Assembly (NCBI RefSeq): GCF_007752935.1
Contig: NZ_CP036319.1
Location: forward strand, 5,870,501-5,934,500
DNA length: 64,000 bases
Source: Crateriforma conspicua
Lineage (GTDB): Bacteria; Planctomycetota; Planctomycetia; Pirellulales; Pirellulaceae
Direction of reading: 5' to 3'
Positions 1 to 64,000 of the stretch are shown here, piece by piece. Position numbers and translations under genes: made by a program. The notes under the pieces were generated by a model. It was not told the origin of the DNA. It did no database searches and saw only the letters and a program-made list of their open reading frames with translations. The first letter of the stretch is position 1. Every line of letters starts with the position of its first letter.

Positions 1-1233
1 GTATACCTTCGAATGATCCACGCTTCGCCGTCGATCGACGAAATCCGACAGAACCTCCGGCACTGTTGTCGGATCATCACAAACGACTCCGGCCCCCGAT
101 CGCTGAAAAAACTGGTCGAAATCGGCCAACGACACAATCGGCGTCCCCATCGCGGCGGCCTGAAGCAGCACATTGGGAAACCCTTCGTAACGCGGATCTC
201 CGGTGCAAAGAAATGTTTTGGCTTGGGCAAACTGGTTCGGCATCTCGTCCGCTGGAACGCGGCTGATGAAGCGAACATTGCCGGGCGGATCAGCAAGGAC
301 GTCCGCTTCGACCGCCGGATCCGACGGGTTGGCGATGAAGCAAAACTTCAGCGTTGGACATTGCCGCGCAATCTGAATTGCCATGGTGATGCGTTTGTGG
401 AAATCCTCGAATCTTCCGATCCACAAAACATCAACCGGACGTTTGTCGAAGGGCAGCGTGGACGATGCATTCGATTCATCGTCGCGTCGCGATGTCGGCT
501 CGAAGCGTTTCCGCAACTGATTGAAATGATTCAAATCAATGGCGTTTCGAATTAGAAAAGAATCACGTGCAAAGTGTTTCTGCAAGCGATCGCATTGCCA
601 TTGATTCTGGCAGACGAAATGAGTGGCGTTGCGAATCGCAAACATCACGTCGGCCGATGTGACGCCATACTTTGACGTGAAATTGGGATCGTCGGCGAAT
701 CGTGGATTGAGGTCTTCGTTGCTTTGCACCAGCACCAGCAAGGGCCGTTGTTGATCAACAGCGGTGGCGATCACGCCCGCCGATTCGGCACTGACACCCA
801 TCGTGATCCAAACGTCCGGTGGATCGAATTTCGTCAATCTGGGATCCGGCTTGCGCGGCATCGGATCGGCCGCGCGAAACGGCTTGGTGATCGCCAAGGT
901 AAAAACTTGCCACATCAGCCGCGGGGTCCATCGTACCGGCCGATCGGAGAGTGCCGACGCCACCGCACGTCGCACGGGCATCCAGCGGTCGACATGGGCG
1001 GCGATGGTCACGCCGGTGGGATGGGTGATTGGCAAACGCCGCGTGGAGCGTGCGATAAAGATCGGATGCCACCGTCCGTCGCGTGCCAGGCCGGTGGCAA
1101 ACGTCCACGCGGCAGTTTCCATTCCGCCGACGGGCACCCCCGCACCAGGGGCGACCGTTCCAATCGCTTGCCAAGCGACGATCGCCACCGAGGGGCGATC
1201 CGGCGGGGCGGGGGAGGTTGCCAAATCAGTCAC
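1..1233 (-). CDS. GT4-type glycosyltransferase (3' end outside window)
   Basis: Open for 411 codons from a GTG at 1233 to the window edge, with no stop, so the C-terminus is missing. The C-terminal half looks like a GT-B fold glycosyltransferase of family 4. A beta-strand/loop WIGRFEDFHKR lies at about residues 271-281, and the E-x7-E region reads YEGFPNVLLQAAAMGTPIVS with the first Glu near residue 350, where these enzymes bind the nucleotide-sugar. The N-terminal half carries a G-rich start (APGAGVPVGGMETA) typical of the acceptor domain. The GTG overlaps the stop of the upstream lipoprotein gene by 8 bases (GTGACTGA), suggesting translational coupling. Role inferred: transfer of a sugar in envelope polysaccharide or LPS assembly, consistent with kdsA two genes upstream. 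The substrate cannot be told. Confidence 0.85.
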   Translation of the reverse strand, partial: MTDLATSPAPPDRPSVAIVAWQAIGTVAPGAGVPVGGMETAAWTFATGLARDGRWHPIFIARSTRRLPITHPTGVTIAAHVDRWMPVRRAVASALSDRPVRWTPRLMWQVFTLAITKPFRAADPMPRKPDPRLTKFDPPDVWITMGVSAESAGVIATAVDQQRPLLVLVQSNEDLNPRFADDPNFTSKYGVTSADVMFAIRNATHFVCQNQWQCDRLQKHFARDSFLIRNAIDLNHFNQLRKRFEPTSRRDDESNASSTLPFDKRPVDVLWIGRFEDFHKRITMAIQIARQCPTLKFCFIANPSDPAVEADVLADPPGNVRFISRVPADEMPNQFAQAKTFLCTGDPRYEGFPNVLLQAAAMGTPIVSLADFDQFFQRSGAGVVCDDPTTVPEVLSDFVDRRRSVDHSKVY

Positions 1234-2965
1234 GTCCGATCAGACGCGCGCGGATCCGGTTTCCCTGCTCCTGGGGATCACCGACGGTTTTCAACAGCTT
1301 CACGGCTGCCTCGGTCTGTCCCAGTTGTTCTTCGGTACGAGCCAGGTTGTACCGTGCGGCGGGTTCCCACGGCGTCGGTTGGGCCGGATCCAGAACTCGC
1401 TTGTCGAACCAATTGCGTGCCGTTTCGATGCGGCCGTCGTCGTACTGAACCAGACTTAGCCAATAGGTGGCGGTTCGCTTTCCCTGCCGCATCAAGCTTT
1501 GCACCTGAGCGATCTGGGCTTCGAACTGCTGGTTGTCCATCCCCAATTCCCGACGCAGACCGTAAGCCTTTTGCAGTTCCAAATCGATTCGCAAGTCGGC
1601 AATCTCAAACTCGGGGGCTCGTTGGCTCAGGTACAGCGTCCGCGCGCCCTCGGTCAAATCGTCTTCGTCATCCGAAAATTCGCCGTGCAGGTGACGCCAC
1701 CGACCTTGGGACAACATTTGTGGCATCTCGGCCTGGGCATCCATGATCAGCCATTGCGACTGGTACCAGAACGCAAAGAACGGGTCTCGCATGGATTGGT
1801 TTTCCATCGCCGCGCGATAAATCTCAGCCTGGATCGGGACCGGCCACCAGCGTGCCCCGGCGACTCCCGCGATTGCATCCCAACGTTCGCTGGATTCGTC
1901 GGCGTCGACGTACAAAGTCATCCGTCGTTGGCCGGTCAACGATTCCTGCAACAACTTCATCCGTGTTGCGATCGCTTCGGGCATCAGGTTCAACATCGCG
2001 GTGACTTGCTGGACGTCGGCTTTGTCGAATGGATAGTCGAAAAAGCCCGGGACCTTCAATCGTCGCAACACCGATTCGTCACGACGGGCTTGTTTCAGCG
2101 TGGCGATGCCCACTTGGTCGGGACCTGGAATCGGCAGCCCCAATTCGGGTTCGAACAAATAGACTTCGTCACCGATCATGACTCCCACCGCCCACGGCGT
2201 CAGTCGACCGGAATCATCCGAAGGCACCGCCAGGATGGCTGCGGCCAAACCGGCTTGGCGACACAGTTGTTCAAAGACGCCGGCTCGTTGCAATCCATCG
2301 CCGGTGCCACGCCAAATCGTTTCGTAATCACTTTGCCGATACCCGGCACCGCGAAACTCCAACCCTTCGGGCAACGGTGGCGGCTCCGGCGCCGGTTGGG
2401 TCAGCACGCGAGGCTGTAAGGCAACATTTCGCACCGTCCAATCGAACAGTCGCGAAGCAGTCTGCAGCGAATCCAGCGAGTCCGGGTCCAATCCACCGGC
2501 TCCGTCTTCGAACCATGACATCCAAAGCGGATCCGTTTCGCCGGGACGGTCCACCCACTGGACGATTTGGCGAAATAGATAGGCATCGCGTAGATGCTTT
2601 ACATCGCCGCCGACGAAATTCGTGCCGCCGATTTGTTCGTCCAAGACTTCCTGCGGGACCACACCACGCAACGTCGACACGATCTCAGGTGTGACTGATG
2701 CGGGAACGTCGCCGCGGGTCTGCAACCACTGGTTCAGATGAAAACGGATCTGTTGCTGGGCCCGGGTCGGATTCAGTTCGACCAGACGCTGCAACAAGCT
2801 GAACGCTTCGCCCAAGTGATCCTGTTTCGATTCTGTTTGAACCCGCGCCTGACGGGAGGCCTGGATTTCTCGCACAAGATCTCGATCGTCGCCGCAACCG
2901 GCGAACAGACAGACGACCAGCAATAGGCTTAGGGGGCGGAGCAATGACACGGCAGAAACGCACAA
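1226..2965 (-). CDS. Lipoprotein with degenerate transglutaminase-like domain
   Basis: The 579-residue product starts with a lipoprotein signal (LLLVVCLFAGC, lipid-accepting Cys24). The TTG at 2965 is one possible start; GTG at 2950 keeps the whole signal and is equally plausible. Residues about 170-285 have the layout of a transglutaminase-like core: helix SRLFDWTVRNVAL, then a segment where the catalytic Cys would sit (GDGLQRAGVFEQLCRQAG), then strand AVGVMIGDEVYLFEPELG. The expected Cys, His and Asp are not in place, so it may bind rather than catalyse. The C-terminal third is helical and TPR-like (ARNWFDKRV, AARYNLARTEEQLG). It sits between kdsA and a glycosyltransferase on the same strand, so an envelope role is likely. 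The exact function is unknown. Confidence 0.8.
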   Translation of the reverse strand: MCVSAVSLLRPLSLLLVVCLFAGCGDDRDLVREIQASRQARVQTESKQDHLGEAFSLLQRLVELNPTRAQQQIRFHLNQWLQTRGDVPASVTPEIVSTLRGVVPQEVLDEQIGGTNFVGGDVKHLRDAYLFRQIVQWVDRPGETDPLWMSWFEDGAGGLDPDSLDSLQTASRLFDWTVRNVALQPRVLTQPAPEPPPLPEGLEFRGAGYRQSDYETIWRGTGDGLQRAGVFEQLCRQAGLAAAILAVPSDDSGRLTPWAVGVMIGDEVYLFEPELGLPIPGPDQVGIATLKQARRDESVLRRLKVPGFFDYPFDKADVQQVTAMLNLMPEAIATRMKLLQESLTGQRRMTLYVDADESSERWDAIAGVAGARWWPVPIQAEIYRAAMENQSMRDPFFAFWYQSQWLIMDAQAEMPQMLSQGRWRHLHGEFSDDEDDLTEGARTLYLSQRAPEFEIADLRIDLELQKAYGLRRELGMDNQQFEAQIAQVQSLMRQGKRTATYWLSLVQYDDGRIETARNWFDKRVLDPAQPTPWEPAARYNLARTEEQLGQTEAAVKLLKTVGDPQEQGNRIRARLIGRD

Positions 2966-3032
2966 ACCGGTGGAAAAGAACGGCGATGGAATGGAACGGA
3001 CAAGCGGAATCGCATGGGCCGCCCGTCACAGG

Positions 3033-3941
3033 CTAGCGGATCGACGCCAGTTCGTTGACGCACTGCCGCAATCGCAACAGCCGATCGATCAGCGGGCGGA
3101 ACTGGTCCAGCGGGATCATGTTCGGACCGTCGCTGGGTGACAATTCCGGCTGGGGGTGAGTTTCGAAAAACAATGCGTCGATACCCACTGATACGGCGGC
3201 GCGGGCCAACGGTTCGACCATCTCGCGGTTGCCACCGGTCGCATCGCCCAGTCCGCCGGGCCGCTGGACGCTGTGGGTGGCATCGAACACCACAGGAACG
3301 CCCAAATTTCGCATGGTGACAAGGCCCGCCATGTCGTTGACCAGACGGCCGTAACCAAAAAAAGTCCCGCGTTCGCATAACAGAACGCCACCGTCGCCCG
3401 CCCCGGTGGCTTTGGCGACGACGTGACGCATGTCTTCGGGGGCCATGAATTGCCCCTTTTTCACGTTCACCGGGCGTCCGGTTTCCGCGGCCGCCACGAC
3501 CAGATCGGTTTGACGTGCCAGGAACGCGGGAATCTGCAAAATCGAACAGACTTCGGCCGCCACGCCGCACTGCGTGGGCAAATGCACGTCGGTGGTCACC
3601 GGCAAACCGCTGGCCTGACCGATCCGCCGAAGCATCGCCACGCCTTGTTCCAGCCCGGGCCCCCGCTTGGCCGCGGCACTGGTGCGGTTGGCTTTGTCAA
3701 AGGAAGCCTTGAATACCACATTGACCTGATCGGACTGGTTGATTGCCGCCAAAACCTCCGCGATCCGCATCGAAGTCTCTTCGTCTTGCAAAACGCAGGG
3801 GCCGGCAATCAGCATCAGCGGTTGGCCAGACCCGCAGCGAAAAGCTGGGCCACCTTTGGCGTCAGGAATCACGACGACATTTTCAGCCGCCGAATCGTGG
3901 TCGGAGCCGGAACCGGCGGAGGAGTGTTGTGCAGCGTTCAT
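3033..3941 (-). CDS. kdsA: 3-deoxy-8-phosphooctulonate synthase (KDO-8-P synthase)
   Basis: Condenses phosphoenolpyruvate with arabinose 5-phosphate to give KDO-8-phosphate, the first committed step to the KDO of LPS; cytosolic TIM-barrel enzyme. Family blocks are in order: [83 protein letters not shown] and SDGPNMIPL. The Cys of GPC together with the His of DATHS, the Glu of FFETHP and the Asp of SDGPN matches the metal-dependent class (Aquifex type) rather than the metal-free E. coli type. ATG at 3941 gives 302 residues, near the usual 280; a GTG at 3983 in the same frame would add 14 residues with no homology feel. Its presence implies that the organism makes a KDO-containing LPS core. Confidence 0.95.
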
Positions 3942-4237
3942 GGCGGGGAAGTTTGGATCATCCCCGGCATGAAGGCAATCCACGTGCGAAAGGTCCGCCG
4001 AATTGGAATGCCCGTCGTGTCATCACCGATCCGGTGGGGACGTAGCGACGATGCGGATTGCGCAATCGAAATGTCCCAAGATCCGCCCGGATTGTCCGCT
4101 CATTTCTCTCGTCCTTCGGCCGCCTGTCATCGTCGGTGACCTAGCCTTGGGCTGCAGGAAGCTTTGATTTCGGGGAACCAAGTCCCAAGGAGGGCGACCA
4201 TCGATGGCAGCAACGCACTGCTGAGGGGAATTTTCAG

Positions 4238-4675
4238 GTGAGCTTCATTCGACGTTTTTGGGCTGCGGGTCTGATCCTAATCATGGTGGCAATTCACGCC
4301 GCCGTGATTGGGTACGTACGCAGCCGCGTCGCCCGGTTGAAACACTTGAAAAGCTCGGCGGTTGAAATCGGCAACTTCCGGTTTCAACCCGTCACGGACA
4401 AAGACAGCGTCTATCACTTTCGGTTGCACGCGGTCGTCGACCCGGCCAAACACATGGAAGGTCGCGAACAACTGGAAAAGATGAAGATGGAAATCGTCGA
4501 AGATTCCGAGCGTATGTTACGAACCGCCGACGTCCAGTGGCTACAAGATCCCAAGCAGGCCGAAGTCCGCGCGCGGTTGATGGACGTCGTCGTTAAGCAT
4601 TTGCCCGACAAGCTGATCCAGCGGGTGTTGATCACCGATTGGTTGGAAGTCCCCGTGGAATCAATCCATTTGTAG
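4238..4675 (+). CDS. Small membrane protein, FliL-like C-terminus
   Basis: Predicted 145-residue protein with one N-terminal membrane helix (about residues 5-27) and a periplasmic domain. The GTG start at 4238 has a purine-rich GAGGGGAA upstream. The C-terminal half (MLRTADVQWLQDP..., RARLMDVVVKHLPDKLIQRVLITDWLEVPVESI) resembles the end of FliL-type stator-associated proteins, where a helix precedes a final strand of the type V-x-x-V-x-F/I-T-D/E-W/F. The family usually has 140-180 residues, so the length fits. It lies convergent to csrA-fliW-flgL, which supports a flagellar link. This is inference from topology and neighbourhood. It could instead be an unrelated single-pass protein. Confidence 0.55.
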   Translation: MSFIRRFWAAGLILIMVAIHAAVIGYVRSRVARLKHLKSSAVEIGNFRFQPVTDKDSVYHFRLHAVVDPAKHMEGREQLEKMKMEIVEDSERMLRTADVQWLQDPKQAEVRARLMDVVVKHLPDKLIQRVLITDWLEVPVESIHL

Positions 4676-4884
4676 CGTCCCATCATTTCAGGTACGCAAC
4701 ATCATCATGGGCGCCGGTGCATCGCACCGTTACGCCCCATGGGTCGCCCTATGCGTCATCCAGCGCAACAAGCCGACGGGGATGCCGAATCAGACGCCGT
4801 CGATTTGCATCGATGGGGTCGGCTGATTCGTCAACGCTGATTCCATCCGATCGTTGTGGGATCGGATGATTCCCGCCGGCCGCG

Positions 4885-5109
4885 TCAATTCCGAGGCGGA
4901 CGAACGTCTTTGGTCGCCCCGCTGCCGGTCTGCGTCGCGCGTTTGTTTTCGCGTTGGATCGCGTCGTAAACTTCTTGACGGTGCACCGGGATGGACTGCG
5001 GAGCGTCGATTCCCAGACGGACTTTGTCGCCACGGATGTCAACGATGGTCACGACGACGTCGTCGCCGATCATGATGCTTTCGTCGCGGTGTCGTGAAAG
5101 GACCAGCAT
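4885..5109 (-). CDS. csrA: Carbon storage regulator, translational regulator CsrA
   Basis: Homodimeric RNA-binding protein that represses translation by binding GGA-containing hairpins over ribosome binding sites. The 74-residue product begins MLVLSRHRDESIMIGDDV and contains the conserved strands VVTIVDIRGDKVRLGIDAP and the IPVHRQEVYDAI segment with the RNA-contacting Arg. The ATG at 5109 is chosen because the family starts exactly at MLVLSR; an upstream in-frame extension exists but looks unrelated. It is longer than the usual 61 residues by a polar tail. It is downstream of fliW, whose product is the known protein antagonist of CsrA in bacteria with this gene pair, and of flgL. The 590-bp gap to fliW suggests it has its own promoter. 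Confidence 0.95.
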   Translation of the reverse strand: MLVLSRHRDESIMIGDDVVVTIVDIRGDKVRLGIDAPQSIPVHRQEVYDAIQRENKRATQTGSGATKDVRPPRN

Positions 5110-5700
5110 GATGGCCTCGATACATGAAGGGCAGGGTACTGAAGGCGTGACGTCGAAACCGAACACATGTTGAATCGATGTCTTGGCACCGCGTGCAAGT
5201 TCGACCTGTGGGTCGGTCTCAGGGACGGACCGTCCGAACGACGGGGTCGCCGGAGAACTCGCTCGCTACGACATGCTATCGACGCACAGTGCGCGACAAT
5301 TGATCCACCACCTTTGAAGGTCCACCATTTCCGGTTCTGACGGAACGCCCGGCCGCGCCCCTTGAAACGACTGCAACCATGTTGATGCGGTTCGACGCGA
5401 AAGAACGTTCGGTTCGTCCGATCGGTGAAACAATGACGCCCCGCAAAGCAGGCGGCTGTATCGTGGCTGTCATCACATGCACGCAGCTCGATCCGCCACT
5501 TGGCGCTATCGCATGCTGGGCTTGACCGCAAACGCTGGTTGAGATGAACCAAAAAATAGTCAACGCAATCGTGATTCCGCCACGATGGGTCACAAACATG
5601 ATCGTGGTGACACGCGTGCTCGGGCGAAACGCCGATGACGCGCAATGCCCGTGCGATCCCGTTCGGATCTTAAAGAATGCGTCGTACCGTTGCCTGCAAT
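5110..5700. other. Intergenic stretch between fliW and csrA
   Basis: About 590 bases separate two genes that are normally adjacent. No open frame here shows family motifs. One minus-strand frame (5276-5599) begins with a hydrophobic stretch resembling a signal peptide, but its codon pattern and the rest of its sequence look like chance. The stretch may hold the csrA promoter; no clear -35/-10 pair was identified. Confidence 0.4.
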
Positions 5701-6150
5701 TCAGGCGGCGCGTGCGATGTCAAACTGGCCTTGGGCGCCCAGCGGCAACGCTTGCCGAATCGGCTGGTCATCGTTGGTGATCACTTGGCATCCCAGACGC
5801 TTGTCTAGGTTCAACAGCAACGGTGCGCGAAGATTCGTCGTCAATTTTCCGACATGACCGGACACCGTCGTCATCACGTACAGTTCGGCACCAGGCCGCA
5901 TGTGCAGCGACGCCATCTCACGCCTGGCAACGTGCACCCGATAGTCGGGAAAGAAAGCGCGTGGGCTGATCAATGGAATCGCCCGATCACCGCGGGAAGC
6001 GCTTTGCAGCCAAGCCACCGCGTCGTTCTGTTGGTCGGGAATCAGGGCCCACTGCCGCAGCGTTTCCAAACCGATCAATCCCTGTGGAAACAGAAACAGA
6101 TCTTCGGTGTTCAGAACAAGGTTACCGAATCGGTTGGTTTCAATACGCAT
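5701..6150 (-). CDS. fliW: Flagellar assembly factor FliW
   Basis: Small beta-barrel protein that binds flagellin and, when free, binds and inactivates CsrA, tying flagellin translation to filament export. The 149-residue product has the family hallmarks: [13 protein letters not shown] at the start, [17 protein letters not shown], the [17 protein letters not shown] block and the ending [15 protein letters not shown]. The length agrees with the family (about 130-155). It lies 170 bases downstream of flgL and upstream of csrA on the same strand, the classic flgL-fliW-csrA order. This strengthens all three calls. Confidence 0.93.
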
Positions 6151-6320
6151 GGCTGCGGATCATTTGAAGGCGTCAATCAGCAGATCGAACCGAGGGACAT
6201 CCGCGGTTCATAAGGTGTATCGGCCGGTTCATTCATCGAATCGACAAATTCGTTACAAACCGATGCGGAAAAAAGTGCGGCTTGACCGTGACCATTGCGT
6301 CAACGACCAGTCGACCATTG

Positions 6321-8276
6321 CTACAGATAGTTCAACACGGTGATCTGTGACGTCTGTCCGATCAGCCGCATGGATGCTTCCAGCGCCGTTTGCCGGGACG
6401 TCATTTCGCTGATCACGGTCGCCAAGTCGGCGTCGATTTCGTCGGACAGCTGTGACTGAAGCAGCAATGATTCTTGGGCGTTGGCCTCACTGAGTTGCTG
6501 CAGATTCTGGCTCCACACACCGACCCGGCCGCGGGTCCGGCTGGACCGGTCCAAATCGACGTCCAGGCGTTCTTGCAACAACGAGATTTCTTCGACGTCA
6601 CCGTCCAGAACCGCACGTTGCAACCGGATCAACGTATCAAGAGCTCCGCCGGCTTCCTGTGGGTCATAGTCTCCACCGACCAAGCGCATCGAGCCGCCGG
6701 ACAATTCCCCGGTGCCCACGGTTTCCCCGTCGGGGATCAGCCCCAACTGTGAACCTGCATCCGACAGCCCGGGTTGTGAAACTTCCAGGTTTCCCGCGCC
6801 CGGCGGGGCTTCCAGCTCCAACCCGTTGCCCACCGCATTCAACCGCACCAACACCCGCAGGCTGTCCTGATTGTCGGGATGATTGCTGATCAGATCGATG
6901 ACGTCCTGGATCGTCTCGGCACCTTCCAGATTGATGCCCAGCTGGACGCCGTCGGGACGAGTGATGACCAAATCATCGTCTTGACTGTTCAGCACCAGGC
7001 CTCGGCCGCCCCCGAGTTCGCTTAGGCGAGTCTGTTCGTCGGAGGACCGAATTCCCAGGCTGCTGGCTGCGACGCCGCCGTTTTCACCGATCGAATAATC
7101 GACGCCGCTTCGCTGGGCTTTCAGCACGATGCGTCCGGCCGATTGATCCAGTTCCGCCTGGACATCGGCGTCGCTACGGTTGATCGCGATCAGAACGTCA
7201 CCCAGCGTCTCCGCCTCCGACAAGTCGATGTCAAAATCCTGTCCGCCGCGGCTGATTTGAAGTCCACCGGTCAGATCCAGCCCCGCACCGTCGGCCAATT
7301 GATCGATCCGGGTCTCGGTGGTCACCCGGGGCGCCATCCCCGTTCCGGTCAGCGGTGGCGCGGTGAACCCTTGTGGGTTGGAAAGTCCCAAGTCGCTGGC
7401 CGTTGTACCACCAGGCACGTCGTCGACGGCCAGAGTCCCCGGCAGCCCGTCGCTGTATTCCAGACGGACGGTGTCGTTGGTGATCGAAAACGACAATCGG
7501 CGACCGTTCAGATCGTATTGGTCGATGATGTCTTCCACGTCGCCGATGGTTGCGGCACGGCTGAGATCGATGGTTTGAAAGTTGCCGCCATCGCTGACAC
7601 GAATGATTCCCGGCTGGACTCCCTTACCGGCTTTCATATCCACCAGACGCGTGTCGCGGGCCAGCCCGGCACCCAAGGAATCGCCCGTGACCACGGTCGA
7701 CAGCAGCCCCAGACTTTCGGACGCACTGACGTTGATCGCGGTGGAAACACCGCCGCCCAGTTTGGTGTTCCCGACCGCTTCGGTCCCCGAAAAATGCACA
7801 CCACCGTCGATCCAGTTCAGTGCGTTTTCACTTTCCAGGATGCCGCCCAGCAATTGGTGGTCGCGAAACATCACGTTTCCCGCCGTGAAGACCGAATTCA
7901 ACGCCTGCTGGACGGTCGCGCTCAACGCCGCCCGCTCGTCTTCGGACAACACGTTTTGGGCCGCTTCGACCGCCACACCACGGGCTTGGATCAAAGCATC
8001 GTCGATTCGCGCCAACGCATCATCGGTCGACTGATAGAATGCTTCGGTGGCCTGGGCGTTACGTTGCAACTGATCGGTGCGGTCGATTCCACGTTGCAGC
8101 ACCAACGCGCGCCCGGCGGACGCGGGGTCATCGGAGACCCGCAAAACACGCCGGCCCGTGCTCAGCTGGTCATAGGTCCGCTGCAATTCGACTTGGTCGG
8201 CGTTCAGCTGGAACAACAGCCGCTGGGTCGCAAGCGGCGTGCTGGTGCGCGTCGTGTTGACCGGCAAAATGGCCAT
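6321..8276 (-). CDS. flgL: Flagellar hook-filament junction protein FlgL, enlarged
   Basis: Hook-associated protein 3, which joins hook to filament. The N-terminal 150 residues carry the flagellin-type D0/D1 helices (LLFQLNADQVELQRTYDQLSTGRRV, SDDPASAGRALVLQRGIDR) and the last 90 residues the matching C-terminal helices (LQERLDVDLDRSS, VISEMTSRQTALEASMRLIGQ, ending VLNYL). At 651 residues it is about twice the E. coli protein. The extra middle (about 190-540) contains three similar beta-rich modules with DLSRAATIGDVEDIIDQ, DLSEAETLGDVLIAINR and NLEGAETIQDVIDLISN, the flagellin hook-IN type repeat. Start ATG at 8276. First gene of flgL-fliW-csrA. Exported by the flagellar type III system, so no Sec signal is expected. 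Confidence 0.9.
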   Translation of the reverse strand: MAILPVNTTRTSTPLATQRLLFQLNADQVELQRTYDQLSTGRRVLRVSDDPASAGRALVLQRGIDRTDQLQRNAQATEAFYQSTDDALARIDDALIQARGVAVEAAQNVLSEDERAALSATVQQALNSVFTAGNVMFRDHQLLGGILESENALNWIDGGVHFSGTEAVGNTKLGGGVSTAINVSASESLGLLSTVVTGDSLGAGLARDTRLVDMKAGKGVQPGIIRVSDGGNFQTIDLSRAATIGDVEDIIDQYDLNGRRLSFSITNDTVRLEYSDGLPGTLAVDDVPGGTTASDLGLSNPQGFTAPPLTGTGMAPRVTTETRIDQLADGAGLDLTGGLQISRGGQDFDIDLSEAETLGDVLIAINRSDADVQAELDQSAGRIVLKAQRSGVDYSIGENGGVAASSLGIRSSDEQTRLSELGGGRGLVLNSQDDDLVITRPDGVQLGINLEGAETIQDVIDLISNHPDNQDSLRVLVRLNAVGNGLELEAPPGAGNLEVSQPGLSDAGSQLGLIPDGETVGTGELSGGSMRLVGGDYDPQEAGGALDTLIRLQRAVLDGDVEEISLLQERLDVDLDRSSRTRGRVGVWSQNLQQLSEANAQESLLLQSQLSDEIDADLATVISEMTSRQTALEASMRLIGQTSQITVLNYL

Positions 8277-8471
8277 GGCGGACGGGATTCCTGCGTCGAA
8301 TGAACAGCGGACGTCGATCTTGTATCGTCAAGCCTTTCGCATTCGATTCAATCAAACCAATCATTTCGAACCACCATGGGACGTTTGCGTGGCCCGGGCC
8401 CCGGTTGTGGGGTTCTTCACCGGTGACGCGCCGCCCGTCTTGATTCCCCATCCTGCGAGGCCCCGCCGTCA

Positions 8472-9104
8472 ATGATCCTGATCGGCACCATGAACTTGAC
8501 CCGAACCCGCGACCGAGGCAGTTTTTATTGCCCCCAATGCGGGACGACGGAGTTTTACCGTCGCCGATCGCGCCGACCGTTCCTGACGCTTTATTTCATC
8601 CCCACCGTGCCGGTCGGGGCGGCCGAGGAATTCATCCAGTGCGACGGATGCGACGCCACCTGGGATCTGAGCGTTTTGGAGATGGACCGCGACAGCCACG
8701 AAGCGGCCAAGGAAGCCCAATTCAAAGACGAAGCCCTGCGGTCGGCTATTTTGACGGTGCTGATCGACCAACAGATCACACCGGGCGAAATCGACACCCT
8801 GATTTCGCTTTCCAACGATCTTTTACAACGTCCGATCGACCGCGAAGAACTGGGGCAACTGTGTTCCATCGCCGTCGACAACCGGATCAAGCCGGATCAC
8901 TACATCTTGACGGTCAGCCGACGCTGGACCCAACAGCAACGACGTTTGGCCCTGCAGATCGTCTTCTTGGCCGCCACGGCCGACGAACCGCTGGACGGCC
9001 CACGTCTGGAACTTCTGGGGCGGTTGCGAGAAATTTTCGACCTGACCGACGCCGAATACCAGGCGACCATCGAAGAGGCGATCGAACAAGCCGACGCCAC
9101 CTAG
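8472..9104 (+). CDS. Zinc-ribbon protein with TerB-like helical domain
   Basis: Predicted soluble protein of 210 residues. An N-terminal zinc ribbon has two cysteine pairs, C20-x2-C23 and C57-x2-C60, separated by a hydrophobic strand (RRPFLTLYFIPTVPVG). The rest (about 85-205) is all-helical: EALRSAILTVLIDQQITPGEIDTLISLSNDL, then RRLALQIVFLAATADEPLDGPRLELLGRLREIFDL. This resembles the TerB/tellurite-resistance helical bundle with an acidic first helix pair. Function unknown. ATG at 8472 is used; ATG at 8490 (MNLTRTRDRG) is an alternative. It is divergent from flgL and not obviously in an operon. Confidence 0.75.
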   Translation: MILIGTMNLTRTRDRGSFYCPQCGTTEFYRRRSRRPFLTLYFIPTVPVGAAEEFIQCDGCDATWDLSVLEMDRDSHEAAKEAQFKDEALRSAILTVLIDQQITPGEIDTLISLSNDLLQRPIDREELGQLCSIAVDNRIKPDHYILTVSRRWTQQQRRLALQIVFLAATADEPLDGPRLELLGRLREIFDLTDAEYQATIEEAIEQADAT

Positions 9105-9233
9105 AATCCACCCGCGACGGGGCCGCGATTCACCCCAGGTGGGACCAGCCGCCTTGGCGGTCGCCCCCAGAAGCCTAGAATTTCCGACTCCAAAACCAAA
9201 CCACGCGAGCGAACGGGTGACGTAATCGGTCCG

Positions 9234-10577
9234 ATGAAGACCGGCGTCCTGGTCGCCGATCCAGTTCACGCGAGCCGATTCGTCATGCCAGTTTCCTCTG
9301 ATCATCACAGCCTCGATATCAAACGCGTCGCCATCCTGTTCGCCGGCGGCCCCGCACCGGCAGCCAACGCGGTGATCAGCACGGCGGCATTCTCGTTTCT
9401 GGAAGAAGGCGCCCAGGTCTTCGGCATCAAGCACGGCTACAGTCGGCTGGCCGAATACAGCGCCGCCGGACCGCTGCAGGAAGGCACCGACTACATCCGA
9501 TTCAGCCACGACACGCTGACAAACGCCCGCAGCAGCCGCGGGATCATGATCGGAACGGCACGCACCAACCCCGGCCGCCACGTCAGCAGCCCCGAGAACC
9601 TGAAGGACCCGGAACTGGTCGCGCCCCTGCGGCGGGTTTATGAAGGTCTGTGCAGTCTGGAGATCGACGCCCTGATTAGCATCGGTGGCGATGACACGCT
9701 GAAGACCGCCAACAAGCTGAAGATGTTCCAGGACGGATTGCCGGCCGAAGCCAGGCGTTTCCCCGTCGTCCACTTGCCCAAGACGATCGACAATGATTAC
9801 AGCGGCATCGACTTCACCTTCGGCTTCTTCACCGCCGTCGAAACCTTGGCCGAAGAAATCCGCAACCTGAACTTTGACGCCGCCGCGGGCAGAGCCTATT
9901 TCCTGTGCGAAGCAATGGGACGCAGTGCCGGTTGGTTGGCCTATGGTGCGGCGATCGCCGGTGAAGCCAGCATGGTCCTCAGCGTCGAAGACATCCGCGG
10001 CGCCATGGCCGAGGAAGAAGTCGTCAGCCAAGAAACCGGAGAAACCCGCAAAATCATGGCCCTGGATCGGGTCATCGATCGCATGGTCGACATGATGCTG
10101 GCCCGCGAACGCGAAGGTCGCCAGTACGGAACGATCGTCGTCGCCGAAGGCATGGCGGAATACCTGCCGTCGAAGTACTTGGAAGGCATCAGCCGCGACG
10201 ATCACGGCCACATCAACATCTCCTCGGTCAATCTGGCCGCCATGATGTCCGGGTTATTGTCGGCTCGATACAACGAACGCACCGGCCGGACTCGCAAGGT
10301 GAACGGGCTGCAACTGGGTTACGAATCCCGTTGTGCACCGCCGCACGCCTACGACATCATGCTGGGGTCTCAGTTGGGTGTCGGTGCGTATCGTGCCTTG
10401 GTGGAAGAAAAGCTTAACGGTGTCATGGTGTCGGTCTCCGGACAACTGGACCTGCACTTTGTGCCGTTCCAAGAACTGGTGGACCCCGAAACGCTGGTCA
10501 CCAAGGTCCGCTTCATCCAGCCCGACAGCGATTTCCACCGACTGGCTCGGTTCCTGGAAACCTGCGTCGACAACTAA
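9234..10577 (+). CDS. pfp: Pyrophosphate-type 6-phosphofructokinase
   Basis: Phosphorylates fructose 6-phosphate in glycolysis. The 447-residue protein has the PFK fold blocks VAILFAGGPAPAANAVIS, IDALISIGGDDTLKTANKL, HLPKTIDNDY, AGRAYFLCEAMGRSAGWLA and GYESRCAPPHAYD. Residues G151-G152-D153-D154 carry Asp where ATP-dependent PFKs have Gly, and PKTIDND has Lys where those have Gly. In the family, both features go with pyrophosphate as donor, allowing the step to run reversibly. ATG at 9285 (MPVSSDHHSLD) may be the true start, because family similarity begins there. Planctomycetes commonly have this enzyme. Donor preference is inferred from residues only. Confidence 0.92.
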   Translation: MKTGVLVADPVHASRFVMPVSSDHHSLDIKRVAILFAGGPAPAANAVISTAAFSFLEEGAQVFGIKHGYSRLAEYSAAGPLQEGTDYIRFSHDTLTNARSSRGIMIGTARTNPGRHVSSPENLKDPELVAPLRRVYEGLCSLEIDALISIGGDDTLKTANKLKMFQDGLPAEARRFPVVHLPKTIDNDYSGIDFTFGFFTAVETLAEEIRNLNFDAAAGRAYFLCEAMGRSAGWLAYGAAIAGEASMVLSVEDIRGAMAEEEVVSQETGETRKIMALDRVIDRMVDMMLAREREGRQYGTIVVAEGMAEYLPSKYLEGISRDDHGHINISSVNLAAMMSGLLSARYNERTGRTRKVNGLQLGYESRCAPPHAYDIMLGSQLGVGAYRALVEEKLNGVMVSVSGQLDLHFVPFQELVDPETLVTKVRFIQPDSDFHRLARFLETCVDN

Positions 10578-10629
10578 ACGTGCCCAACATCGGCGACGCG
10601 AATCGCCGTTTCCCGGTGGCCCAAACCGT

Positions 10630-11865
10630 TCAGTCTTCCTCCGATTCAAATCGGTCGACGACGTGACGGGCGATCGCCAGCGATGCGGTTGCGGCGGGTG
10701 ACGGCGCGTTCAGCACGTGGACCGATCGAGGCCCACGTTGGATCAGAAAATCATCCACCAGATCCCCCTCCGGTGTAACCGCCTGTGCGCGGACACCGGA
10801 ACGTCCCGGCTTTAAATCGGTGGGACGAATTGATGGGATCAACTTCTGCAGCGCCCGAGTGAAGGCGTGTTTGCTGAACGAGCGATACATCTCGCCGGCC
10901 CCCATCCGCCAATGCTTTCCGGCCAGCTTTCGAAAACCAGCGAAGGAAAGCGTCTCCGCCAGGTCCGAAACACTGACGTCAGACCAGCGGTATCCGTGGC
11001 GTGCCATCGCCAGGACCGCATTGGGACCACATTCAACGCCTCCCTGTATCATCCGCGTGAAGTGGACGCCCAAAAAGGGAAAGCTGGGGTCGGGCACCGG
11101 ATAGATCAGATTTCGACACAACCGCTGGCTTTCCGATTTCAGTTCGAAATATTCCCCGCGAAACGGAACGATGCGAACATCGGTTTTTACCCCGGCGGCT
11201 CGTGCAATTCGATCACATTGCAGTCCGCCACAATTGACGTAGCGGTCGCAGCGGACCGGATCGTCGTGTCCGACGGCTTTCAAAACAACATCGTCCCCCG
11301 CCACATCGATCGCTTCGACACGAAAACCGGTGATCACCTGTCCGCCGGCCGCACGGATTCGCCGCACCATGGCGCGACAGACTTCTGGATAATCGACGAT
11401 CCCGGTTTCGGGCACATGCAGTGCGGCCAGCCCCGCCGCGGCCGGTTCCAATTGGCGTAGCCGGTCCGTATCGATCAGCTCGAACTCCACGCCGTTTTGG
11501 GTCGCCCGATCGGCGATCTGGTCCAGCCGCTGTCGTTCGTCCGCGTTGACGGCGACGACCACCTTGCCACAGCGATCCCAGCGAACGCTCTCATCTCGGC
11601 AAAACTGCTCCAGCAATTGCTTGCCTTCGCGACAGGTTTTGGCTTTGGTCGATCCGGGACGATAATACAGTCCTGAATGGATCACGCCGGAGTTGTTGCC
11701 ACTCTGATGTTGCCCGACGTCGGCCTCGGCTTCCAACACCGCCAGCCGGCACTCCGGATGACGCTGCAATACCGTCACGGCCGTCGCCAACCCTACGATC
11801 CCTCCGCCGATGACCACCACGTCGTAGCGGCCACCCGCATTCTGTGCCGGAAAGGGCGAATTCAT
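10630..11865 (-). CDS. lhgO: L-2-hydroxyglutarate oxidase (FAD-dependent)
   Basis: FAD enzyme of the DAO family that oxidises L-2-hydroxyglutarate to 2-oxoglutarate, repairing a by-product of central metabolism. The N-terminal Rossmann motif VVVIGGGIVGLATA is followed by the family block HQSGNNSGVIHSGLYYRPGS, then KTCREGKQLLEQFC, ETGIVDYPEVCRAM, the substrate region VPFRGEYFEL, and YPVPDPSFPFLGVHFTRMI. The C-terminal RSGVRAQAV and VLNAPSPAATASLAI are also typical. The start is taken as ATG 11865 (MNSPFPAQ) because the flavin motif begins about 14 residues later; an in-frame TTG at 11934 would overlap the neighbouring promoter region. 411 residues, normal length. Convergent with the PFK gene. 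Confidence 0.93.
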   Translation of the reverse strand: MNSPFPAQNAGGRYDVVVIGGGIVGLATAVTVLQRHPECRLAVLEAEADVGQHQSGNNSGVIHSGLYYRPGSTKAKTCREGKQLLEQFCRDESVRWDRCGKVVVAVNADERQRLDQIADRATQNGVEFELIDTDRLRQLEPAAAGLAALHVPETGIVDYPEVCRAMVRRIRAAGGQVITGFRVEAIDVAGDDVVLKAVGHDDPVRCDRYVNCGGLQCDRIARAAGVKTDVRIVPFRGEYFELKSESQRLCRNLIYPVPDPSFPFLGVHFTRMIQGGVECGPNAVLAMARHGYRWSDVSVSDLAETLSFAGFRKLAGKHWRMGAGEMYRSFSKHAFTRALQKLIPSIRPTDLKPGRSGVRAQAVTPEGDLVDDFLIQRGPRSVHVLNAPSPAATASLAIARHVVDRFESEED

Positions 11866-12008
11866 AAGGCAATCAGTGCGTTTTGAACCTAGCGTTGCAT
11901 TATGCAGGGCAAGAAAACCGAAGCGGAAACGCACCAGACTCGGTGCAACCCTCGCGCTTTGTCAAAGCCTATTGTGGACGTTACCAGACTAAATGGGGAG
12001 ATCCGCTG

Positions 12009-13283
12009 ATGGGGCAATCAGCGAATGTGACGATTTGGGTTGAGGACCTACAGTCCGGGGTGGTCTGTTCGCATCCGATCGTTGATCAATCGGGTGTGCT
12101 GTTGCTCGGTGCAAACACCGAGATCACCGAATCGGTCATCGCGGGGCTCGTGGACCGTGGGATCGAGCAGGTAGAGGTTCACCCCAAAGACGCGGCTCAA
12201 TTCCAAAAAGACGATTCCAAACGCAAGGAACCGTCCGCCAAACGCACGACGCACGCAGACACAGAACAGTCCGCACTCGATTCGGGGCGGCCGCTGCGAA
12301 ACTTCTTGGTGGATCGATTCGACGAACCTTTGGACGAAAAGCGATATGAATCGCTGAAGAAAGATTATGCGTCGGCCATCGAGCAGGTGGATGAGATTCG
12401 CGAAGCGGTTTCCAAACACCAATTGAAAACAATCGAGGCCATCGACGATCTTTCGCAACGGTTCACCAGCAATCTGATCGACGATCACGACCAAACCGTC
12501 AGCGTCTTCGGAAGCGCCCAAGAACAATGCGACTTGACCGAACGCAGTGTCAAATTGGCCAATCTGGGAATGGCGGTCGCCGTTGAAATGGGACTCGACG
12601 GCAAGGCGGTGTCCGAAATCGGGACGACCGGATTGCTGCATGACGTGGGCCTATTCATGATGGACGAAAAGTTTCGTCAAGTCGGCGTCGTGCTCAGCGA
12701 AGACGAACAGTGGACCTATCGCAAGCATCCGATCCTTTCGGAACAGTGCTTGAGCGAAGTCGGCGAAGTCGCCAGTCACATTCGTTTGGCCGTCGAACAA
12801 GTTCACGAGCAGTACAACGGCGTCGGATTTCCCCGTGGGTTATCGGGCAATCGGATTCACCCCTACGCGCGAATCTTGAACGTTGTCGATGCTTACCTGC
12901 AATTGATCCTGCCGACCGATCGTCGCCCTGGAATTTTGCCACACGACGCCATCGGCATCCTGTTGCATCAGGCTCGACATGGTCTGTTCGAACCAACCGT
13001 GATTCGCGCATTCCTGTTGACCCAAACACTGTTTCCACTGGGCAGCACCGTGGAACTAACCGATGGCACGATAGCAACCGTCATCCGCCGACCGCGTGAT
13101 GGTTACGCGATGCCCGTTCTGCAACGCGAAAGCGGCGAACGAATTGATCTGTCCCAGTCGACCATTCAAATCGCTCGGCCGATCCGCAGCGATGCGGTGG
13201 ACCAAGTGCGAATCAGCCAACAGGCGATGGAATCGATGACCTTGGAATCGGCGATGCAGGCCGCCATCAACATTAGCGGATGA
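12009..13283 (+). CDS. HD-GYP-like domain protein with altered motif
   Basis: Predicted 424-residue signalling protein. The N-terminal 60 residues form a small beta-rich module (DLQSGVVCSHPIVDQSGVLLL) as found at the front of many HD-GYP proteins. The HD domain shows the metal-site pair H211-D212 (GLLHDVGLFMMDE), a HP pair (YRKHPILSEQCL) and the GYP segment VHEQYNGVGFPRGL (His266-Glu267, GFP). Canonical proteins have HHE-x2-D/N-G-x-G-Y-P, so one His is replaced by Val and Tyr by Phe. It may hydrolyse cyclic di-GMP or only bind it. ATG 12009 is preferred because GGGGAG lies 8-9 bases upstream; a TTG at 11883 in frame would add an unlikely tail. It converges with and overlaps the next gene by 11 bases. 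Confidence 0.82.
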   Translation: MGQSANVTIWVEDLQSGVVCSHPIVDQSGVLLLGANTEITESVIAGLVDRGIEQVEVHPKDAAQFQKDDSKRKEPSAKRTTHADTEQSALDSGRPLRNFLVDRFDEPLDEKRYESLKKDYASAIEQVDEIREAVSKHQLKTIEAIDDLSQRFTSNLIDDHDQTVSVFGSAQEQCDLTERSVKLANLGMAVAVEMGLDGKAVSEIGTTGLLHDVGLFMMDEKFRQVGVVLSEDEQWTYRKHPILSEQCLSEVGEVASHIRLAVEQVHEQYNGVGFPRGLSGNRIHPYARILNVVDAYLQLILPTDRRPGILPHDAIGILLHQARHGLFEPTVIRAFLLTQTLFPLGSTVELTDGTIATVIRRPRDGYAMPVLQRESGERIDLSQSTIQIARPIRSDAVDQVRISQQAMESMTLESAMQAAINISG

Positions 13284-14577
13284 TCCAGCGATCGTCTCGG
13301 AACTGGATCTGCAACCCCGCTTCGGATGCCGCCTGTTGGGCCAATTGCACCAAGGTCTTCTTTTTAGCCGAAAACGTCACACGCTGTTGCACCCGAGATG
13401 GTTCGTCGGCTTCGACTTGCAACGGAACTCCGGCGGCCTGCGCCAGCGATTCCAACACATGGGCCGCCGGTTGATTTTCCACCTTGAAGTCAAACGTGGC
13501 CTCTTGGCCCGTTGTCTTCGGGTTCGCCTGTGCCAAGAACGCTTGCAGCAGTGTTTGTAGTGCCACGCGGTGCGTCGCCGCCGTTCCGGTCAGCGTCACG
13601 GTTCCATTGATGGTCGACATTCTGCCGACTCCGGCAGCGGTGCGTACCCGCCGTCCCCACCGACCACTGCCGATCACGCCGGGATAGCGATCCTGCCACG
13701 ATTCGGATGGGTCCGCCCCTGCCGCAAACTGGCCCCGCACCAACGACTCCACCGACGCCGGTGCAACCCCCAACAACTGACCGGCCGGCCACAGATCATG
13801 TGGAAACTCATCATCAATTTTGGGTCGACCAGCGATGTCCGCCGGGGACAGTTCCGCGGTGTGCACGCCATCTGCACGCCGGGCCAGACGAACCAATTCT
13901 GACGGAGTGATCAGGTCGGGCCAGCGGATGGAAACCAAGTGGGCGGCGGGGTGGGCACCCGACGCCCCCGTGGTGCGTCGTTGCGAACTCCCGGGACGTG
14001 CCTCATCTCGCTGGGCCTCATTCAGTTGGGCCCCATCCAGTTCGGCCCGATGCAGCTCGGCCAAATTGCGTTCGATCCAGGCCGACCGGCCGACAAGAAC
14101 CACGCCGCTGCGCACGATCACGGTGGCGTCCAACCGATCGGCGACCTGCTGGAGCGCCGCGGCGACGCTGGGCCCCAAACTGATTTCGGGCAACTCGGCG
14201 TCCCAGTCCAGATCCCGCTGACGCCACAAATTCAGGGTTCGCGTGGTCGCCAACTGGTCGACCACCTCGCCAACGGTCTGGCCTTCGGCTCGCATCGTGA
14301 TCGGGCTGGCCAAGGCCCGGTAGGCGTCGCGATCGGCGACGGTGGATTCTGGTGTCGCCGCATCGAGCGAGAAGGCCAAACATGACGCTAGCAAAACGCC
14401 CCACAGCCCCGTCAAGGCGGGCCGACGACGCGTGGATCGAAAGTGTCCGGCCGGGGGAATAAATCCGGTCGAATTCGAGAGAGAAAACACGGCAACAGCT
14501 ACGCAATTTAGGCAGTTTTGGAGACCCGACCCGATTCGCCCCCCGTCCCCACCGACGGCCCGACACGGGACATTCAC
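13273..14577 (-). CDS. Secreted protein with STN/secretin-N-like modules
   Basis: No gene name can be given. The product has a membrane-targeting segment (LTGLWGVLLASCLAFSLDAATP), then a stretch like the STN domain of secretins and TonB transducers: SPITMRAEGQTVGEVVDQLA, then ISLGPSVAAALQQVADRLDATVIVRSGVVLV. A similar module recurs at the C-terminus (ATFDFKVENQPAAHVLESLAQAAGVPL ... KKTLVQLAQQAASEAGLQIQF). Between them is a run of A/L-x-x-A/L pentads (LAELHRAELDGAQLNEAQRD), like a short pentapeptide-repeat or helical ladder. A GTG at 14577 is shown; GTG at 14490 would place the signal nearer the start and is plausible. It probably acts in the periplasm. No secretin barrel is present, so it is not a secretin itself. 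Confidence 0.65.
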   Translation of the reverse strand: MNVPCRAVGGDGGRIGSGLQNCLNCVAVAVFSLSNSTGFIPPAGHFRSTRRRPALTGLWGVLLASCLAFSLDAATPESTVADRDAYRALASPITMRAEGQTVGEVVDQLATTRTLNLWRQRDLDWDAELPEISLGPSVAAALQQVADRLDATVIVRSGVVLVGRSAWIERNLAELHRAELDGAQLNEAQRDEARPGSSQRRTTGASGAHPAAHLVSIRWPDLITPSELVRLARRADGVHTAELSPADIAGRPKIDDEFPHDLWPAGQLLGVAPASVESLVRGQFAAGADPSESWQDRYPGVIGSGRWGRRVRTAAGVGRMSTINGTVTLTGTAATHRVALQTLLQAFLAQANPKTTGQEATFDFKVENQPAAHVLESLAQAAGVPLQVEADEPSRVQQRVTFSAKKKTLVQLAQQAASEAGLQIQFRDDRWIIR

Positions 14578-14698
14578 CTGGGATTCATCATAGCGAGTTG
14601 TTGGGCGGTGGTCTCGTAATTAGACTCGTCCGCAGAGACGGGGTTGTCTTGCCTGCCGCAACCGTTTCGGGTGACCTGAACCGCCAAAGGATGCCTGG

Positions 14699-15445
14699 TT
14701 GCCGTTCCGGCTGACCTGCCTAGGATGCTCGCGACCGAACTGCGAACATCACCCTTTGACGGATATTGCTGTGACCTCACCTGTTGTTCGGACGACCCGG
14801 CTGACGACCGCCTATCGCAAATTTTTGGCGACGGCCGATTCGACACGATTCGCATCTCAAGTTGACGAACATTACTCGGTAACGACCATCGCATCGCTGT
14901 TGTTACGCGGCGACGTGGAAATGCGTCGCGCCGCTGCGCTGGCGTTGGGCATGTTGGGAGATCACCGAACGATCGACCCGCTGGGTCGTGCGATCAGCGA
15001 TCCGGACCGCGGTGTCCGCTTGGCCGCCGATGACGCGTTTGGCGCGCTGCTGATTCGTTCGGCCGCCCCACGACATCACCAGCAATTACTGAAGCTGATG
15101 CACCTGAACGACGGTGGCGAACACGCCGCCGCGTTGGCACCGTCGATGATCCTGTGCGACCAAGCGCCGATGTATGCGGAAGCACATCATCAATTGGCGA
15201 TCTGCTGGCACGGCTTGGAGAACTACGACCAAGCCCGAGCCGCCTATCACGCATGCCTGTGGCGGTGCCGGTTCCACTACCCGGCCTGGCAAGGCTTGGC
15301 AAAATGCCGACTGATCCTGGGTGACCCCGAAGGTGCGTTGCGTGCCCTGCAACGCTGTCTCAGCATCAATCCGGACGTTGAATCGGCGCGACTGCAGATC
15401 CGCCAGATTCGCCGCCGGCTCCGTCAACGCGATTTTGATTCTTGA
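14699..15445 (+). CDS. HEAT-repeat and TPR protein
   Basis: Predicted soluble scaffold of up to 248 residues. The first half has two HEAT-like helical pairs (DVEMRRAAALALGMLGDHRTIDPLGRAI, DPDRGVRLAADDAFGALLI), and the second half has tetratricopeptide-like pairs (AEAHHQLAICWHGLENYDQARAAYHACL, YPAWQGLAKCRLILGDPEGALRALQRCLSINPD). Both fold types bind proteins. The start is uncertain: TTG 14699 is shown, but GTG 14771 is likely because the first 24 residues look like leader sequence. The stop overlaps the next start (TTGA at 15442-15445), so the downstream membrane protein is probably co-translated and may be its partner. Confidence 0.8.
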   Translation: MPFRLTCLGCSRPNCEHHPLTDIAVTSPVVRTTRLTTAYRKFLATADSTRFASQVDEHYSVTTIASLLLRGDVEMRRAAALALGMLGDHRTIDPLGRAISDPDRGVRLAADDAFGALLIRSAAPRHHQQLLKLMHLNDGGEHAAALAPSMILCDQAPMYAEAHHQLAICWHGLENYDQARAAYHACLWRCRFHYPAWQGLAKCRLILGDPEGALRALQRCLSINPDVESARLQIRQIRRRLRQRDFDS

Positions 15446-15705
15446 GTTACGGCGATTCTTTGGTGGGCGGCATCGCCCTGGTTTTGGCGGTCGTCGCCGC
15501 CGCAGTTGCATTGGGTCCCTGGCAGGTGCCGTTTCAATTGCGTTCGGTCCGCGCCGTGGACGAACGTTTCGGGCGAACCGCCGCCCGCACCATGGTCATG
15601 CTGGTCGCCGCGATGTGTTTCGTCGCCAGTGTGTCCATCCTGAACGGGATACGGCCGTCCTATGCGACGCCCCAGTCGCAACGTTCACCGGTGAACCGGT
15701 ACTGA
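15442..15705 (+). CDS. Small two-helix membrane protein
   Basis: 87-residue protein not recognised. It has two hydrophobic segments (LVGGIALVLAVVAAAVALGP and RTMVMLVAAMCFVASVSILNG) joined by a charged loop (RSVRAVDERFGR). Its TTG start lies inside the TTGA that also ends the HEAT/TPR gene. That overlap, together with a membrane-protein composition that chance frames here do not show, is the main support for a real gene. Function unknown. Confidence 0.65.
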   Translation: MSYGDSLVGGIALVLAVVAAAVALGPWQVPFQLRSVRAVDERFGRTAARTMVMLVAAMCFVASVSILNGIRPSYATPQSQRSPVNRY

Positions 15706-15799
15706 TGGCCTTCTTCGACGCGTTGCACGCGGCCGAGCGTTTCGCGTCCAAGGACAGCGGACAGATGGTACCGCCAAAGCGGCGAACCTCACCCCGAAA

Positions 15800-16960
15800 T
15801 CACGGGTTGGCGTCGCCGATCGCTTGATCCATCACCTCAATGGCGGCATCGGTGTACCGTTCGAATTGGTTTTCAAAGTGGTCACGTGCCGCTTGGTCGG
15901 CAAAGAAGAACATGCGGCCGTGAATCGGATCCTTCACCCCAAAATCACGCTTGCCGGGAACGATGCGTTTTTCTTCGAAGAACCGCACCACGTCGATTTC
16001 GTTCATCACCGGCGTGTAGGGTTTCGGGTCGGCCAAGAACTTTTGCTTGTTTTCGGCACTGCTGAATAAGTACAGCCGTCCCAGGTGCAGGACGCCGTGC
16101 TCGGGCTTGCCTTCGACCCAAGCGTAGTCTTCGTTGATGCTGACGGCACAGTAACCTTCCAAAGCCAGCGGAGGCAGGTCAGCACTGGGGGCGACCGCCG
16201 GGGCTGCGACCGCCACGTCCGCCTCAGCATCGGTCGCGGCGGGCTGCGCCGGGGGCGTTTGGGGCGATGCGGCCGCGGGCTGATTGGCCGTCGGCGGCAC
16301 GGCGATTTGCGCCGGCATGTCCAACGTCATCGCATCGGTGCGAGCGCCGGCGGCCGTCGTCTGAACGCCGCCGGGTGCGATCACCGCGTTGGGCAAAGCA
16401 AATTGATTGTTAGTCTTTCCCGCAACGGTCGAAACCACCGGTGCCGGCTTCGGCGTCGCCGACGGTGCAGGGGAGGGCGTCGGTGCCGGCTGGCTTGCCG
16501 CCATCATGGTCTGCGGTTCGGCCGCGGGACCCGCCGATGCGGCCGCGGTGTTCAACATCGCCACGTATTGACGTGGATCTTGTGGGCTGACCTTGTGCGA
16601 TAGCTTCTCGCCCTTCAGTGTCACCACCACGTCGGTCGGCAAACTTTTGACTTGGAACATCTTCGCGATCGCGGGATCTTTGCCGACGTGAATTTTCACC
16701 GGCACATATTTCGATGTGATCGCGGCGGCGACGGCACCGTTCTGGAATGCACCGGCTTCCAACCGATCGCACCAAGGACAGTTGTCGCCGTAAAAGTGCA
16801 GCAGAAGCAGCTTGCCGTCACGGCTGGCCTCGGCATGGGCCTGCTTCAAATTGGATTGCCAGGGGATGCCGGACTCGGCGGCCCCGGCGAATGAGCCGGC
16901 CAGCGCGACGACCATGGCGATCGCGGTCATGGCGGCGTGTTTTGATAGGAGACGGCACAT
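15800..16960 (-). CDS. Secreted thioredoxin-like protein with YHS-like C-terminus
   Basis: 386 residues with a Sec signal (MTAIAMVVALAGSFAGAAES). A thioredoxin-like domain follows (about 30-145) with the redox motif in HFYGDNCPWCDRLEAGAF and the cis-Pro loop QVKSLPTDVVV. A long Ala/Pro/Thr-rich linker (about 145-260) leads to a C-terminal domain (LALEGYCAVSINEDYAWVEGKPEHGVLH... RLYLFSSAENKQKFLADPKPYTP) resembling the YHS/copper-binding fold: Gly-Tyr-Cys, then YLFSS and a Lys-rich helix. A disulphide-handling or metal-handling role outside the cytoplasm is likely. ATG at 16960 is close to the signal. Transcribed divergently from rho. Confidence 0.82.
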   Translation of the reverse strand: MCRLLSKHAAMTAIAMVVALAGSFAGAAESGIPWQSNLKQAHAEASRDGKLLLLHFYGDNCPWCDRLEAGAFQNGAVAAAITSKYVPVKIHVGKDPAIAKMFQVKSLPTDVVVTLKGEKLSHKVSPQDPRQYVAMLNTAAASAGPAAEPQTMMAASQPAPTPSPAPSATPKPAPVVSTVAGKTNNQFALPNAVIAPGGVQTTAAGARTDAMTLDMPAQIAVPPTANQPAAASPQTPPAQPAATDAEADVAVAAPAVAPSADLPPLALEGYCAVSINEDYAWVEGKPEHGVLHLGRLYLFSSAENKQKFLADPKPYTPVMNEIDVVRFFEEKRIVPGKRDFGVKDPIHGRMFFFADQAARDHFENQFERYTDAAIEVMDQAIGDANP

Positions 16961-17708
16961 CGCAAAATTCCTTTTTCGCGTCGAACCGGTATTCGGACCG
17001 GATCATGGTTCTTGGGGGGAGGTAGCGAAATTTGGTGGGTGGCGTCTAGGGCTGCCTCAGCGATGGCAGACAGATCGCCCCATCACCGACCATCGACCAC
17101 CACGGTCGTACCGCTTGAACCGAAATTACCGACCAGGCAAAGTTTTCCGGCAAATCCCCCCGGGGGCGCCGACATCTGCGGAACGCTGACGGCCTCGCTA
17201 TCGCATCAGACTCTGGCGACGTCGCTACGATTCCCCCCCAGGTTGCCCGCGACATCTTCTCTTGACATTAGGCGAACGGGTTCTATATTTGGGAGCAGAA
17301 CATGGGACTCGGGATTTGATCCCGTCGACATTCCCAATCAGACACGGGAGTGTCTCTCTCTGATCCGTCGCCCGGCATGAATCGAAATGGGCGGCATCGC
17401 ACGGCATGATCATAGGTATCGATCGCTGGCCGGGTTTCAATCGGAGCGGAGCCGAAATTCACCCGTTGAAAATCTAACGAGTCGCGGCCCCGAGTCGTCA
17501 TGACTGGCCGACAGATCGGTCCCTGCCGGGTCGAATCTGACTGACTTTCCAAAAACAAAACCGATTCCAAAACAATTTGATTCCACCGGCTGCGTTGTCG
17601 CGGCACCGGACGGAGTTTTTCTTTCCCTTTCTCGGACCACAGCGACCTTTCTTGATGCTTACGTTTAGGCCGCAATTGCGCGGAATGAACGTGCGGTTTG
17701 GATGACAA
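16961..17708. other. Divergent intergenic region and rho leader
   Basis: About 750 bases between the thioredoxin-like gene (minus) and rho (plus). It contains the sigma70-like promoter at 17262-17289 that points toward rho, leaving a leader of roughly 410-420 nt before the rho ATG at 17709. No open frame within it shows protein-family features. Long leaders upstream of rho can be sites of Rho autoregulation in other bacteria; here that is inference. Confidence 0.5.
17262..17289 (+). promoter_or_regulatory. Sigma70-type promoter for rho
   Basis: TTGACA at 17262-17267 and TATATT at 17284-17289 are separated by 16 bases, a near-consensus housekeeping promoter. It faces rho and lies in an AT-richer patch of the intergenic region. 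Transcription would start near 17296. Confidence 0.7.
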
Positions 17709-19001
17709 ATGGCGAAAAAGAAAAGGGCTCCCAGGAGCCGAAGTGGCTCTGGCAATGGCCAGGGCAACGATAATGGAGCGCCCAAATCGAGAGGCCGACG
17801 TCGCCGTCGTGGTGGCAATGGCGGTAACCCGCAGGCCAACGGTGACGCCGATTTCCAATCAGATGCACCCATGGAAGCCGGTGAAGGCATCCTGGAACTG
17901 CATCCCAATGGATACGGTTTTCTGCGCAGCGAAGAAAACGATTACACCCGCGAACGGAGCGATCCGTTCGTGCCGGGGACGATGATCGAACGCTTCGGCC
18001 TGCGGCAGGGCGTCTACATCAAGGGCATGGTCCAACAGGCACGTCGCCAACAGGGTCCGCGCGTCAAAGAAATCACCGAAGTCGAAGGCATGCCGCCGGA
18101 AGACTATTTGAACGTGAAGAACTTTGACAGCCTGACCGCGATCAACCCGGAAGAATGGCTGCACCTGGAAGTCGGCCAAAAACCGGTGACCAACCGTGTC
18201 ATCGATTTGCTGGCACCGCTGGGCAAAGGCCAACGTGCCTTGATCGTCGCGCCGCCACGCAGCGGAAAAACGATCATGCTGCAAAACATCGCTGCCGGGA
18301 TCGCACAAAACCATCCCGACCTGAAGCTGATGGTGCTGCTGATCGACGAGCGGCCCGAAGAAGTCACCGACATGCGCCGCAATGTCCAGGGCGGACAAGT
18401 CATCGCCAGCAGCCTGGACATGGACGTCGACAGTCACGTCCGTCTCAGCCAGCTGGTCATCGACCGGGCCAAGCGCTTGGCCGAACGTGGCGAAGACGTC
18501 TTCTTGATGCTCGATTCGATCACCCGCCTGGCCCGTGCCTTCAATAAATGGGTCGGCAGCACCGGCCGCGGTCGCGCGACAATGTCGGGCGGTCTGGATA
18601 TCAAAGCAATGGATATCCCGAAAAAGCTGTTCGCGACCGCACGTGCGTTCCAAGAAGGCGGTTCGCTGACCATCGTCGGTACCTGCCTGGTCGATACCAA
18701 CAGCCGCATGGACGAAGCCATTTTCCAAGAGTTCAAAGGAACCGGGAACATGGAACTGGTCTTGGATCGGCGGATGGCCGACCGACGCATCTGGCCCTCG
18801 ATCGATATCAGCCAAAGTGGAACGCGTCGCGAAGAATTGCTGCATGACGAAGAAACGTACGAAACGGTCACCATGCTGCGTCGAACGCTAAGCGAAATGC
18901 ATCCGATCGACGCGATGGAACAATTGACCAAACAGCTCGGCCGTTTTGAAAACAATGAGGCCTTCTTGAAGCTGATCGCAGGAGCTAAGCTTGCGAACTG
19001 A
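17709..19001 (+). CDS. rho: Transcription termination factor Rho
   Basis: Hexameric RNA-dependent ATPase that ends transcription of untranslated RNA. The 430-residue product has an N-terminal basic Arg/Gly/Asn-rich extension (about 1-50) instead of the usual helical start. The RNA-binding OB fold follows (GILELHPNGYGFLRSEENDY, FGLRQGVYIKGMV), then the ATPase: Walker A APPRSGKT, Walker B VLLIDERPEEV, the Q-loop region SGGLDIKAMDIPKKLF, and FKGTGNMELVLDRRMADRRIWPSIDISQSGTRREELL. All catalytic parts are present. The basic extension probably adds nucleic-acid binding. Preceded by a good promoter and long leader. Start ATG 17709 (MAKKKRAPRS). Confidence 0.97.
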   Translation: MAKKKRAPRSRSGSGNGQGNDNGAPKSRGRRRRRGGNGGNPQANGDADFQSDAPMEAGEGILELHPNGYGFLRSEENDYTRERSDPFVPGTMIERFGLRQGVYIKGMVQQARRQQGPRVKEITEVEGMPPEDYLNVKNFDSLTAINPEEWLHLEVGQKPVTNRVIDLLAPLGKGQRALIVAPPRSGKTIMLQNIAAGIAQNHPDLKLMVLLIDERPEEVTDMRRNVQGGQVIASSLDMDVDSHVRLSQLVIDRAKRLAERGEDVFLMLDSITRLARAFNKWVGSTGRGRATMSGGLDIKAMDIPKKLFATARAFQEGGSLTIVGTCLVDTNSRMDEAIFQEFKGTGNMELVLDRRMADRRIWPSIDISQSGTRREELLHDEETYETVTMLRRTLSEMHPIDAMEQLTKQLGRFENNEAFLKLIAGAKLAN

Positions 19002-19053
19002 CGATCAAACGAATCGGGCGATGATTTCGCTCGCGTCGGCCTGATCGTCCGCA

Positions 19054-19136
19054 GGAGGGTAAGCGAATTGGTGAGCGGCCTCACTGGAACTGAGGTACCC
19101 CGTAAGGGGCTGCGGGTTCGAGTCCCGTGCCCTCCG
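19054..19136 (+). tRNA. tRNA-Ser (anticodon GGA)
   Basis: A class II cloverleaf can be folded by eye. The acceptor stem GGAGGGT pairs with GCCCTCC (19129-19135), with a discriminator G at 19136. The anticodon stem CCTCA/TGAGG encloses the loop CTGGAAC with anticodon GGA. There is a long variable arm (CCCC...GGGG) and a T arm GCGGG-TTCGAGT-CCCGT. The extra arm and the anticodon both indicate serine, reading UCC and UCU. The D stem is short, and position 8 appears to be A rather than the usual U. CCA is not encoded. It lies just downstream of rho with its own terminator. Confidence 0.88.
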
Positions 19137-19143
19137 CTGTTTT

Positions 19144-19166
19144 AGCCCGCATTTCGCGGGCTTTCG
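19144..19166 (+). terminator. Intrinsic terminator after tRNA-Ser
   Basis: A perfect 7-bp stem AGCCCGC / GCGGGCT with a 5-base loop ATTTC, followed by a short T run, lies 7 bases after the tRNA 3' end. Confidence 0.75.
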
Positions 19167-20233
19167 ACATATTCATCCCCCACCCCAACCGATCGAAGGG
19201 GACGGGGGCAATCGAGTTCGGCACCGATCTTTCTTCTGGTAGAAAATCCGAAGCTCGAAGATCTCTGGCCGTTCACCGCGATCCGGCTCTCGAGCGATGG
19301 AGCCTGATCGCAGACGCGAGCTTTCGCGCCCTGAATCGCCACTCTTTCGAATCAGGCGTTTCTTGCGCAGGTGACCAACAGGCCTTTCCAGTGGGCATCG
19401 AATCGAGCCGCTCGCCTAGCAGGCCTAACTTCGTTCTGCACCTGTCGCGTTTCACCGCGTCCCTGAAGGGTGTGGCACCGAATGGCCCCGAGCGTAATCG
19501 CGACAAGACCGGCGAGCATTAGTAGCCCTCGTATCGAAAAATTCGGGCTTGGCATCTTTTAGCACTGCTCCGGGAAATGGCATACGGCCGCTACTTCGCC
19601 TGCCTCATCTTATCGCCCCCGGCCAACACGGCCGAAGGCGATTGCCGTTGCCGGCCATCTGCGCAGCGGTGGTCGATATCGGCGATCGCCGGTGGTCAGA
19701 CCATTCCCCAACGCGAAACGAACACTCACTTTCCTCCCAGGATCTTCGTATCGGGTTAGATCAATCCCCAAATCAGCAAGAACCTAGGTCGTGAACATCG
19801 GCGTCGGGCTGCGCCCATCCGGCGCCGGCCACTAGGGTTGCTCGACCACGCAATCCTCGGATGTTTCTGGTTCGGTACTCAGTTCGACGAAAGCGGAGTA
19901 GGCGAGTCGCTTTGAACGTACCACCGAGGCGTGATGACCGGCGTAGAACAAAACCGAACCGAACCGGCATAGGCTGATTCAACCGACGCGTGTAGGGTGA
20001 ATCAGTGCTGCGACTACCAAGTGGCTGTTGTGCTCCTCGATAGTTTTAACGCGTCTTCACTGATTTGAACTCGCTGAGTAAGCGCTAAAGCGGCTGCGTT
20101 CGCAAGACACGGGGCTCCCAGTCACGGTTCTTGTTGCAGAACAGCTCTGATGGACAACTGACTTTGTTAGGCGAAATTGCTTCGCGATCCAAGGACTCTG
20201 AGATCTGGTGACATCGGATCCGCAAAAGCGTAT
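19167..20233. other. Gene-free stretch with dispersed repeat motifs
   Basis: About 1,070 bases with no frame that looks coding. It contains the motif AAGGGGACGGGGG (19196-19208) and a 30-base sequence at 19368-19397 that recurs, with one mismatch, at 24263-24292 and 26708-26737. Nothing else is recognisable. It may be decayed mobile or repeat DNA at the left edge of the accessory region. Confidence 0.5.
19368..19397. repeat. Dispersed 30-bp repeat, copy 1
   Basis: Matches 24263-24292 and 26708-26737 in 29 of 30 bases (A instead of G at the 13th base). The similarity extends a few bases to the left (TTCTTGC). The other two copies are within the tandem duplication, so there are two independent locations in the window. 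An AAGGGGACGG motif lies near each. Confidence 0.7.
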
Positions 20234-23200
20234 CTAGAAAAGGGTGTTAGACGTTGGCTGAACCCTCAGCGGGTCGTCATCTTCCACTAACAAGCTTCTG
20301 TCTACGAAGCTATCCGTGGCCTCGAATGTTGCATCTCGCCGTAGGCGATTGATCACCATCAGGGCGTCGTGCGCCGAGACGGTGCCATCGCCCGAGACGT
20401 CGTACAGGCCCTGCCAATCGCTCCAGCCAACAGCTTCATTGGCAAAATGCAGGCGATTGATGACCAGAAGTGCATCGAAGGCTGTGACCACGCCGTCAGC
20501 ATTGGTGTCGTACACATCAACGGGATTCTGGTATGGATTGTTCTGAATGTCGAAGTGCAGTCGGATGTGAGGATGTTCGGTCAGCCTGTAACGGATGTAG
20601 CGTCCACTGGAGAAGTATGACTCGTAAGTATCGGGCACGATGATGGTCGAGTGATCGATCCCATTGGTCGGCTCCGTGAAGCGGATATCGATGGGCCGCG
20701 TAAACCCTCCCGCAACAAATGGATCAAACGATTTGTCGACAATGACTCGGTCCGAACCTCGCGATAAGTCGAATCGAACCACCTGATTGCTCAAGTGCGA
20801 TTTTTCCGCGATCTGCAGGTTCCACAAACGACCACTGGCATTGATGGAGAATGTCGGGTCGTCACCGACGTTCTTTAGGCGGACCAAATCGCCCGAATCA
20901 CTGGTGATGACGCGACGCTCCCGCGGCCCCAGGTCATCGATCAAACTGACCGAATCATTGAGGCGAACGCAAATGTCCAGACCGTCGATCTGAATCATCA
21001 ATCCGTCGGGCCAGTCGCTGTAGGTGACGGAGTCGCCGGGGCCATTGATCAGTCGTATCCGTGTCTCGTAGCGAACGTTCAAATCAAGTCGGCGCGCCGG
21101 GCCGGCGGCCACCGAGGCGGTGTCGATCACGACTTCGCCAACAGCTCTTTCAAGGTTCAGGTGCACTTCCGTCGACACTGAGGCTGCAAAATCGATCTGA
21201 TCAACGCTGACAGACGTTTGATTAGTGTCTGCGGAAATGGTGACGGTAGATGCCGTGTCCACGACGTCGATCGTGTCCACAATCAGCGGATGGTTGACGT
21301 AATTGAGGACAAAATCGTCATCAAGGATCACGATGTTCCAGGCTCTAGTGTCGCTGATCAGAGTTGATCCCTCTGCAGTGCCATCGGTCACCCATGTTGC
21401 TTCACCGCTGGCCACCACCGAACCATTCGCGGTAAACCCATCCAAGGTTAGAGAACGACCACCCAAAGGGCTGATCGTCGGGACGAGGTGGGTCCCCGCG
21501 GCCGTACCATCAGAAACGTACAATCCGGCCATGACGCCGTCGGTGAGTTCCGAGACCCCAAAGAAGATCTTTGAATCCGAGATCACGATCTGGTCCAGCG
21601 GCGCGAGGATGATCCGTTCTGGCTGCGAACCATCGTCGTCGAGCCGCCAAAGTTCTCTGACGAAAGGAGAGTTCGGTGGAGAGATGCGAAAAATCCAGCT
21701 GTCACCAAGGCGGCCAATCGGCACGGGATCCCCATGTTGAGTGAGGGATTCGGGGATCTCGAAGAAGTCGTTTGAACCTTCGATTTGAAGAAACAGCCCG
21801 CTGTTGTCCGTTCGGATCGAGGCAAGATCCGAAACTGGCTTGATGCTGTTGCCGTAACTTTTCAAAATTTCTTCGGAAACGAGATCCTGCGGGACGACGA
21901 CTTTTTGCGTTCCGAATGCTGTGCCGTCGGTCGACCACAAAGCCCGCTCGATTCCTGGACTCGGCCTCCGACCTAAATCGAGATCCGTTCCCCAGCCCGA
22001 GTAGCTGCGGGCATAGTTCGATGCATATTGATAACGTACGTTGTAGGGGGCGACGCTATCAACACGAAAGAACAGCCGCTGCCCAGCGACTGCTTGCTTC
22101 AGCAGGTCCGTCCGGTAAACGACCGGAAACCCCGACGCGAGGGCTGCGATATTGGACACGTCGTCGTTGGTCCGCCAAATCGTTTGACCGCCGGCATCAT
22201 CATGCGTCGCGAAAATTACACGATCGTTGACCGAGCCGAGCACGTCAAACAGGTGACCAAAGCCGTCGCCCGGGCGATAGATTGCTCGCGGGACCGAACC
22301 AACTCCGACGGACCAAAGTGAACGGCCCAGCCGCTCGGTGGGCGTGACCGTGAAAACGGCCTTGTTGGCAACGACATAGAGTTCGTCGATCGTGGCCTGG
22401 GGGCTGATGTCGTCGGTTGCGAAGGCGATTCGAGTACCGAGTGCGGTTCCGTCCGAGATCCAGACCTTGCTGCCGAAAACGTCTTGCGTCGTGAACACAA
22501 AGTGTCGCCCATCCAGTCGGGTCAAATGATGCCTGTCCGCAGCCCGCGGAACAGCCGCCCGGGTCATTGGTGCATGGTTCGACGCGATGCGGCGGAGACT
22601 GTTCTCGGCCGTGGTGTCGGTTCGATGAATCACCAACCGATTCTGATTCATCTGGACCAGGATCAGTGTCTGATTGTTGTTAACGCTCACCAGCCGATGC
22701 GAATCTCCCGAGCCGTAACTAAAACTCGAGTGTCGGTTCCAACTCCCCTGGTCATCAATCCAATGGATCTGTAGCGATTGTCCAAAAAACTTGGAACTCG
22801 CGAAGTAGCTGAAAAACAACTGATCTTGGATCACGAACAATTCGCCCAATCGGTCCTCGGGCGATAGCGACGCAGAAATTTCCCAGGTAGCGGTGCGGGG
22901 GTCCAGCCGGATGATCTGGTCACAGTTATTGTGGCGGGTGGCATAGTATGCGTACTTGCCGGCAATCGTGATTTCCCCGCCGTGCGGCGCGCCCGCGAAC
23001 TCTCTCCATACGCCCGTTGACGTGTCGAAGACGGCCCAAGCGTCGCCACCCTTTCCTGACGTTCGCGTGAGCAAAAACTCGCCGACCGAAGACAATGATC
23101 TGTCGTTCACCCAGCGACCTTCGGGGAGCTCGGCGACCGTTTCCACCGCCGCCGTGCCCTGTGGCGAACCATCCGTTCGCCACAACACATTACCGATCGT

Positions 23201-24037
23201 ATTGGTGACAAGAAAAAAGAAGTCGTCACCAAACGGTTGCCCGACTGCTGGGCTCGCGACGTTGACGCCGAACAACTCCTCGACGCTCGCGACGGTCCCA
23301 TCAGGTTGGATGAAATGGATCTCGTTCCCATTAAACAGCTCCGAAAAGATAATATCTCCGGTGGCCAGATTATGGGCCGATTCAATGGACCGGATTTTGT
23401 CGACCGATTCACCGGATAGCTGGATCGTCCCGGCCGGAGTTCCATCAGAAACGAAATAGTTGCGAGACCCCTGCTCGAAATAGAACCGATGCTGGTCGGC
23501 GGTGAGCAGTTTTCCGACCCCATTTTCAAAACGGTCGGTCAACGTTGTTACCAGGGTCGTTCCCGATCGCGTTCCGTCGCTGATCCACAACTCGCCGCGG
23601 TACCAGTCAACGGGGACGTAAAAGACGACTCGGTCACCGAACACCTGCAATGGACCATCGATGTCGTGATCCGACACCCGCACCGTTCCTTCGGACGTGC
23701 CATCGGAACGCCAGAGATTACGGCCCGAATCAGGTAATTGTGCTGTGAAGAACACGCTGTCGCCCACCGATAGCAACGACTCGATCGCGGAGCCAATTTC
23801 GCCCGGTCGGATGTCTCGAACCAGTTCGGCCGGACCGTTGGCATCGGTGCTACGCCAAAGCTCCGCCCCAGAGGCAGGTTCGTTTCGCACGAACAGCGTG
23901 TTGTCTCCGACCCGCGCGAAGTCGGTATTGCTGTTCGGAAAAGGATCCGAAGACGAAGCAAATCCGCCGAATCCCGCCAACGGTCGACGTGACTCTAGCG
24001 TCTCCAGCTTGCACCGACGCCAATTTGTTTTTCGCAT
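20234..24037 (-). CDS. Large ELWRSDGT-repeat surface protein with dockerin
   Basis: 1,267 residues. The N-terminus carries the LEPR-XLL-type motif (KLETLESRRPLAG, about 11-23), a sorting-like signature of large planctomycete surface proteins. Many repeats of the ELWRSDGT kind follow: ELWRSTDA, NLWRSDGTSEGT, ELWISDGTRSGT, VWISDGTALGT, ALWSTDGTAFGT, LYVSDGTAAGT, TWVTDGTAEGS. These are consistent with beta-propeller or beta-solenoid blades. The C-terminus (about 1170-1235) is a type I dockerin with two calcium loops: DTNADGVVTAFDALLVINRL and DVSGDGTVSAHDALMVINRL. It is likely secreted and may bind a cohesin partner, which is not in the window. Its 5' half and upstream DNA are exactly repeated next door. 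ATG at 24037. Confidence 0.88.
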   Translation of the reverse strand: MRKTNWRRCKLETLESRRPLAGFGGFASSSDPFPNSNTDFARVGDNTLFVRNEPASGAELWRSTDANGPAELVRDIRPGEIGSAIESLLSVGDSVFFTAQLPDSGRNLWRSDGTSEGTVRVSDHDIDGPLQVFGDRVVFYVPVDWYRGELWISDGTRSGTTLVTTLTDRFENGVGKLLTADQHRFYFEQGSRNYFVSDGTPAGTIQLSGESVDKIRSIESAHNLATGDIIFSELFNGNEIHFIQPDGTVASVEELFGVNVASPAVGQPFGDDFFFLVTNTIGNVLWRTDGSPQGTAAVETVAELPEGRWVNDRSLSSVGEFLLTRTSGKGGDAWAVFDTSTGVWREFAGAPHGGEITIAGKYAYYATRHNNCDQIIRLDPRTATWEISASLSPEDRLGELFVIQDQLFFSYFASSKFFGQSLQIHWIDDQGSWNRHSSFSYGSGDSHRLVSVNNNQTLILVQMNQNRLVIHRTDTTAENSLRRIASNHAPMTRAAVPRAADRHHLTRLDGRHFVFTTQDVFGSKVWISDGTALGTRIAFATDDISPQATIDELYVVANKAVFTVTPTERLGRSLWSVGVGSVPRAIYRPGDGFGHLFDVLGSVNDRVIFATHDDAGGQTIWRTNDDVSNIAALASGFPVVYRTDLLKQAVAGQRLFFRVDSVAPYNVRYQYASNYARSYSGWGTDLDLGRRPSPGIERALWSTDGTAFGTQKVVVPQDLVSEEILKSYGNSIKPVSDLASIRTDNSGLFLQIEGSNDFFEIPESLTQHGDPVPIGRLGDSWIFRISPPNSPFVRELWRLDDDGSQPERIILAPLDQIVISDSKIFFGVSELTDGVMAGLYVSDGTAAGTHLVPTISPLGGRSLTLDGFTANGSVVASGEATWVTDGTAEGSTLISDTRAWNIVILDDDFVLNYVNHPLIVDTIDVVDTASTVTISADTNQTSVSVDQIDFAASVSTEVHLNLERAVGEVVIDTASVAAGPARRLDLNVRYETRIRLINGPGDSVTYSDWPDGLMIQIDGLDICVRLNDSVSLIDDLGPRERRVITSDSGDLVRLKNVGDDPTFSINASGRLWNLQIAEKSHLSNQVVRFDLSRGSDRVIVDKSFDPFVAGGFTRPIDIRFTEPTNGIDHSTIIVPDTYESYFSSGRYIRYRLTEHPHIRLHFDIQNNPYQNPVDVYDTNADGVVTAFDALLVINRLHFANEAVGWSDWQGLYDVSGDGTVSAHDALMVINRLRRDATFEATDSFVDRSLLVEDDDPLRVQPTSNTLF

Positions 24038-24262
24038 TGTCTGGAACTACACCAAAGTCCATTCGGACTGGAGAGAAAACAGATGGGATTCATAGTTGAG
24101 TGGCCTGTTACAGCATAATCTTAGGTTAACGGAAGCCGCCAAGGCTTTCGGTGATCCACGGCACCGGTCGAAACTCTTGGCGAGTTTCGCTACCGCCCAA
24201 ACCCCAATTTTTAGTCGTCCCAGACCACTAGCATCCCCACAAGTCGGAAAGCATTCTTGCCC

Positions 24263-24292
24263 CAGGTGACCAACGGGCCTTTCCAGTGGGCA
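24263..24292. repeat. Dispersed 30-bp repeat, copy 2
   Basis: Same 30-base sequence as at 19368-19397 with one mismatch, followed 10 bases later by AAGGGGACGGAGG (24302-24314). A third copy at 26708-26737 arises from the tandem duplication. Confidence 0.7.
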
Positions 24293-24462
24293 GAGACCCC
24301 AAAGGGGACGGAGGACTTTTCCCGGCCGTAGGTCCTCCATTTCCCAGTGCCGGCGGTTGCCCGGTGTGGTCTGGGCGGCGCCGTACTTGGCCAGCAGGGA
24401 CCGCCGCGTCTTTTCATGGCGACTGGTCAGTGGTTAGCCATCGACTCCAATCAATTGTTCGG

Positions 24463-24593
24463 TCATCCGAACGCCCCCGGAGGAACGAAGCGGCCCAGTC
24501 CGATCTTTTGCTTCAGGCTGTTGCGACCTTCGGCGGCTTTGACGCTGCGGAGATACTTATCCGCTTCGATCTGTTCACGCAGCGAGTGCTGCG
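24463..24593 (-). pseudogene. 3' remnant of the small gene at 26908-27130
   Basis: Encodes the last ~43 residues (SLREQIEADKYLRS ... GLGRFVPPGAFG) of the neighbour small protein, identical to the intact copy. It is cut at the duplication junction. Reading continues artificially from ELWRSDGT-gene sequence in another frame, so no sensible protein is made. Confidence 0.8.
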
Positions 24594-26482
24594 ATATTGG
24601 ACACGTCGTCGTTGGTCCGCCAAATCGTTTGACCGCCGGCATCATCATGCGTCGCGAAAATTACACGATCGTTGACCGAGCCGAGCACGTCAAACAGGTG
24701 ACCAAAGCCGTCGCCCGGGCGATAGATTGCTCGCGGGACCGAACCAACTCCGACGGACCAAAGTGAACGGCCCAGCCGCTCGGTGGGCGTGACCGTGAAA
24801 ACGGCCTTGTTGGCAACGACATAGAGTTCGTCGATCGTGGCCTGGGGGCTGATGTCGTCGGTTGCGAAGGCGATTCGAGTACCGAGTGCGGTTCCGTCCG
24901 AGATCCAGACCTTGCTGCCGAAAACGTCTTGCGTCGTGAACACAAAGTGTCGCCCATCCAGTCGGGTCAAATGATGCCTGTCCGCAGCCCGCGGAACAGC
25001 CGCCCGGGTCATTGGTGCATGGTTCGACGCGATGCGGCGGAGACTGTTCTCGGCCGTGGTGTCGGTTCGATGAATCACCAACCGATTCTGATTCATCTGG
25101 ACCAGGATCAGTGTCTGATTGTTGTTAACGCTCACCAGCCGATGCGAATCTCCCGAGCCGTAACTAAAACTCGAGTGTCGGTTCCAACTCCCCTGGTCAT
25201 CAATCCAATGGATCTGTAGCGATTGTCCAAAAAACTTGGAACTCGCGAAGTAGCTGAAAAACAACTGATCTTGGATCACGAACAATTCGCCCAATCGGTC
25301 CTCGGGCGATAGCGACGCAGAAATTTCCCAGGTAGCGGTGCGGGGGTCCAGCCGGATGATCTGGTCACAGTTATTGTGGCGGGTGGCATAGTATGCGTAC
25401 TTGCCGGCAATCGTGATTTCCCCGCCGTGCGGCGCGCCCGCGAACTCTCTCCATACGCCCGTTGACGTGTCGAAGACGGCCCAAGCGTCGCCACCCTTTC
25501 CTGACGTTCGCGTGAGCAAAAACTCGCCGACCGAAGACAATGATCTGTCGTTCACCCAGCGACCTTCGGGGAGCTCGGCGACCGTTTCCACCGCCGCCGT
25601 GCCCTGTGGCGAACCATCCGTTCGCCACAACACATTACCGATCGTATTGGTGACAAGAAAAAAGAAGTCGTCACCAAACGGTTGCCCGACTGCTGGGCTC
25701 GCGACGTTGACGCCGAACAACTCCTCGACGCTCGCGACGGTCCCATCAGGTTGGATGAAATGGATCTCGTTCCCATTAAACAGCTCCGAAAAGATAATAT
25801 CTCCGGTGGCCAGATTATGGGCCGATTCAATGGACCGGATTTTGTCGACCGATTCACCGGATAGCTGGATCGTCCCGGCCGGAGTTCCATCAGAAACGAA
25901 ATAGTTGCGAGACCCCTGCTCGAAATAGAACCGATGCTGGTCGGCGGTGAGCAGTTTTCCGACCCCATTTTCAAAACGGTCGGTCAACGTTGTTACCAGG
26001 GTCGTTCCCGATCGCGTTCCGTCGCTGATCCACAACTCGCCGCGGTACCAGTCAACGGGGACGTAAAAGACGACTCGGTCACCGAACACCTGCAATGGAC
26101 CATCGATGTCGTGATCCGACACCCGCACCGTTCCTTCGGACGTGCCATCGGAACGCCAGAGATTACGGCCCGAATCAGGTAATTGTGCTGTGAAGAACAC
26201 GCTGTCGCCCACCGATAGCAACGACTCGATCGCGGAGCCAATTTCGCCCGGTCGGATGTCTCGAACCAGTTCGGCCGGACCGTTGGCATCGGTGCTACGC
26301 CAAAGCTCCGCCCCAGAGGCAGGTTCGTTTCGCACGAACAGCGTGTTGTCTCCGACCCGCGCGAAGTCGGTATTGCTGTTCGGAAAAGGATCCGAAGACG
26401 AAGCAAATCCGCCGAATCCCGCCAACGGTCGACGTGACTCTAGCGTCTCCAGCTTGCACCGACGCCAATTTGTTTTTCGCAT
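24575..26482 (-). pseudogene. Truncated duplicate of the ELWRSDGT protein (N-terminal half)
   Basis: 635 codons, identical to the first ~629 residues of the protein at 20234-24037, including the LEPR-XLL motif and about half of the ELWRSDGT repeats. At the duplication junction it runs into foreign sequence and stops after a few residues (SNIAALAA). It lacks the dockerin and the C-terminal repeats. The upstream 550 bases are also identical, so it probably keeps a working promoter and could be expressed as a shortened, non-anchored protein. Whether this is a decaying remnant or a useful truncated form cannot be told. Confidence 0.9.
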
Positions 26483-27038
26483 TGTCTGGAACTACACCAA
26501 AGTCCATTCGGACTGGAGAGAAAACAGATGGGATTCATAGTTGAGTGGCCTGTTACAGCATAATCTTAGGTTAACGGAAGCCGCCAAGGCTTTCGGTGAT
26601 CCACGGCACCGGTCGAAACTCTTGGCGAGTTTCGCTACCGCCCAAACCCCAATTTTTAGTCGTCCCAGACCACTAGCATCCCCACAAGTCGGAAAGCATT
26701 CTTGCCCCAGGTGACCAACGGGCCTTTCCAGTGGGCAGAGACCCCAAAGGGGACGGAGGACTTTTCCCGGCCGTAGGTCCTCCATTTCCCAGTGCCGGCG
26801 GTTGCCCGGTGTGGTCTGGGCGGCGCCGTACTTGGCCAGCAGGGACCGCCGCGTCTTTTCATGGCGACTGGTCAGTGGTTAGCCATCGACTCCAATCAAT
26901 TGTTCGGTCATCCGAACGCCCCCGGAGGAACGAAGCGGCCCAGTCCGATCTTTTGCTTCAGGCTGTTGCGACCTTCGGCGGCTTTGACGCTGCGGAGATA
27001 CTTATCCGCTTCGATCTGTTCACGCAGCGAGTGCTGCG
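24594..27038. repeat. 2,445-bp tandem duplication, unit 2
   Basis: Second unit of the direct repeat described at 22149-24593. It carries the truncated ELWRSDGT copy, its upstream region and the 3' part of the small gene that continues past the unit into unique DNA at 27039. The intact small gene spanning the outer boundary and the intact ELWRSDGT gene spanning the inner one show the ancestral order before duplication. Confidence 0.95.
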
Positions 27039-27130
27039 CGGCGGAGTGACCGTCACCCGAGGCGCTCGCCGGTTCGGCCGCGTTGGATGCGGTTTTTGTC
27101 GGTGATCGTTTCGACGGATGGATCTGCCAT
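26908..27130 (-). CDS. Small protein, probably frameshifted (unknown function)
   Basis: From ATG 27130 the frame reads MADPSVETITDK and soon stops. A second frame, shifted by one base at the T5 run 27093-27097, reads TASNAAEPASASGDGHSAAQHSLREQIEADKYLRS and on to GLGRFVPPGAFG. Removing one base joins them into a natural-looking 73-residue protein. This suggests either a real one-base insertion (pseudogene) or a sequencing error in the homopolymer. The helical REQIEADKYL core and the final VPPG motif are distinctive, but I do not recognise the family with certainty. Similar small proteins occur near phage morphogenesis genes in related genomes, as I recall, but no phage gene is visible here. 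Confidence 0.5.
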
Positions 27131-27138
27131 GCCGTCAA

Positions 27139-27510
27139 CGATTGGCGGCAAGCGTCTCCCGTTCAACGGGCAAAACCGGGCTTCCACCCTGATTCGCTGA
27201 ACTCCATTACACCGGTGTAATTCCAGTCATTCTGGTTGCGGAAACACACATCAAAACATGCATGACCTTTGCTCGTTGGTGCCGGAGGAAGGCAAAGGGT
27301 CAACGCGTATCCATCGTTTTGCATTGCGTGGATTTGTCGTTCACCCGACTCGGGGAGAACGGTTAAAATACCGCTCACCGGAGGGGATTTCGGCTAGGGG
27401 CGAATCTGGAGAGCGGACGGGCATTCTTCCCAAACCACTGAAGAATTCAGAGTTATCCGAACACGTGAAGGCTTTCTCTTGGCGGCAACCTTATTTACTG
27501 GCGTCAATAC
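27139..27510. other. Non-coding stretch before the cassette-like genes
   Basis: About 370 bases with no convincing gene. It includes GTTATCC at 27453-27459, which has the form of an attC/attI right end and stands about 50 bases before the first plus-strand cassette-like gene. Opposing arms could not be matched convincingly, so no recombination site is called. Confidence 0.4.
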
Positions 27511-28095
27511 ATGAATGAACGATTCCAACCCGATCGTCGTTCGAATCGCGAGCGAATGCTCGCCGGTGACCAATACATTGCCGACGATCCGGAACTCGTT
27601 CGTGATGGTAACCACGCGGCGAAACTCATCGCTGCATTCAATGCAACCAACGGTGACGACAAACTAGTCCAGGACCGAATTTTGCGCGAACTGTTTGGAA
27701 GCGTCGGCGAGGGCACGGTCATTCGCCCACCGCTTCGGTGTGACTACGGGTATCAGACGCACATTGGCGCCCGTACCTTTGCTAATTGGGGTCTGATTTG
27801 CCTCGACGTCGGCAAGATTGAGATTGGTGATGACGTTCAAATCGGACCTAACGTCCAACTGCTAACGGCGACTCACCCAATTGAACCGTTGCCCCGCCAA
27901 GCGAAGTGGGAAGGCTCTCAGCCGATCATCATTGGCGATAACGTTTGGCTTGGGGGCGGAGTTATCGTCTGTCCTGGTGTAACGATCGGCAACAATACGG
28001 TGGTTGGCGCAGGTGCAGTGGTCACGCGGGATCTACCGGCAAACGTCGTTGCTGTTGGCAACCCTGCTCGAATCCTCCGTACGATTGAGGGCTAA
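27511..28095 (+). CDS. Maa/NodL-type sugar O-acetyltransferase
   Basis: Acetyl-CoA-dependent O-acetyltransferase of the left-handed beta-helix family, acting on free sugars or oligosaccharides in the cytosol. The 194-residue protein has the N-terminal helical maltose-acetyltransferase segment (ERMLAGDQYIADDPELVRDG) and then hexapeptide coils. These include RPPLRCDYGYQTHIGARTFANWG, IEIGDDVQIGPNVQLLTATHP with the catalytic His, IIIGDNVWLGGGVIVCPGVTIGNNTVVGAGAVVTRDLP and GNPARILR. Length is normal for Maa/LacA. First gene of the cassette-like series; acetyltransferases of several kinds are common in integron cassettes. The natural substrate is unknown. Start ATG 27511. Confidence 0.9.
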   Translation: MNERFQPDRRSNRERMLAGDQYIADDPELVRDGNHAAKLIAAFNATNGDDKLVQDRILRELFGSVGEGTVIRPPLRCDYGYQTHIGARTFANWGLICLDVGKIEIGDDVQIGPNVQLLTATHPIEPLPRQAKWEGSQPIIIGDNVWLGGGVIVCPGVTIGNNTVVGAGAVVTRDLPANVVAVGNPARILRTIEG

Positions 28096-28120
28096 CTGAG
28101 ATATCAGGGTAGACGCCGGA

Positions 28121-28206
28121 TTTCCAAGCCGTGCACTGGAGCGGCGGCAATGCGTTTTCCGATGGCTAGTTTCACTCTCGCCGGCCGGTGACGGCGAACG
28201 TTGTCG
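28121..28206 (+). other. attC-like recombination site 1
   Basis: Arms CCAAGCCGTGCACTGGAGC (from 28124) and GCCGGCCGGTGACGGC (from 28180) can pair with a bulged base near GGAG. The right end reads AACGTTGTC (28197-28205). It lies between the acetyltransferase gene and the next small gene. Confidence 0.6.
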
Positions 28207-28225
28207 GATAAGGGACAGTAGCGTC

Positions 28226-28498
28226 ATGAGTCACTACGCAAACGACACACAACGAAATGGCGAGTGCATTGAGCGGCTACGTGTGGCGATGAAGCAGACG
28301 CCCTATGTGTCCGTTCCAATCTTCGCAGTCGTCTTTGGATACGTCGGTTTGTACTTTGGTTTCATCAGCGCGATGGTGCTTGCGGTCGTTGGCGTCGTGG
28401 TGGGGCTTCGCTTCGCACTTGTGTTTCAGGCCATTCTGGAATGGATGGCGCTTATGCTCATCGCGACATCCAAGGGCGATGGCGAGCCAGCGGAATAG
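28226..28498 (+). CDS. Small membrane protein (cassette gene 2)
   Basis: 90 residues, not recognised. After a polar N-terminus (MSHYANDTQRNGECIERL) there are one or two closely spaced hydrophobic helices (YVSVPIFAVVFGYVGLYFGF, ISAMVLAVVGVVVGLRFALV) and a third weaker one, ending in an acidic tail. Flanked on both sides by attC-like sites. Composition is more AT-rich than the neighbouring housekeeping genes, as expected for a captured cassette. Function unknown. Confidence 0.6.
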   Translation: MSHYANDTQRNGECIERLRVAMKQTPYVSVPIFAVVFGYVGLYFGFISAMVLAVVGVVVGLRFALVFQAILEWMALMLIATSKGDGEPAE

Positions 28499-28517
28499 TC
28501 TTTACAGGGTCCGAAGC

Positions 28518-28609
28518 CCGATAACCAAGCGATTGACGCGGAGCCGCCGCTCGCGTCATGTTGAAGTCAGCGATCGACCACGGCGGCCCGGTCGTCGCCG
28601 CCGTTTTCC
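28518..28609 (+). other. attC-like recombination site 2
   Basis: The left arm from GATAACCAAGCG through GGAGCCGCCG (about 28520-28549) pairs with CGGCGGCCCGGTC...GCCGTT (about 28581-28605). The pairing is close to perfect over CGGCGGC/GCCGCCG, with one extra base in GGAG. It ends CGTTTTC. This is the clearest of the sites in sequence. Confidence 0.65.
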
Positions 28610-28630
28610 AACTGAGAACATGGATATCCC

Positions 28631-29005
28631 ATGACCAACGAGACCGACAAAACTCACGTCAGAGTGCTTTCAGTCTTGCACATTGTTGCTGGCCTGTTCT
28701 TTTTCGTCACCTCACTTGGGCAGTTTCTCCTAGCCAAAAATGCTGTGATAGTAGGACCACTGCCAACTTTCATTTCGTTTTTGTTCGCGTCAATGCTGAT
28801 AATGTCATTGCTGGTCTTCGTTGTGGGGATACTGCTGTATACACGTAGGATGTACTGGTTTTGCTTCACTGTTGCTGCTATCGAGTGTCTCATCGTGCCG
28901 CTTGGAACAATCATTGGCGTCTTGACGCTTGTCGTTCTCATGCGTCCATCGGTGACTGACGGTTTTGTGTCAAAGAACGCTGAGCCGACTGCTGGTGACG
29001 GATGA
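28631..29005 (+). CDS. Small polytopic membrane protein (cassette gene 3)
   Basis: 124 residues, not recognised. At least three membrane helices are evident: VLHIVAGLFFFVTSLGQFLL, LPTFISFLFASMLIMSLLVFVVGILLY and CFTVAAIECLIVPLGTIIGVLTLVVLM. A short charged N-terminus (MTNETDKTHVR) and a polar tail complete it. The stop lies inside the left end of attC-like site 3, a typical arrangement for compact cassettes. Start ATG 28631 is 22 bases after site 2. Function unknown. Confidence 0.65.
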   Translation: MTNETDKTHVRVLSVLHIVAGLFFFVTSLGQFLLAKNAVIVGPLPTFISFLFASMLIMSLLVFVVGILLYTRRMYWFCFTVAAIECLIVPLGTIIGVLTLVVLMRPSVTDGFVSKNAEPTAGDG

Positions 29006-29090
29006 CCATGCGTCGCACCGGAGACGCGGTGGAAAGCTTCTTCGTGACATCAATATCCTCTCCTGCGTCCCTGTGTACGCGACCGTTGTC
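29000..29090 (+). other. attC-like recombination site 3
   Basis: The left arm GGATGACCATGCGTCGCACC...GGAGACGC and the right arm GCGTCCCTGTGTACGCGACC followed by GTTGTCC are imperfect reverse complements along about 27 bases. Unpaired bases sit at GGAG and at the loop junction. The outer ends are GGATGAC and GTTGTCC. Confidence 0.65.
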
Positions 29091-29118
29091 CGACTGAAAT
29101 CAAAATGTCGCCATCTTC

Positions 29119-29649
29119 ATGAAATGCCCACAGTGCGAGACTCCACTAAGATCGGTGGCCGCGACGGAGGTCAACAATCAACCACCACGGGCAACGGTAC
29201 TCCGCCGCTTCCGGATCATTGACCTGCTCGCTGTGACCGCCTTGGTAGCGTTGCACCTCGCTTCACTCCCCGCCGAAGTATCCAAAGGAGGATCGGAGAT
29301 TGCCGCCTTGCTTTATCTTTCGCCGACGGCGATCACATGCTTGATTCACCTTCGATTGCGCCTGAACATCTCCGCGGCGATCTTCGTGCATTACGTCCTG
29401 ACTATCGCATGGACGTTCCTGCACGCCGTGGGCCTTCACTACGCTACCAACGCATACAATCCGATGATGCGTTCTGGTCAACGCGTGGAGATGGCCGTTT
29501 ACTCGAACGCGTGGAACGACACTCTGGAGATGGCTGGATGGGCCATCGCATTTGCTGCTACCTATGGCGTCGTTTGCTACACTGCAGTATCTGCGGCAAT
29601 CAATTACGGTCCGTGTCCGGCGGGCGCGGGAACTGATAACAGCGGATAA
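29119..29649 (+). CDS. Membrane protein with N-terminal CxxC (cassette gene 4)
   Basis: 176 residues, not recognised. It begins MKCPQCETPLRS, a possible half zinc site, followed by a cytoplasmic linker and about four hydrophobic helices: LLAVTALVALHLASLP, IAALLYLSPTAITCLIHLRL, AAIFVHYVLTIAWTFLHAVG and GWAIAFAATYGVVCYTAVSAAI. Bounded upstream by attC-like site 3 and downstream by a weaker site at 29644. Function unknown. Confidence 0.6.
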   Translation: MKCPQCETPLRSVAATEVNNQPPRATVLRRFRIIDLLAVTALVALHLASLPAEVSKGGSEIAALLYLSPTAITCLIHLRLRLNISAAIFVHYVLTIAWTFLHAVGLHYATNAYNPMMRSGQRVEMAVYSNAWNDTLEMAGWAIAFAATYGVVCYTAVSAAINYGPCPAGAGTDNSG

Positions 29650-29732
29650 ATATCACATGTACCGGAACTGCGCTAGCACGTTTTCACACATGGATCACCA
29701 ATCGTCCCGACCCGGTGATGCGGGACGTTGCA
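29644..29732 (+). other. Possible degenerate attC-like site 4
   Basis: Starts GGATAAATATCACATG with ACCGGAACTG and ends CCCGGTGATGCGGGACGTTGC. Only part of the arms pair (CCGG/CCGGT and flanking bases). The position right after the stop of gene 4 fits the pattern, but the base pairing is weaker than at sites 1-3. Confidence 0.4.
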
Positions 29733-29803
29733 GACCGATTCCCGTTACGCATCCACCACAAGTTGTGCCCAAGTTCCACTATTCACACTGAAAGGCAATC
29801 GAG

Positions 29804-30046
29804 ATGTCCAGCACAACAACCGAGTCTCGCCCATTCGTACCTGATCGCATTGTTGTTAGCCTTGCTCAACTTCTTGCATTTGTTGCTGCAGTTGCAATTT
29901 TTCCCATGTCCTTGCTCGCGACAATAAGATTTGCATCCTCGCCGTTTGAGGTCTTTATTGGTGTCGTTCTCGGTGGCGTACTTGCTTCTGTGATGGTAAT
30001 CATTGGCATGGTCACGCCTTCGGCGATTGATACGCGACGGCCATGA
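29804..30046 (+). CDS. Small two-helix membrane protein (cassette gene 5)
   Basis: 80 residues, not recognised. Two hydrophobic helices (IVVSLAQLLAFVAAVAIFPMSLLATI and FIGVVLGGVLASVMVIIGMV) are joined by a short polar loop. It ends shortly before the sequence changes character and the IS-flanking fragment begins. Probably a further cassette gene; its downstream site seems lost or truncated. Function unknown. Confidence 0.5.
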   Translation: MSSTTTESRPFVPDRIVVSLAQLLAFVAAVAIFPMSLLATIRFASSPFEVFIGVVLGGVLASVMVIIGMVTPSAIDTRRP

Positions 30047-30385
30047 CAAGGCTTGATCGACACGTCGCAGGACGCTTCTGGCTACCGGGAAACATTTAAG
30101 GGGACGGGGGTCTTTTCGGTCTACGTGCTGCATTGGTGCTGCAACGGGCGACAACTCTGAGTCGCTTTGGCTCTAGCCGAGGGCCGATCTGTTTCGACGA
30201 CGCCATCCAAAACTGGCGTCTTGCATTGCGGGTTGAAGCAGGCCGTGCAGATCGCCAACGATTGATCGGGTCGCTGCTTACCCAAAGCGACAGGCGTTGA
30301 CGCTGGCCCGTATTGGCAGCAGTCGCAGAACACGGCTTGCCGGATCCCCATGACCCAGGGGCGATGAAAACGGACGTTGTTGGAA
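30047..30385. other. Stretch with a Cys-rich gene fragment next to the IS
   Basis: Contains AAGGGGACGGGGG at 30098-30110, the motif also seen at 19196 and 24302. A minus-strand frame (30121-30351, open further toward the IS end) encodes CDCCQYG and CTACFNPQC pairs, like a piece of a zinc-binding protein. Its 5' end abuts the IS3 terminus at 30386, so it may be a gene cut by the insertion. No family is assigned. Confidence 0.4.
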
Positions 30386-30408
30386 TGCCCCCATTTCCTG
30401 ATCCACGG

Positions 30409-31278
30409 TTATGAGAGTACGGGTTGGTTAAACGATTCCACAGTGGGCTGCTTCCGCGAAGGGAGCGCAGCGAACGAAGCGGAAGTAGCCCACTGTGAAG
30501 CAAAATCCGCTGGGGCCATTCCACCGATGCCGCTGTGCGGACGTCGATGGTTGTACGTTTGACGCCATGACTCAATGATCGACTGTGCCTCGGACAAGCT
30601 GCTGAACAGCTCGCACGATAAACACTCATCGCGAAGCCTGCTGTGGAAGCTTTCGACGTAGCCGTTCTGCCAGGGACTGCCCGGTTCGATGTAGGAAGTC
30701 CCCACCTCAATGAAGTCCAGAAAGGAGCGGACCGCCTTGCTGATGAACTCCGGGCCATTGTCGCTGCGGATGAACGACGGGATGCCGCGGCTGACGAATA
30801 AGTCGCTCAACAGCGCCACCAAATCGTCGCCGGTGAACTTTCGACCCACTTCCAGTGCAATGCACTCACGAGTGAACTCGTCGATCAGAGAGAGGATCTT
30901 CAACGAGCGACCGTCTTCGGTTCGATCAAAGATGAAGTCGACCGACCAAACGTGATTGGGGTACTCGGCCGATCGACGAATGACGCCGCCTTCGGAGTTG
31001 CCCAATCGTCGCTTTTTCGCCTTTTTGACCGGCACCTTGAGACCTTGTTGTTTCCAGAGTCGGTGGATCCGTTTGAAGTTTACACACCAGCCTTCCTGCC
31101 GCAAAAGACGAGTGATGCGTCGATAGCCATAGCGAGGAAACTCGCCGACGAGTTCCAGTATTCGAGCAATCAGACGTGGTTCGTCTTCTTTGGTGTTTGG
31201 CCGGTATCGTTGGCTACTGCGCGATTGGCCGAGCGTCCTGCAAGCCCGACGCTCCGAGACGCCGAAGCAACTCTGCAA
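30409..31278 (-). CDS. IS3-family transposase OrfB (DDE catalytic part)
   Basis: Integrase-like catalytic domain of the OrfAB transposase. The three acidic residues are in HVWSVDFIFDR, FIRSDNGPEF and SPWQNGYVESFHSRLRDE. The family HTH_21-like segment RYGYRRITRLLRQEGW precedes them. The frame is open upstream of 31278 to the orfA overlap (KLLSPTRRREAACKLQS...), so OrfB is probably made mainly as an OrfAB fusion by -1 frameshifting at 31317-31323. The frame looks intact, so the element may be active. Confidence 0.92.
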   Translation of the reverse strand: MQSCFGVSERRACRTLGQSRSSQRYRPNTKEDEPRLIARILELVGEFPRYGYRRITRLLRQEGWCVNFKRIHRLWKQQGLKVPVKKAKKRRLGNSEGGVIRRSAEYPNHVWSVDFIFDRTEDGRSLKILSLIDEFTRECIALEVGRKFTGDDLVALLSDLFVSRGIPSFIRSDNGPEFISKAVRSFLDFIEVGTSYIEPGSPWQNGYVESFHSRLRDECLSCELFSSLSEAQSIIESWRQTYNHRRPHSGIGGMAPADFASQWATSASFAALPSRKQPTVESFNQPVLS

Positions 31279-31310
31279 CTTGCAGGCTGCTTCACGGCGA
31301 CGCGTCGGGC

Positions 31311-31595
31311 TTAGAAGTTTCCCTCGGCGATCACCTTGAGCATTCGCTTATCGAGTTCTGCTTCGGCCAGCAGTTCTTTGAGCTTCTGGTTCTCGATTTC
31401 GAGTTCGCGAAGCCGTCGAGCCTCATCGGACTTCATGCCGCCGTACTGCTTCTTCCATCGCATCCAGGTCGATTCAACAATCCCAAGCTTCTGGTACACC
31501 TCCGCCAGGCTCTTGCCGGCGGCCAACATGGCTTCACCCTCGGCGATCGCCTTGACGATCTGTTCGGGCTTACGTCGCTTTCGTGCTTGTTTCAT
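31311..31595 (-). CDS. IS3-family transposase OrfA (HTH)
   Basis: 94-residue DNA-binding part of the IS3 transposase: KQARKRRKPEQIVKAIAEGE, a helix-turn-helix (LAEVYQKLGIVESTWMRWKKQY) and a leucine-zipper-like helix (LRELEIENQKLKELLAEAELDKRML). ATG 31595 is chosen because AAGGAGA stands 9 bases upstream; the in-frame ATG at 31637 lies in the terminal repeat. The gene ends three bases after the slippery heptamer GGGAAAC, as expected for a frameshift arrangement. Confidence 0.92.
   Translation of the reverse strand: MKQARKRRKPEQIVKAIAEGEAMLAAGKSLAEVYQKLGIVESTWMRWKKQYGGMKSDEARRLRELEIENQKLKELLAEAELDKRMLKVIAEGNF
31317..31323 (-). promoter_or_regulatory. Programmed -1 frameshift site GGGAAAC of the IS
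   Basis: The heptamer lies in the correct phase for orfA (G GGA AAC), a canonical X XXY YYZ slippery site, two codons before the orfA stop TAA. A -1 shift enters the orfB frame, which is open from here. This allows an OrfAB fusion transposase. Confidence 0.75.
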
Positions 31596-31701
31596 CTCGA
31601 GAGTCTCCTTGGCCGTTATTGGCCGGTACACTCTCATAACTCATGGACCAGTTTTTGGGGAGCACGCCATTGTCGCTACGTTCGGTCAATTAACCGGTGC
31701 G

Positions 31702-31890
31702 TTAACGTTTGGCGTCCGCCGAAGTAGCATCCTGCGGATCGCTGCTTGACGGCGCGTCATCGATCAACATCCGAATCGGGGGCGATTCCAAATCATCGAA
31801 CTGCCCGCCACGGATACAGCGCACACAGGCCCAAAGAGCCGTGGCCCCCATGGCAATCGCGACCGGTAAGGCAATGAACAGGACACTCAT
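31702..31890 (-). CDS. ccoS: cbb3 oxidase assembly protein CcoS
   Basis: 62-residue single-pass membrane protein required to insert cofactors (heme b and CuB) into the cbb3 oxidase. The sequence MSVLFIALPVAIAMGATALWACVRCIRGGQFDDLE has the family form: one helix, then C-x-R/G-x-G-Q-F-D-D-L. The ATG at 31890 overlaps the ccoI stop (ATGA), indicating translational coupling. Last gene of the oxidase cluster; the IS3 element ends 37 bases beyond its stop. Confidence 0.92.
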   Translation of the reverse strand: MSVLFIALPVAIAMGATALWACVRCIRGGQFDDLESPPIRMLIDDAPSSSDPQDATSADAKR

Positions 31891-34409
31891 TGGGGACAGA
31901 CCTCGTTGTTCGTTTCGTCGGACTTGCGCTGCGACAAAGTCATTGCGGTCACCGAAAGGGAACTGAGCGGCATCAACAATGCGGCCAACAATGGGGTCAC
32001 AAGACCGGCCATGGACAGAGCCACCGCCAGAAGGTTATAGCCGATCGAAACGGCGAAGTTGCGGCGGATGCTATGACGAGTTTTCTGGGATCCATCCATC
32101 AATCGGACCACTCCCAACAACGAACCATCGCCGATCATGACGGGTGCGGCCGTCAGGCTTGCCGAAGCACCACCGCGCAAGGCAACGCCCACATCGGCCG
32201 CGGCCAAGGCGACCGCATCATTCAATCCGTCGCCGACCATGACAACGGGGCCGTTTCGCTTGGCCGATTCCACCGCCGCCAACTTGTCTTCGGGCAATAG
32301 ACCGCCCAAAGCCTTGTCGTCGGCTATGCCAAGCGTGCTGGCAACGCGAGCAACGGTGGCGGCATCATCGCCTGACAAAATCCCGACCTGCCATCCCAGT
32401 CGCTGCAACTTGGTCAACACGGCGGGCGATTCCCGGCGGATCTGATCGGCAATCCCCATCACAGCAACAATGTCGCCGTCGCGAGCGACAAAGATCGGCG
32501 TGCTACCGCTGGATTCAATCTCGTCAACGCAACCTTGCAATGAATGCCCGTTTGGAAACTGCACCAAACGACGATTTCCAATCATGTAGTCGTGTGATCC
32601 ATCCCGTGCGGTGACGCCAAGTCCCGGACGGTGGTTGACGTGTGCAATGGAACCTTCGATGGATTCATCGGTTTCTATCACCCCCGGTCGACCACGTTGA
32701 ACCGCTGCGGCAATCGGATGACGCACGTGACGCTGGATCGCCCGCACGGCGTTCCAGTCACGATCGCTTCCGAACCAATGAGTCACTTTCATTCGCCCCT
32801 CGGTCAGCGTGCCGGTTTTATCGAAGAAGACGGTCCCCGGCTTCGCAAGCCGTTCCAAACAGTCACCCGCACGCACCAATACCTTCTGCTTTGCCAAACG
32901 GCCGACGGCAACGGCGACGGCCAGGGGCGTGGCCAGCGCCAACGCACAAGGGCAGGCCACGATCAATAGCGCAACGACATTCGACACAGCTTGCGTGGAA
33001 TCATGCATCACCCAGTAACCCCCGGTGATCATCGCCAGCACCAAAACGACGATGACGAACCATCCACCGATACGATTGGCCAATTGAACGATGGGTGTTC
33101 GTGCGGCGGCGGCATCAGCGACGGCATCGGTGATGGCTGCCAATCGCGTGTCGGCGCCCACTGCGGTGGCCTGGATCGTCAACGGACCTTGAACGTTTTC
33201 CGTTCCCGCTTCGACCTGATCGCCTTCACCGACGGGAACCGGGACGGATTCACCGGTCAGCAGTGACCGATCCAAGGTCGATGTCCCTTGGATGACCTGA
33301 CCATCGACCGGAACGCTTTCACCCGCGTCGACACGAACGCGATCGCCCACCATCACTTCGCACAGCGGCACACGTTGCGCGACGCCATCGGGGGCGATGC
33401 GATTGACGGCCACCGGGGACATCCGAATCAGCCCGGCGACCTCGTCCCCGGCGCGACGCTGCTGTCGTGACTGGAGCCACCGGCCCGTCAGCAGAAAGAA
33501 AACCAGACAGGCAATGCTGTCGAAATAGACATCGCGTTGGGAATCGAAAAGCCCATGCAAGCTTGCCAACAAACCGGCCGCCAAACCAACGGCCACCGGC
33601 AAATCCATGTGTGGCGTTCGGGTCCGCAACGAAGCCCAGGCACTTTGGAAAAACACACGACCGGGGAAAACGACAGCGACCACGCCCAGGCCGACGCCGG
33701 CAAATCGCAGGATTTGTTGATGGCTATCGGCGATTCCCGTAAAGCTGCCCGCGTACAACGCGATCGCCACCCACATTGCATTGGCGGCACAAAACCCGGC
33801 CACCGCAAGATCGATCAGCTGGCCATGTCTTTCGCGCAGATTGCGGTCGTCATCCGCATCGGAAAGCAGCGACAGTTGATAGCCTAACTTGGCAACACGC
33901 TCGGCGATGCTGGAGAGTTTCTGTTGACTGGGATCGAAAACAATTTCGATGGTCTGTTGATGATAGTTGACTCCCGAGCGAACCCAGCCGGGCACACGTT
34001 CCGGTGCACGTTCCAGCAGCCAGACACAGGCTGCGCAGTGCAAACCATCGACCGCCAGTTTGCACTTCAACAAGGGAACTTGGTCATCAGAATCGACCAC
34101 CAACGGCGCCGATCGTCCCATCAGCCGCGGATCATCCAGATCCGAAAAGTCGACCGACTCCGGTTCCCACGGGGCGTCACCGTTGACATCACGCAGTTCG
34201 TAATACTGGTCCAGCCCCCAGCTTTGAATCAGCTCGTAAGCCCCCTGACAACCGTGGCAACAAAAGACATTGCCGTTCGCATCGGCCGGCCGGCGCGTCG
34301 CAAGTCCACAGTGGATGCATTGACGGTTGACCGAAGCATTACTGTCCGCGGCTTCGGTTGCATCGCCCGATTGCGAAACGATCGTCGACATTGTGTCGTT
34401 GACCTTCAA
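31887..34409 (-). CDS. ccoI: Copper-exporting P-type ATPase CcoI/FixI
   Basis: P1B-type ATPase that delivers copper across the membrane for cbb3 oxidase assembly. 840 residues: an N-terminal Cys-rich metal region (QCIHCGLATRR, FCCHGCQGAYE), an HMA domain with CAAC (DGLHCAACVWLLERAPERV), eight expected membrane helices, TGE actuator loop (LLTGESVPVPV), the CPC metal site (IVACPCALALATP), the phosphorylation motif DKTGTLTEG, the HP pair (HVRHPIAAAV) and GDGLNDAVAL. All essential motifs are intact. A TTG at 34409 overlaps the stop of the upstream gene (TTGA); ATG 34391 (MSTIVSQ) is the alternative start. Followed by ccoS with a 4-base overlap. Confidence 0.94.
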   Translation of the reverse strand: MKVNDTMSTIVSQSGDATEAADSNASVNRQCIHCGLATRRPADANGNVFCCHGCQGAYELIQSWGLDQYYELRDVNGDAPWEPESVDFSDLDDPRLMGRSAPLVVDSDDQVPLLKCKLAVDGLHCAACVWLLERAPERVPGWVRSGVNYHQQTIEIVFDPSQQKLSSIAERVAKLGYQLSLLSDADDDRNLRERHGQLIDLAVAGFCAANAMWVAIALYAGSFTGIADSHQQILRFAGVGLGVVAVVFPGRVFFQSAWASLRTRTPHMDLPVAVGLAAGLLASLHGLFDSQRDVYFDSIACLVFFLLTGRWLQSRQQRRAGDEVAGLIRMSPVAVNRIAPDGVAQRVPLCEVMVGDRVRVDAGESVPVDGQVIQGTSTLDRSLLTGESVPVPVGEGDQVEAGTENVQGPLTIQATAVGADTRLAAITDAVADAAAARTPIVQLANRIGGWFVIVVLVLAMITGGYWVMHDSTQAVSNVVALLIVACPCALALATPLAVAVAVGRLAKQKVLVRAGDCLERLAKPGTVFFDKTGTLTEGRMKVTHWFGSDRDWNAVRAIQRHVRHPIAAAVQRGRPGVIETDESIEGSIAHVNHRPGLGVTARDGSHDYMIGNRRLVQFPNGHSLQGCVDEIESSGSTPIFVARDGDIVAVMGIADQIRRESPAVLTKLQRLGWQVGILSGDDAATVARVASTLGIADDKALGGLLPEDKLAAVESAKRNGPVVMVGDGLNDAVALAAADVGVALRGGASASLTAAPVMIGDGSLLGVVRLMDGSQKTRHSIRRNFAVSIGYNLLAVALSMAGLVTPLLAALLMPLSSLSVTAMTLSQRKSDETNNEVCPQ

Positions 34410-35173
34410 GGCTCAGGGTGACAACACGGCAGCGGTTCATCGTTGGTGGCGGACCAGACTTGCTGGGCACTTGGCTGGTCCCCCAACCGCGGCGGTTGAA
34501 TCGACGCCAAGTCCGCCGAAGCACGACCGGTGGCGGTATACAAACCCGTCAGCACTAACAGGACTGCGGCAAGCATCGGCATGACCACGCGAGACCGATT
34601 CATCAGTGTTCCGGCCCCCACAACCACGGCGGTCAGTGCGGGCAACGTACCGATCCAGAATGCCGTCATCGTCGCCATCGCGCCGGGAACGGTGCCGGCC
34701 CCCGCGGCCATCAGCACGAACAAATACAGCCAACCACAAGGCAACCACGTCGTCAAAAGGCCGCCTAAATACGCTTTACCGATCGGGCCACGCGATGCCA
34801 ATACCGGCTTGGCCTTCGCCAACAGACCGGCAATTTTCGAGGGTTTGATTTCCCGAGTGCCGGTCAATCGGTTACGGGGAAGCAAACCGAAAATTCGCCA
34901 CAGCCCCATGCCGATCAATAACATCCCCGCCAACTTGGACGCCAGCATTTGAAATCCCGCAACATCACCACCGATCGTGATTGCGGATCCCAAAAGCCCC
35001 GCCATCAGTCCGGCGGACAGATACGTGGTCAAACGTCCCAGGTGATAAGCCACCAGTGACGCTCCGCGGCTGCGGCCATCGGTCGCCCAGATCGCCAGTG
35101 GGCCACACATCCCGACGCAATGCAAGCTGCCCAAGACACTGGCCAAAACGGTTGCCGCCAGGAAAGCCGTCAT
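34406..35173 (-). CDS. TauE/SafE-family membrane protein of the cbb3 cluster
   Basis: 255-residue protein with about six membrane helices, starting TAFLAATVLASVLGSLHCVGMCGPLAIW. The HCVGMCGP motif is typical of the TauE/SafE-like family members that sit in cbb3 oxidase loci (often annotated sulfite exporter TauE/SafE or cytochrome c biogenesis-like). The His and two Cys suggest copper or thiol chemistry. Later segments LTTWLPCGWLYLFVLMAAGAG and AFWIGTLPALTAVVVGAG also match the family. It overlaps fixH and ccoI by 4 bases each, so it belongs to the operon. The precise role is unknown; copper handling is the likeliest. Confidence 0.85.
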   Translation of the reverse strand: MTAFLAATVLASVLGSLHCVGMCGPLAIWATDGRSRGASLVAYHLGRLTTYLSAGLMAGLLGSAITIGGDVAGFQMLASKLAGMLLIGMGLWRIFGLLPRNRLTGTREIKPSKIAGLLAKAKPVLASRGPIGKAYLGGLLTTWLPCGWLYLFVLMAAGAGTVPGAMATMTAFWIGTLPALTAVVVGAGTLMNRSRVVMPMLAAVLLVLTGLYTATGRASADLASIQPPRLGDQPSAQQVWSATNDEPLPCCHPEP

Positions 35174-35697
35174 GACGATTGCTCCGACGATGCCGGACCT
35201 TGCAACAAGACTTGCCGCGATTCGACGAAACGTGCGCCGCTATCATCGGTGACATCGATTTCAACTTGCCACCAGCCGCCACGATCCACGCATTCGGTGA
35301 ACGCCAAAGGACTGTCCGCCGTCACCGATTCGTCCAGCGAAAACTGCAGCACATCGCCGGCACGGGCATGATGGTAAATCGACACCGTTCCGGTTTGGAT
35401 GGCCACCGGTTGGCCGTCTGCATCCAACAACTTCAACATCAGCCCGTTTCCGGACTGGCCGGCAGGAATCTCCGCGACCGTGAAGGTCCAGCCCAGTTTT
35501 TCCGATGTACGTTTTCGCGCCGCCTGCTTATCCCAATCCAGCGCCTTCTGATAGTAGTCCGGGACGACCGCCACCGACCGGTCGCCGGTGGCCAGAAAGA
35601 TCGCCACGACGCCCAGGGCGACCTGCAGCGTCAGCAAGGCGACGACCATTGATCCCCAACGCCACGCTGCTTTCGAATTGGCGTCATTCTTCACCAT
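35170..35697 (-). CDS. ccoH: FixH/CcoH cbb3 oxidase assembly protein
   Basis: 175-residue single-pass membrane protein with a periplasmic domain. It begins NSKAAWRWGSMVVALLTLQVALGVVAIFLATGDRSVAVVPDYYQKALDWD, where the helix followed by P-D-Y-Y-x-K-A-L-D-W-D is the FixH hallmark. The C-terminus is beta-rich (GGWWQVEIDVTDDSGARFVESRQVLL). It helps assemble the cbb3 oxidase. The stop overlaps the start of the TauE/SafE-like gene. Start ATG 35697, between ccoG and that gene. Confidence 0.88.
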   Translation of the reverse strand: MVKNDANSKAAWRWGSMVVALLTLQVALGVVAIFLATGDRSVAVVPDYYQKALDWDKQAARKRTSEKLGWTFTVAEIPAGQSGNGLMLKLLDADGQPVAIQTGTVSIYHHARAGDVLQFSLDESVTADSPLAFTECVDRGGWWQVEIDVTDDSGARFVESRQVLLQGPASSEQSS

Positions 35698-35719
35698 TGC
35701 AGTCCACCTATTCGCTTTC

Positions 35720-37126
35720 TCAGCGAGGTCCGAGCAGTTTTGTTGTCACGGTGCGTTGATTACCCGCACCGTCGGTGATTTCGATTTCACCATCACACTG
35801 GCCCGCCGCCCCAAACTTGGACGGAGGCACTTGTATCGTCAGCGGGATCAATTCCGTTTGACCGGGTTCCAGGCTGGCGCCGGAATTCTCTTGCTGCACC
35901 AACAAGGCTCCGTCGGGCCGAACGATTTGGAACTTATAGTCTTGATTTTCTTCGCTTCGATTCCATAAACGCAAGCGGAAGTTGTTCACGATCTGGCCGT
36001 TGGCACCCCTTTGAAAGGGATTCCCCGCCGACCGGATCAATCGCGCGTCGAACGCGAACTTCGTCGACAACACCACGAAGAAGATCGACAGCACGGCGAT
36101 CAACGCCGCCGGGTACAACACCGTTCGCATCCGCAGAAATCGCAGCGGGTTGCCCGCCATCGCGTCCTGGGAACTGTAGCGGATCAACCCCTTGGGCAAA
36201 CCGACCCGGTCCATCACGTCATCGCAGGCATCAATACACTGGGTGCAATTGATGCATTCCATCTGCAAGCCGTCACGAATATCAATGCCCGTCGGGCACA
36301 CCACCACACACTGGTTGCAATCCACACAATCGCCGGCACTGCGTTCGGCGATCGGCAGACTGACGTCACGTTTGCCCTTCTTTCTCGGTTCGCCACGTGT
36401 TTCGTCATACGCGACGATCAGACTATGCCGATCCAGCATCACGGATTGGAAACGCCCATAGGGACACGCGATCAGGCACATCTGTTCGCGAAAGAACAGA
36501 AAGTCGAACAGCATCAACCCTGTGGTCCCGAACATGACGACAAAAGCGATCGGATGCTGAAACGGGCTGCTTCGCATCCACTCCGCCAGACGTTCGGTAC
36601 CAACGAAGTACGCCAGGAATGTGTGGGCCAACGCCATACACAAAACAAGGTAAACCAGAAAACGCAGCACCGCCCGGATACCGGTCACCTTTCGCTTGGG
36701 CTTTCCACCACGTCCCAAGGTGCCTTCAAAAAAACGATCGATCGGTCGGAATACATATTCCATGTAAACCGTTTGCGGGCATCCCCATCCGCACCAGACG
36801 CGTCCTGTCAAAGCGGTCAACAAGACGATCGTGATCAGAATGGACACCAACAGCAACGCCAACAACACCGTGTCGGTTGGCAAAAACGTGTGTCCGGCCA
36901 GAACAAACTTACGTGCGGGAATGTCCAACAAGATCAGCGGTCGTCCGTTGATCCGCAAATGCGGCAATGCGACGAAAACGACAATCAATACGTAAGCCAA
37001 AATCTGTCGTCGACGCCACCAATGCCCCTTGGCCAACTTGGGACGCAACCATCGACGCGACCCGTCGCCCTCCAACGTGCTTAGCACATGCTCGGGCGCT
37101 TCCAACATTGGGGACGGGGCGTTCAT
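35720..37126 (-). CDS. ccoG: Cytochrome c oxidase accessory protein CcoG/FixG
   Basis: Membrane-bound [4Fe-4S] cluster protein involved in copper reduction or supply for cbb3 oxidase. 468 residues: a cytoplasmic N-terminus and membrane helices (RQILAYVLIVVFVALPHLRING, VLLALLLVSILITIVLLTALTGRVWCGWGCPQTVYMEY, FLVYLVLCMALAHTFLAYFVG). Two ferredoxin-like Cys clusters follow (CVDCNQCVVVCPTGIDIRDG and CINCTQCIDACDDVM), then a C-terminal immunoglobulin-like FixG domain (RLIRSAGNPFQ...NNFRLRLWNRS). The GCPQTVYME motif is family-specific. ATG 37126. Intact, part of ccoNO-Q-P-G-H. Confidence 0.94.
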   Translation of the reverse strand: MNAPSPMLEAPEHVLSTLEGDGSRRWLRPKLAKGHWWRRRQILAYVLIVVFVALPHLRINGRPLILLDIPARKFVLAGHTFLPTDTVLLALLLVSILITIVLLTALTGRVWCGWGCPQTVYMEYVFRPIDRFFEGTLGRGGKPKRKVTGIRAVLRFLVYLVLCMALAHTFLAYFVGTERLAEWMRSSPFQHPIAFVVMFGTTGLMLFDFLFFREQMCLIACPYGRFQSVMLDRHSLIVAYDETRGEPRKKGKRDVSLPIAERSAGDCVDCNQCVVVCPTGIDIRDGLQMECINCTQCIDACDDVMDRVGLPKGLIRYSSQDAMAGNPLRFLRMRTVLYPAALIAVLSIFFVVLSTKFAFDARLIRSAGNPFQRGANGQIVNNFRLRLWNRSEENQDYKFQIVRPDGALLVQQENSGASLEPGQTELIPLTIQVPPSKFGAAGQCDGEIEITDGAGNQRTVTTKLLGPR

Positions 37127-37251
37127 TGTTGTGTCGTACGACGAAGATCAGATTTTCAAAACTTGGTTGATCGCCAAACACATGCCATCGAAATCGATTG
37201 CATGTTCATCTAAAGGCGACCTGTCACTTACAGGCGACCTTAAAGTGATTG

Positions 37252-37881
37252 CTATTGGGCGTCGGACTCCGCCGGCGGATCTGGCCAAGGCGCGATCACG
37301 TTTCCTTCGGGCGCTTTTGGATTCGCCGCTTCGGTCCCACGCATGCTGGCCACGTAACTGGCGGCAAGCACGAGTTCGTTGGTACTTAAACGATTTTTCC
37401 ATGCCGGCATTGCACCGGCGGCCGCACCGTTTTGAAGCACACCAATGATGTCTTCGATTTCACGGATGTTCTTATAATGATCATCCGTCAGATTCGGGCC
37501 GACCAAACCGCCGCCATCGGCGCCATGGCATGACTGACAATTCGTTTCAAACACGACCTTGCCAACCTGCAGCCAATTGGGCTTGTACAGGAATTTCACC
37601 ACGGTCTCACGATCCGCTTTCAACTCACCAATTTCGGCAAACTGAAGCTGCAAGTTCTCTGCGAGATCCCGGTCATAGGAGGCCGCACGAGTCCGACTTT
37701 CCACACCACTATGGAAGTAGAAAAAGTAGGGCGGCGAAAACAACATCGAGCCGACGAACAACCACTTCCACCAACCGGGCAACGGGTTATCGAATTCTTG
37801 GATGCCGTCGTAACTATGGCCGGTCAGCGGATCGTCTGGAATTGCGCCCGTGTCGGACGTCTCGGGGGTCACACTACTCAT
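37252..37881 (-). CDS. ccoP: cbb3 oxidase subunit III, single-heme CcoP
   Basis: 209-residue membrane-anchored cytochrome c that feeds electrons into the oxidase. The N-terminus has the CcoP signature (YDGIQEFDNPLPGWWKWLF with one helix to about residue 56). The periplasmic part has one heme-c site, C115-Q-S-C118-H119, and a downstream axial Met in AGAMPAWK. Most proteobacterial CcoP subunits are ~300 residues with two heme-c sites, so this is a shortened form. ATG 37881 is taken, with GGA-rich upstream sequence; a GTG lies one codon earlier. The start is inside the end of ccoQ (overlap of about 8 bases). Confidence 0.92.
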   Translation of the reverse strand: MSSVTPETSDTGAIPDDPLTGHSYDGIQEFDNPLPGWWKWLFVGSMLFSPPYFFYFHSGVESRTRAASYDRDLAENLQLQFAEIGELKADRETVVKFLYKPNWLQVGKVVFETNCQSCHGADGGGLVGPNLTDDHYKNIREIEDIIGVLQNGAAAGAMPAWKNRLSTNELVLAASYVASMRGTEAANPKAPEGNVIAPWPDPPAESDAQ

Positions 37882-38053
37882 CACGAGGATCCTTCACTTG
37901 ATCGGAAAGTGGAATCGAGGCAAACCGGTCGGCCGACTTGCGCGACAGACGCAGCACGGCGAAGACCATCATTGCGAAGGCGACGACAAACATTGCCAAC
38001 GCGATCTCGGCACAGTCGCTGTAGTCGACCGATCGAATCACGTCTTTCAACAT
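37874..38053 (-). CDS. ccoQ: cbb3 oxidase subunit IV CcoQ
   Basis: 59-residue protein with one hydrophobic helix (IALAMFVVAFAMMVFAVLRLS) preceded by MLKDVIRSVDYSDCAE and followed by a short charged tail. The size and position between ccoNO and ccoP fit CcoQ. In other bacteria CcoQ stabilises the complex and links it to regulators. The start at 38053 is chosen because upstream residues in the same frame look like intergenic translation. Small and divergent, so it rests largely on context. Confidence 0.78.
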   Translation of the reverse strand: MLKDVIRSVDYSDCAEIALAMFVVAFAMMVFAVLRLSRKSADRFASIPLSDQVKDPRDE

Positions 38054-38203
38054 GGCGATGAACTGGGGGGATGGGGCTATGAGATGAAGTGAAAGGGTCA
38101 AACCGGCCGCCGTCGCCCGGAAATTTCGCCCGCCACAGATAAGACAGGCGGAGCATGCAACCAAAGGATGCATGAGGCAGGGCGGCTCCAGCTGGCGACA
38201 GTG

Positions 38204-40612
38204 TCAGCCGGTGGCATCGGATTGCGGATCCGCTTGGCCGGCGGCGACTTCGGGAATCGCATCGACGTCTTCGGGAACTTCGCCCGGAGCAGGACCATCG
38301 GTTTCCGACGATTCATCCGCTTCGGGCGTTGCAAAAATGTCGGTACCGATTCGCTGCAGATAGGCGATCAGCGCGACGGCTTGAGTGTCATACGTCATCA
38401 ATTCGCCGCGTTTGATCGGGCCGCCCTGCGAAACGATGTCCGCGGCGACCAATTCGGCTTGCTTGCGTGCAATTTCCGGAGCGTTGGTCAGTTCCTTATC
38501 GTATTCGGCTCCCAACATATGGGCCGCCCAAACACGATCGGAGATCTTGTCGAAATCGATGGCGGTATCCAGCAGGTGGACATAGGAAGGCATCACCGAA
38601 GCTTCGTTGACACTTTGGGGGTCTTCCAAGTGCAGCCAATGCCAAAGGTTACTTTGCTTGCCACCTTCGCGAGCCAAGTCGGGGCCGATCCGACGACTGC
38701 CCCATTGGAACGGGTGGTCATAGACGAATTCGCCCGGCTTGCTGTATTCGCCATAGCGTTTCGTTTCGGCGACCATCGGCCGAATCATTTGCGAGTGACA
38801 GTTGTAACAACCTTCAGCGACAAAGATGTCACGTCCGGCCAACTCCAGCGGCGTGTAAGGCTGAACCGTGGCGATCGTCGGCACGTTGCTGCGGATCAAG
38901 AACGTCGGGATGATTTCAAATAAGCTGGCGATCACAACGGCCAGGGTGACCAAGATGGTAAACCGAACCGGCAATCGTTCCCAACGACGGTGCCATCCCA
39001 TGCGGCTCCATGTGTCCAATTTCTTGGCGGCTTCCAACATCGGAGCGTCTTTGATCGCTTCGCTGACTTCGGCCGGTTCGCGATAGTCCGCTTGCTTGGC
39101 TAGGCGTGGTGCCTGATACACCGGCACTTCATAGGCCGACGGACGGGACAACCAAGTCATGAAGTAGTTGACGACCATTAGCACGACGCCGGCGACGAAT
39201 AAGGCCCCGCCGACCACACGCAGCCACCACATCGGGGCGATCGAGGAAATCGTTTCGACAAAGTCGGGGTAAACCAGTTGGCCGGTTTCGTCCATCGCAC
39301 GCCACATCAGCCCCTGGGTCAGACCGGCAATGTAGATCGGCACGATGTACATCAAAATTCCGATCGTCGAAATCCAGAAGTGCAGTGTGGCCGCTTTGAC
39401 GCTCCACAACTTGGTTTGGAACAACCGCGGGGCCAGCCAGTACAACATGCCGAAAGTCATCATGCCGTTCCAACCGAGTGCACCGGAGTGCACGTGGGCG
39501 ATGGTCCAGTCGGTGTAGTGGCTGAGCGCATTGACGCTTTTCACGCTTAGCATGGGACCTTCGAAGGTCGACATTCCGTAGAACGTCACTCCGACGACGA
39601 AAAACTTCAGCACCGGGTCAACGGCGACCTTCTGCCAAGCACCACGCAGGGTCAGCAAGCCGTTGATCATTCCGCCCCAAGACGGCATCCACAGCATGAC
39701 GCTGAACAACATCCCCAGGGACGACGCCCATTCGGGCAACGCCGTGTAGTGCAAGTGGTGCGGGCCCGCCCAGATGTAGATGAACACCAACGACCAAAAG
39801 TGAAGGATGGACAGCTTGTAGCTGAACACCGGACGATTGGCCGCCTTGGGCAAGAAGTAATACATCAGACCCAAGAACGGAGTGGTCAAGAAGAACGCCA
39901 CCGCGTTGTGCCCGTACCACCACTGCATGAATGCGTCTTGGACACCCGCATAAACGCTATAGCTTTTGAAAGCCGCGATCGGCACGACCAAGTTATTGAA
40001 GACGTGCAAAACGGTCACGGTGACGATCGTTGCGATGTAAAACCACAGCGCCACGTACAAGTGCCGTTCGCGACGTTTGATCAACGTCATGAAAAAGTTG
40101 ACACCGAAAAACCCCAGCCACACCACGGCAATCGCCAAGTCGATCGGCCATTCCAATTCGGCGTACTCGCGACTTTGCGTGATGCCCAGTGGCAGCGTCA
40201 CCGCGGCCGCGACGATGATCAGTTGCCATCCCCAAAAATGCAGACGACTGAGCACGTCGCTCCACATGCGTGCTTTGCACAATCGCTGGGTGCTGTAGTA
40301 GATCGCCGCGAAAATGCCGTTGCCCGCAAAGGCAAAGATGGCTGCGTTGGTGTGCAGCGGTCGCAGACGACCAAAGGTCAGCCATTCCAGGCCGACAAAG
40401 GCCTTGGGCAAAACCAGCAATAAGGCGACGACCAAACCGGCGATCGTCGCGATCAATCCCCAAACGATGGTCGCGACGGCAAACTTGCGGGAAATATCGT
40501 CATCGTACGAAAACGATTCGATGTGCTCCGACGCACGCCCGGCGGATGTCTGGCCAGATTCAAACGGACCGGATGGGTCGCTCGGGTCTAGACTGGTCTC
40601 TGCGGTGGCCAC
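38204..40612 (-). CDS. ccoN: cbb3 oxidase fused subunits I and II (CcoNO)
   Basis: Catalytic core of a high-affinity oxygen reductase in one 802-residue polypeptide. The CcoN part has about 12 helices with conserved His regions (RPLHTNAAIFAFAGNG, WWYGHNAVAFFLTTP, WAGPHHLHYTALPEWA, HYTDWTIAHVHSGALGWNGMM) that ligate heme b, heme b3 and CuB. After a linker comes the CcoO part: one helix, then heme-c site CYNCHSQMIRP and the region GSRRIGPDLAREGGKQSNLWHWLHLEDP. Fusion of N and O is known in some phyla, including planctomycetes. GTG 40612, with GAGGA 8 bases upstream, is preferred over a longer frame from 40714. A long Glu-rich tail follows the domain. Confidence 0.95.
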   Translation of the reverse strand: MATAETSLDPSDPSGPFESGQTSAGRASEHIESFSYDDDISRKFAVATIVWGLIATIAGLVVALLLVLPKAFVGLEWLTFGRLRPLHTNAAIFAFAGNGIFAAIYYSTQRLCKARMWSDVLSRLHFWGWQLIIVAAAVTLPLGITQSREYAELEWPIDLAIAVVWLGFFGVNFFMTLIKRRERHLYVALWFYIATIVTVTVLHVFNNLVVPIAAFKSYSVYAGVQDAFMQWWYGHNAVAFFLTTPFLGLMYYFLPKAANRPVFSYKLSILHFWSLVFIYIWAGPHHLHYTALPEWASSLGMLFSVMLWMPSWGGMINGLLTLRGAWQKVAVDPVLKFFVVGVTFYGMSTFEGPMLSVKSVNALSHYTDWTIAHVHSGALGWNGMMTFGMLYWLAPRLFQTKLWSVKAATLHFWISTIGILMYIVPIYIAGLTQGLMWRAMDETGQLVYPDFVETISSIAPMWWLRVVGGALFVAGVVLMVVNYFMTWLSRPSAYEVPVYQAPRLAKQADYREPAEVSEAIKDAPMLEAAKKLDTWSRMGWHRRWERLPVRFTILVTLAVVIASLFEIIPTFLIRSNVPTIATVQPYTPLELAGRDIFVAEGCYNCHSQMIRPMVAETKRYGEYSKPGEFVYDHPFQWGSRRIGPDLAREGGKQSNLWHWLHLEDPQSVNEASVMPSYVHLLDTAIDFDKISDRVWAAHMLGAEYDKELTNAPEIARKQAELVAADIVSQGGPIKRGELMTYDTQAVALIAYLQRIGTDIFATPEADESSETDGPAPGEVPEDVDAIPEVAAGQADPQSDATG

Positions 40613-40964
40613 CAAGTGATCCTCGACGAAGGGGACAATAGCAAGACAAAGGTTGATATTCAGTGTGGGAAAGCGTTCTTGGGACGACTTGCCCGACGCG
40701 CCAAATTGACGCACGCAGTGGGCAATCGGGAAAGAACTCCGACGTCCCCTGCGATGATGGCGATAGTGTAACGATGCGACGTGACGACTTCACCACAGTC
40801 TGTACTGTTATCTGCGATACACGCCGCGGATTCACCCTCAAAACGAAAGTCAAATTGTCGCACCCCGCGGCATTTCGGCGCCTTTCGATGCGACAAATCG
40901 AACGTCCTGACTTTACTATCGTGTCGTCAGCCGATTCCTGACAAACCAGACCGACCGAGACAAC
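40613..40964. other. Divergent intergenic region, ccoNO and K+ channel
   Basis: About 350 bases between two divergent starts. No gene was found. A sequence resembling half of an FNR-type site (TTGAT) occurs upstream of ccoNO without its matching half, so no operator is called. Confidence 0.4.
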
Positions 40965-41996
40965 ATGGCGCGCCCTGCCGCAATCTTTCAATCTTCGGTA
41001 ACGCCGCTGGATCGTATTCGCAGCGGTGGCAAAATCCTTGCCGGCGTGGTCTTTATCGGCGTGTTGGGCTATCGGTACCTGGGCGGATACGGATGGTCCG
41101 ATGCGGTTTGGATGGTCGTGATCACGATCAGCACGGTCGGCTATGGCGAACACAGTCAATCCGACGCGTTGGTGAAATGGTTCACCGTCTTGGTGATTGT
41201 GTTCGGAATGACCGCATCGGTTTACACCTTCGGCGGTCTGTTTTCGATGATACTGGAAGGCGAACTTGATCGCGTGATTGGACGCCAGCGAATGAATCGT
41301 GAAATCGCCAAACTGAACGGACATGTCATCGTTTGCGGCTATGGCCGGATGGGCCAGCATCTGGTCGAGGGTCTACGCCATGCTTCGCGATCGATGGTCG
41401 TCATTGACATCGACGAAGAAGCCATTGCCGGCGCCAGCGAAGCGGGCCTTTTGACTCTGCACGGCGACGCGACCAACGACGACCTGTTGACGATGGCGGG
41501 GATCGCCAAGGCTGAAACACTGGTGATCACATTGCCCGATGACGCGGACAATGTTTTCATCACGTTGACCGGCCGCGGATTGAATTCTGAATTCACCATC
41601 ATCGCCCGCGCCGAACAGGTCACCACCGAAAAGAAACTTCGCCAGGCGGGTGCCGATCGCGTGGTCATGCCGACGATCGTCGGCGCCAAACAGATGACGC
41701 GTCTGGTCGCCCGGCCGTCGACAGCCGATTTGATCGACGTGGTCACCGAGTCCAGTTTCAAAGACATCGATTTGGACGAAGTCCTGATACCAGCGGGCAG
41801 CCCCATGTGTGGAAGGACCATTCGATCGATCGTTACGCTTCAGTCCCGCAATTTGCTGATCGTCGGAATCCAGCGTGACGGTGCGGCCTTGAAGTTCAAT
41901 CCCAACGGCGACGATCAGATCCACAGCGGTGAAACGCTTTTGATCTTGGGGCACCCCGATAACATCCTGGCGTTTCGCCGGGACATCGCCGATTGA
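40965..41996 (+). CDS. Two-TM potassium channel with RCK (TrkA-N/TrkA-C) domains
   Basis: 343-residue ion channel subunit, expected to form a tetramer. There are two membrane helices (ILAGVVFIGVLGYRYLGG and WFTVLVIVFGMTASVYTFGGLFSMI) around the selectivity filter in TISTVGYGE. A Rossmann-fold RCK domain follows (HVIVCGYGRMGQHLVEGL, VVIDIDEEA, TLHGDATNDDLL), then a TrkA-C-like domain (IDLDEVLIPAGSPMCGRTIRS...ILGHPDNILAFRRDIAD). The RCK domain would bind nucleotide or Ca2+ to gate K+ flux. ATG 40965. The next gene in the same direction has its start 165 bases downstream of the stop. Confidence 0.92.
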   Translation: MARPAAIFQSSVTPLDRIRSGGKILAGVVFIGVLGYRYLGGYGWSDAVWMVVITISTVGYGEHSQSDALVKWFTVLVIVFGMTASVYTFGGLFSMILEGELDRVIGRQRMNREIAKLNGHVIVCGYGRMGQHLVEGLRHASRSMVVIDIDEEAIAGASEAGLLTLHGDATNDDLLTMAGIAKAETLVITLPDDADNVFITLTGRGLNSEFTIIARAEQVTTEKKLRQAGADRVVMPTIVGAKQMTRLVARPSTADLIDVVTESSFKDIDLDEVLIPAGSPMCGRTIRSIVTLQSRNLLIVGIQRDGAALKFNPNGDDQIHSGETLLILGHPDNILAFRRDIAD

Positions 41997-42160
41997 CGCG
42001 ACGCAGGATCGGTCGCGAAGACGCATCGCCGGCGGGCGAACAGGGCAGGGGACCGGCGCGATCGAATCTGGTATCCTTCGCGCAGCCTGGTTGTTCCGCC
42101 ATCGCCATTGCCGCGGCAGCGGACGGATCGAATTCGCGTGCCTCCTGTGCAAAAGCCGAT

Positions 42161-43276
42161 ATGGGACTGCTGATCTTTTACCTGTTCTTTGCGATCGGGT
42201 GCTCTTTCTATTGTTCGGTGGCCGAAGCCGTGCTGCTGTCGATCACGCCGTCGTTCATTGCGACGCTGGGCCAGCGGAAACCGAAGGCCGCCAAACGCCT
42301 GGAAGATCTCAAGGACAACATTGATCGCCCGCTGGCGGCCATCCTTAGCCTGAACACCATTGCTCACACGATCGGTGCGGCCGGCGTGGGTGCCGAAGTG
42401 GTCCGGCTTTATGGCGACCAGTACCTGGCAGCCGCCAGCGCGGTGATGACGCTGTTGATCCTGGTGTTAAGCGAAATCATCCCCAAGACGATCGGGGCCC
42501 TGTACTGGCGCACGCTCGGGCCGTTCGTGGCCACCAGCGTCCGCTGGCTGATTTGGATCCTGTATCCGCTGGTGTGGATGAGCGAGCGTCTGACTCGGCT
42601 GCTTTCCGGTGGCAAGTCCCACCACACGCTGACTCGCGAAGAACTGTCGGCGATGGCCAAAATCGGCGCCAAGCAAGGCGTCTTGGAAGCCAACGAACAC
42701 CGCATTTTCGATTCGATGATTCGGTTTCCCCGTGTGACGGCGCAAGAAGTAATGACGCCCCGCGCCGTGGTCCTGGCGGTCAGCGAATCATCGACCGTGG
42801 CCGAAGCACTGGCCCAGGAATCCATCCTGTCGGTCTCTCGAATTCCCGTCTACGAAGGCACATTGGACCACGTGACCGGATTCGTTTTAAAGGACGACCT
42901 GTTGCTGGCGCAGGCACGTGACCAGGACGCGGATCCGATCACCACCTATCGCCGTCCGTTGCTGACGGTTCGCGATGAAGTTCGGTTGCCGCGTCTGCTG
43001 GACCAATTGCTGCAAGGCCGACATCACATCGCCATCGTCGTCGATCAGTACGGCAGCGTCGTCGGCCTGGTCACGCTGGAAGACATCGTCGAAACTTTGC
43101 TGGATCTGGAAATCATCGACGAACATGACCGCGAGGTGGACATGCAAAAACTGGCCCGTCGCCGCTGGGAAAAACGCTTGAGCCAGAAAGAAAGCCAGGG
43201 CACGGCCGTGGTCCAGCCCAACATCGCAGAATCCGATGAAGACGCCGGCGGCCGTGAAAACACGCCGGACACATAG
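42161..43276 (+). CDS. CNNM/CorC-type membrane protein with CBS domains
   Basis: 371 residues. A DUF21/CNNM transmembrane domain with four helices (LIFYLFFAIGCSFYCSVAEAVLLS, ASAVMTLLILVLSEIIPKTIGALYW) leads to two CBS domains (VMTPRAVVLAVSESSTVAEALAQESILSVSRIPVYEG...ITTYRRPLLTVRDEVRLPRLLDQLLQGRHHIAIVVDQYGSVVGLVTLEDIVE). The SEIIPKTIGA motif is diagnostic. The family includes Mg2+/Co2+ efflux proteins; substrate not determined here. Unlike many, it lacks a long C-terminal CorC domain, ending in an acidic tail. ATG 42161 gives the usual membrane start; an upstream TTG at 41993 would add 56 unlikely residues. Confidence 0.9.
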   Translation: MGLLIFYLFFAIGCSFYCSVAEAVLLSITPSFIATLGQRKPKAAKRLEDLKDNIDRPLAAILSLNTIAHTIGAAGVGAEVVRLYGDQYLAAASAVMTLLILVLSEIIPKTIGALYWRTLGPFVATSVRWLIWILYPLVWMSERLTRLLSGGKSHHTLTREELSAMAKIGAKQGVLEANEHRIFDSMIRFPRVTAQEVMTPRAVVLAVSESSTVAEALAQESILSVSRIPVYEGTLDHVTGFVLKDDLLLAQARDQDADPITTYRRPLLTVRDEVRLPRLLDQLLQGRHHIAIVVDQYGSVVGLVTLEDIVETLLDLEIIDEHDREVDMQKLARRRWEKRLSQKESQGTAVVQPNIAESDEDAGGRENTPDT

Positions 43277-43307
43277 GCCCCCAGCGGTCATCCATCAGGG
43301 CCAGCGT

Positions 43308-43655
43308 TCAGATCGCTTCCGGACCGCGTTCGCCGGTTCGGATCCGGACACAATCATCCATCGGCAAGACGAAGATTTTGCCGTCACCGATTTCACCGGT
43401 CTCGCTTGACCGGCCGCCGGCCAAAATCGCATCGACCGTCGGCTGGACAAAGTCTTCGTTGACGGCGATTTGCAGTTGGACTTTCCGCACCAGGCTGACA
43501 CCACCGGTGGACGGGCGGATCGCCGAGGTCTGACCTTTCTGGCGACCAAACCCCTGACAATCGACCACCGTCAATCGGTGAACTTCCACGTTGGTCAACG
43601 CTTCTTTGACGGCATCCAGTTTGGTCGGCTGGATGATGGCAATGATCAGTTTCAC
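43308..43655 (-). CDS. glnK: PII-type nitrogen regulatory protein, T-loop lacks Tyr51
   Basis: Trimeric signal-transduction protein sensing 2-oxoglutarate and ADP/ATP and controlling AmtB. 115 residues: MKLIIAIIQPTKLDAVKEALTNVEV, the T-loop KGQTSAIRPSTGG, then VRKVQLQIAV, IGDGKIFVLPMDDCVRIRTGERG. The fold motifs (FGRQKG; GDGKIFV; RIRTGERG) are intact. The T-loop position of the usual Tyr51 holds Ile and the whole loop differs from the classic HTELYRGAEY form, so uridylylation there is impossible. Because amtB is the neighbouring gene on the same strand, a GlnK-type role is likely. GTG start at 43655. The 680-bp gap and terminators separate it from amtB. Confidence 0.88.
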   Translation of the reverse strand: MKLIIAIIQPTKLDAVKEALTNVEVHRLTVVDCQGFGRQKGQTSAIRPSTGGVSLVRKVQLQIAVNEDFVQPTVDAILAGGRSSETGEIGDGKIFVLPMDDCVRIRTGERGPEAI

Positions 43656-44031
43656 GTTCGATCAGGTCGTCGAGGAACAGGTCGTCGGGATGCACACCGG
43701 GCCGTCCGGATGCTGCCAATCAATGCCGAGACGGCTCGGACGATCGACCTCGGCTGGGCACAGGCCAGTGGATGGCACGGGTGAAACAGTGGAAACCAGC
43801 AGGCATGGATCGGCAAGGGGACCGGGGCTTACGCCATTCTTCCGGACCTTGCGATCCAACGTGCAAGCGTTGCTTGATTCACCGCAATGCATGGGCCATG
43901 GACACGCGTGTCGGCCCCAACTGCGACGGGTGATCGGCAGCGTCGTGTGAGAGCCTTGGCCCCCCAGCGGCCACGCGATCGGCCCAGCAATCAGCAAAAA
44001 TTGCTCCATCAGATGCAGATCATCGGTGCAT

Positions 44032-44059
44032 AAAAAAAGCCCGGCTGGATCAGCCGAGC
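44032..44059 (-). terminator. Second intrinsic terminator downstream of amtB
   Basis: On the minus strand GCTCGGCTGATCCAGCCGGGC folds into a short stem-loop and is followed by seven T residues. It stands just after the first terminator, giving a tandem pair. Confidence 0.8.
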
Positions 44060-44061
44060 AG

Positions 44062-44117
44062 AAAAAAACCCCGACCCGCATCGGATGAGGCGGACATCCG
44101 ATGCGGGAAACCGGGGC
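44062..44117 (-). terminator. Strong intrinsic terminator downstream of amtB
   Basis: On the minus strand a 13-bp perfect stem (CCCGCATCGGATG and its complement) with outer CCCCG/CGGGG pairing is followed by seven T residues. It is the first terminator after the amtB stop, about 220 bases away. Confidence 0.88.
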
Positions 44118-44334
44118 CCTTCTGGCCCAGGCAAGAGCCGAGAAGTTCAAGCGAAACGCTTGGCCAAGGCCGTCACGTCTCGATGTTCAGCTAAACGGTT
44201 CGGTCGGAACCAGAACGCTTATCAATTCCGTTGCACTTCGCGTGCGAAGGAGTCCAACCGGGTGCCCCGCCGCCGTCGAATTCGAATCGACTGGCGACGG
44301 GGCGCGGTGGGTAGCTCCCAACATTCGCCTAGCC

Positions 44335-45843
44335 CTAGGCGATCGCCCCGCCGGCGACCGCATCGGACGGATAAGCGTGCATGCCGTGCTCGGAGATATC
44401 CAAGCCAGCTTGTTCTTCCTCAGGACTGACTCGCAGCATCCCGATGGCTTTCAAAACACCAAAGACAACCGACATGGTGACGAAGGCCCAAACACAGATC
44501 ACGACGGTCGCGATGACCTGAACCGTGATGAATCCGCCGCGGGTCATGTCGTCAGCCGGGATGTCGCCGAAGACGCCAGTGGCGATTCCGCCCCAGACGC
44601 CGCACAGACCGTGGACCGGCCATGCACCGACCGGATCGTCGATCTTCAGCTTGTCCAACAGGACGATTCCCAAAACGACCAGGGCACCACCGATGCCGCC
44701 GATCACCAAAGCTTCGAACTGGCCGACGCGGTCACAGTTAGCGGTGATGGCGACCAACCCGCCCAAAACGCCGTTCAGTGCCATGGTCAAGTCCGGCTTT
44801 CCGAACAGAGCCCAGCCCAAGATCATCGCCAACACGGCACCGGCCGAGGCCGCGATCGTCGTGGTCAAAGCAATGTAGGTGGTGGCTTCGGCATTCATCG
44901 CACCGCTGTAGGTCAGCTGACTGCCGGGGTTAAATCCGTACCATCCGATCCACAGGATGAAGACACCCAAAGCGGCGAACGCAATGTTGTGACCGGGGAT
45001 CGGAATACTCTTGCCGTCGGCACTGTACCGGCCCAAACGCGGCCCCAAGAAAATCGCACCGGCCAGGCCGGCGAACCCGCCGACCGCGTGCACCACGACA
45101 CTTCCGGCAAAGTCTTGGAAGCCCATCGCATCCAGGAACCCGCCGCCCCACTTCCAGGCACCACTGATTGGATAGATCAGGCCCGTCAAAATCGCACTGT
45201 AAATCAGGTAGGCACTAAACTTCATGCGTCCGGCAACCGAGCCCGAAACGATCGTTGCGGCCGTCGCGGCAAAGGCAACCTGGAACAGGAAGTCAGCCGA
45301 GTTACTGGCGTAGGCACCGTCGCTGTAGGTCGGTGCGGCGGCCCAAACTTCGGCACCGTCGACTTCTTCGACCTGGGCGTCACGGCTGATGAACGCCGAC
45401 GGCGATCCAAGATAACCGTCCGCGATCCAACTGCCCGGGTACATCAACGAGTACCCGATGAACAGATAAAGCAGAACGCCGACCGAGAGGTCCATGACGT
45501 TCTTGGCCAAAATGTTGACCGTGTTCTTGGCACTGTTCATCCCGACTTCGACCATGGCGAAGCCGGCCTGCATGAACAGGACCAACACGGCACACACGAA
45601 CATGATCAACGTATTGATCGTGTAATCGTTCGCATCGTCGTAGCTGAGGGCCGACACCTCATCACCAGCGTTCCAACCCGCCGGCGCTGAATCGGCGTCG
45701 CCGCCTGCGTCAGCTGCGTCGGCCTCCATGACCGAAGCGGCATCCTCCTGAGCCGAAGCAACTGTCGCAAGCGGCGCACCGACCCCCAACATCCCCACGA
45801 GGAGAGCGATCACGAGCCAATTGGCTCCAAACATGTTTCTCAT
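44335..45843 (-). CDS. amtB: Ammonium transporter AmtB with N-terminal signal
   Basis: Trimeric ammonium channel or transporter of the inner membrane. 502 residues: a cleavable signal-like N-terminus (NWLVIALLVGMLGVGAPLATVASA), a short acidic linker, then 11 expected helices. The twin-His pore residues occur in SVVVHAVGGFAGL and AWPVHGLCGVWGG; also seen are GFAMVEVGMNSAKNTVNILAKN, the WIGWYGFNPGSQL block and the C-terminal KAIGMLRVSPEEEQAGLDISEHGMHAYP, which carries the region contacted by PII proteins. ATG 45843 with AAGGCGAGA upstream is preferred to an adjacent TTG. The PII gene lies downstream on the same strand; the pair is expected to be co-regulated by nitrogen, though no operator is evident. 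Confidence 0.94.
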   Translation of the reverse strand: MRNMFGANWLVIALLVGMLGVGAPLATVASAQEDAASVMEADAADAGGDADSAPAGWNAGDEVSALSYDDANDYTINTLIMFVCAVLVLFMQAGFAMVEVGMNSAKNTVNILAKNVMDLSVGVLLYLFIGYSLMYPGSWIADGYLGSPSAFISRDAQVEEVDGAEVWAAAPTYSDGAYASNSADFLFQVAFAATAATIVSGSVAGRMKFSAYLIYSAILTGLIYPISGAWKWGGGFLDAMGFQDFAGSVVVHAVGGFAGLAGAIFLGPRLGRYSADGKSIPIPGHNIAFAALGVFILWIGWYGFNPGSQLTYSGAMNAEATTYIALTTTIAASAGAVLAMILGWALFGKPDLTMALNGVLGGLVAITANCDRVGQFEALVIGGIGGALVVLGIVLLDKLKIDDPVGAWPVHGLCGVWGGIATGVFGDIPADDMTRGGFITVQVIATVVICVWAFVTMSVVFGVLKAIGMLRVSPEEEQAGLDISEHGMHAYPSDAVAGGAIA

Positions 45844-46576
45844 CAAATCTCGCCTTCAACACATGATGTGAATTGGTTGAAGCGAGCGGCACGAGTGAAG
45901 CCTTACGCTCGCTTCGAAAACAAAACGGATGAGCGAATCTCCGTCGATCCACACCGTCGGCCCCTGCCCGGGCCATCCATCGAATCGCTCGAAAGCCGAC
46001 GACGGAAGTATCTTCTGATCAACGCTCGACGGGTTTGCTTGGCACGTCGCGAGCCACTGGGATGTGCCAAATCAAAAAACGAATCACAAGTCACTGAAGG
46101 CAAAGCACTTAGGTTTTTGAATTTTTTCTAAAGACCGTCGGAACAGCCCTCAGGAGGCTCCCCTCACTGCCCAAACAACAGGCAGCGCCGCCCGCCTCAA
46201 CGCCCAAAAAGCATGCACACCGGCGTCAGCCGCCTGGAACATCCTTTTGAACCGGCAAATCGCGGACTCTGCACTAAACGCCCCGAAGGGAAAAACGGCC
46301 ACCACAAATGCAGGGCTGCTTAAGAAGTTGGCGGTCGGCCGCATCATCGGCAGGTCGTTCCGAGCGATATCGGTGGGGCCGATGGGAGCGTGTCGAGCTT
46401 CCAATCACCAACCCCGACCGCCGGTGGGGCGTGACGGTACGGCCCCAGGCCACCGAACCCCACAAAAAAAGCCACCGCCCGGATCCGGAGATCTGGACGG
46501 TGGCCTGATTCATTCATTCGTTGCCGGATCAATCCGGGCGAACACTTCTCGGGCGAGTCACCCGAGCATCGGCAGC
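45844..46576. other. Intergenic stretch upstream of amtB and after porin 1
   Basis: About 730 bases. It includes the terminator of the porin gene at 46464-46504 and presumably the amtB promoter. A TGGCAC element occurs upstream of amtB, but no matching -12 element follows, so no sigma54 promoter is called. No gene is supported. Confidence 0.45.
46464..46504 (-). terminator. Intrinsic terminator of the first porin gene
   Basis: On the minus strand GCCACCGTCC...GGGCGGTGGC forms a GC-rich stem followed by seven T residues, about 75 bases past the stop. Confidence 0.85.
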
Positions 46577-47893
46577 TTAGAACAAGAAGATCGTGTCGAT
46601 GCCGAAAGTGAATTGATCGTCATCGCTGTTTTCCAGGATGTCGGTCGGATCGCCATCGACCCAGTCCCAGCGGATTTCCGGACGAACCAGAACGTTGGCG
46701 TGCGGCTTGTAGTTCACACCGCTGGTCAACGCGTAGATGTCGTTGTCGGTGTTGAACACGCCGGCGTCGGCTTGGTACCACTCGAATCGAGTTCCCACGG
46801 CCCAGCAGTCGCTGAGGGTGTAAATCAGGTACTGGTTGATGCCGAAGGTGTCACGAACGGTCGCGCCGTCGATGTCTTCGGTGTCCAACAAGTCCGACTG
46901 GAAGATGTACTGCAGATTGTCGCTGACCGCGTAGTCGGCGACGATCGAGTGCATGTATCCGTTTTCGCCACGTCCAACCACACCGTCGACAACGCGGTTG
47001 ATGTTGCCGTCACCGAAACGTCCGCCGACGGTCGCGTAGGTGACCGTCAGGCTATCGGTCAGACCGACCGAAACGCCGCCCAAGAAGGCATCACCGTTGT
47101 CTTCGAAACCACTGTCCCAGCCGAAGACATATCCGCCCATCACGCTGACGTGATCGCCGACGTTGTAGGTCGCCAGAGCACCGGTGTGGGTGAACGGCTC
47201 GCTGTTGTACATCGTGTACGCGTGGCTGTAGAAGAAGTTGTCCGGGGCGGTAACGACTTCCCATCCAATGATGGTGTAGAAGTGACCGGCCTTGACCGAC
47301 AAATCGCCGTAGCCAGCTTCGACATACAGCTGGGGCATGGCGTGACCGTAGTCGGTGCCGTTATCCCAGTCGTTGTCCCAATGATTGTTCGCGATACCGA
47401 ACGCTTGGGTGTCTTGCGAGTCGGTACCGTAGACGTAGTCGATGCGACCACCGATATCGAAACCGTTGGAGGTATCGATCGCCTTTTCAGCGTACAACCA
47501 AGCTTGGTGCAGCTGATATTCGTCCGGGCGACTGTTGAACAGTGGCAAAGCGGCGGTGTGGTAACCCATTTGGACCCAACCGCCGATGCTGAACCCTTCG
47601 TATTCACCGAACAGGGTGAAGGGATCGCCAAGATCGCATTCGCCACCGAGGCATCCACCGCCCAGGCATCCACCCATGCCACAGCCGCTATCGCATCCGC
47701 TGTCACAGCCGCATGAGGGCAGTCCATCGCAGCCGCCCATGTCGCAAGCCGACATGTCGACGTCACAGCCGGTTTCACAGTGACCGACTTGCTGAACACC
47801 ATTGTCTTGGTAGTAACCAGATTGCACTCCGGCGGCCGATGCGGTTGTTCCACAACAAATCGCGGCCAAGAGAGCGAGTTTGCTCAATTTCAT
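46577..47893 (-). CDS. OmpL-like beta-barrel porin (BBP2 type), paralog 1
   Basis: 438 residues: a Sec signal (MKLSKLALLAAICCGTTASA), then a Cys-rich patch with 11 cysteines between residues 39 and 86 in a Gly/Asp-rich setting (CDSGCDSGCGMGGC). An outer-membrane beta-barrel of the porin-2/OmpL-like family follows, starting FTLFGEYEGFSIGGWVQMGYHTAALPLFNSRPDEYQLHQAWLYAEKAID. Alternating aromatic/glycine strands run to the terminal DQFTFGIDTIFLF, whose last Phe fits BAM recognition. Function: diffusion pore, substrate unknown. GGGGAG stands upstream of ATG 47893. A close paralog follows at 48593-49912. Confidence 0.9.
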   Translation of the reverse strand: MKLSKLALLAAICCGTTASAAGVQSGYYQDNGVQQVGHCETGCDVDMSACDMGGCDGLPSCGCDSGCDSGCGMGGCLGGGCLGGECDLGDPFTLFGEYEGFSIGGWVQMGYHTAALPLFNSRPDEYQLHQAWLYAEKAIDTSNGFDIGGRIDYVYGTDSQDTQAFGIANNHWDNDWDNGTDYGHAMPQLYVEAGYGDLSVKAGHFYTIIGWEVVTAPDNFFYSHAYTMYNSEPFTHTGALATYNVGDHVSVMGGYVFGWDSGFEDNGDAFLGGVSVGLTDSLTVTYATVGGRFGDGNINRVVDGVVGRGENGYMHSIVADYAVSDNLQYIFQSDLLDTEDIDGATVRDTFGINQYLIYTLSDCWAVGTRFEWYQADAGVFNTDNDIYALTSGVNYKPHANVLVRPEIRWDWVDGDPTDILENSDDDQFTFGIDTIFLF

Positions 47894-48592
47894 CCGTTGG
47901 ACTCCCCATCCATGTGTTTGGCAGCACGCAAAACAATCCGCATCAAGGAAACCGATTCCTGGCCGCGGAATTCATCGCAACAACTGCCGGCCGCATTGCA
48001 GGACATCGTGTCCTGTTTCACGGCGGGCCAGACCGGCGTCTTTCGTGTGGTCTCCACCTGAAAGAATCAACGTGATCCTTCAGCCACAAGAGCGACGCCG
48101 GCGAATTTCCTAAGGAGCGTATCGACCGGGAAATTCGTCAAAGTTCATCGCAGTGTTGGAACTGGTGCGAACGATTTGTCCGTCACGGCCGGAATTTGGC
48201 AAGCTGTACCGGTTAAGCGAAGTTTCCCTCGGCCCCGATCGAGACCGCCGATCGCCCCAATCAACCGGCGCATGAAAAAACCGCGTGTCACCGGAGATGG
48301 ATGACACGCGGTCGAAGATATCGGTCAGAGCTTTCTGTCGTTCCGGCCCGAGTTGCCTGATGGTCGGATCAGCAGGAATTCGTCGTGTGGAGAAGACGTT
48401 GAAGCTTCCTCCAGGCAGTTCAGTTGACAGCGACAAGACGCCGGGGCGGATGGGGAGTTTCACCGGTGGCGTTGCTTGCCACCGAACTCCTCGCGGCCGG
48501 ACGCCCGGGCCGAAGACACCTGTGAAGGGTGGTTCGCCCGGGCCAAAGCCCACATTCCGTACACCTAGCCTCTGTATCTATGCCACTGGGGC
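47894..48592. other. Intergenic region between the two porin genes
   Basis: About 700 bases. It contains the terminator for the second porin (48269-48314) and the promoter region for the first. A minus-strand frame of 147 codons (48110-48553) crosses that terminator and has no family features, so it is not called. Confidence 0.5.
48269..48314 (-). terminator. Intrinsic terminator of the second porin gene
   Basis: On the minus strand ACCGCGTGTCA...TGACACGCGGT is a perfect 11-bp stem followed by six T residues. It lies about 280 bases past the porin stop, so the 3' untranslated region is long. Confidence 0.85.
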
Positions 48593-49912
48593 CTAGAACA
48601 GGAAGATCGTGTCCATACCGAAGGTGAACTGGTCGTCGTCATCGTTCTCCAGAATTCCGGTCGGATCGCCGTCAACCCAGTCCCAGCGGACTTCGGGACG
48701 AATGATCACGTTGGCATTCGGCTTGTAGTTGATGCCGCTGGTCCAAGCGTAGACATCGTTGTCGGTGTTGAACACACCAGCGTCGGCTTGATACCACTCG
48801 AAACGAGTTCCCAGAGCCCAGCAGTCGTTGATCGAGTAGATCAAGTACTGGTTGATGCCGAAGGTGTCACGAACGGTCGCGCCGTCGATGTCTTCGGTGT
48901 CCAACAAGTCCGACTGGAAGATGTACTGCAGATTGTCGCTGACCGCGTAGTCGGCGACGATCGAGTGCATGTATCCGTTTTCGCCACGACCGACCGTTGC
49001 TGGCGGTCCGGGATCGACGCGGTTGATGTTGCCATCACCGAAACGTCCGCCAACGGTCGCGTAGGTGACCGTCAGGTTGTCGGTCAGACCGGCCGAAATC
49101 CCGCCCAAGAAGGCGTCGCCGTTGTCTTCGAAACCGCTGTCCCAGCCCATGACGTATCCGCCGTAGAAGGTCAGGTCATCGGTCGCGTTGTAGGTCGCCA
49201 GAGCACCGGTGTGGGTGAACGGCTCGCTGTTGTACATCGTGTACGCGTGGCTGTAGAAGAAGTTGTCCGGGGCGGTAACGACTTCCCATCCGATGATGGT
49301 GTAGAAGTGACCAGCCTTGACCGACAAATCGCCGTAGCCAGCTTCAACGTACAACTGGGGCAGGGCGTGACCGTAATCGGCACCGTTGTCCCAGCCGTTA
49401 TCCCAGTGATCGTTGGCGATACCGAACGCTTGAGTGTCTTGCGAATCGGTACCGTAGATGTAATCGATGCGACCACCGATGTCGAAACCACACGAGGTGT
49501 CGATCGCTTTTTCGGCGTACAACCAAGCTTGGTGCAGCTGAACTTCGTCGGGACGGCTGTTGAACAGCGGCAGGGCAGCCGTGTGGTAGCCCATTTGCAA
49601 CCATCCGCCGACCGAGATTCCGCCGTACTCGCCGAACAGCGTGAACGGATCGTCGTGGCAGCAGTCGCCACAAAGTCCCAGTCCGCCCAGGTTGCAGCCC
49701 AGCGAATCGCAGCCGCTGTCACATCCGCTGTCGCAACCCAGGTCGCATCCGACCGGTTCGCAACCACAGGTGATTTCGCCGCAAGGATCACAGCTGTCAC
49801 AGCTGTCGCTAAAGCAACCGACTTGAGCAATCGTGCCGTTGCCGGCCATAGCTTGCCCGGCAGTCAGGCCACAGGCCAATGCCGCCAGCATTGCAAGTTT
49901 AGAAAGTTTCAT
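48593..49912 (-). CDS. OmpL-like beta-barrel porin, paralog 2
   Basis: 439 residues, closely similar to the product of 46577-47893 over the barrel (GGWLQMGYHTAALPLFNSRPDEVQLHQAWLYAEKAID; DFGIGGRIDY; QFTFGMDTIFLF at the end). The signal is MKLSKLAMLAALACGLTAGQAMAG. The N-terminal Cys-rich module differs, with 14 cysteines between residues 33 and 85 including CDPCGEITCGCEPVGC. One barrel loop has an insertion (NRVDPGPPATVGRGENGYM) absent in paralog 1. ATG 49912 follows GGGGAG. The frame is open further upstream, but that extension does not look coding. Tandem duplication of an ancestral gene, with divergence mainly in the Cys-rich module and some loops. Confidence 0.9.
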   Translation of the reverse strand: MKLSKLAMLAALACGLTAGQAMAGNGTIAQVGCFSDSCDSCDPCGEITCGCEPVGCDLGCDSGCDSGCDSLGCNLGGLGLCGDCCHDDPFTLFGEYGGISVGGWLQMGYHTAALPLFNSRPDEVQLHQAWLYAEKAIDTSCGFDIGGRIDYIYGTDSQDTQAFGIANDHWDNGWDNGADYGHALPQLYVEAGYGDLSVKAGHFYTIIGWEVVTAPDNFFYSHAYTMYNSEPFTHTGALATYNATDDLTFYGGYVMGWDSGFEDNGDAFLGGISAGLTDNLTVTYATVGGRFGDGNINRVDPGPPATVGRGENGYMHSIVADYAVSDNLQYIFQSDLLDTEDIDGATVRDTFGINQYLIYSINDCWALGTRFEWYQADAGVFNTDNDVYAWTSGINYKPNANVIIRPEVRWDWVDGDPTGILENDDDDQFTFGMDTIFLF

Positions 49913-50432
49913 TAGTTCCGAACTCCCCATTCGTGAAACGTAGTGGTCGCAGGGCACCTTCCGTGGCACCGGGTTCTGATCGCTCGATCGATCCCCGTTG
50001 GACCCTTCACGCCCAGCTTTACGGGAAAGCCGTCGCGTCGGTCCGCGAGACAGTTGTCTCTTCGGCCAGCGGCCTGAATCACAAAGGCTGTCGGATGTGG
50101 TCCGTGACCTCGTTCGTCCGACACCGATGCAATTCTTTCCGCACCCTAACGTCAGGAATCCGTATCGACCTCCGACCGGACGCTTCAGGGATTTGTTCGA
50201 AAACTGAGCGATGATTTGGCACCGGGCGGTTCGTTCAGTACGAGCTCCGTTGACCTTGCCGATTGATCCGATTTCATCGATTTTTCCAGACAGCCCCAGC
50301 CTGTTTCGGGGATCGATTGACCACACCACTCCCCCTTCCTGACGCTCCGCCTTTCGGGGATTTCGTCGTTCGGGCAAACTGTTTGCCCTAGTATGCCGCT
50401 TGATCCCCAATCTGATGCCCGAGTGATCGACC
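49913..50432. other. Divergent intergenic region before ftsY
   Basis: About 520 bases between porin 2 (minus) and ftsY (plus). It should hold both promoters. No conserved pair of boxes or other gene could be identified with confidence. Confidence 0.4.
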
Positions 50433-51422
50433 ATGGCCTTTTGGCGTTCCGAAAAGAAATCCGACAAGGAATCTTCCCAGCCGACCTCGTCCGCCGACGA
50501 CGGTGGATCGGGAGGTCTGCTGTCTCGAATGCGGGGCGGGCTGCAAAAAACGCGTCGCGTGCTGAACACGGACATCCGCGACCTGTTCAAAAGCGAAGGC
50601 AGTCTGGTCGACGACGCCTTGCTGGAACAGTTATTCGCCCGACTGGTCCGCACCGACATGGGCGGAGGACCGGCGGCCAAGATCCGCGATGAAATCGCCA
50701 AACAGTACCGCGGACGTGTCGTTCAACTGGACGAAATCCTGCAGACCATTGCCGATCAGACTCGGCAGATGCTGGAACAAGAACACACCGACATTCAAAC
50801 CGCCGACCAACCGCCCACGGTGATTCTGGTCGTCGGCGTCAACGGAAGCGGTAAAACCACCTCCATCGGTAAACTTGCCAATCACTTTCACCGATCGGGC
50901 AAGAAGGTCGTCTTGGGGGCCGGCGATACATTCCGCGCCGCAGCGGTCGAACAATTGGTGATCTGGTCCCAGCGGATCGGATGCGACATCGTCACCGGCA
51001 AACCGCAAGCCGATCCTGCCAGCGTCGCCTATCAGACCGTCCAGCAGGCCGGCGAAACCAACGCCGATATCGCCATCATCGATACGGCAGGTCGCCTGCA
51101 GACCCAAAGCAATTTGATGCAGGAACTGCAGAAGATTCGCACCGTGATCGGAAAGAAACTGGAAGCCGCACCGCACGAGGTCTTGTTGGTGCTCGATGCG
51201 ACCGCCGGCCAGAACGCGATCAGCCAGGCCAAAGGCTTCAGCGAAGCGGCCGGATGCACCGGCATCGTGCTGGCAAAGTTGGATGGTTCCGCCAAAGGCG
51301 GCGTGGTCCTGCCGATCCGCGAACAATTCGGGTTGCCGGTGAAGTTTGTCGGACTTGGCGAAGGCATCGACGACTTGGTGAAGTTCGACCCGGCGGCGTT
51401 CGCCGAAGGCCTGTTCAGCTGA
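50433..51422 (+). CDS. ftsY: Signal recognition particle receptor FtsY
   Basis: GTPase that docks SRP-ribosome complexes at the membrane. 329 residues: a short variable, charged A-domain (RSEKKSDKESSQPTSSADDGG), the four-helix N domain (LLSRMRGGLQKTRRVLNTDIRDLF), and the G domain with G1 VVGVNGSGKTTSIGKLAN, the insert DTFRAAAVEQL, G3 IIDTAGRLQTQSNLM and G4 LAKLDGSAKGGVVLPI, followed by VKFVGLGEGIDDLVKFD. All catalytic motifs are intact. ATG 50433. The A domain is much shorter than in E. coli, as in many other bacteria. Confidence 0.96.
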   Translation: MAFWRSEKKSDKESSQPTSSADDGGSGGLLSRMRGGLQKTRRVLNTDIRDLFKSEGSLVDDALLEQLFARLVRTDMGGGPAAKIRDEIAKQYRGRVVQLDEILQTIADQTRQMLEQEHTDIQTADQPPTVILVVGVNGSGKTTSIGKLANHFHRSGKKVVLGAGDTFRAAAVEQLVIWSQRIGCDIVTGKPQADPASVAYQTVQQAGETNADIAIIDTAGRLQTQSNLMQELQKIRTVIGKKLEAAPHEVLLVLDATAGQNAISQAKGFSEAAGCTGIVLAKLDGSAKGGVVLPIREQFGLPVKFVGLGEGIDDLVKFDPAAFAEGLFS

Positions 51423-51503
51423 CCCGTTCAATGGCGGGCGAAGGGACGCCTGTAAACACGATCCTGATTTCTTTGACGCTTATCCATCGGCGACTCTTTC
51501 ATC

Positions 51504-52085
51504 ATGCTTCACCTGCAATCCGAATCGGCAAAGCGTTGGTTGGCCCAGGTCGACCAATCGCTTGACGAGATCCTGATCGATCATGCCCACTGTGAACGCA
51601 AAGCCGCTTCGACGGCAATGAACCTGATGAACGCGTACACGGACAATCGGCCGCTGTGCGTGGAGATGACTCGCATCGTCGAAGAAGAACTCGAACACTT
51701 CCATATGGTGTTGGACGTTTTGGATGCTCGAGGCATCCCTTTTCGCCGACTGGCGTCGGGCCCTTACGGCCGCAAGCTGAACCAATTGGTCCGTCCCAGT
51801 GAACCACTGCGAGCGGTCGATCGTTTGCTGGTCGCTTCGCTGATCGAGGCGCGCAGTTGCGAACGGTTCCGCTTGCTGGCCGACCACGTTCGGCAGCGTG
51901 ATAGCGAATTGGCCGACTTTTACGCCGGTCTGTTCGAAAGCGAAGCCCGGCATCACACCACCTATGTACAAATCGCCGAACACTTTCAACCACGCGATTG
52001 TGTCCGCCAGCGTTTGGACGAATTATCGGCTCAAGAAGCCGAGATCATCGCCGGCGGCTGCGACCTGCCACGGATGCATAGCTAA
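51504..52085 (+). CDS. miaE: tRNA-(ms2io6A37) hydroxylase
   Basis: Non-heme di-iron monooxygenase that hydroxylates the isopentenyl group on A37 of tRNAs reading U-starting codons. 193 residues, all helical. Iron ligands fit the ferritin-like pattern: LIDHAHCERKAASTAMNLM, IVEEELEHFHMVLDVL, LIEARSCERFRLLADH and FESEARHHTTYVQIAEHF. Family blocks SGPYGRKLNQLVR and SAQEAEIIAG are present. ATG 51504. Located 80 bases after ftsY in the same direction. Confidence 0.92.
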   Translation: MLHLQSESAKRWLAQVDQSLDEILIDHAHCERKAASTAMNLMNAYTDNRPLCVEMTRIVEEELEHFHMVLDVLDARGIPFRRLASGPYGRKLNQLVRPSEPLRAVDRLLVASLIEARSCERFRLLADHVRQRDSELADFYAGLFESEARHHTTYVQIAEHFQPRDCVRQRLDELSAQEAEIIAGGCDLPRMHS

Positions 52086-52666
52086 CCCGCGTGATCCCTT
52101 TTCTGGGATGACGTCGGCCCGACGCATGACCAGCCCAAGGGGATCCGACATCTTTGTTCGATGGACGTCCGACTAAATGTCCATCCCATAGCCGGACGCC
52201 AGTTGCTGGATTGTCCGCGGTGCCCCGCTATCGTTGCGGGGTGTTTCACATGGTCACGCTTGGGATCGATCAACGCATCAGCACGGATCGCCGGGCGCAT
52301 GCCAGGACCACGTTTCACGGTCCGCCACCAACTTTGATGAATCCGTTGAAAGGATCCATTCAACAGACACGCCGATGACTTCGGCGGCGCGACGCCGTAC
52401 CGTTGATGTGCCGGACGATCCGACGCGAATCGGTGTCGTCTTTTAGTCAAAGAAAATCAACCAACGCTTCAGGGACACCGAAGCGTTTTCGTCGCTGGAA
52501 GTTGCCCAACGATTCGCTGCCTATCCAAGGCATATCATCGCCGCGTCCCGTGCCGCGGCGGTGATCGCTCAAAGCGATCGCTTAGTTGACATCCGTGACC
52601 AACCGGAGGATCCGGTTTCCTATTTTTCAGACCGCCCGGTCCGTGCGAAAAATGGAGTACCGCATC
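52086..52666. other. Non-coding stretch between miaE and a secreted protein
   Basis: About 580 bases with no recognised gene. GC content appears ordinary. A GGAG near 52654 serves as the ribosome binding site of the next gene. Nothing else can be supported. Confidence 0.4.
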
Positions 52667-53806
52667 ATGCCATCGGTTTCACCGTCCACCTTGCCGCCAT
52701 CGTTTGGATCTTTGCCCGCGATCGCATTGGCAACCTTGCTTTCATCAGGATGGCTTCCGAACGACGTCGCCGACGCCTCGGACGCTCGCCCCGTCCAGTT
52801 TGACCTACACCCGGTCGTCGCCGCGCACGCGGTCGACCCGAGCGATGCATCGGTCGTGCAGATTCAATTGAAAGTATCCTCGATCGTCCCGTCGATTGAT
52901 GATCGACCGATGGATCAATGGACGCTGCGGTTGATCCCACGCAACGATCGATTGGTCGTCCGAGACTATTCGCCACAAACATCCGGTGCCAGTCATCTGG
53001 ATGGATCGATCGACGTGAAAGTGACCGAGGAAGACAGCGAATCATTCGGACTTGCCAGCGTGGTCAGCTATGGTCCCGCCAGCGCCGATGCGGGCGTGGA
53101 CAACATCAACAAGACGATCGAATCACGATCATTCCGTGAACTTCCCCAACTGCGTGCGATCACAGCGGCGGGAACTATTCGACACGGGCGTGGCGTTTAC
53201 TACCAACTGCGCCATGACCGCCAACAGATCTTGGAAGGTGAAAAGTGCTTCACCGTGACCTACCAAGTCCCGAATGATTGGCAGGCCGGACTGTTCGACG
53301 TCTTCATCGAAGCCAAACGTCAAACGCGTCCGTTCGGTCGATTCGAGACCGTCGAAAGAACGGTTGCGACGCAGCACTTTACCGTCGCCGCGTATCGGCC
53401 AGAGAATCACGTTGCCAAAACGTGGGCGTACGATCTGTTCCATGCCGAGGCTGAACTTCGCAATGCCACGACGCATTGGCAACAGATGCGCAACCGGAGC
53501 AGTGGATTCCCCACGATGCTACAAAGCCTGGCATCGACCATGGATCATTTGGCCAACGCGCCCGATGGTGCCCGCCATCACGACCGCGACCAATGGCTGG
53601 ACGGTCTGTTGCAAGCCGACGTCGACCCTTACACCAATCCCGCCGTGCGTCGATTGCCGGTCGACCTACGCGTGCTGGCGATCGCGTACTGCGACAAACG
53701 CGACGAACTGTCGACGATTGAAACGCAGCCGGTCGTCACCCAGTCGTCACAAGCCGAGCGCCTGGTGTCCAATCAAATTGACGGGGCATCCGACCAAGCG
53801 AACTGA
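52667..53806 (+). CDS. Secreted protein of unknown function
   Basis: 379 residues, not recognised. An N-terminal signal is likely (SLPAIALATLLSSGWLPNDVADA). The first half is beta-rich (VVQIQLKVSSIVPSIDDRPMDQWTLRLIPRN, ITAAGTIRHGRGVYYQLRHDRQQILEGEKCFTVTYQVPNDW) and the second half helical (AKTWAYDLFHAEAELRNATTHWQQM, LQSLASTMDHLANAPDG). ATG 52667 follows GGAG by 9 bases; ATG 52652 and TTG 52586 are in the same frame but less likely. The gene may encode a periplasmic domain. Followed by an opposing small gene 16 bases later. Confidence 0.65.
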   Translation: MPSVSPSTLPPSFGSLPAIALATLLSSGWLPNDVADASDARPVQFDLHPVVAAHAVDPSDASVVQIQLKVSSIVPSIDDRPMDQWTLRLIPRNDRLVVRDYSPQTSGASHLDGSIDVKVTEEDSESFGLASVVSYGPASADAGVDNINKTIESRSFRELPQLRAITAAGTIRHGRGVYYQLRHDRQQILEGEKCFTVTYQVPNDWQAGLFDVFIEAKRQTRPFGRFETVERTVATQHFTVAAYRPENHVAKTWAYDLFHAEAELRNATTHWQQMRNRSSGFPTMLQSLASTMDHLANAPDGARHHDRDQWLDGLLQADVDPYTNPAVRRLPVDLRVLAIAYCDKRDELSTIETQPVVTQSSQAERLVSNQIDGASDQAN

Positions 53807-53822
53807 TACCGATGCCGTCGGT

Positions 53823-54125
53823 TCAGTTGTTACTGAAACCAAGTGCAAAGCTCAATTCACGTCCCAGCGGGTTTCGACGAAACTGCTCGTAACATTCGCC
53901 GCACAGATCGAAACTCTCGCGATGGCCGGTGGCGTTGTCATCACCGCAATCACACGGAGGTGCCGTTTCCAAGATCTCGTTCAATTCCGACAGATGATCG
54001 ACTTCGTCGCACAGCGGTGCGAACGACTCTTCGCGAACGGGTTTGATCTCCAGCTGGACCACAAACCGAACGTCGTCAATGGAATCAATTTCTCGTTTGC
54101 ATCGATCGCACGTGTAATGAATCAT
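53823..54125 (-). CDS. Small zinc-ribbon-like protein
   Basis: 100 residues, unnamed. It starts MIHYTCDRCKREID and has cysteine pairs CDRC, a CDCGDD group and CGECYEQF, arranged like a double zinc ribbon. The central acidic helix is EVDHLSELNEILE. Typical small planctomycete zinc-binding protein, likely cytosolic. ATG 54125 is used, matching the first Cys pair; a GTG-type extension upstream is unlikely. Function unknown. Confidence 0.75.
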   Translation of the reverse strand: MIHYTCDRCKREIDSIDDVRFVVQLEIKPVREESFAPLCDEVDHLSELNEILETAPPCDCGDDNATGHRESFDLCGECYEQFRRNPLGRELSFALGFSNN

Positions 54126-54286
54126 CGATGGCAGGTCCAACCGTGGGAATGAAAAGTTGGCGTCTGGGGCACGCCGGAAATGAAATCTCGGTGAATCCTA
54201 TGATTTCATATTAGTAGCAGCACGACGGCGATCGCAAGTCAGTTCGTGTGTTTCTGTGGGTGGCATTTTTGTGTCTTGACACCGCC

Positions 54287-55084
54287 TTAGCGATCCGTTT
54301 CAGCGTCGAGCGGCTTGGGCGTCAGTTCGATCAACATGCCCGGTAGGAAGTTCTCCTCCAGATCGTCCAGACTTCGTTCATCCAAAATCTTGAAGCCGAT
54401 CCCACGCGCCGTCGACTGTTCGCGCAAGCGTTTTATGGCTGACACGTTTCCATAGACGACAAGGCAACGTCCGCCAGGGCGCAATCGCTTAGGCAACCCT
54501 TGCAACAAAGAATCCATCAAAGCGAACCCCGGATCATAAAACGCATGATCCAGATCTTCATGAATGGTTCCATCTTCCCAAGGCGGATTCGACAGAATCA
54601 CGTCGAATGCTTCGTCACTACGAAGGACGTCAAAAGCCCCTTGCGACGATTTGGGCACCAATCGCAGCTGTAAATTTTTTTCCGTCTCCAGCATGGCCGC
54701 GTTGTATTTGGCGTTGGCGATGGCCGCCGGATTGACGTCGGTCGCCAGCACGGAATCAGCGCCGTTTTGCAAGCAGACGATCGCCAACAACCCGGTGCCG
54801 GTACCGATTTCCAGCACGTCGCGACCGTTCACCAAGTTGTCGTCGATGATCATTCGCCGCAAAGAAATCGTGTCATCGGGTTCCCAAAACACGTTTTCAA
54901 ATTGGACGATATCGCCGAACGCGACGTCGTCCATTTCCCAAACTTGGCGGACGACGTGATCGGTATCCAGATCGGTCCGATTCGGCCGACACCCCGTCGC
55001 AATCAGAACGAACGCGATAAAGACGGGTGCGATCCAATTGGTCGCGACGGCAAACCAAAAAAACGAATAAGCGTGGCGTAGCAT
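54287..55084 (-). CDS. Membrane-anchored SAM-dependent methyltransferase
   Basis: 265 residues from ATG 55084. An N-terminal hydrophobic segment (SFFWFAVATNWIAPVFIAFVLIATGCRPN) ends in a Cys that looks like a lipobox. A Rossmann-fold methyltransferase follows: motif I VLEIGTGTGLLAI, acidic D in VLATDVNPAAIANA, and motif IV DVILSNPPWEDG, the NPP[Y/W] signature of N- or Q-methyltransferases such as PrmB/HemK and RlmG-like enzymes. Target unknown; HemK family members modify release factors, but the membrane anchor is unusual for those. Possibly methylates a surface component. The membrane segment could also be misread from a nearby start. Confidence 0.82.
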   Translation of the reverse strand: MLRHAYSFFWFAVATNWIAPVFIAFVLIATGCRPNRTDLDTDHVVRQVWEMDDVAFGDIVQFENVFWEPDDTISLRRMIIDDNLVNGRDVLEIGTGTGLLAIVCLQNGADSVLATDVNPAAIANAKYNAAMLETEKNLQLRLVPKSSQGAFDVLRSDEAFDVILSNPPWEDGTIHEDLDHAFYDPGFALMDSLLQGLPKRLRPGGRCLVVYGNVSAIKRLREQSTARGIGFKILDERSLDDLEENFLPGMLIELTPKPLDAETDR

Positions 55085-55216
55085 ACGGTGCAATCGGACG
55101 GTTCACGATTTATCGGTAACACGAGTCGCAACCATCCGACGCAGGGATGATGCGACCGTTGAAACGTTACCGATAGTTTATCGGACCCCGAAGGCGAGCG
55201 TATGCCGGCGGGATTC

Positions 55217-56644
55217 CTAGCGAACGCGACACTTGAACCGCAGGATGGCCGATTCACCGACGGCAAGTTCGTCGCGAATGGTCCAAATCAGTTGCGCCGA
55301 TTCGACATCGTTCTGCACGACTTCGAAATCCGCTTCACAACTGGCCGATTGGCTGCCGTCGATGTAGGTCAATCGAGTCGTCAAATTGTCGGTCACCGTC
55401 ACATGGCTGACCGGACCGTCACCGACGTTGTCGACGCGAAGTGCGAACTCAACGATGTCGCCGGGTTGGGCGTGATGCTTGTCGGCAAACTTGCCGATCA
55501 CCAAACGGCCATCGCCAAAGTCATACTCGGTAAAGCCACGCGGCGTCTGCGAACGGTTCAACACCGGGGGCTTCAGGTCTTGGACGGCGACTTCCACCGA
55601 TTCTTCGATGGACCAAGCGATCGCGGCTGTCGCGGCTTGTTCCAACAAAGCCAGATCCGCGTCACGCAGTTCGGTCAAATCCAACACGCGAATGTTGGCC
55701 AAGACGGCAAACACGTCGGCGGTCAAGATCGGTTGCAACACCGCATCGACAGGAACACCACGGTTACGGTCACGCATCGCGTCGATCCGCCGGGCCGTAT
55801 CGGCCATACCGATTTCGGTGGTATCGGTGACGACCAAACCGGGTTGATCCAAGTTCATCCGTTCCGGACCCACGGGTTGGGCGACGCCGACCGCGCCGGT
55901 AACCCGTCCGCCTGCTGATGCACCGGTCACCCGGCGCACCGATGCGAAACGAGGTGCGTACAAGCAGACACGATTGCTTTCGGCGAATTCGATTTGTCCG
56001 TGACGATTTGTGAAGTGCACGACCGTGTCTTCGGGATCCAATGCCGCAATCGTGTCGTCTTGACGAAGGAACGCCTTGGCGTTGGCGTCACCGCCGTCGC
56101 ACAGGAATTCCTGCGGATCGATGCCATAAGCGTTGTACATCGCCGGCGGCGCGGCATAACCATGCGGCTGGCAAACCGCGCAAGCGTTGTTTCCGCACTC
56201 GGTACAGGCTTGGCCTGTCGCGCAAGCGTTGCACTGTCCGCAGGGCTGCCCCAGTGTCGACTGGCATTCATCCGCCTGCAAATCAGACAGCGAAGCGGTG
56301 TATCCGACTTGTCGCACATCAGCCGCCGTTTGAAGTTGATCCGCTGGCGACGAAGCGGAGATTCCCGCTGAAGCCGTCGCCGGCGTGTTCGTTGTCGGCG
56401 TTTTCATTGCCGGCGCGTTTGCAACGGGCGTGGCCGGTTGGCCCGATGATTGAGCTTGCGTTTCAGTCGCCGGCGAAAACATCCGCATGTTTTGGGGCAG
56501 GGCACAGCCGGTGGTCACGCAAGCAACAGCGCCACAGGCAACCCAGCGCAGCCACCGGCGCATTGCAGTTGTGCGGGATGCCGGTCGGCCGGAGATGCTA
56601 AGCCGTTCGTTGGCAGAATCGTTCATCGTCGGAAGCTTGATCAT
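55217..56644 (-). CDS. DUF11-domain lipoprotein with Cys-rich segment
   Basis: 475 residues. A lipobox (ACVTTGC, Cys47) follows a long N-terminal region. An Ala/Thr/Pro-rich linker leads to a patch with eight cysteines between 127 and 158 (CGQCNACATGQACTECGNNACAVC). Later comes a well-defined DUF11/CARDB-like beta-sandwich (KHHAQPGDIVEFALRVDNVGDGPVSHVTVTDNLTTRLTYIDGS). The protein is likely attached to the outer membrane and extends outward. The ATG at 56644 overlaps the stop of the upstream gene (ATGA), so the two are translationally coupled. Similar Cys-rich patches occur in the two porins. Confidence 0.85.
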   Translation of the reverse strand: MIKLPTMNDSANERLSISGRPASRTTAMRRWLRWVACGAVACVTTGCALPQNMRMFSPATETQAQSSGQPATPVANAPAMKTPTTNTPATASAGISASSPADQLQTAADVRQVGYTASLSDLQADECQSTLGQPCGQCNACATGQACTECGNNACAVCQPHGYAAPPAMYNAYGIDPQEFLCDGGDANAKAFLRQDDTIAALDPEDTVVHFTNRHGQIEFAESNRVCLYAPRFASVRRVTGASAGGRVTGAVGVAQPVGPERMNLDQPGLVVTDTTEIGMADTARRIDAMRDRNRGVPVDAVLQPILTADVFAVLANIRVLDLTELRDADLALLEQAATAAIAWSIEESVEVAVQDLKPPVLNRSQTPRGFTEYDFGDGRLVIGKFADKHHAQPGDIVEFALRVDNVGDGPVSHVTVTDNLTTRLTYIDGSQSASCEADFEVVQNDVESAQLIWTIRDELAVGESAILRFKCRVR

Positions 56645-57411
56645 GGAACGGGTTCGACTTCGGGCTGATAGATCGGCGCCCAGGTCGGATCACCGAAAAA
56701 GAACTGAGGCGCCAAGACGGGCGATGACGGCGGTGCCAGCGTTCCGATGCGAACGATGGCAACCGGGCGTCCGAATCGATCGGCGACTTCCAACGGATCA
56801 TGCGGCAGCCCGACGTCGATGACGCGTCCGGTGTCCGGCTTTTCTTGTTCGGCGAACGCGGTTTGTGGGTCTTCCAGATAGATCACCTTGGTCACCATCC
56901 GGCCGGCCATGGCTTCGTCGATATCGGCTCGGTCCAAGACGATTTGGATCGGATAGGTCGTTTCCAATCCCGGCGGCGGATACGTCCGATCGATCACTTC
57001 GACACTGGGGTACAGTTCGGCGCCTTCGGCATCGGGCAATCCCGTCATTCGCATCCGATAGACACGGCCGATTTGCAATCCCGCCATCAAGTGGTCTTCG
57101 GACGAAACAAACGTGCCGCCTTGGCTAAGTGCGAATTGCACTCCATCGGGTCCGGTGAAAGCGACCGGTTGAAAGTAGCCGGCGATCGGACCGTGGCCCA
57201 AACTGCGGCCGTAACCGATCATGCCAGGCTGCGCATCGGCGCTGAACACACGATGCTGTCCGGCCGACGACAAGTATTGCGACGGATCGGTCGCGTTTGC
57301 GTCCAGGCCAATCGCCCCCAAACTGAACAAGCAAACGATCCCCGCGGCCCAACAGCGGATGCCGCCGCGGCGACGATCCGTGTCGCGATGCTGACTGATG
57401 TCGTGGTGCAT
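56641..57411 (-). CDS. Secreted paralog of the 57555 lipoprotein (unknown function)
   Basis: 256 residues. A Sec-like signal (GGIRCWAAGIVCLFSLGAIGLDANA) is followed by a module resembling the middle of the 57555-58898 protein: VYRMRMTGLPDAEGAELYPSVEVID, DEAMAGRMVTKVIYLEDPQ, then RFGRPVAIVRIGTLA. ATG 57411 with GGGACTGGG upstream is used; upstream frame contains no convincing sequence. Function unknown; a structural envelope or adhesin component is inferred from secretion and paralogy. It precedes the DUF11 gene with a 4-base overlap, and a terminator at 57483 separates it from the 57555 gene. Confidence 0.8.
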   Translation of the reverse strand: MHHDISQHRDTDRRRGGIRCWAAGIVCLFSLGAIGLDANATDPSQYLSSAGQHRVFSADAQPGMIGYGRSLGHGPIAGYFQPVAFTGPDGVQFALSQGGTFVSSEDHLMAGLQIGRVYRMRMTGLPDAEGAELYPSVEVIDRTYPPPGLETTYPIQIVLDRADIDEAMAGRMVTKVIYLEDPQTAFAEQEKPDTGRVIDVGLPHDPLEVADRFGRPVAIVRIGTLAPPSSPVLAPQFFFGDPTWAPIYQPEVEPVP

Positions 57412-57482
57412 CCCAGTCCCTTGTGTCTCGTGGCCGAAGCGAATCATTCTGCTGGGCCGATCAAGCATCATTTCGATTGGAT

Positions 57483-57521
57483 AAAAAAACGCGGCGTAGC
57501 GGTCGATCGCCACACCGCGTT
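57483..57521 (-). terminator. Intrinsic terminator after the 57555 lipoprotein gene
   Basis: On the minus strand AACGCGGTGTGGCGATCG folds back on its complementary GCTACGCCGCGT, followed by seven T residues, about 35 bases past the stop. Confidence 0.8.
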
Positions 57522-57554
57522 GATTCGGTTGTCAGTTGAACTGTCTAGCCAGGG

Positions 57555-58898
57555 TTACTGGTTGCAGTTCGGATCCACTTCTTGGCTGGCTTTGTAGTGC
57601 AGCGGTCGACCGGCAGGCATACCGGGGTGGATGTTCTGTTCGGTGATCCGCACGCGGCTGACCGGGTTCGGATAACTCATACCGGGTTGCTGACGCACGT
57701 TCATCTTCAGGTGTTCCACCGGTCGCGGAATGTGCATCGGCGTGTGGTTCTTGATGGTGTGCTTCTTCAAGCCCGCCGGTGCACCCAACGGAATGTGGGG
57801 CGGTCCGGGCAATCCGATCGGCGTTCCGGTCATCGGCATGCCGTATTGCGGTGCGTTGTAACCGGCGACCATGCCGGGCAGCGACGGTGCAGTCGGGGCA
57901 CAGGTGCCGTCGGCCGAACATCCACAGCCATCGGTCATGGCCGGTGCAAACGGAGCAGGCAATCCGGCAATCGGGGCACCCACGCCGGGTCCGCCGAAGC
58001 CGCCGGCCGATCCGCCAGCCATTTCGATGTCTTTGTCACCCAAGCGGATGATGGCAAGGATCGAACCACGGTTGTCCGCTTCGACGATCGGGTCGATGCC
58101 CGGATCCAATCGAGTGCTGACCAACGTATCGATACCGGCCAGAGCGGGACCTTGGAATTCCGGATCCGGCAGATAGATGACCTTGGTCACAAAGTTGCCG
58201 GTCAAGACTTGGTCAAAGTCTTCGTCGGTGAACTGCAGCGGGATCGAATTGTGCGCCAGGTAAGCACCGGTTCGGGGATTACCGTAGGCCAATTCAACGG
58301 TCGGATACAGTTCGACGCCTTCGCGTCCGGGAATGTTCGTCAGCTTCAGACGATACAGTCCGCCTTGCGGAAAGTTCTGGCGTGCCGGAACGATCAGCGG
58401 TTCGCTGTCGAACATGCCGGCACCGCTGGCGTCATATCGGACCTGCATCCCATCGGGACGTCCGAAAGTGACTTGAACGGTCGCGGGCACGGGCATCGGC
58501 ATGACCGGGCCGCCGCCCATCATGACGCCGCCGCCTTGTGGGATGTTGGTGCCGCCGATGCCGCACAGGCCGGGGCCCGGTGCGGGACCACAGCCGGCCG
58601 GACCGCATTCGGATCCGACGTTGTAGCTGGCTTGGGCAATCGTGCCGTTGCTGCTGTCTTCAATTTTGGCCAAGTTCGCGGCAGCATTGTTTTCACTGGC
58701 TGCCAATGCGGGTCCCGGTGCCGGTGCGGTGGCACCATACATCGGTGGTGCCAACACGCCGGGGCCGGGGCCGCCGACGCCCGGACCGGGCTGCATCAAC
58801 CGCTGCTCGGGCGGCAGGTTGTGGCGAACCGGCACGCATCCGGTGGCGAGCACCGCCGCGGCCGCCAGCAGCGACAAATGGGTGACGGATCGTTTCAT
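57555..58898 (-). CDS. Pro/Gly-rich lipoprotein, YPTVE-type module
   Basis: 447 residues. A lipobox (AVLATGC, Cys21) is followed by a Pro/Gly/Ala-rich region with several Cys (SECGPAGCGPAPGPGLCG). A structured module shares with the 56641 protein LYRLKLTNIPGREGVELYPTVELAYG and NFVTKVIYLPDPEF, DNRGSILAIIRLGDKDIEM. A C-terminal extension is His/Met/Pro-rich (KKHTIKNHTPMHIPRP). The start ATG 58898 follows GGGGGGA; a long open frame upstream is not coding-like. Lipid-anchored surface protein of unknown role. It and the next genes form an apparent secreted-protein cluster. Confidence 0.82.
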   Translation of the reverse strand: MKRSVTHLSLLAAAAVLATGCVPVRHNLPPEQRLMQPGPGVGGPGPGVLAPPMYGATAPAPGPALAASENNAAANLAKIEDSSNGTIAQASYNVGSECGPAGCGPAPGPGLCGIGGTNIPQGGGVMMGGGPVMPMPVPATVQVTFGRPDGMQVRYDASGAGMFDSEPLIVPARQNFPQGGLYRLKLTNIPGREGVELYPTVELAYGNPRTGAYLAHNSIPLQFTDEDFDQVLTGNFVTKVIYLPDPEFQGPALAGIDTLVSTRLDPGIDPIVEADNRGSILAIIRLGDKDIEMAGGSAGGFGGPGVGAPIAGLPAPFAPAMTDGCGCSADGTCAPTAPSLPGMVAGYNAPQYGMPMTGTPIGLPGPPHIPLGAPAGLKKHTIKNHTPMHIPRPVEHLKMNVRQQPGMSYPNPVSRVRITEQNIHPGMPAGRPLHYKASQEVDPNCNQ

Positions 58899-59139
58899 CA
58901 TTTCCCCCCGATAAATCGGTTTCAGTTCCTTGGGTCGCAGCCGAAGCCGCTCGCGTTGACGCACACGTCCATCCATGAATCGCGAGCCACGTCGGTGGTG
59001 ACAATGGTGTGAATCTGATCCGGCTGGACTTGAGGGCGAAGGAATCACTAACCTCCACCGACGCATCACAGACCGGCTGCTTGGGACAGCATCGGCATCA
59101 AGCCCGCGGTTTCTTTGATAAAACCGGCACAACCGCCCC

Positions 59140-60225
59140 ATGAAGATCCATCCGCACAGAAGTCATGACGCTGATGACCGGTCCATGAAACACGGATCAG
59201 TTTCACCGATGCGCATCGCATACCGGATTTGGCTCGTATTCGCCGCTGTCGGAATCGTTTGGGTGACGCCGGCTTCTTCGCGTGCCGCCGAAAATGCACC
59301 GGCCACGTCGCTGGCGTATCCGGTCGCCCGCGCCGGCACCGAAGATGTGCCGGCGGGCGTCCGCCACCGCTCCGACCCAGGTGCGACCAAAGTCATCGAT
59401 CAAGTGCTGAAGCGTTTGATGTACGGACCGGCCTTCAACGCACAGATCCGCAAACGCGTTTGGACCTCCGGACGCGAAGTCATCGGCGTCGGTCTGTACG
59501 AACAAGCGGGGCAGGGCACCGGTCACTACAACCTGCAAGTCACCATGCACGACGGGGCGGGCAAACACACGTTGCAACAAATCAGCGACGGCCGCCTGGC
59601 GTGGACCCGAACCGAGATCGCCGGCAGTGTGGTTTTGAAACGGGTCGACGTACGCATCCTGCAACAACGCATCCGCGACGCCGACATCCAAGTCGATCCG
59701 GCACCCCATTTGGTCGTCGGCGGCTTGGTCGAATTGGTCGAATCAATTCAACGCGACTACGACCTGACGCTGCAATCCGGCAAATTCAAACTGAAATCCA
59801 GCCAGGACGATGGCGACGACGAACAGACGTTCCTGGTGCTCAGCGGTGAACTGAAAAGTGAAGTCCGAGAAACCATTTTGAAATCCAGCGGCCGCGACCA
59901 ATGGCCATCCTTGTGCCCGACATCGATGCGGATGCTGATTGCCACCCAAGGCGACACACAAACGGACTTCGGGCGTGGTCTGCCCCGACGCATCTATTTC
60001 TTCAGTGATCCGCCACCGGCGGAAACGAAAGAGGGTGAAGCCGCACCCGCCACAGCACCCGACGCCAACGTCGCAGCACCGGGTCATTTGATCAGCCTGA
60101 TCGAACTGTACGCGCTCAAGCCGATCACAGCGCCGTCGCCGGACCGGTTCAGCTTTGAAAGCCAAGACCAAAACAACCACTACGTCAACGAAACGCAGCG
60201 TTACCTGAATCGCTACGGGTTGTGA
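59140..60225 (+). CDS. Secreted protein, possible LolA-like fold
   Basis: 361 residues, not recognised. An N-terminal signal (AYRIWLVFAAVGIVWVTPASSRAAE) suggests that the real start may be ATG 59209 (MRIAYRIW). The mature part has beta-strands with alternating charged residues, e.g. GLYEQAGQGTGHYNLQVTMHDG, HTLQQISDGRLAWTRTEI, LKSSQDDGDDEQTFLVLSGELKS, and a Tyr-rich ending (NNHYVNETQRYLNRYGL). The strand pattern and the DGR-LAW sequence recall LolA/LolB-type lipoprotein carriers, but this is only a guess. Transcribed opposite to the surrounding secreted-protein genes. Confidence 0.65.
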   Translation: MKIHPHRSHDADDRSMKHGSVSPMRIAYRIWLVFAAVGIVWVTPASSRAAENAPATSLAYPVARAGTEDVPAGVRHRSDPGATKVIDQVLKRLMYGPAFNAQIRKRVWTSGREVIGVGLYEQAGQGTGHYNLQVTMHDGAGKHTLQQISDGRLAWTRTEIAGSVVLKRVDVRILQQRIRDADIQVDPAPHLVVGGLVELVESIQRDYDLTLQSGKFKLKSSQDDGDDEQTFLVLSGELKSEVRETILKSSGRDQWPSLCPTSMRMLIATQGDTQTDFGRGLPRRIYFFSDPPPAETKEGEAAPATAPDANVAAPGHLISLIELYALKPITAPSPDRFSFESQDQNNHYVNETQRYLNRYGL

Positions 60226-60264
60226 ACGTCGATTGGGATATCGCCGCCATGCGATAATGCCACG

Positions 60265-60306
60265 AAAAAACGGCGAAGCATCGCGATGCTGCGATGCCCC
60301 GCCGTC
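60265..60306 (-). terminator. Intrinsic terminator of the repeat-protein gene
   Basis: On the minus strand ACGGCGGGGCATCGC folds with GCGATGCTTCGCCGT and is followed by six T residues, about 40 bases past the stop of the gene at 60347. Confidence 0.85.
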
Positions 60307-60346
60307 GGGAACCGATTCAAGTGGTTGATTCGTTGTTCGTCCTGGA

Positions 60347-61045
60347 TCAGGGACCGAAGTGGTAAGCGTTGCTGATGCTTTGGCCGCCGAAGATGGCTCC
60401 CGCGTTGGCCGATGCGCCGGAGGATCGGAAGCCGCCAACGCCCACGCTGTAGGCACCGCTGTTGCTGATCGCACGGCCGCCGAACATTGCATTGGATCGT
60501 GCTGATCCGTTGGCCACCCCGACGCCGTAGTCGACGGCGCTGATGGCGGTGTTGTTGGCCACCGCACGTCCGCCCCAGCGTCCGCGAGCAACCGCACTTC
60601 CGTTGGCGATCGAAACGCCGCCGGTCGTGAACGCACCACTCATGCTGTTGGCACTGGCATTGCCATACGCCCGAGCCGAATCGTTGGCGATGGCGGTGCC
60701 GTAGTTCGACGCGGCAATCGCGTTGCTGTTGGACCGTGCGTTCCAGCCGTTGGCGACGCTGCGACCGTTGGCGATCGCCACGCCACCGTTGCTGGCGGCG
60801 ATCGCGTTGCCCGTCGCACGTCCGCCGTTGTATCCCGAACCGGTCATCCGTGCATTGGCGTATCCGCCGTTGGATGCCGCGGCCGATGCGTTCAATCGGA
60901 CGTTTCCGCTGCCCGATGCCGACGACCGGGCGACACCGCCGGTGGAGTAAGCACTGGATGTAACTTGAGCCGATGCGTCGTCGGCGACGATCGAGACGGT
61001 GGTGGCGGCGGCAAGGATCGCGAAGGTTTTGAAGAAGCGTTTCAT
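60347..61045 (-). CDS. Secreted protein made of ~30-residue Ala/Asn/Gly repeats
   Basis: 232 residues, function unknown. A signal peptide (MKRFFKTFAILAAATTVSIV) is followed by a highly repetitive sequence. About five units of 28-31 residues share a pattern like G-V-A-I-A-N-G-S-A-R-x-x-x, with GGRA or NAIAAS: GVAIANGRSVANGW, GTAIANDSARAYGN, GVSIANGSAVARGR, GVGVANGSARSNAM. Ala, Asn, Gly and Ser dominate and there are no cysteines. This is consistent with a beta-solenoid or fibrous surface protein. The start is ATG 61045, with AGGAG about 12 bases upstream; an upstream open frame looks non-coding. Own terminator follows. Confidence 0.82.
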   Translation of the reverse strand: MKRFFKTFAILAAATTVSIVADDASAQVTSSAYSTGGVARSSASGSGNVRLNASAAASNGGYANARMTGSGYNGGRATGNAIAASNGGVAIANGRSVANGWNARSNSNAIAASNYGTAIANDSARAYGNASANSMSGAFTTGGVSIANGSAVARGRWGGRAVANNTAISAVDYGVGVANGSARSNAMFGGRAISNSGAYSVGVGGFRSSGASANAGAIFGGQSISNAYHFGP

Positions 61046-61386
61046 CGGTCGGTGACTCCTGATGGTTCTGTCCGACACTGCGGACAAATCTGAAATGGTG
61101 AAGTTGCGGCCGCGACTATCGTTTGTCGCCGGCCCACGTTTCACACAGCGGGCGCGAAACTCCCAAGGGGACAAACCTTTTTGATTTTTTGTGCCATGCT
61201 GATCTGCATGGCGTTTGACCATCACATCCGGCACGCGAAGCCCCGAGCAAGACGCTGACCCAACGAAAAAAGGCCGATGCCGTGTCCTTCCCTTATTTGG
61301 GCAAGACACGACACCGGCCGATGAACGTCCGACCGTGATGGCGGACGGTGATTGGTCGATTGGGGTGTGCGTTCGTTGATATCGAA
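61046..61386. other. Intergenic stretch between the repeat protein and PDZ gene
   Basis: About 340 bases. It contains the terminator of the PDZ gene at 61266-61319 and a sequence CAAGGGGACAAACC near 61168 related to the AAGGGGAC motifs elsewhere. No gene is evident. Confidence 0.45.
61266..61319 (-). terminator. Intrinsic terminator after the PDZ gene
   Basis: On the minus strand GGCCGGTGTCGTGTC and GACACGGCATCGGCC form a 15-base imperfect stem followed by six T residues, about 70 bases past the stop. Confidence 0.85.
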
Positions 61387-62049
61387 TCAGTAGCTGACGC
61401 TGTTTCTAAGCTGCCGCGCCACGTCGGCGGGCAAAGCTTCGATCTTGCGATCGACTTCACCAGCGGTACCGCTAAGCCGGATTTGTTTCGGCCCCTCATC
61501 GGTCGATACAGTGGCGTCGATGCGGATGTGTCCGTTCATATTACTGACCGACACGCTGTGGACTGACGACTGGGTGTCTTCGATCAAAGGACGATGGCGG
61601 ATCGTTGTCGATCGTACGCCGTCCTCGGTCAAAACGGTCAATCGCATGCCGGGGGTGACCGGCGGCATTTCGCAAACGTCACGCAGCACGTGTCCGTCCA
61701 ACGTCAACAGAACCATGTGCGGCTGAATTCCGGCCTGATAGGCGGGTGACCCGGCAACCACATCGACCACCAGCAATCCGCCGCCAGAGGTCAATGACTC
61801 GTGACAACCGCGGAATAAATTGGGAACGGTCGTCAGTTGCAGCCCCCACGATTCGGCGGCCGCGTTGTGAGGACGATGATCGGTTGGGGCATCGTCCTCG
61901 GCCATCGCAGCGGCGGGGACTTGTGACATCACTTGCCGACGGATGCCGTCGACGTTCACGTTGCCTTGGGAATCGAACAACGGCGTTTGGCCACAGCACA
62001 TCGACACCAACGAAAGGGCAGCGACGGAAAGCAGAGTCAGGCGAATCAT
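61387..62049 (-). CDS. Secreted protein with a single PDZ domain
   Basis: 220 residues. A signal (MIRLTLLSVAALSLVSMCCG, possibly a lipoprotein with Cys18 or Cys19) is followed by a linker and a PDZ domain at about 68-150: WGLQLTTVP, GGGLLVVDVVAGSPAYQAGIQPHMVLLTLDGHVLRDVCEM, TVLTEDGVRSTTIRH. PDZ domains bind C-terminal peptides and here may recognise secreted or misfolded partners. No protease domain is present, so it is not a DegP/HtrA enzyme. The remaining C-terminal part is beta-rich. Own terminator follows. Confidence 0.85.
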   Translation of the reverse strand: MIRLTLLSVAALSLVSMCCGQTPLFDSQGNVNVDGIRRQVMSQVPAAAMAEDDAPTDHRPHNAAAESWGLQLTTVPNLFRGCHESLTSGGGLLVVDVVAGSPAYQAGIQPHMVLLTLDGHVLRDVCEMPPVTPGMRLTVLTEDGVRSTTIRHRPLIEDTQSSVHSVSVSNMNGHIRIDATVSTDEGPKQIRLSGTAGEVDRKIEALPADVARQLRNSVSY

Positions 62050-62113
62050 GATTGGTTTCCTTGATTGAATGTTTTTGGGTCAGATGTATTCGGATCGGGG
62101 TCGGCTGGCCGGA

Positions 62114-62614
62114 TTACCAGCGACGGAAGAAATTGCGAGTCTTGGAATGGCTGAATGCGCGGGTTCGGTTCCCGAAACCGGTCGCCGTGCTGCCGCCGCC
62201 CATGTTGCCGAATCCATGATTCGTTTGGCCGCCGACGATGACGCGAGAATTTCCGCCGGTCGATTGCACGCCGCCGTGGCTGACGTGCGTTCCGCCGCGA
62301 CCGATCGACAGGTTGAAGTTGTGCCCTAGACCGACTCCGCCACTGTTAACCCCAATCGAATGGGACAGTGACAAACCGTTGGGGCCCGCACCGATCGCCA
62401 AGCCGCGTCCCATGCTGCCGCCGGGTCCGACGCGAGATTCCGTGTCGGTATGGGTCCACTGCCCGCTGGCGGACGCATCCGCCCCGGCGAATCCCGGACC
62501 GACATCAACGATCGTTCCGGCACTTTGTGCTGATGCGGCGGTGGCGATCACCGCGACGGCGGCAATCGAAAGGGTCAAACGACAAACAGTGGCGAAAACA
62601 TTGGAAGCACGCAT
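62114..62614 (-). CDS. Secreted Gly/Ser-rich low-complexity protein
   Basis: 166 residues. A signal peptide (CRLTLSIAAVAVIATAASAQ) is followed by a Gly/Ser/Asn/His-rich sequence with imperfect repeats (GPGGSMGRGLAIGAGPNGLSL, GVNSGGVGLGHNFNLSIGRGG, GVQSTGGNSRVIVGGQ) and a basic end (SKTRNFFRRW). ATG 62614 is preceded by GGAGA. Similar in style to the repeat protein at 60347, although no sequence repeat is shared exactly. Probably an extracellular matrix or adhesive protein. Function unknown. Confidence 0.75.
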   Translation of the reverse strand: MRASNVFATVCRLTLSIAAVAVIATAASAQSAGTIVDVGPGFAGADASASGQWTHTDTESRVGPGGSMGRGLAIGAGPNGLSLSHSIGVNSGGVGLGHNFNLSIGRGGTHVSHGGVQSTGGNSRVIVGGQTNHGFGNMGGGSTATGFGNRTRAFSHSKTRNFFRRW

Positions 62615-62833
62615 GGGATAGTCTCCGGGTGACAGAGTGTTTGGTGGTGGTGAACACTCCTCCTGGCGAGACCCGGTCCGCCAAGGGGACAAGCCCGGCG
62701 GAAAAATCGTGAAACTTCTTCAAGAAACACGTGTGCTCCCCCCCTGCCAAAGAACGCCCAGCAGGCCAGATTCGCCCGTATTTCGGCCGTTTTCTGATCC
62801 TTGAAACGGTTTTCGTGCACAGCGGGCGCGAAA

Positions 62834-64000
62834 TCACCCCTGGTCGCTGACCACCACGATCCAGCCGGTGTCGGCCACGTCATCGGGTCGGCCATGAATG
62901 ATCACCGGTTCGGTCGCGACCACCCGAGGCCGACCATCGATCGGATCAGCCACCTCGGTCACCATCACTTCCTGATCATGCGAATTCCCGCGATCCAGGT
63001 CCCGCATTCTGATCCGGCGTCCACGCAAAGCTTGCTGGACCCATGCGTCTTCCATATAGCGTGGCGGATCGTCTTCGTTTTGCAGTCCCAATTCGGGATG
63101 CTGCAACAGCAACCCGCGACGTTTCTGGTACTGATCCACCCGAGTATCAACCAACCAGGTGTTGTCTCGCATGGCAAAATCGCCCAGTTCGACGGCCATC
63201 CCGATGACGCCGATTCGCCGTCGATCGGTCTGCTCGGCAGGCCCGTCATAGATGGGAACGGCAAAGGCCACCTTCAAGGTGTGCGAATTGGTGCTTTTGT
63301 AGGCGGCACACATGTGAACGATGCGTCCGGCCAGCGGACCGACGTCCCGAGCCTCCTCCGGTGTCAGGTCGTACCCCAGCCCGTGAAAGTAATCACGATG
63401 TCGATAGCTGCGACCAATACTGGGCTCTCGTTTGACCCGAGCGATCTGAATCCCCTGAACACTTTGCACGTACCAGGACTCTGTCTTCACCGCGTTCTGA
63501 TGTTCGATGAATCGATCCTGCAACCAGTTCTGAAGCTCCGGCTGCTCCGGTGCAAGTTCCTGTAGCACGACGGCACCAGCCCCACGTTCGGGATCAGGCG
63601 AAGCGGTTTTGATTTTGCGATTCAGTTCGACGACCAAGTCTCGCAAGACGCCCGATGACGCCTCGGATTCCAAAATCCGCCAACGCAAATCGATTTGATT
63701 GCCGATCGATTGCGCCAAGAACTGTGCACTCGCCCCGAGAGATGCCCGCCGTGATTGTTCGGCATTGTTCCGTGATTGTTCGGCATTGTTCCTTGCTTCA
63801 TCCGCCAGACGCTCCGCGGCTTCGGCATCTTTGCGCGCGAAAGTCTCCCGTGTCGCGTAAGCCCCCAAGGTCAAGAACGCGAAGGCCGAAAACACCCCAA
63901 ACAGCACCAATGCGATCAATGCAATCTGGGTCGCCACCCGATGCCGCCGGGCCAAACGAAACAATCGTCCGAACCAAGTTTCGCGATGAGCCGATACGGG
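62834..64000 (-). CDS. Membrane protein with Cache-like sensor domain (5' part outside window)
   Basis: Open for 389 codons with no start inside the window; the frame continues to the edge (WFGRLFRLARRHRV). A membrane helix (ATQIALIALVLFGVFSAFAFLTLGA) is followed by a coiled coil with a 7-residue tandem repeat (NNAEQSR twice; 21-bp repeat at 63751-63792). A Cache-type extracellular domain follows: RWRILESEASSGVLRDLV, YVQSVQGIQIARVKREPS, SIGRSYRHRDYFHGLGYDL and AFAVPIYDG. The missing N-terminal part probably contains a cytoplasmic effector domain. In planctomycetes this arrangement is often a Ser/Thr protein kinase, but that is not visible here. Confidence 0.7.
   Translation of the reverse strand, partial: PVSAHRETWFGRLFRLARRHRVATQIALIALVLFGVFSAFAFLTLGAYATRETFARKDAEAAERLADEARNNAEQSRNNAEQSRRASLGASAQFLAQSIGNQIDLRWRILESEASSGVLRDLVVELNRKIKTASPDPERGAGAVVLQELAPEQPELQNWLQDRFIEHQNAVKTESWYVQSVQGIQIARVKREPSIGRSYRHRDYFHGLGYDLTPEEARDVGPLAGRIVHMCAAYKSTNSHTLKVAFAVPIYDGPAEQTDRRRIGVIGMAVELGDFAMRDNTWLVDTRVDQYQKRRGLLLQHPELGLQNEDDPPRYMEDAWVQQALRGRRIRMRDLDRGNSHDQEVMVTEVADPIDGRPRVVATEPVIIHGRPDDVADTGWIVVVSDQG
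63751..63792. repeat. 21-bp tandem repeat (two copies)
   Basis: GTGATTGTTCGGCATTGTTCC occurs twice in tandem inside the coding region and adds exactly one heptad (NNAEQSR) to the coiled coil. Confidence 0.85.

Follow-up and report, generated by a model that had tools for sequence, protein, structure and literature searches.

Tandem duplication by short homology is a long-known type of mutation in bacteria, and earlier work on it is said to include that of Edlund and Normark (1981, Nature 292:269). According to the available parts of a study of lac amplification in E. coli, all 40 of the 40 sequenced junctions carried microhomology, 16 of them in REP sequences, and template switching was proposed by the authors (PMC3161906). 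In the accessible portion of a review, 13 amplifications are treated, with junctions showing either microhomology or none (PMC11721125). The locus described here lies in a 64-kb stretch of DNA that was analysed as a whole (the window). It is like the lac amplification in its head-to-tail copy, in its novel join at short homology and in having no element at the join. Unlike that system, it comes from a genome sequence and no selection for it is known, its unit is small (2.4 kb), and one gene is truncated instead of whole genes being amplified. The locus is a further example of a known mutation type, and the detail that it adds is a breakpoint in prophage debris.

An exact tandem duplication of 2,445 bp had been claimed in the initial annotation, and direct comparison of the two copies confirmed it. 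Scattered substitutions between the units, which had been named as evidence to the contrary, were looked for, and 0 mismatches were found in 2,445 positions (upper 95% bound about 0.12%). The copies are as follows.

22149 to 24593, no strand: copy A of the duplication (left), with the ancestral left outer boundary; placed by identity and by the 1267-aa ORF that crosses 22143
24594 to 27038, no strand: copy B of the duplication (right), with the ancestral right outer boundary; placed by identity and by the sister genome G001, which is contiguous through 27038

The maximal exact run joins 22143-24593 to 24588-27038 (2,451 nt at offset 2,445), and in the 100-nt bins lying wholly outside it, identity at the same offset is only 20-33 per 100. 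Two head-to-tail copies with sharp limits are thus present, as in tandem duplication by short homology. In the complete genome (one contig, 7,182,433 bases), full-length matches of the unit occur at these two places only and four shorter matches were also listed, among the 40 of 67 first-look candidates that were scored. The 2,445-nt repeat was not among the output of Tandem Repeats Finder, in which the longest listed period was 500, and an Rfam scan of the window was empty.

The sites at which the units begin and end are short and nearly identical.

22137 to 22148, no strand: left breakpoint site, GCGAGGGCTGCG
27027 to 27038, no strand: right breakpoint site, GCGAGTGCTGCG, with identical bases at the corresponding place in G001
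24588 to 24593, no strand: new junction, 6 nt of exact homology (GCTGCG) within the 12-nt site 24582-24593

The join reads GCGAGTGCTGCG and then continues into the left unit, leaving one recombinant copy of the site at the junction, as is characteristic of short-homology events. The bases preceding GCTGCG are GCGAGG in one site and GCGAGT in the other, giving the overall agreement of 11 in 12 bases that had been noted before. Since the 6 nt of GCTGCG are shared in excess at the breakpoints, the new junction can be placed anywhere in 24588-24593. On both strands of the window, the breakpoint 12-mer with at most one mismatch occurs only at 22137, 24582 and 27027, which are the three boundaries of the duplication. 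As a control for chance, 200,000 random position pairs were drawn from the window, with pairs less than 100 nt apart skipped; agreement of 11/12 at a break came up at a rate of 1e-5, and exact runs of 6 nt or more across a break at 2.2e-3.

Two open reading frames and a comparison within the genus show which of the three boundaries is new.

20234 to 24037, minus strand: full-length gene for an ELWxxDGT-repeat protein of 1267 aa, with a dockerin at residues 1176-1232
24575 to 26482, minus strand: truncated copy of 635 aa (634 shared and 1 additional), without dockerin

The left edge lies inside the unbroken 1267-aa ORF. The right edge is contiguous in G001, the other genome of the genus compared (2 were searched), across window positions 26738-28898 (2,161 aligned bases, 97.6%), and the breakpoint 12-mer stands there at the same place. 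The segment 24588-24593 is therefore the new join, and both outer boundaries look ancestral in arrangement. The ELWxxDGT gene is absent from G001, leaving the left edge without a relative at this site; on that side, the earlier placement of the new junction near 24594 and of ancestral outer boundaries is supported by full-length homologues from other genera, and on the right by the contiguity in G001.

The same comparison bears on age. While the copies are identical, the flanks differ from G001 at 51 of 2,161 positions (2.4%) and 270 of 5,369 positions (5.0%), and the duplicated part shared with G001 differs at 20 of 301. Either the duplication therefore postdates the split from G001 by far or it has been homogenised, and the claim of a recent event stands in this form.

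Taken together, these observations make it probable that a recent tandem duplication arose between the two 12-bp sites, in which 11 bases agree, 6 of them consecutively at the join. One site, midway along the ELWxxDGT gene, and the other, in the adjoining prophage remnant, would have recombined head-to-tail. The route may have been template switching, slippage or a short-homology exchange between sister copies at replication, and the event would have taken place in the cell rather than in assembly. Homology at the junction does not appear to be a requirement for such events, because another exact tandem pair in this genome (331 nt, L136) is joined without any exact homology, and junctions without microhomology are also described in the review.

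That the unit was doubled only in silico, through a wrong join or a chimeric molecule, is unlikely. Exact identity is the expected outcome of such an artefact, and template-switch chimeras likewise show short homology. However, an imperfect overlap of 12 bp is too short for an assembler join, an arbitrary wrong join would rarely meet an 11/12 match (1e-5), and the genome forms one contig that elsewhere holds an array with an exact repeat of 1,895 nt (L207). A control also speaks against it. It comprised 122 stretches, mostly of 20 kb and mostly evenly spaced, together with the window, amounting to 2,496,433 bases (34.8% of the genome, including 2,500 N), and for each stretch a list was made of its four longest exact repeats, counting those of 60 nt or more. 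Among these repeats, the pair in the window stands alone as an exact tandem pair whose unit exceeds 400 nt, apart from the L207 array, a 1,896-nt repeat array lying in a single open frame of 5,399 codons or more. Smaller tandem repeats included the 331-nt pair, a 372-nt pair cut by the edge of its stretch, and arrays of short period; several direct repeats that were imperfect or dispersed also appeared, such as those at L095, L149 and L184. With no other exact tandem pair above 400 nt outside the L207 array, there was no sign of a general assembly fault in the 2.50 Mb of the control.

The duplicated gene belongs to the ELWxxDGT-repeat family. The full-length protein scores 131.8 bits against NCBIfam TIGR04534 and the truncated protein 116.2 bits (cut-off 65), and a dockerin is found in the full-length protein only (Pfam PF00404, 47.5 bits, cut-off 22.9); the truncated copy matches no Pfam family at 0.01. 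The full-length gene is thus like other ELWxxDGT proteins with a type I dockerin in having both repeats and dockerin above the cut-offs, while the truncated copy differs from them in having repeats without a dockerin, and no cohesin partner was found in the genome. The first 634 residues of the 635-aa ORF are common to the 1267-aa ORF and are followed by one alanine before the stop. The prediction of a truncated, dockerin-less ORF of about 635 residues is accordingly correct. This ORF retains 556 bp of upstream DNA. Its earlier description as promoter-bearing gained no support. A promoter consensus scan of 23900-27300 gave one sigma-70-like site, on the opposite strand, which is no more than in shuffled sequences; terminator-like sites in the same scan numbered 8 versus 3.6 in shuffles, and all were within the two ORFs. 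No paper on ELWxxDGT or ELWRSDGT was found among the open-licence papers searched.

Besides the own genome, which is counted among the 241 genomes of the family, homologues of the full-length protein at 1e-30 were found in 2 of the 241 (G179 and G219, at most two candidates being scored per genome listed). They belong to two other genera, measure 1280 and 1283 aa, and are 33-34% identical over nearly the full length; by eye, both have an N-terminus of LE[PS]R type and a dockerin-like C-terminus. Weak matches via the repeats are widespread, occurring at 0.001 in 17 of 20 genomes with the own one included, and a scan of genome contigs with the 1267-aa protein, from which the own genome was possibly left out, confirmed no relative. 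In the bin of residues 601-650, which holds the cut, identities to the two relatives are 18/50 and 21/50, and in the bin after it they are 13/42 and 14/41. Judging from these alignments, the cut lies inside a stretch conserved on both sides and does not resemble a border between domains. A structure predicted for residues 1-950 with no alignment had a pLDDT of 33.3 and is uninformative on the domain at the cut.

That the duplication is older, was kept identical through gene conversion and had its truncated gene retained for use is very unlikely in view of this conservation on both sides of the cut in the two homologues. Conversion between close repeats is common, and the truncated ORF retains 5 ELWxxDGT stretches, as many as the full gene at the threshold of that search; the identity of the copies, however, extends right up to the final base at either edge and leaves no worn margin. 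The truncated 635-aa product is probably a by-product of the recent short-homology duplication.

The proposal that an unanchored form of a surface protein is released gained no support, with the cut falling where it does and with cohesin PF00963 detected at 0.001 in 0 of 2 genomes (G000, the own genome, and G001) by a model that could miss a strongly diverged cohesin; the control for this search was positive in 1 of 14 named genomes. With no cohesin found in G000 or G001, dockerin-mediated anchoring is without support here. Cohesin and dockerin modules are reported in one family of freshwater planctomycetes in the part of the literature source available (PMC6461901).

The pair of copies is expected to be unstable, since RecA recombination between exact repeats of 2.4 kb would remove or amplify the unit. 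It is highly improbable that such recombination serves as a reversible switch, toggling between the full-length gene alone and the full-length gene plus the dockerin-less short form; if this were true, it would mean population-level variation of a repeat protein in an accessory locus.

At its right end the duplicated unit enters phage-derived DNA.

26775 to 27460, minus strand: prophage remnant, consisting of a small phage-derived frame and the first portal codons; 89% identical to G000:7118103-7118796
24330 to 24593, minus strand: duplicated part of the prophage remnant in copy A; 91% identical to the same prophage locus over 264 nt

The prophage locus of G000 has genes for an intact portal of 492 aa (phrog_21, 3.4e-54), for a head protein (phrog_4523, 3.7e-62) and for a minor tail protein (PF10145, 1.9e-52). 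The corresponding portal frame of the window meets a stop after codon 10, and the similarity to the prophage ends at 26775. The unit had been described as spanning the 5' half of the ELWRSDGT-dockerin gene and the 3' end of a small gene. The first part holds, with 634 residues shared, while the 'small gene' is an open stretch of 84 codons (26911-27162, minus strand) that lacks ATG and GTG and has a single TTG. It matches no PHROG, and it appears to be phage-derived because of its place beside the portal; its counterpart in G001, at 94% identity, stays open for 197 codons. A dispersed repeat ending at the duplication boundary was considered and ruled out by the continuation of similarity past 27038 to 27460, the early stop of the dispersed similarity being due to a query that crossed the new junction. 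A tblastx search of the ELWxxDGT gene against the phage-bearing loci gave no match.

The surroundings of the duplication differ between the genomes of the genus.

19054 to 19137, plus strand: tRNA-Ser(gga) (ARAGORN), left of the accessory block
19368 to 19397, no strand: 30-nt direct repeat at the left end of the block missing in G001
24263 to 24292, no strand: 30-nt direct repeat within copy A of the duplication (97%)
26708 to 26737, no strand: 30-nt direct repeat at the right end of the block missing in G001 (97%)

In G001, the side carrying rho and tRNA-Ser (to window position 19382) is joined directly to 26738. The block 19383-26737, with the whole ELWxxDGT gene and the duplication, is absent from that genome and is therefore accessory DNA beside tRNA-Ser. 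The rho gene beside it scores 465 bits against NF006886 (cut-off 315) and 445.6 bits against TIGR00767, below the cut-off of 509.45. Clean excision between the 30-nt repeats was considered as the origin of the G001 state; this simple model fails since the join in G001 retains no more than the initial 15 nt of the repeat. On sequence comparison, the G001 state is better explained by an imprecise deletion there, or by insertion in the G000 lineage combined with another small loss on the G001 side. An IS3-type element is situated at about 30381-31669, 3.3 kb to the right of the duplication, and integron-type repeats are found nearby. That a transposon, prophage or integron made the duplication, and not short homology, is barely credible despite the IS3-type element, the integron-type repeats and the phage remnant at the right end, as neither breakpoint is the end of an element, the similarity to the phage continues across 27038 as far as 27460, and both the IS and the 30-nt repeats lie away from the breakpoints.

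For annotators, these findings mean that the 635-aa ORF is best handled as a truncated duplicate rather than as a separate member of the family. The locus offers a clean natural case of a freshly formed short-homology tandem duplication, in accessory DNA with a prophage remnant and a tRNA gene close by. It illustrates the turnover of such loci and leaves general views unchanged.

Apart from the tandem duplication, the window holds a second pair of direct repeats, at 46575-47291 and 48591-49316. This pair is imperfect, with a spacing of 2,016-2,025 nt, an identity of 85-91% in 300-nt samples, and longest exact runs of 144 nt. Repeats were also seen in L207 (G000:7020001-7040000), a control stretch of the C. 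conspicua genome (G000). There, near-identical units of 1,896 nt occur at about 5050-13000 of the stretch within a single open frame, which spans at least 5,399 codons and continues beyond the stretch edge.

As compared with the sister genome of the same genus (G001), the block 19383-26737 is absent there as a whole; a 30-nt direct repeat lies at its edges and a tRNA-Ser gene is nearby. Copies of the sequence of about 200 nt at 19632-19830 were found, at 79-82% identity, at G000:7136488, G000:7100858, and G001:C8:261028. To the right of the duplication, an insertion element was identified, which we take to belong to the IS3 family:

About 30381-31669: IS3-type element
30409-31278: transposase frame
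31311-31637: transposase frame

An empty site for this element is present in G001, and the flanks overlap by 4 nt.

Among the small genes starting at 27511, repeats of about 80 nt are spaced at 28124-28202 and near 28520, 28997, and 29639. The repeat at 28124 has 18 additional matches in its own genome, 16 of them within 230-312 kb. These are adjoined by an integron integrase (G000:226492-227439; TIGR02249, 417.7 bits), the frame of which is interrupted by one internal TAA. The 27.5-30 kb region may represent a few putative integron cassettes located apart from the main array.
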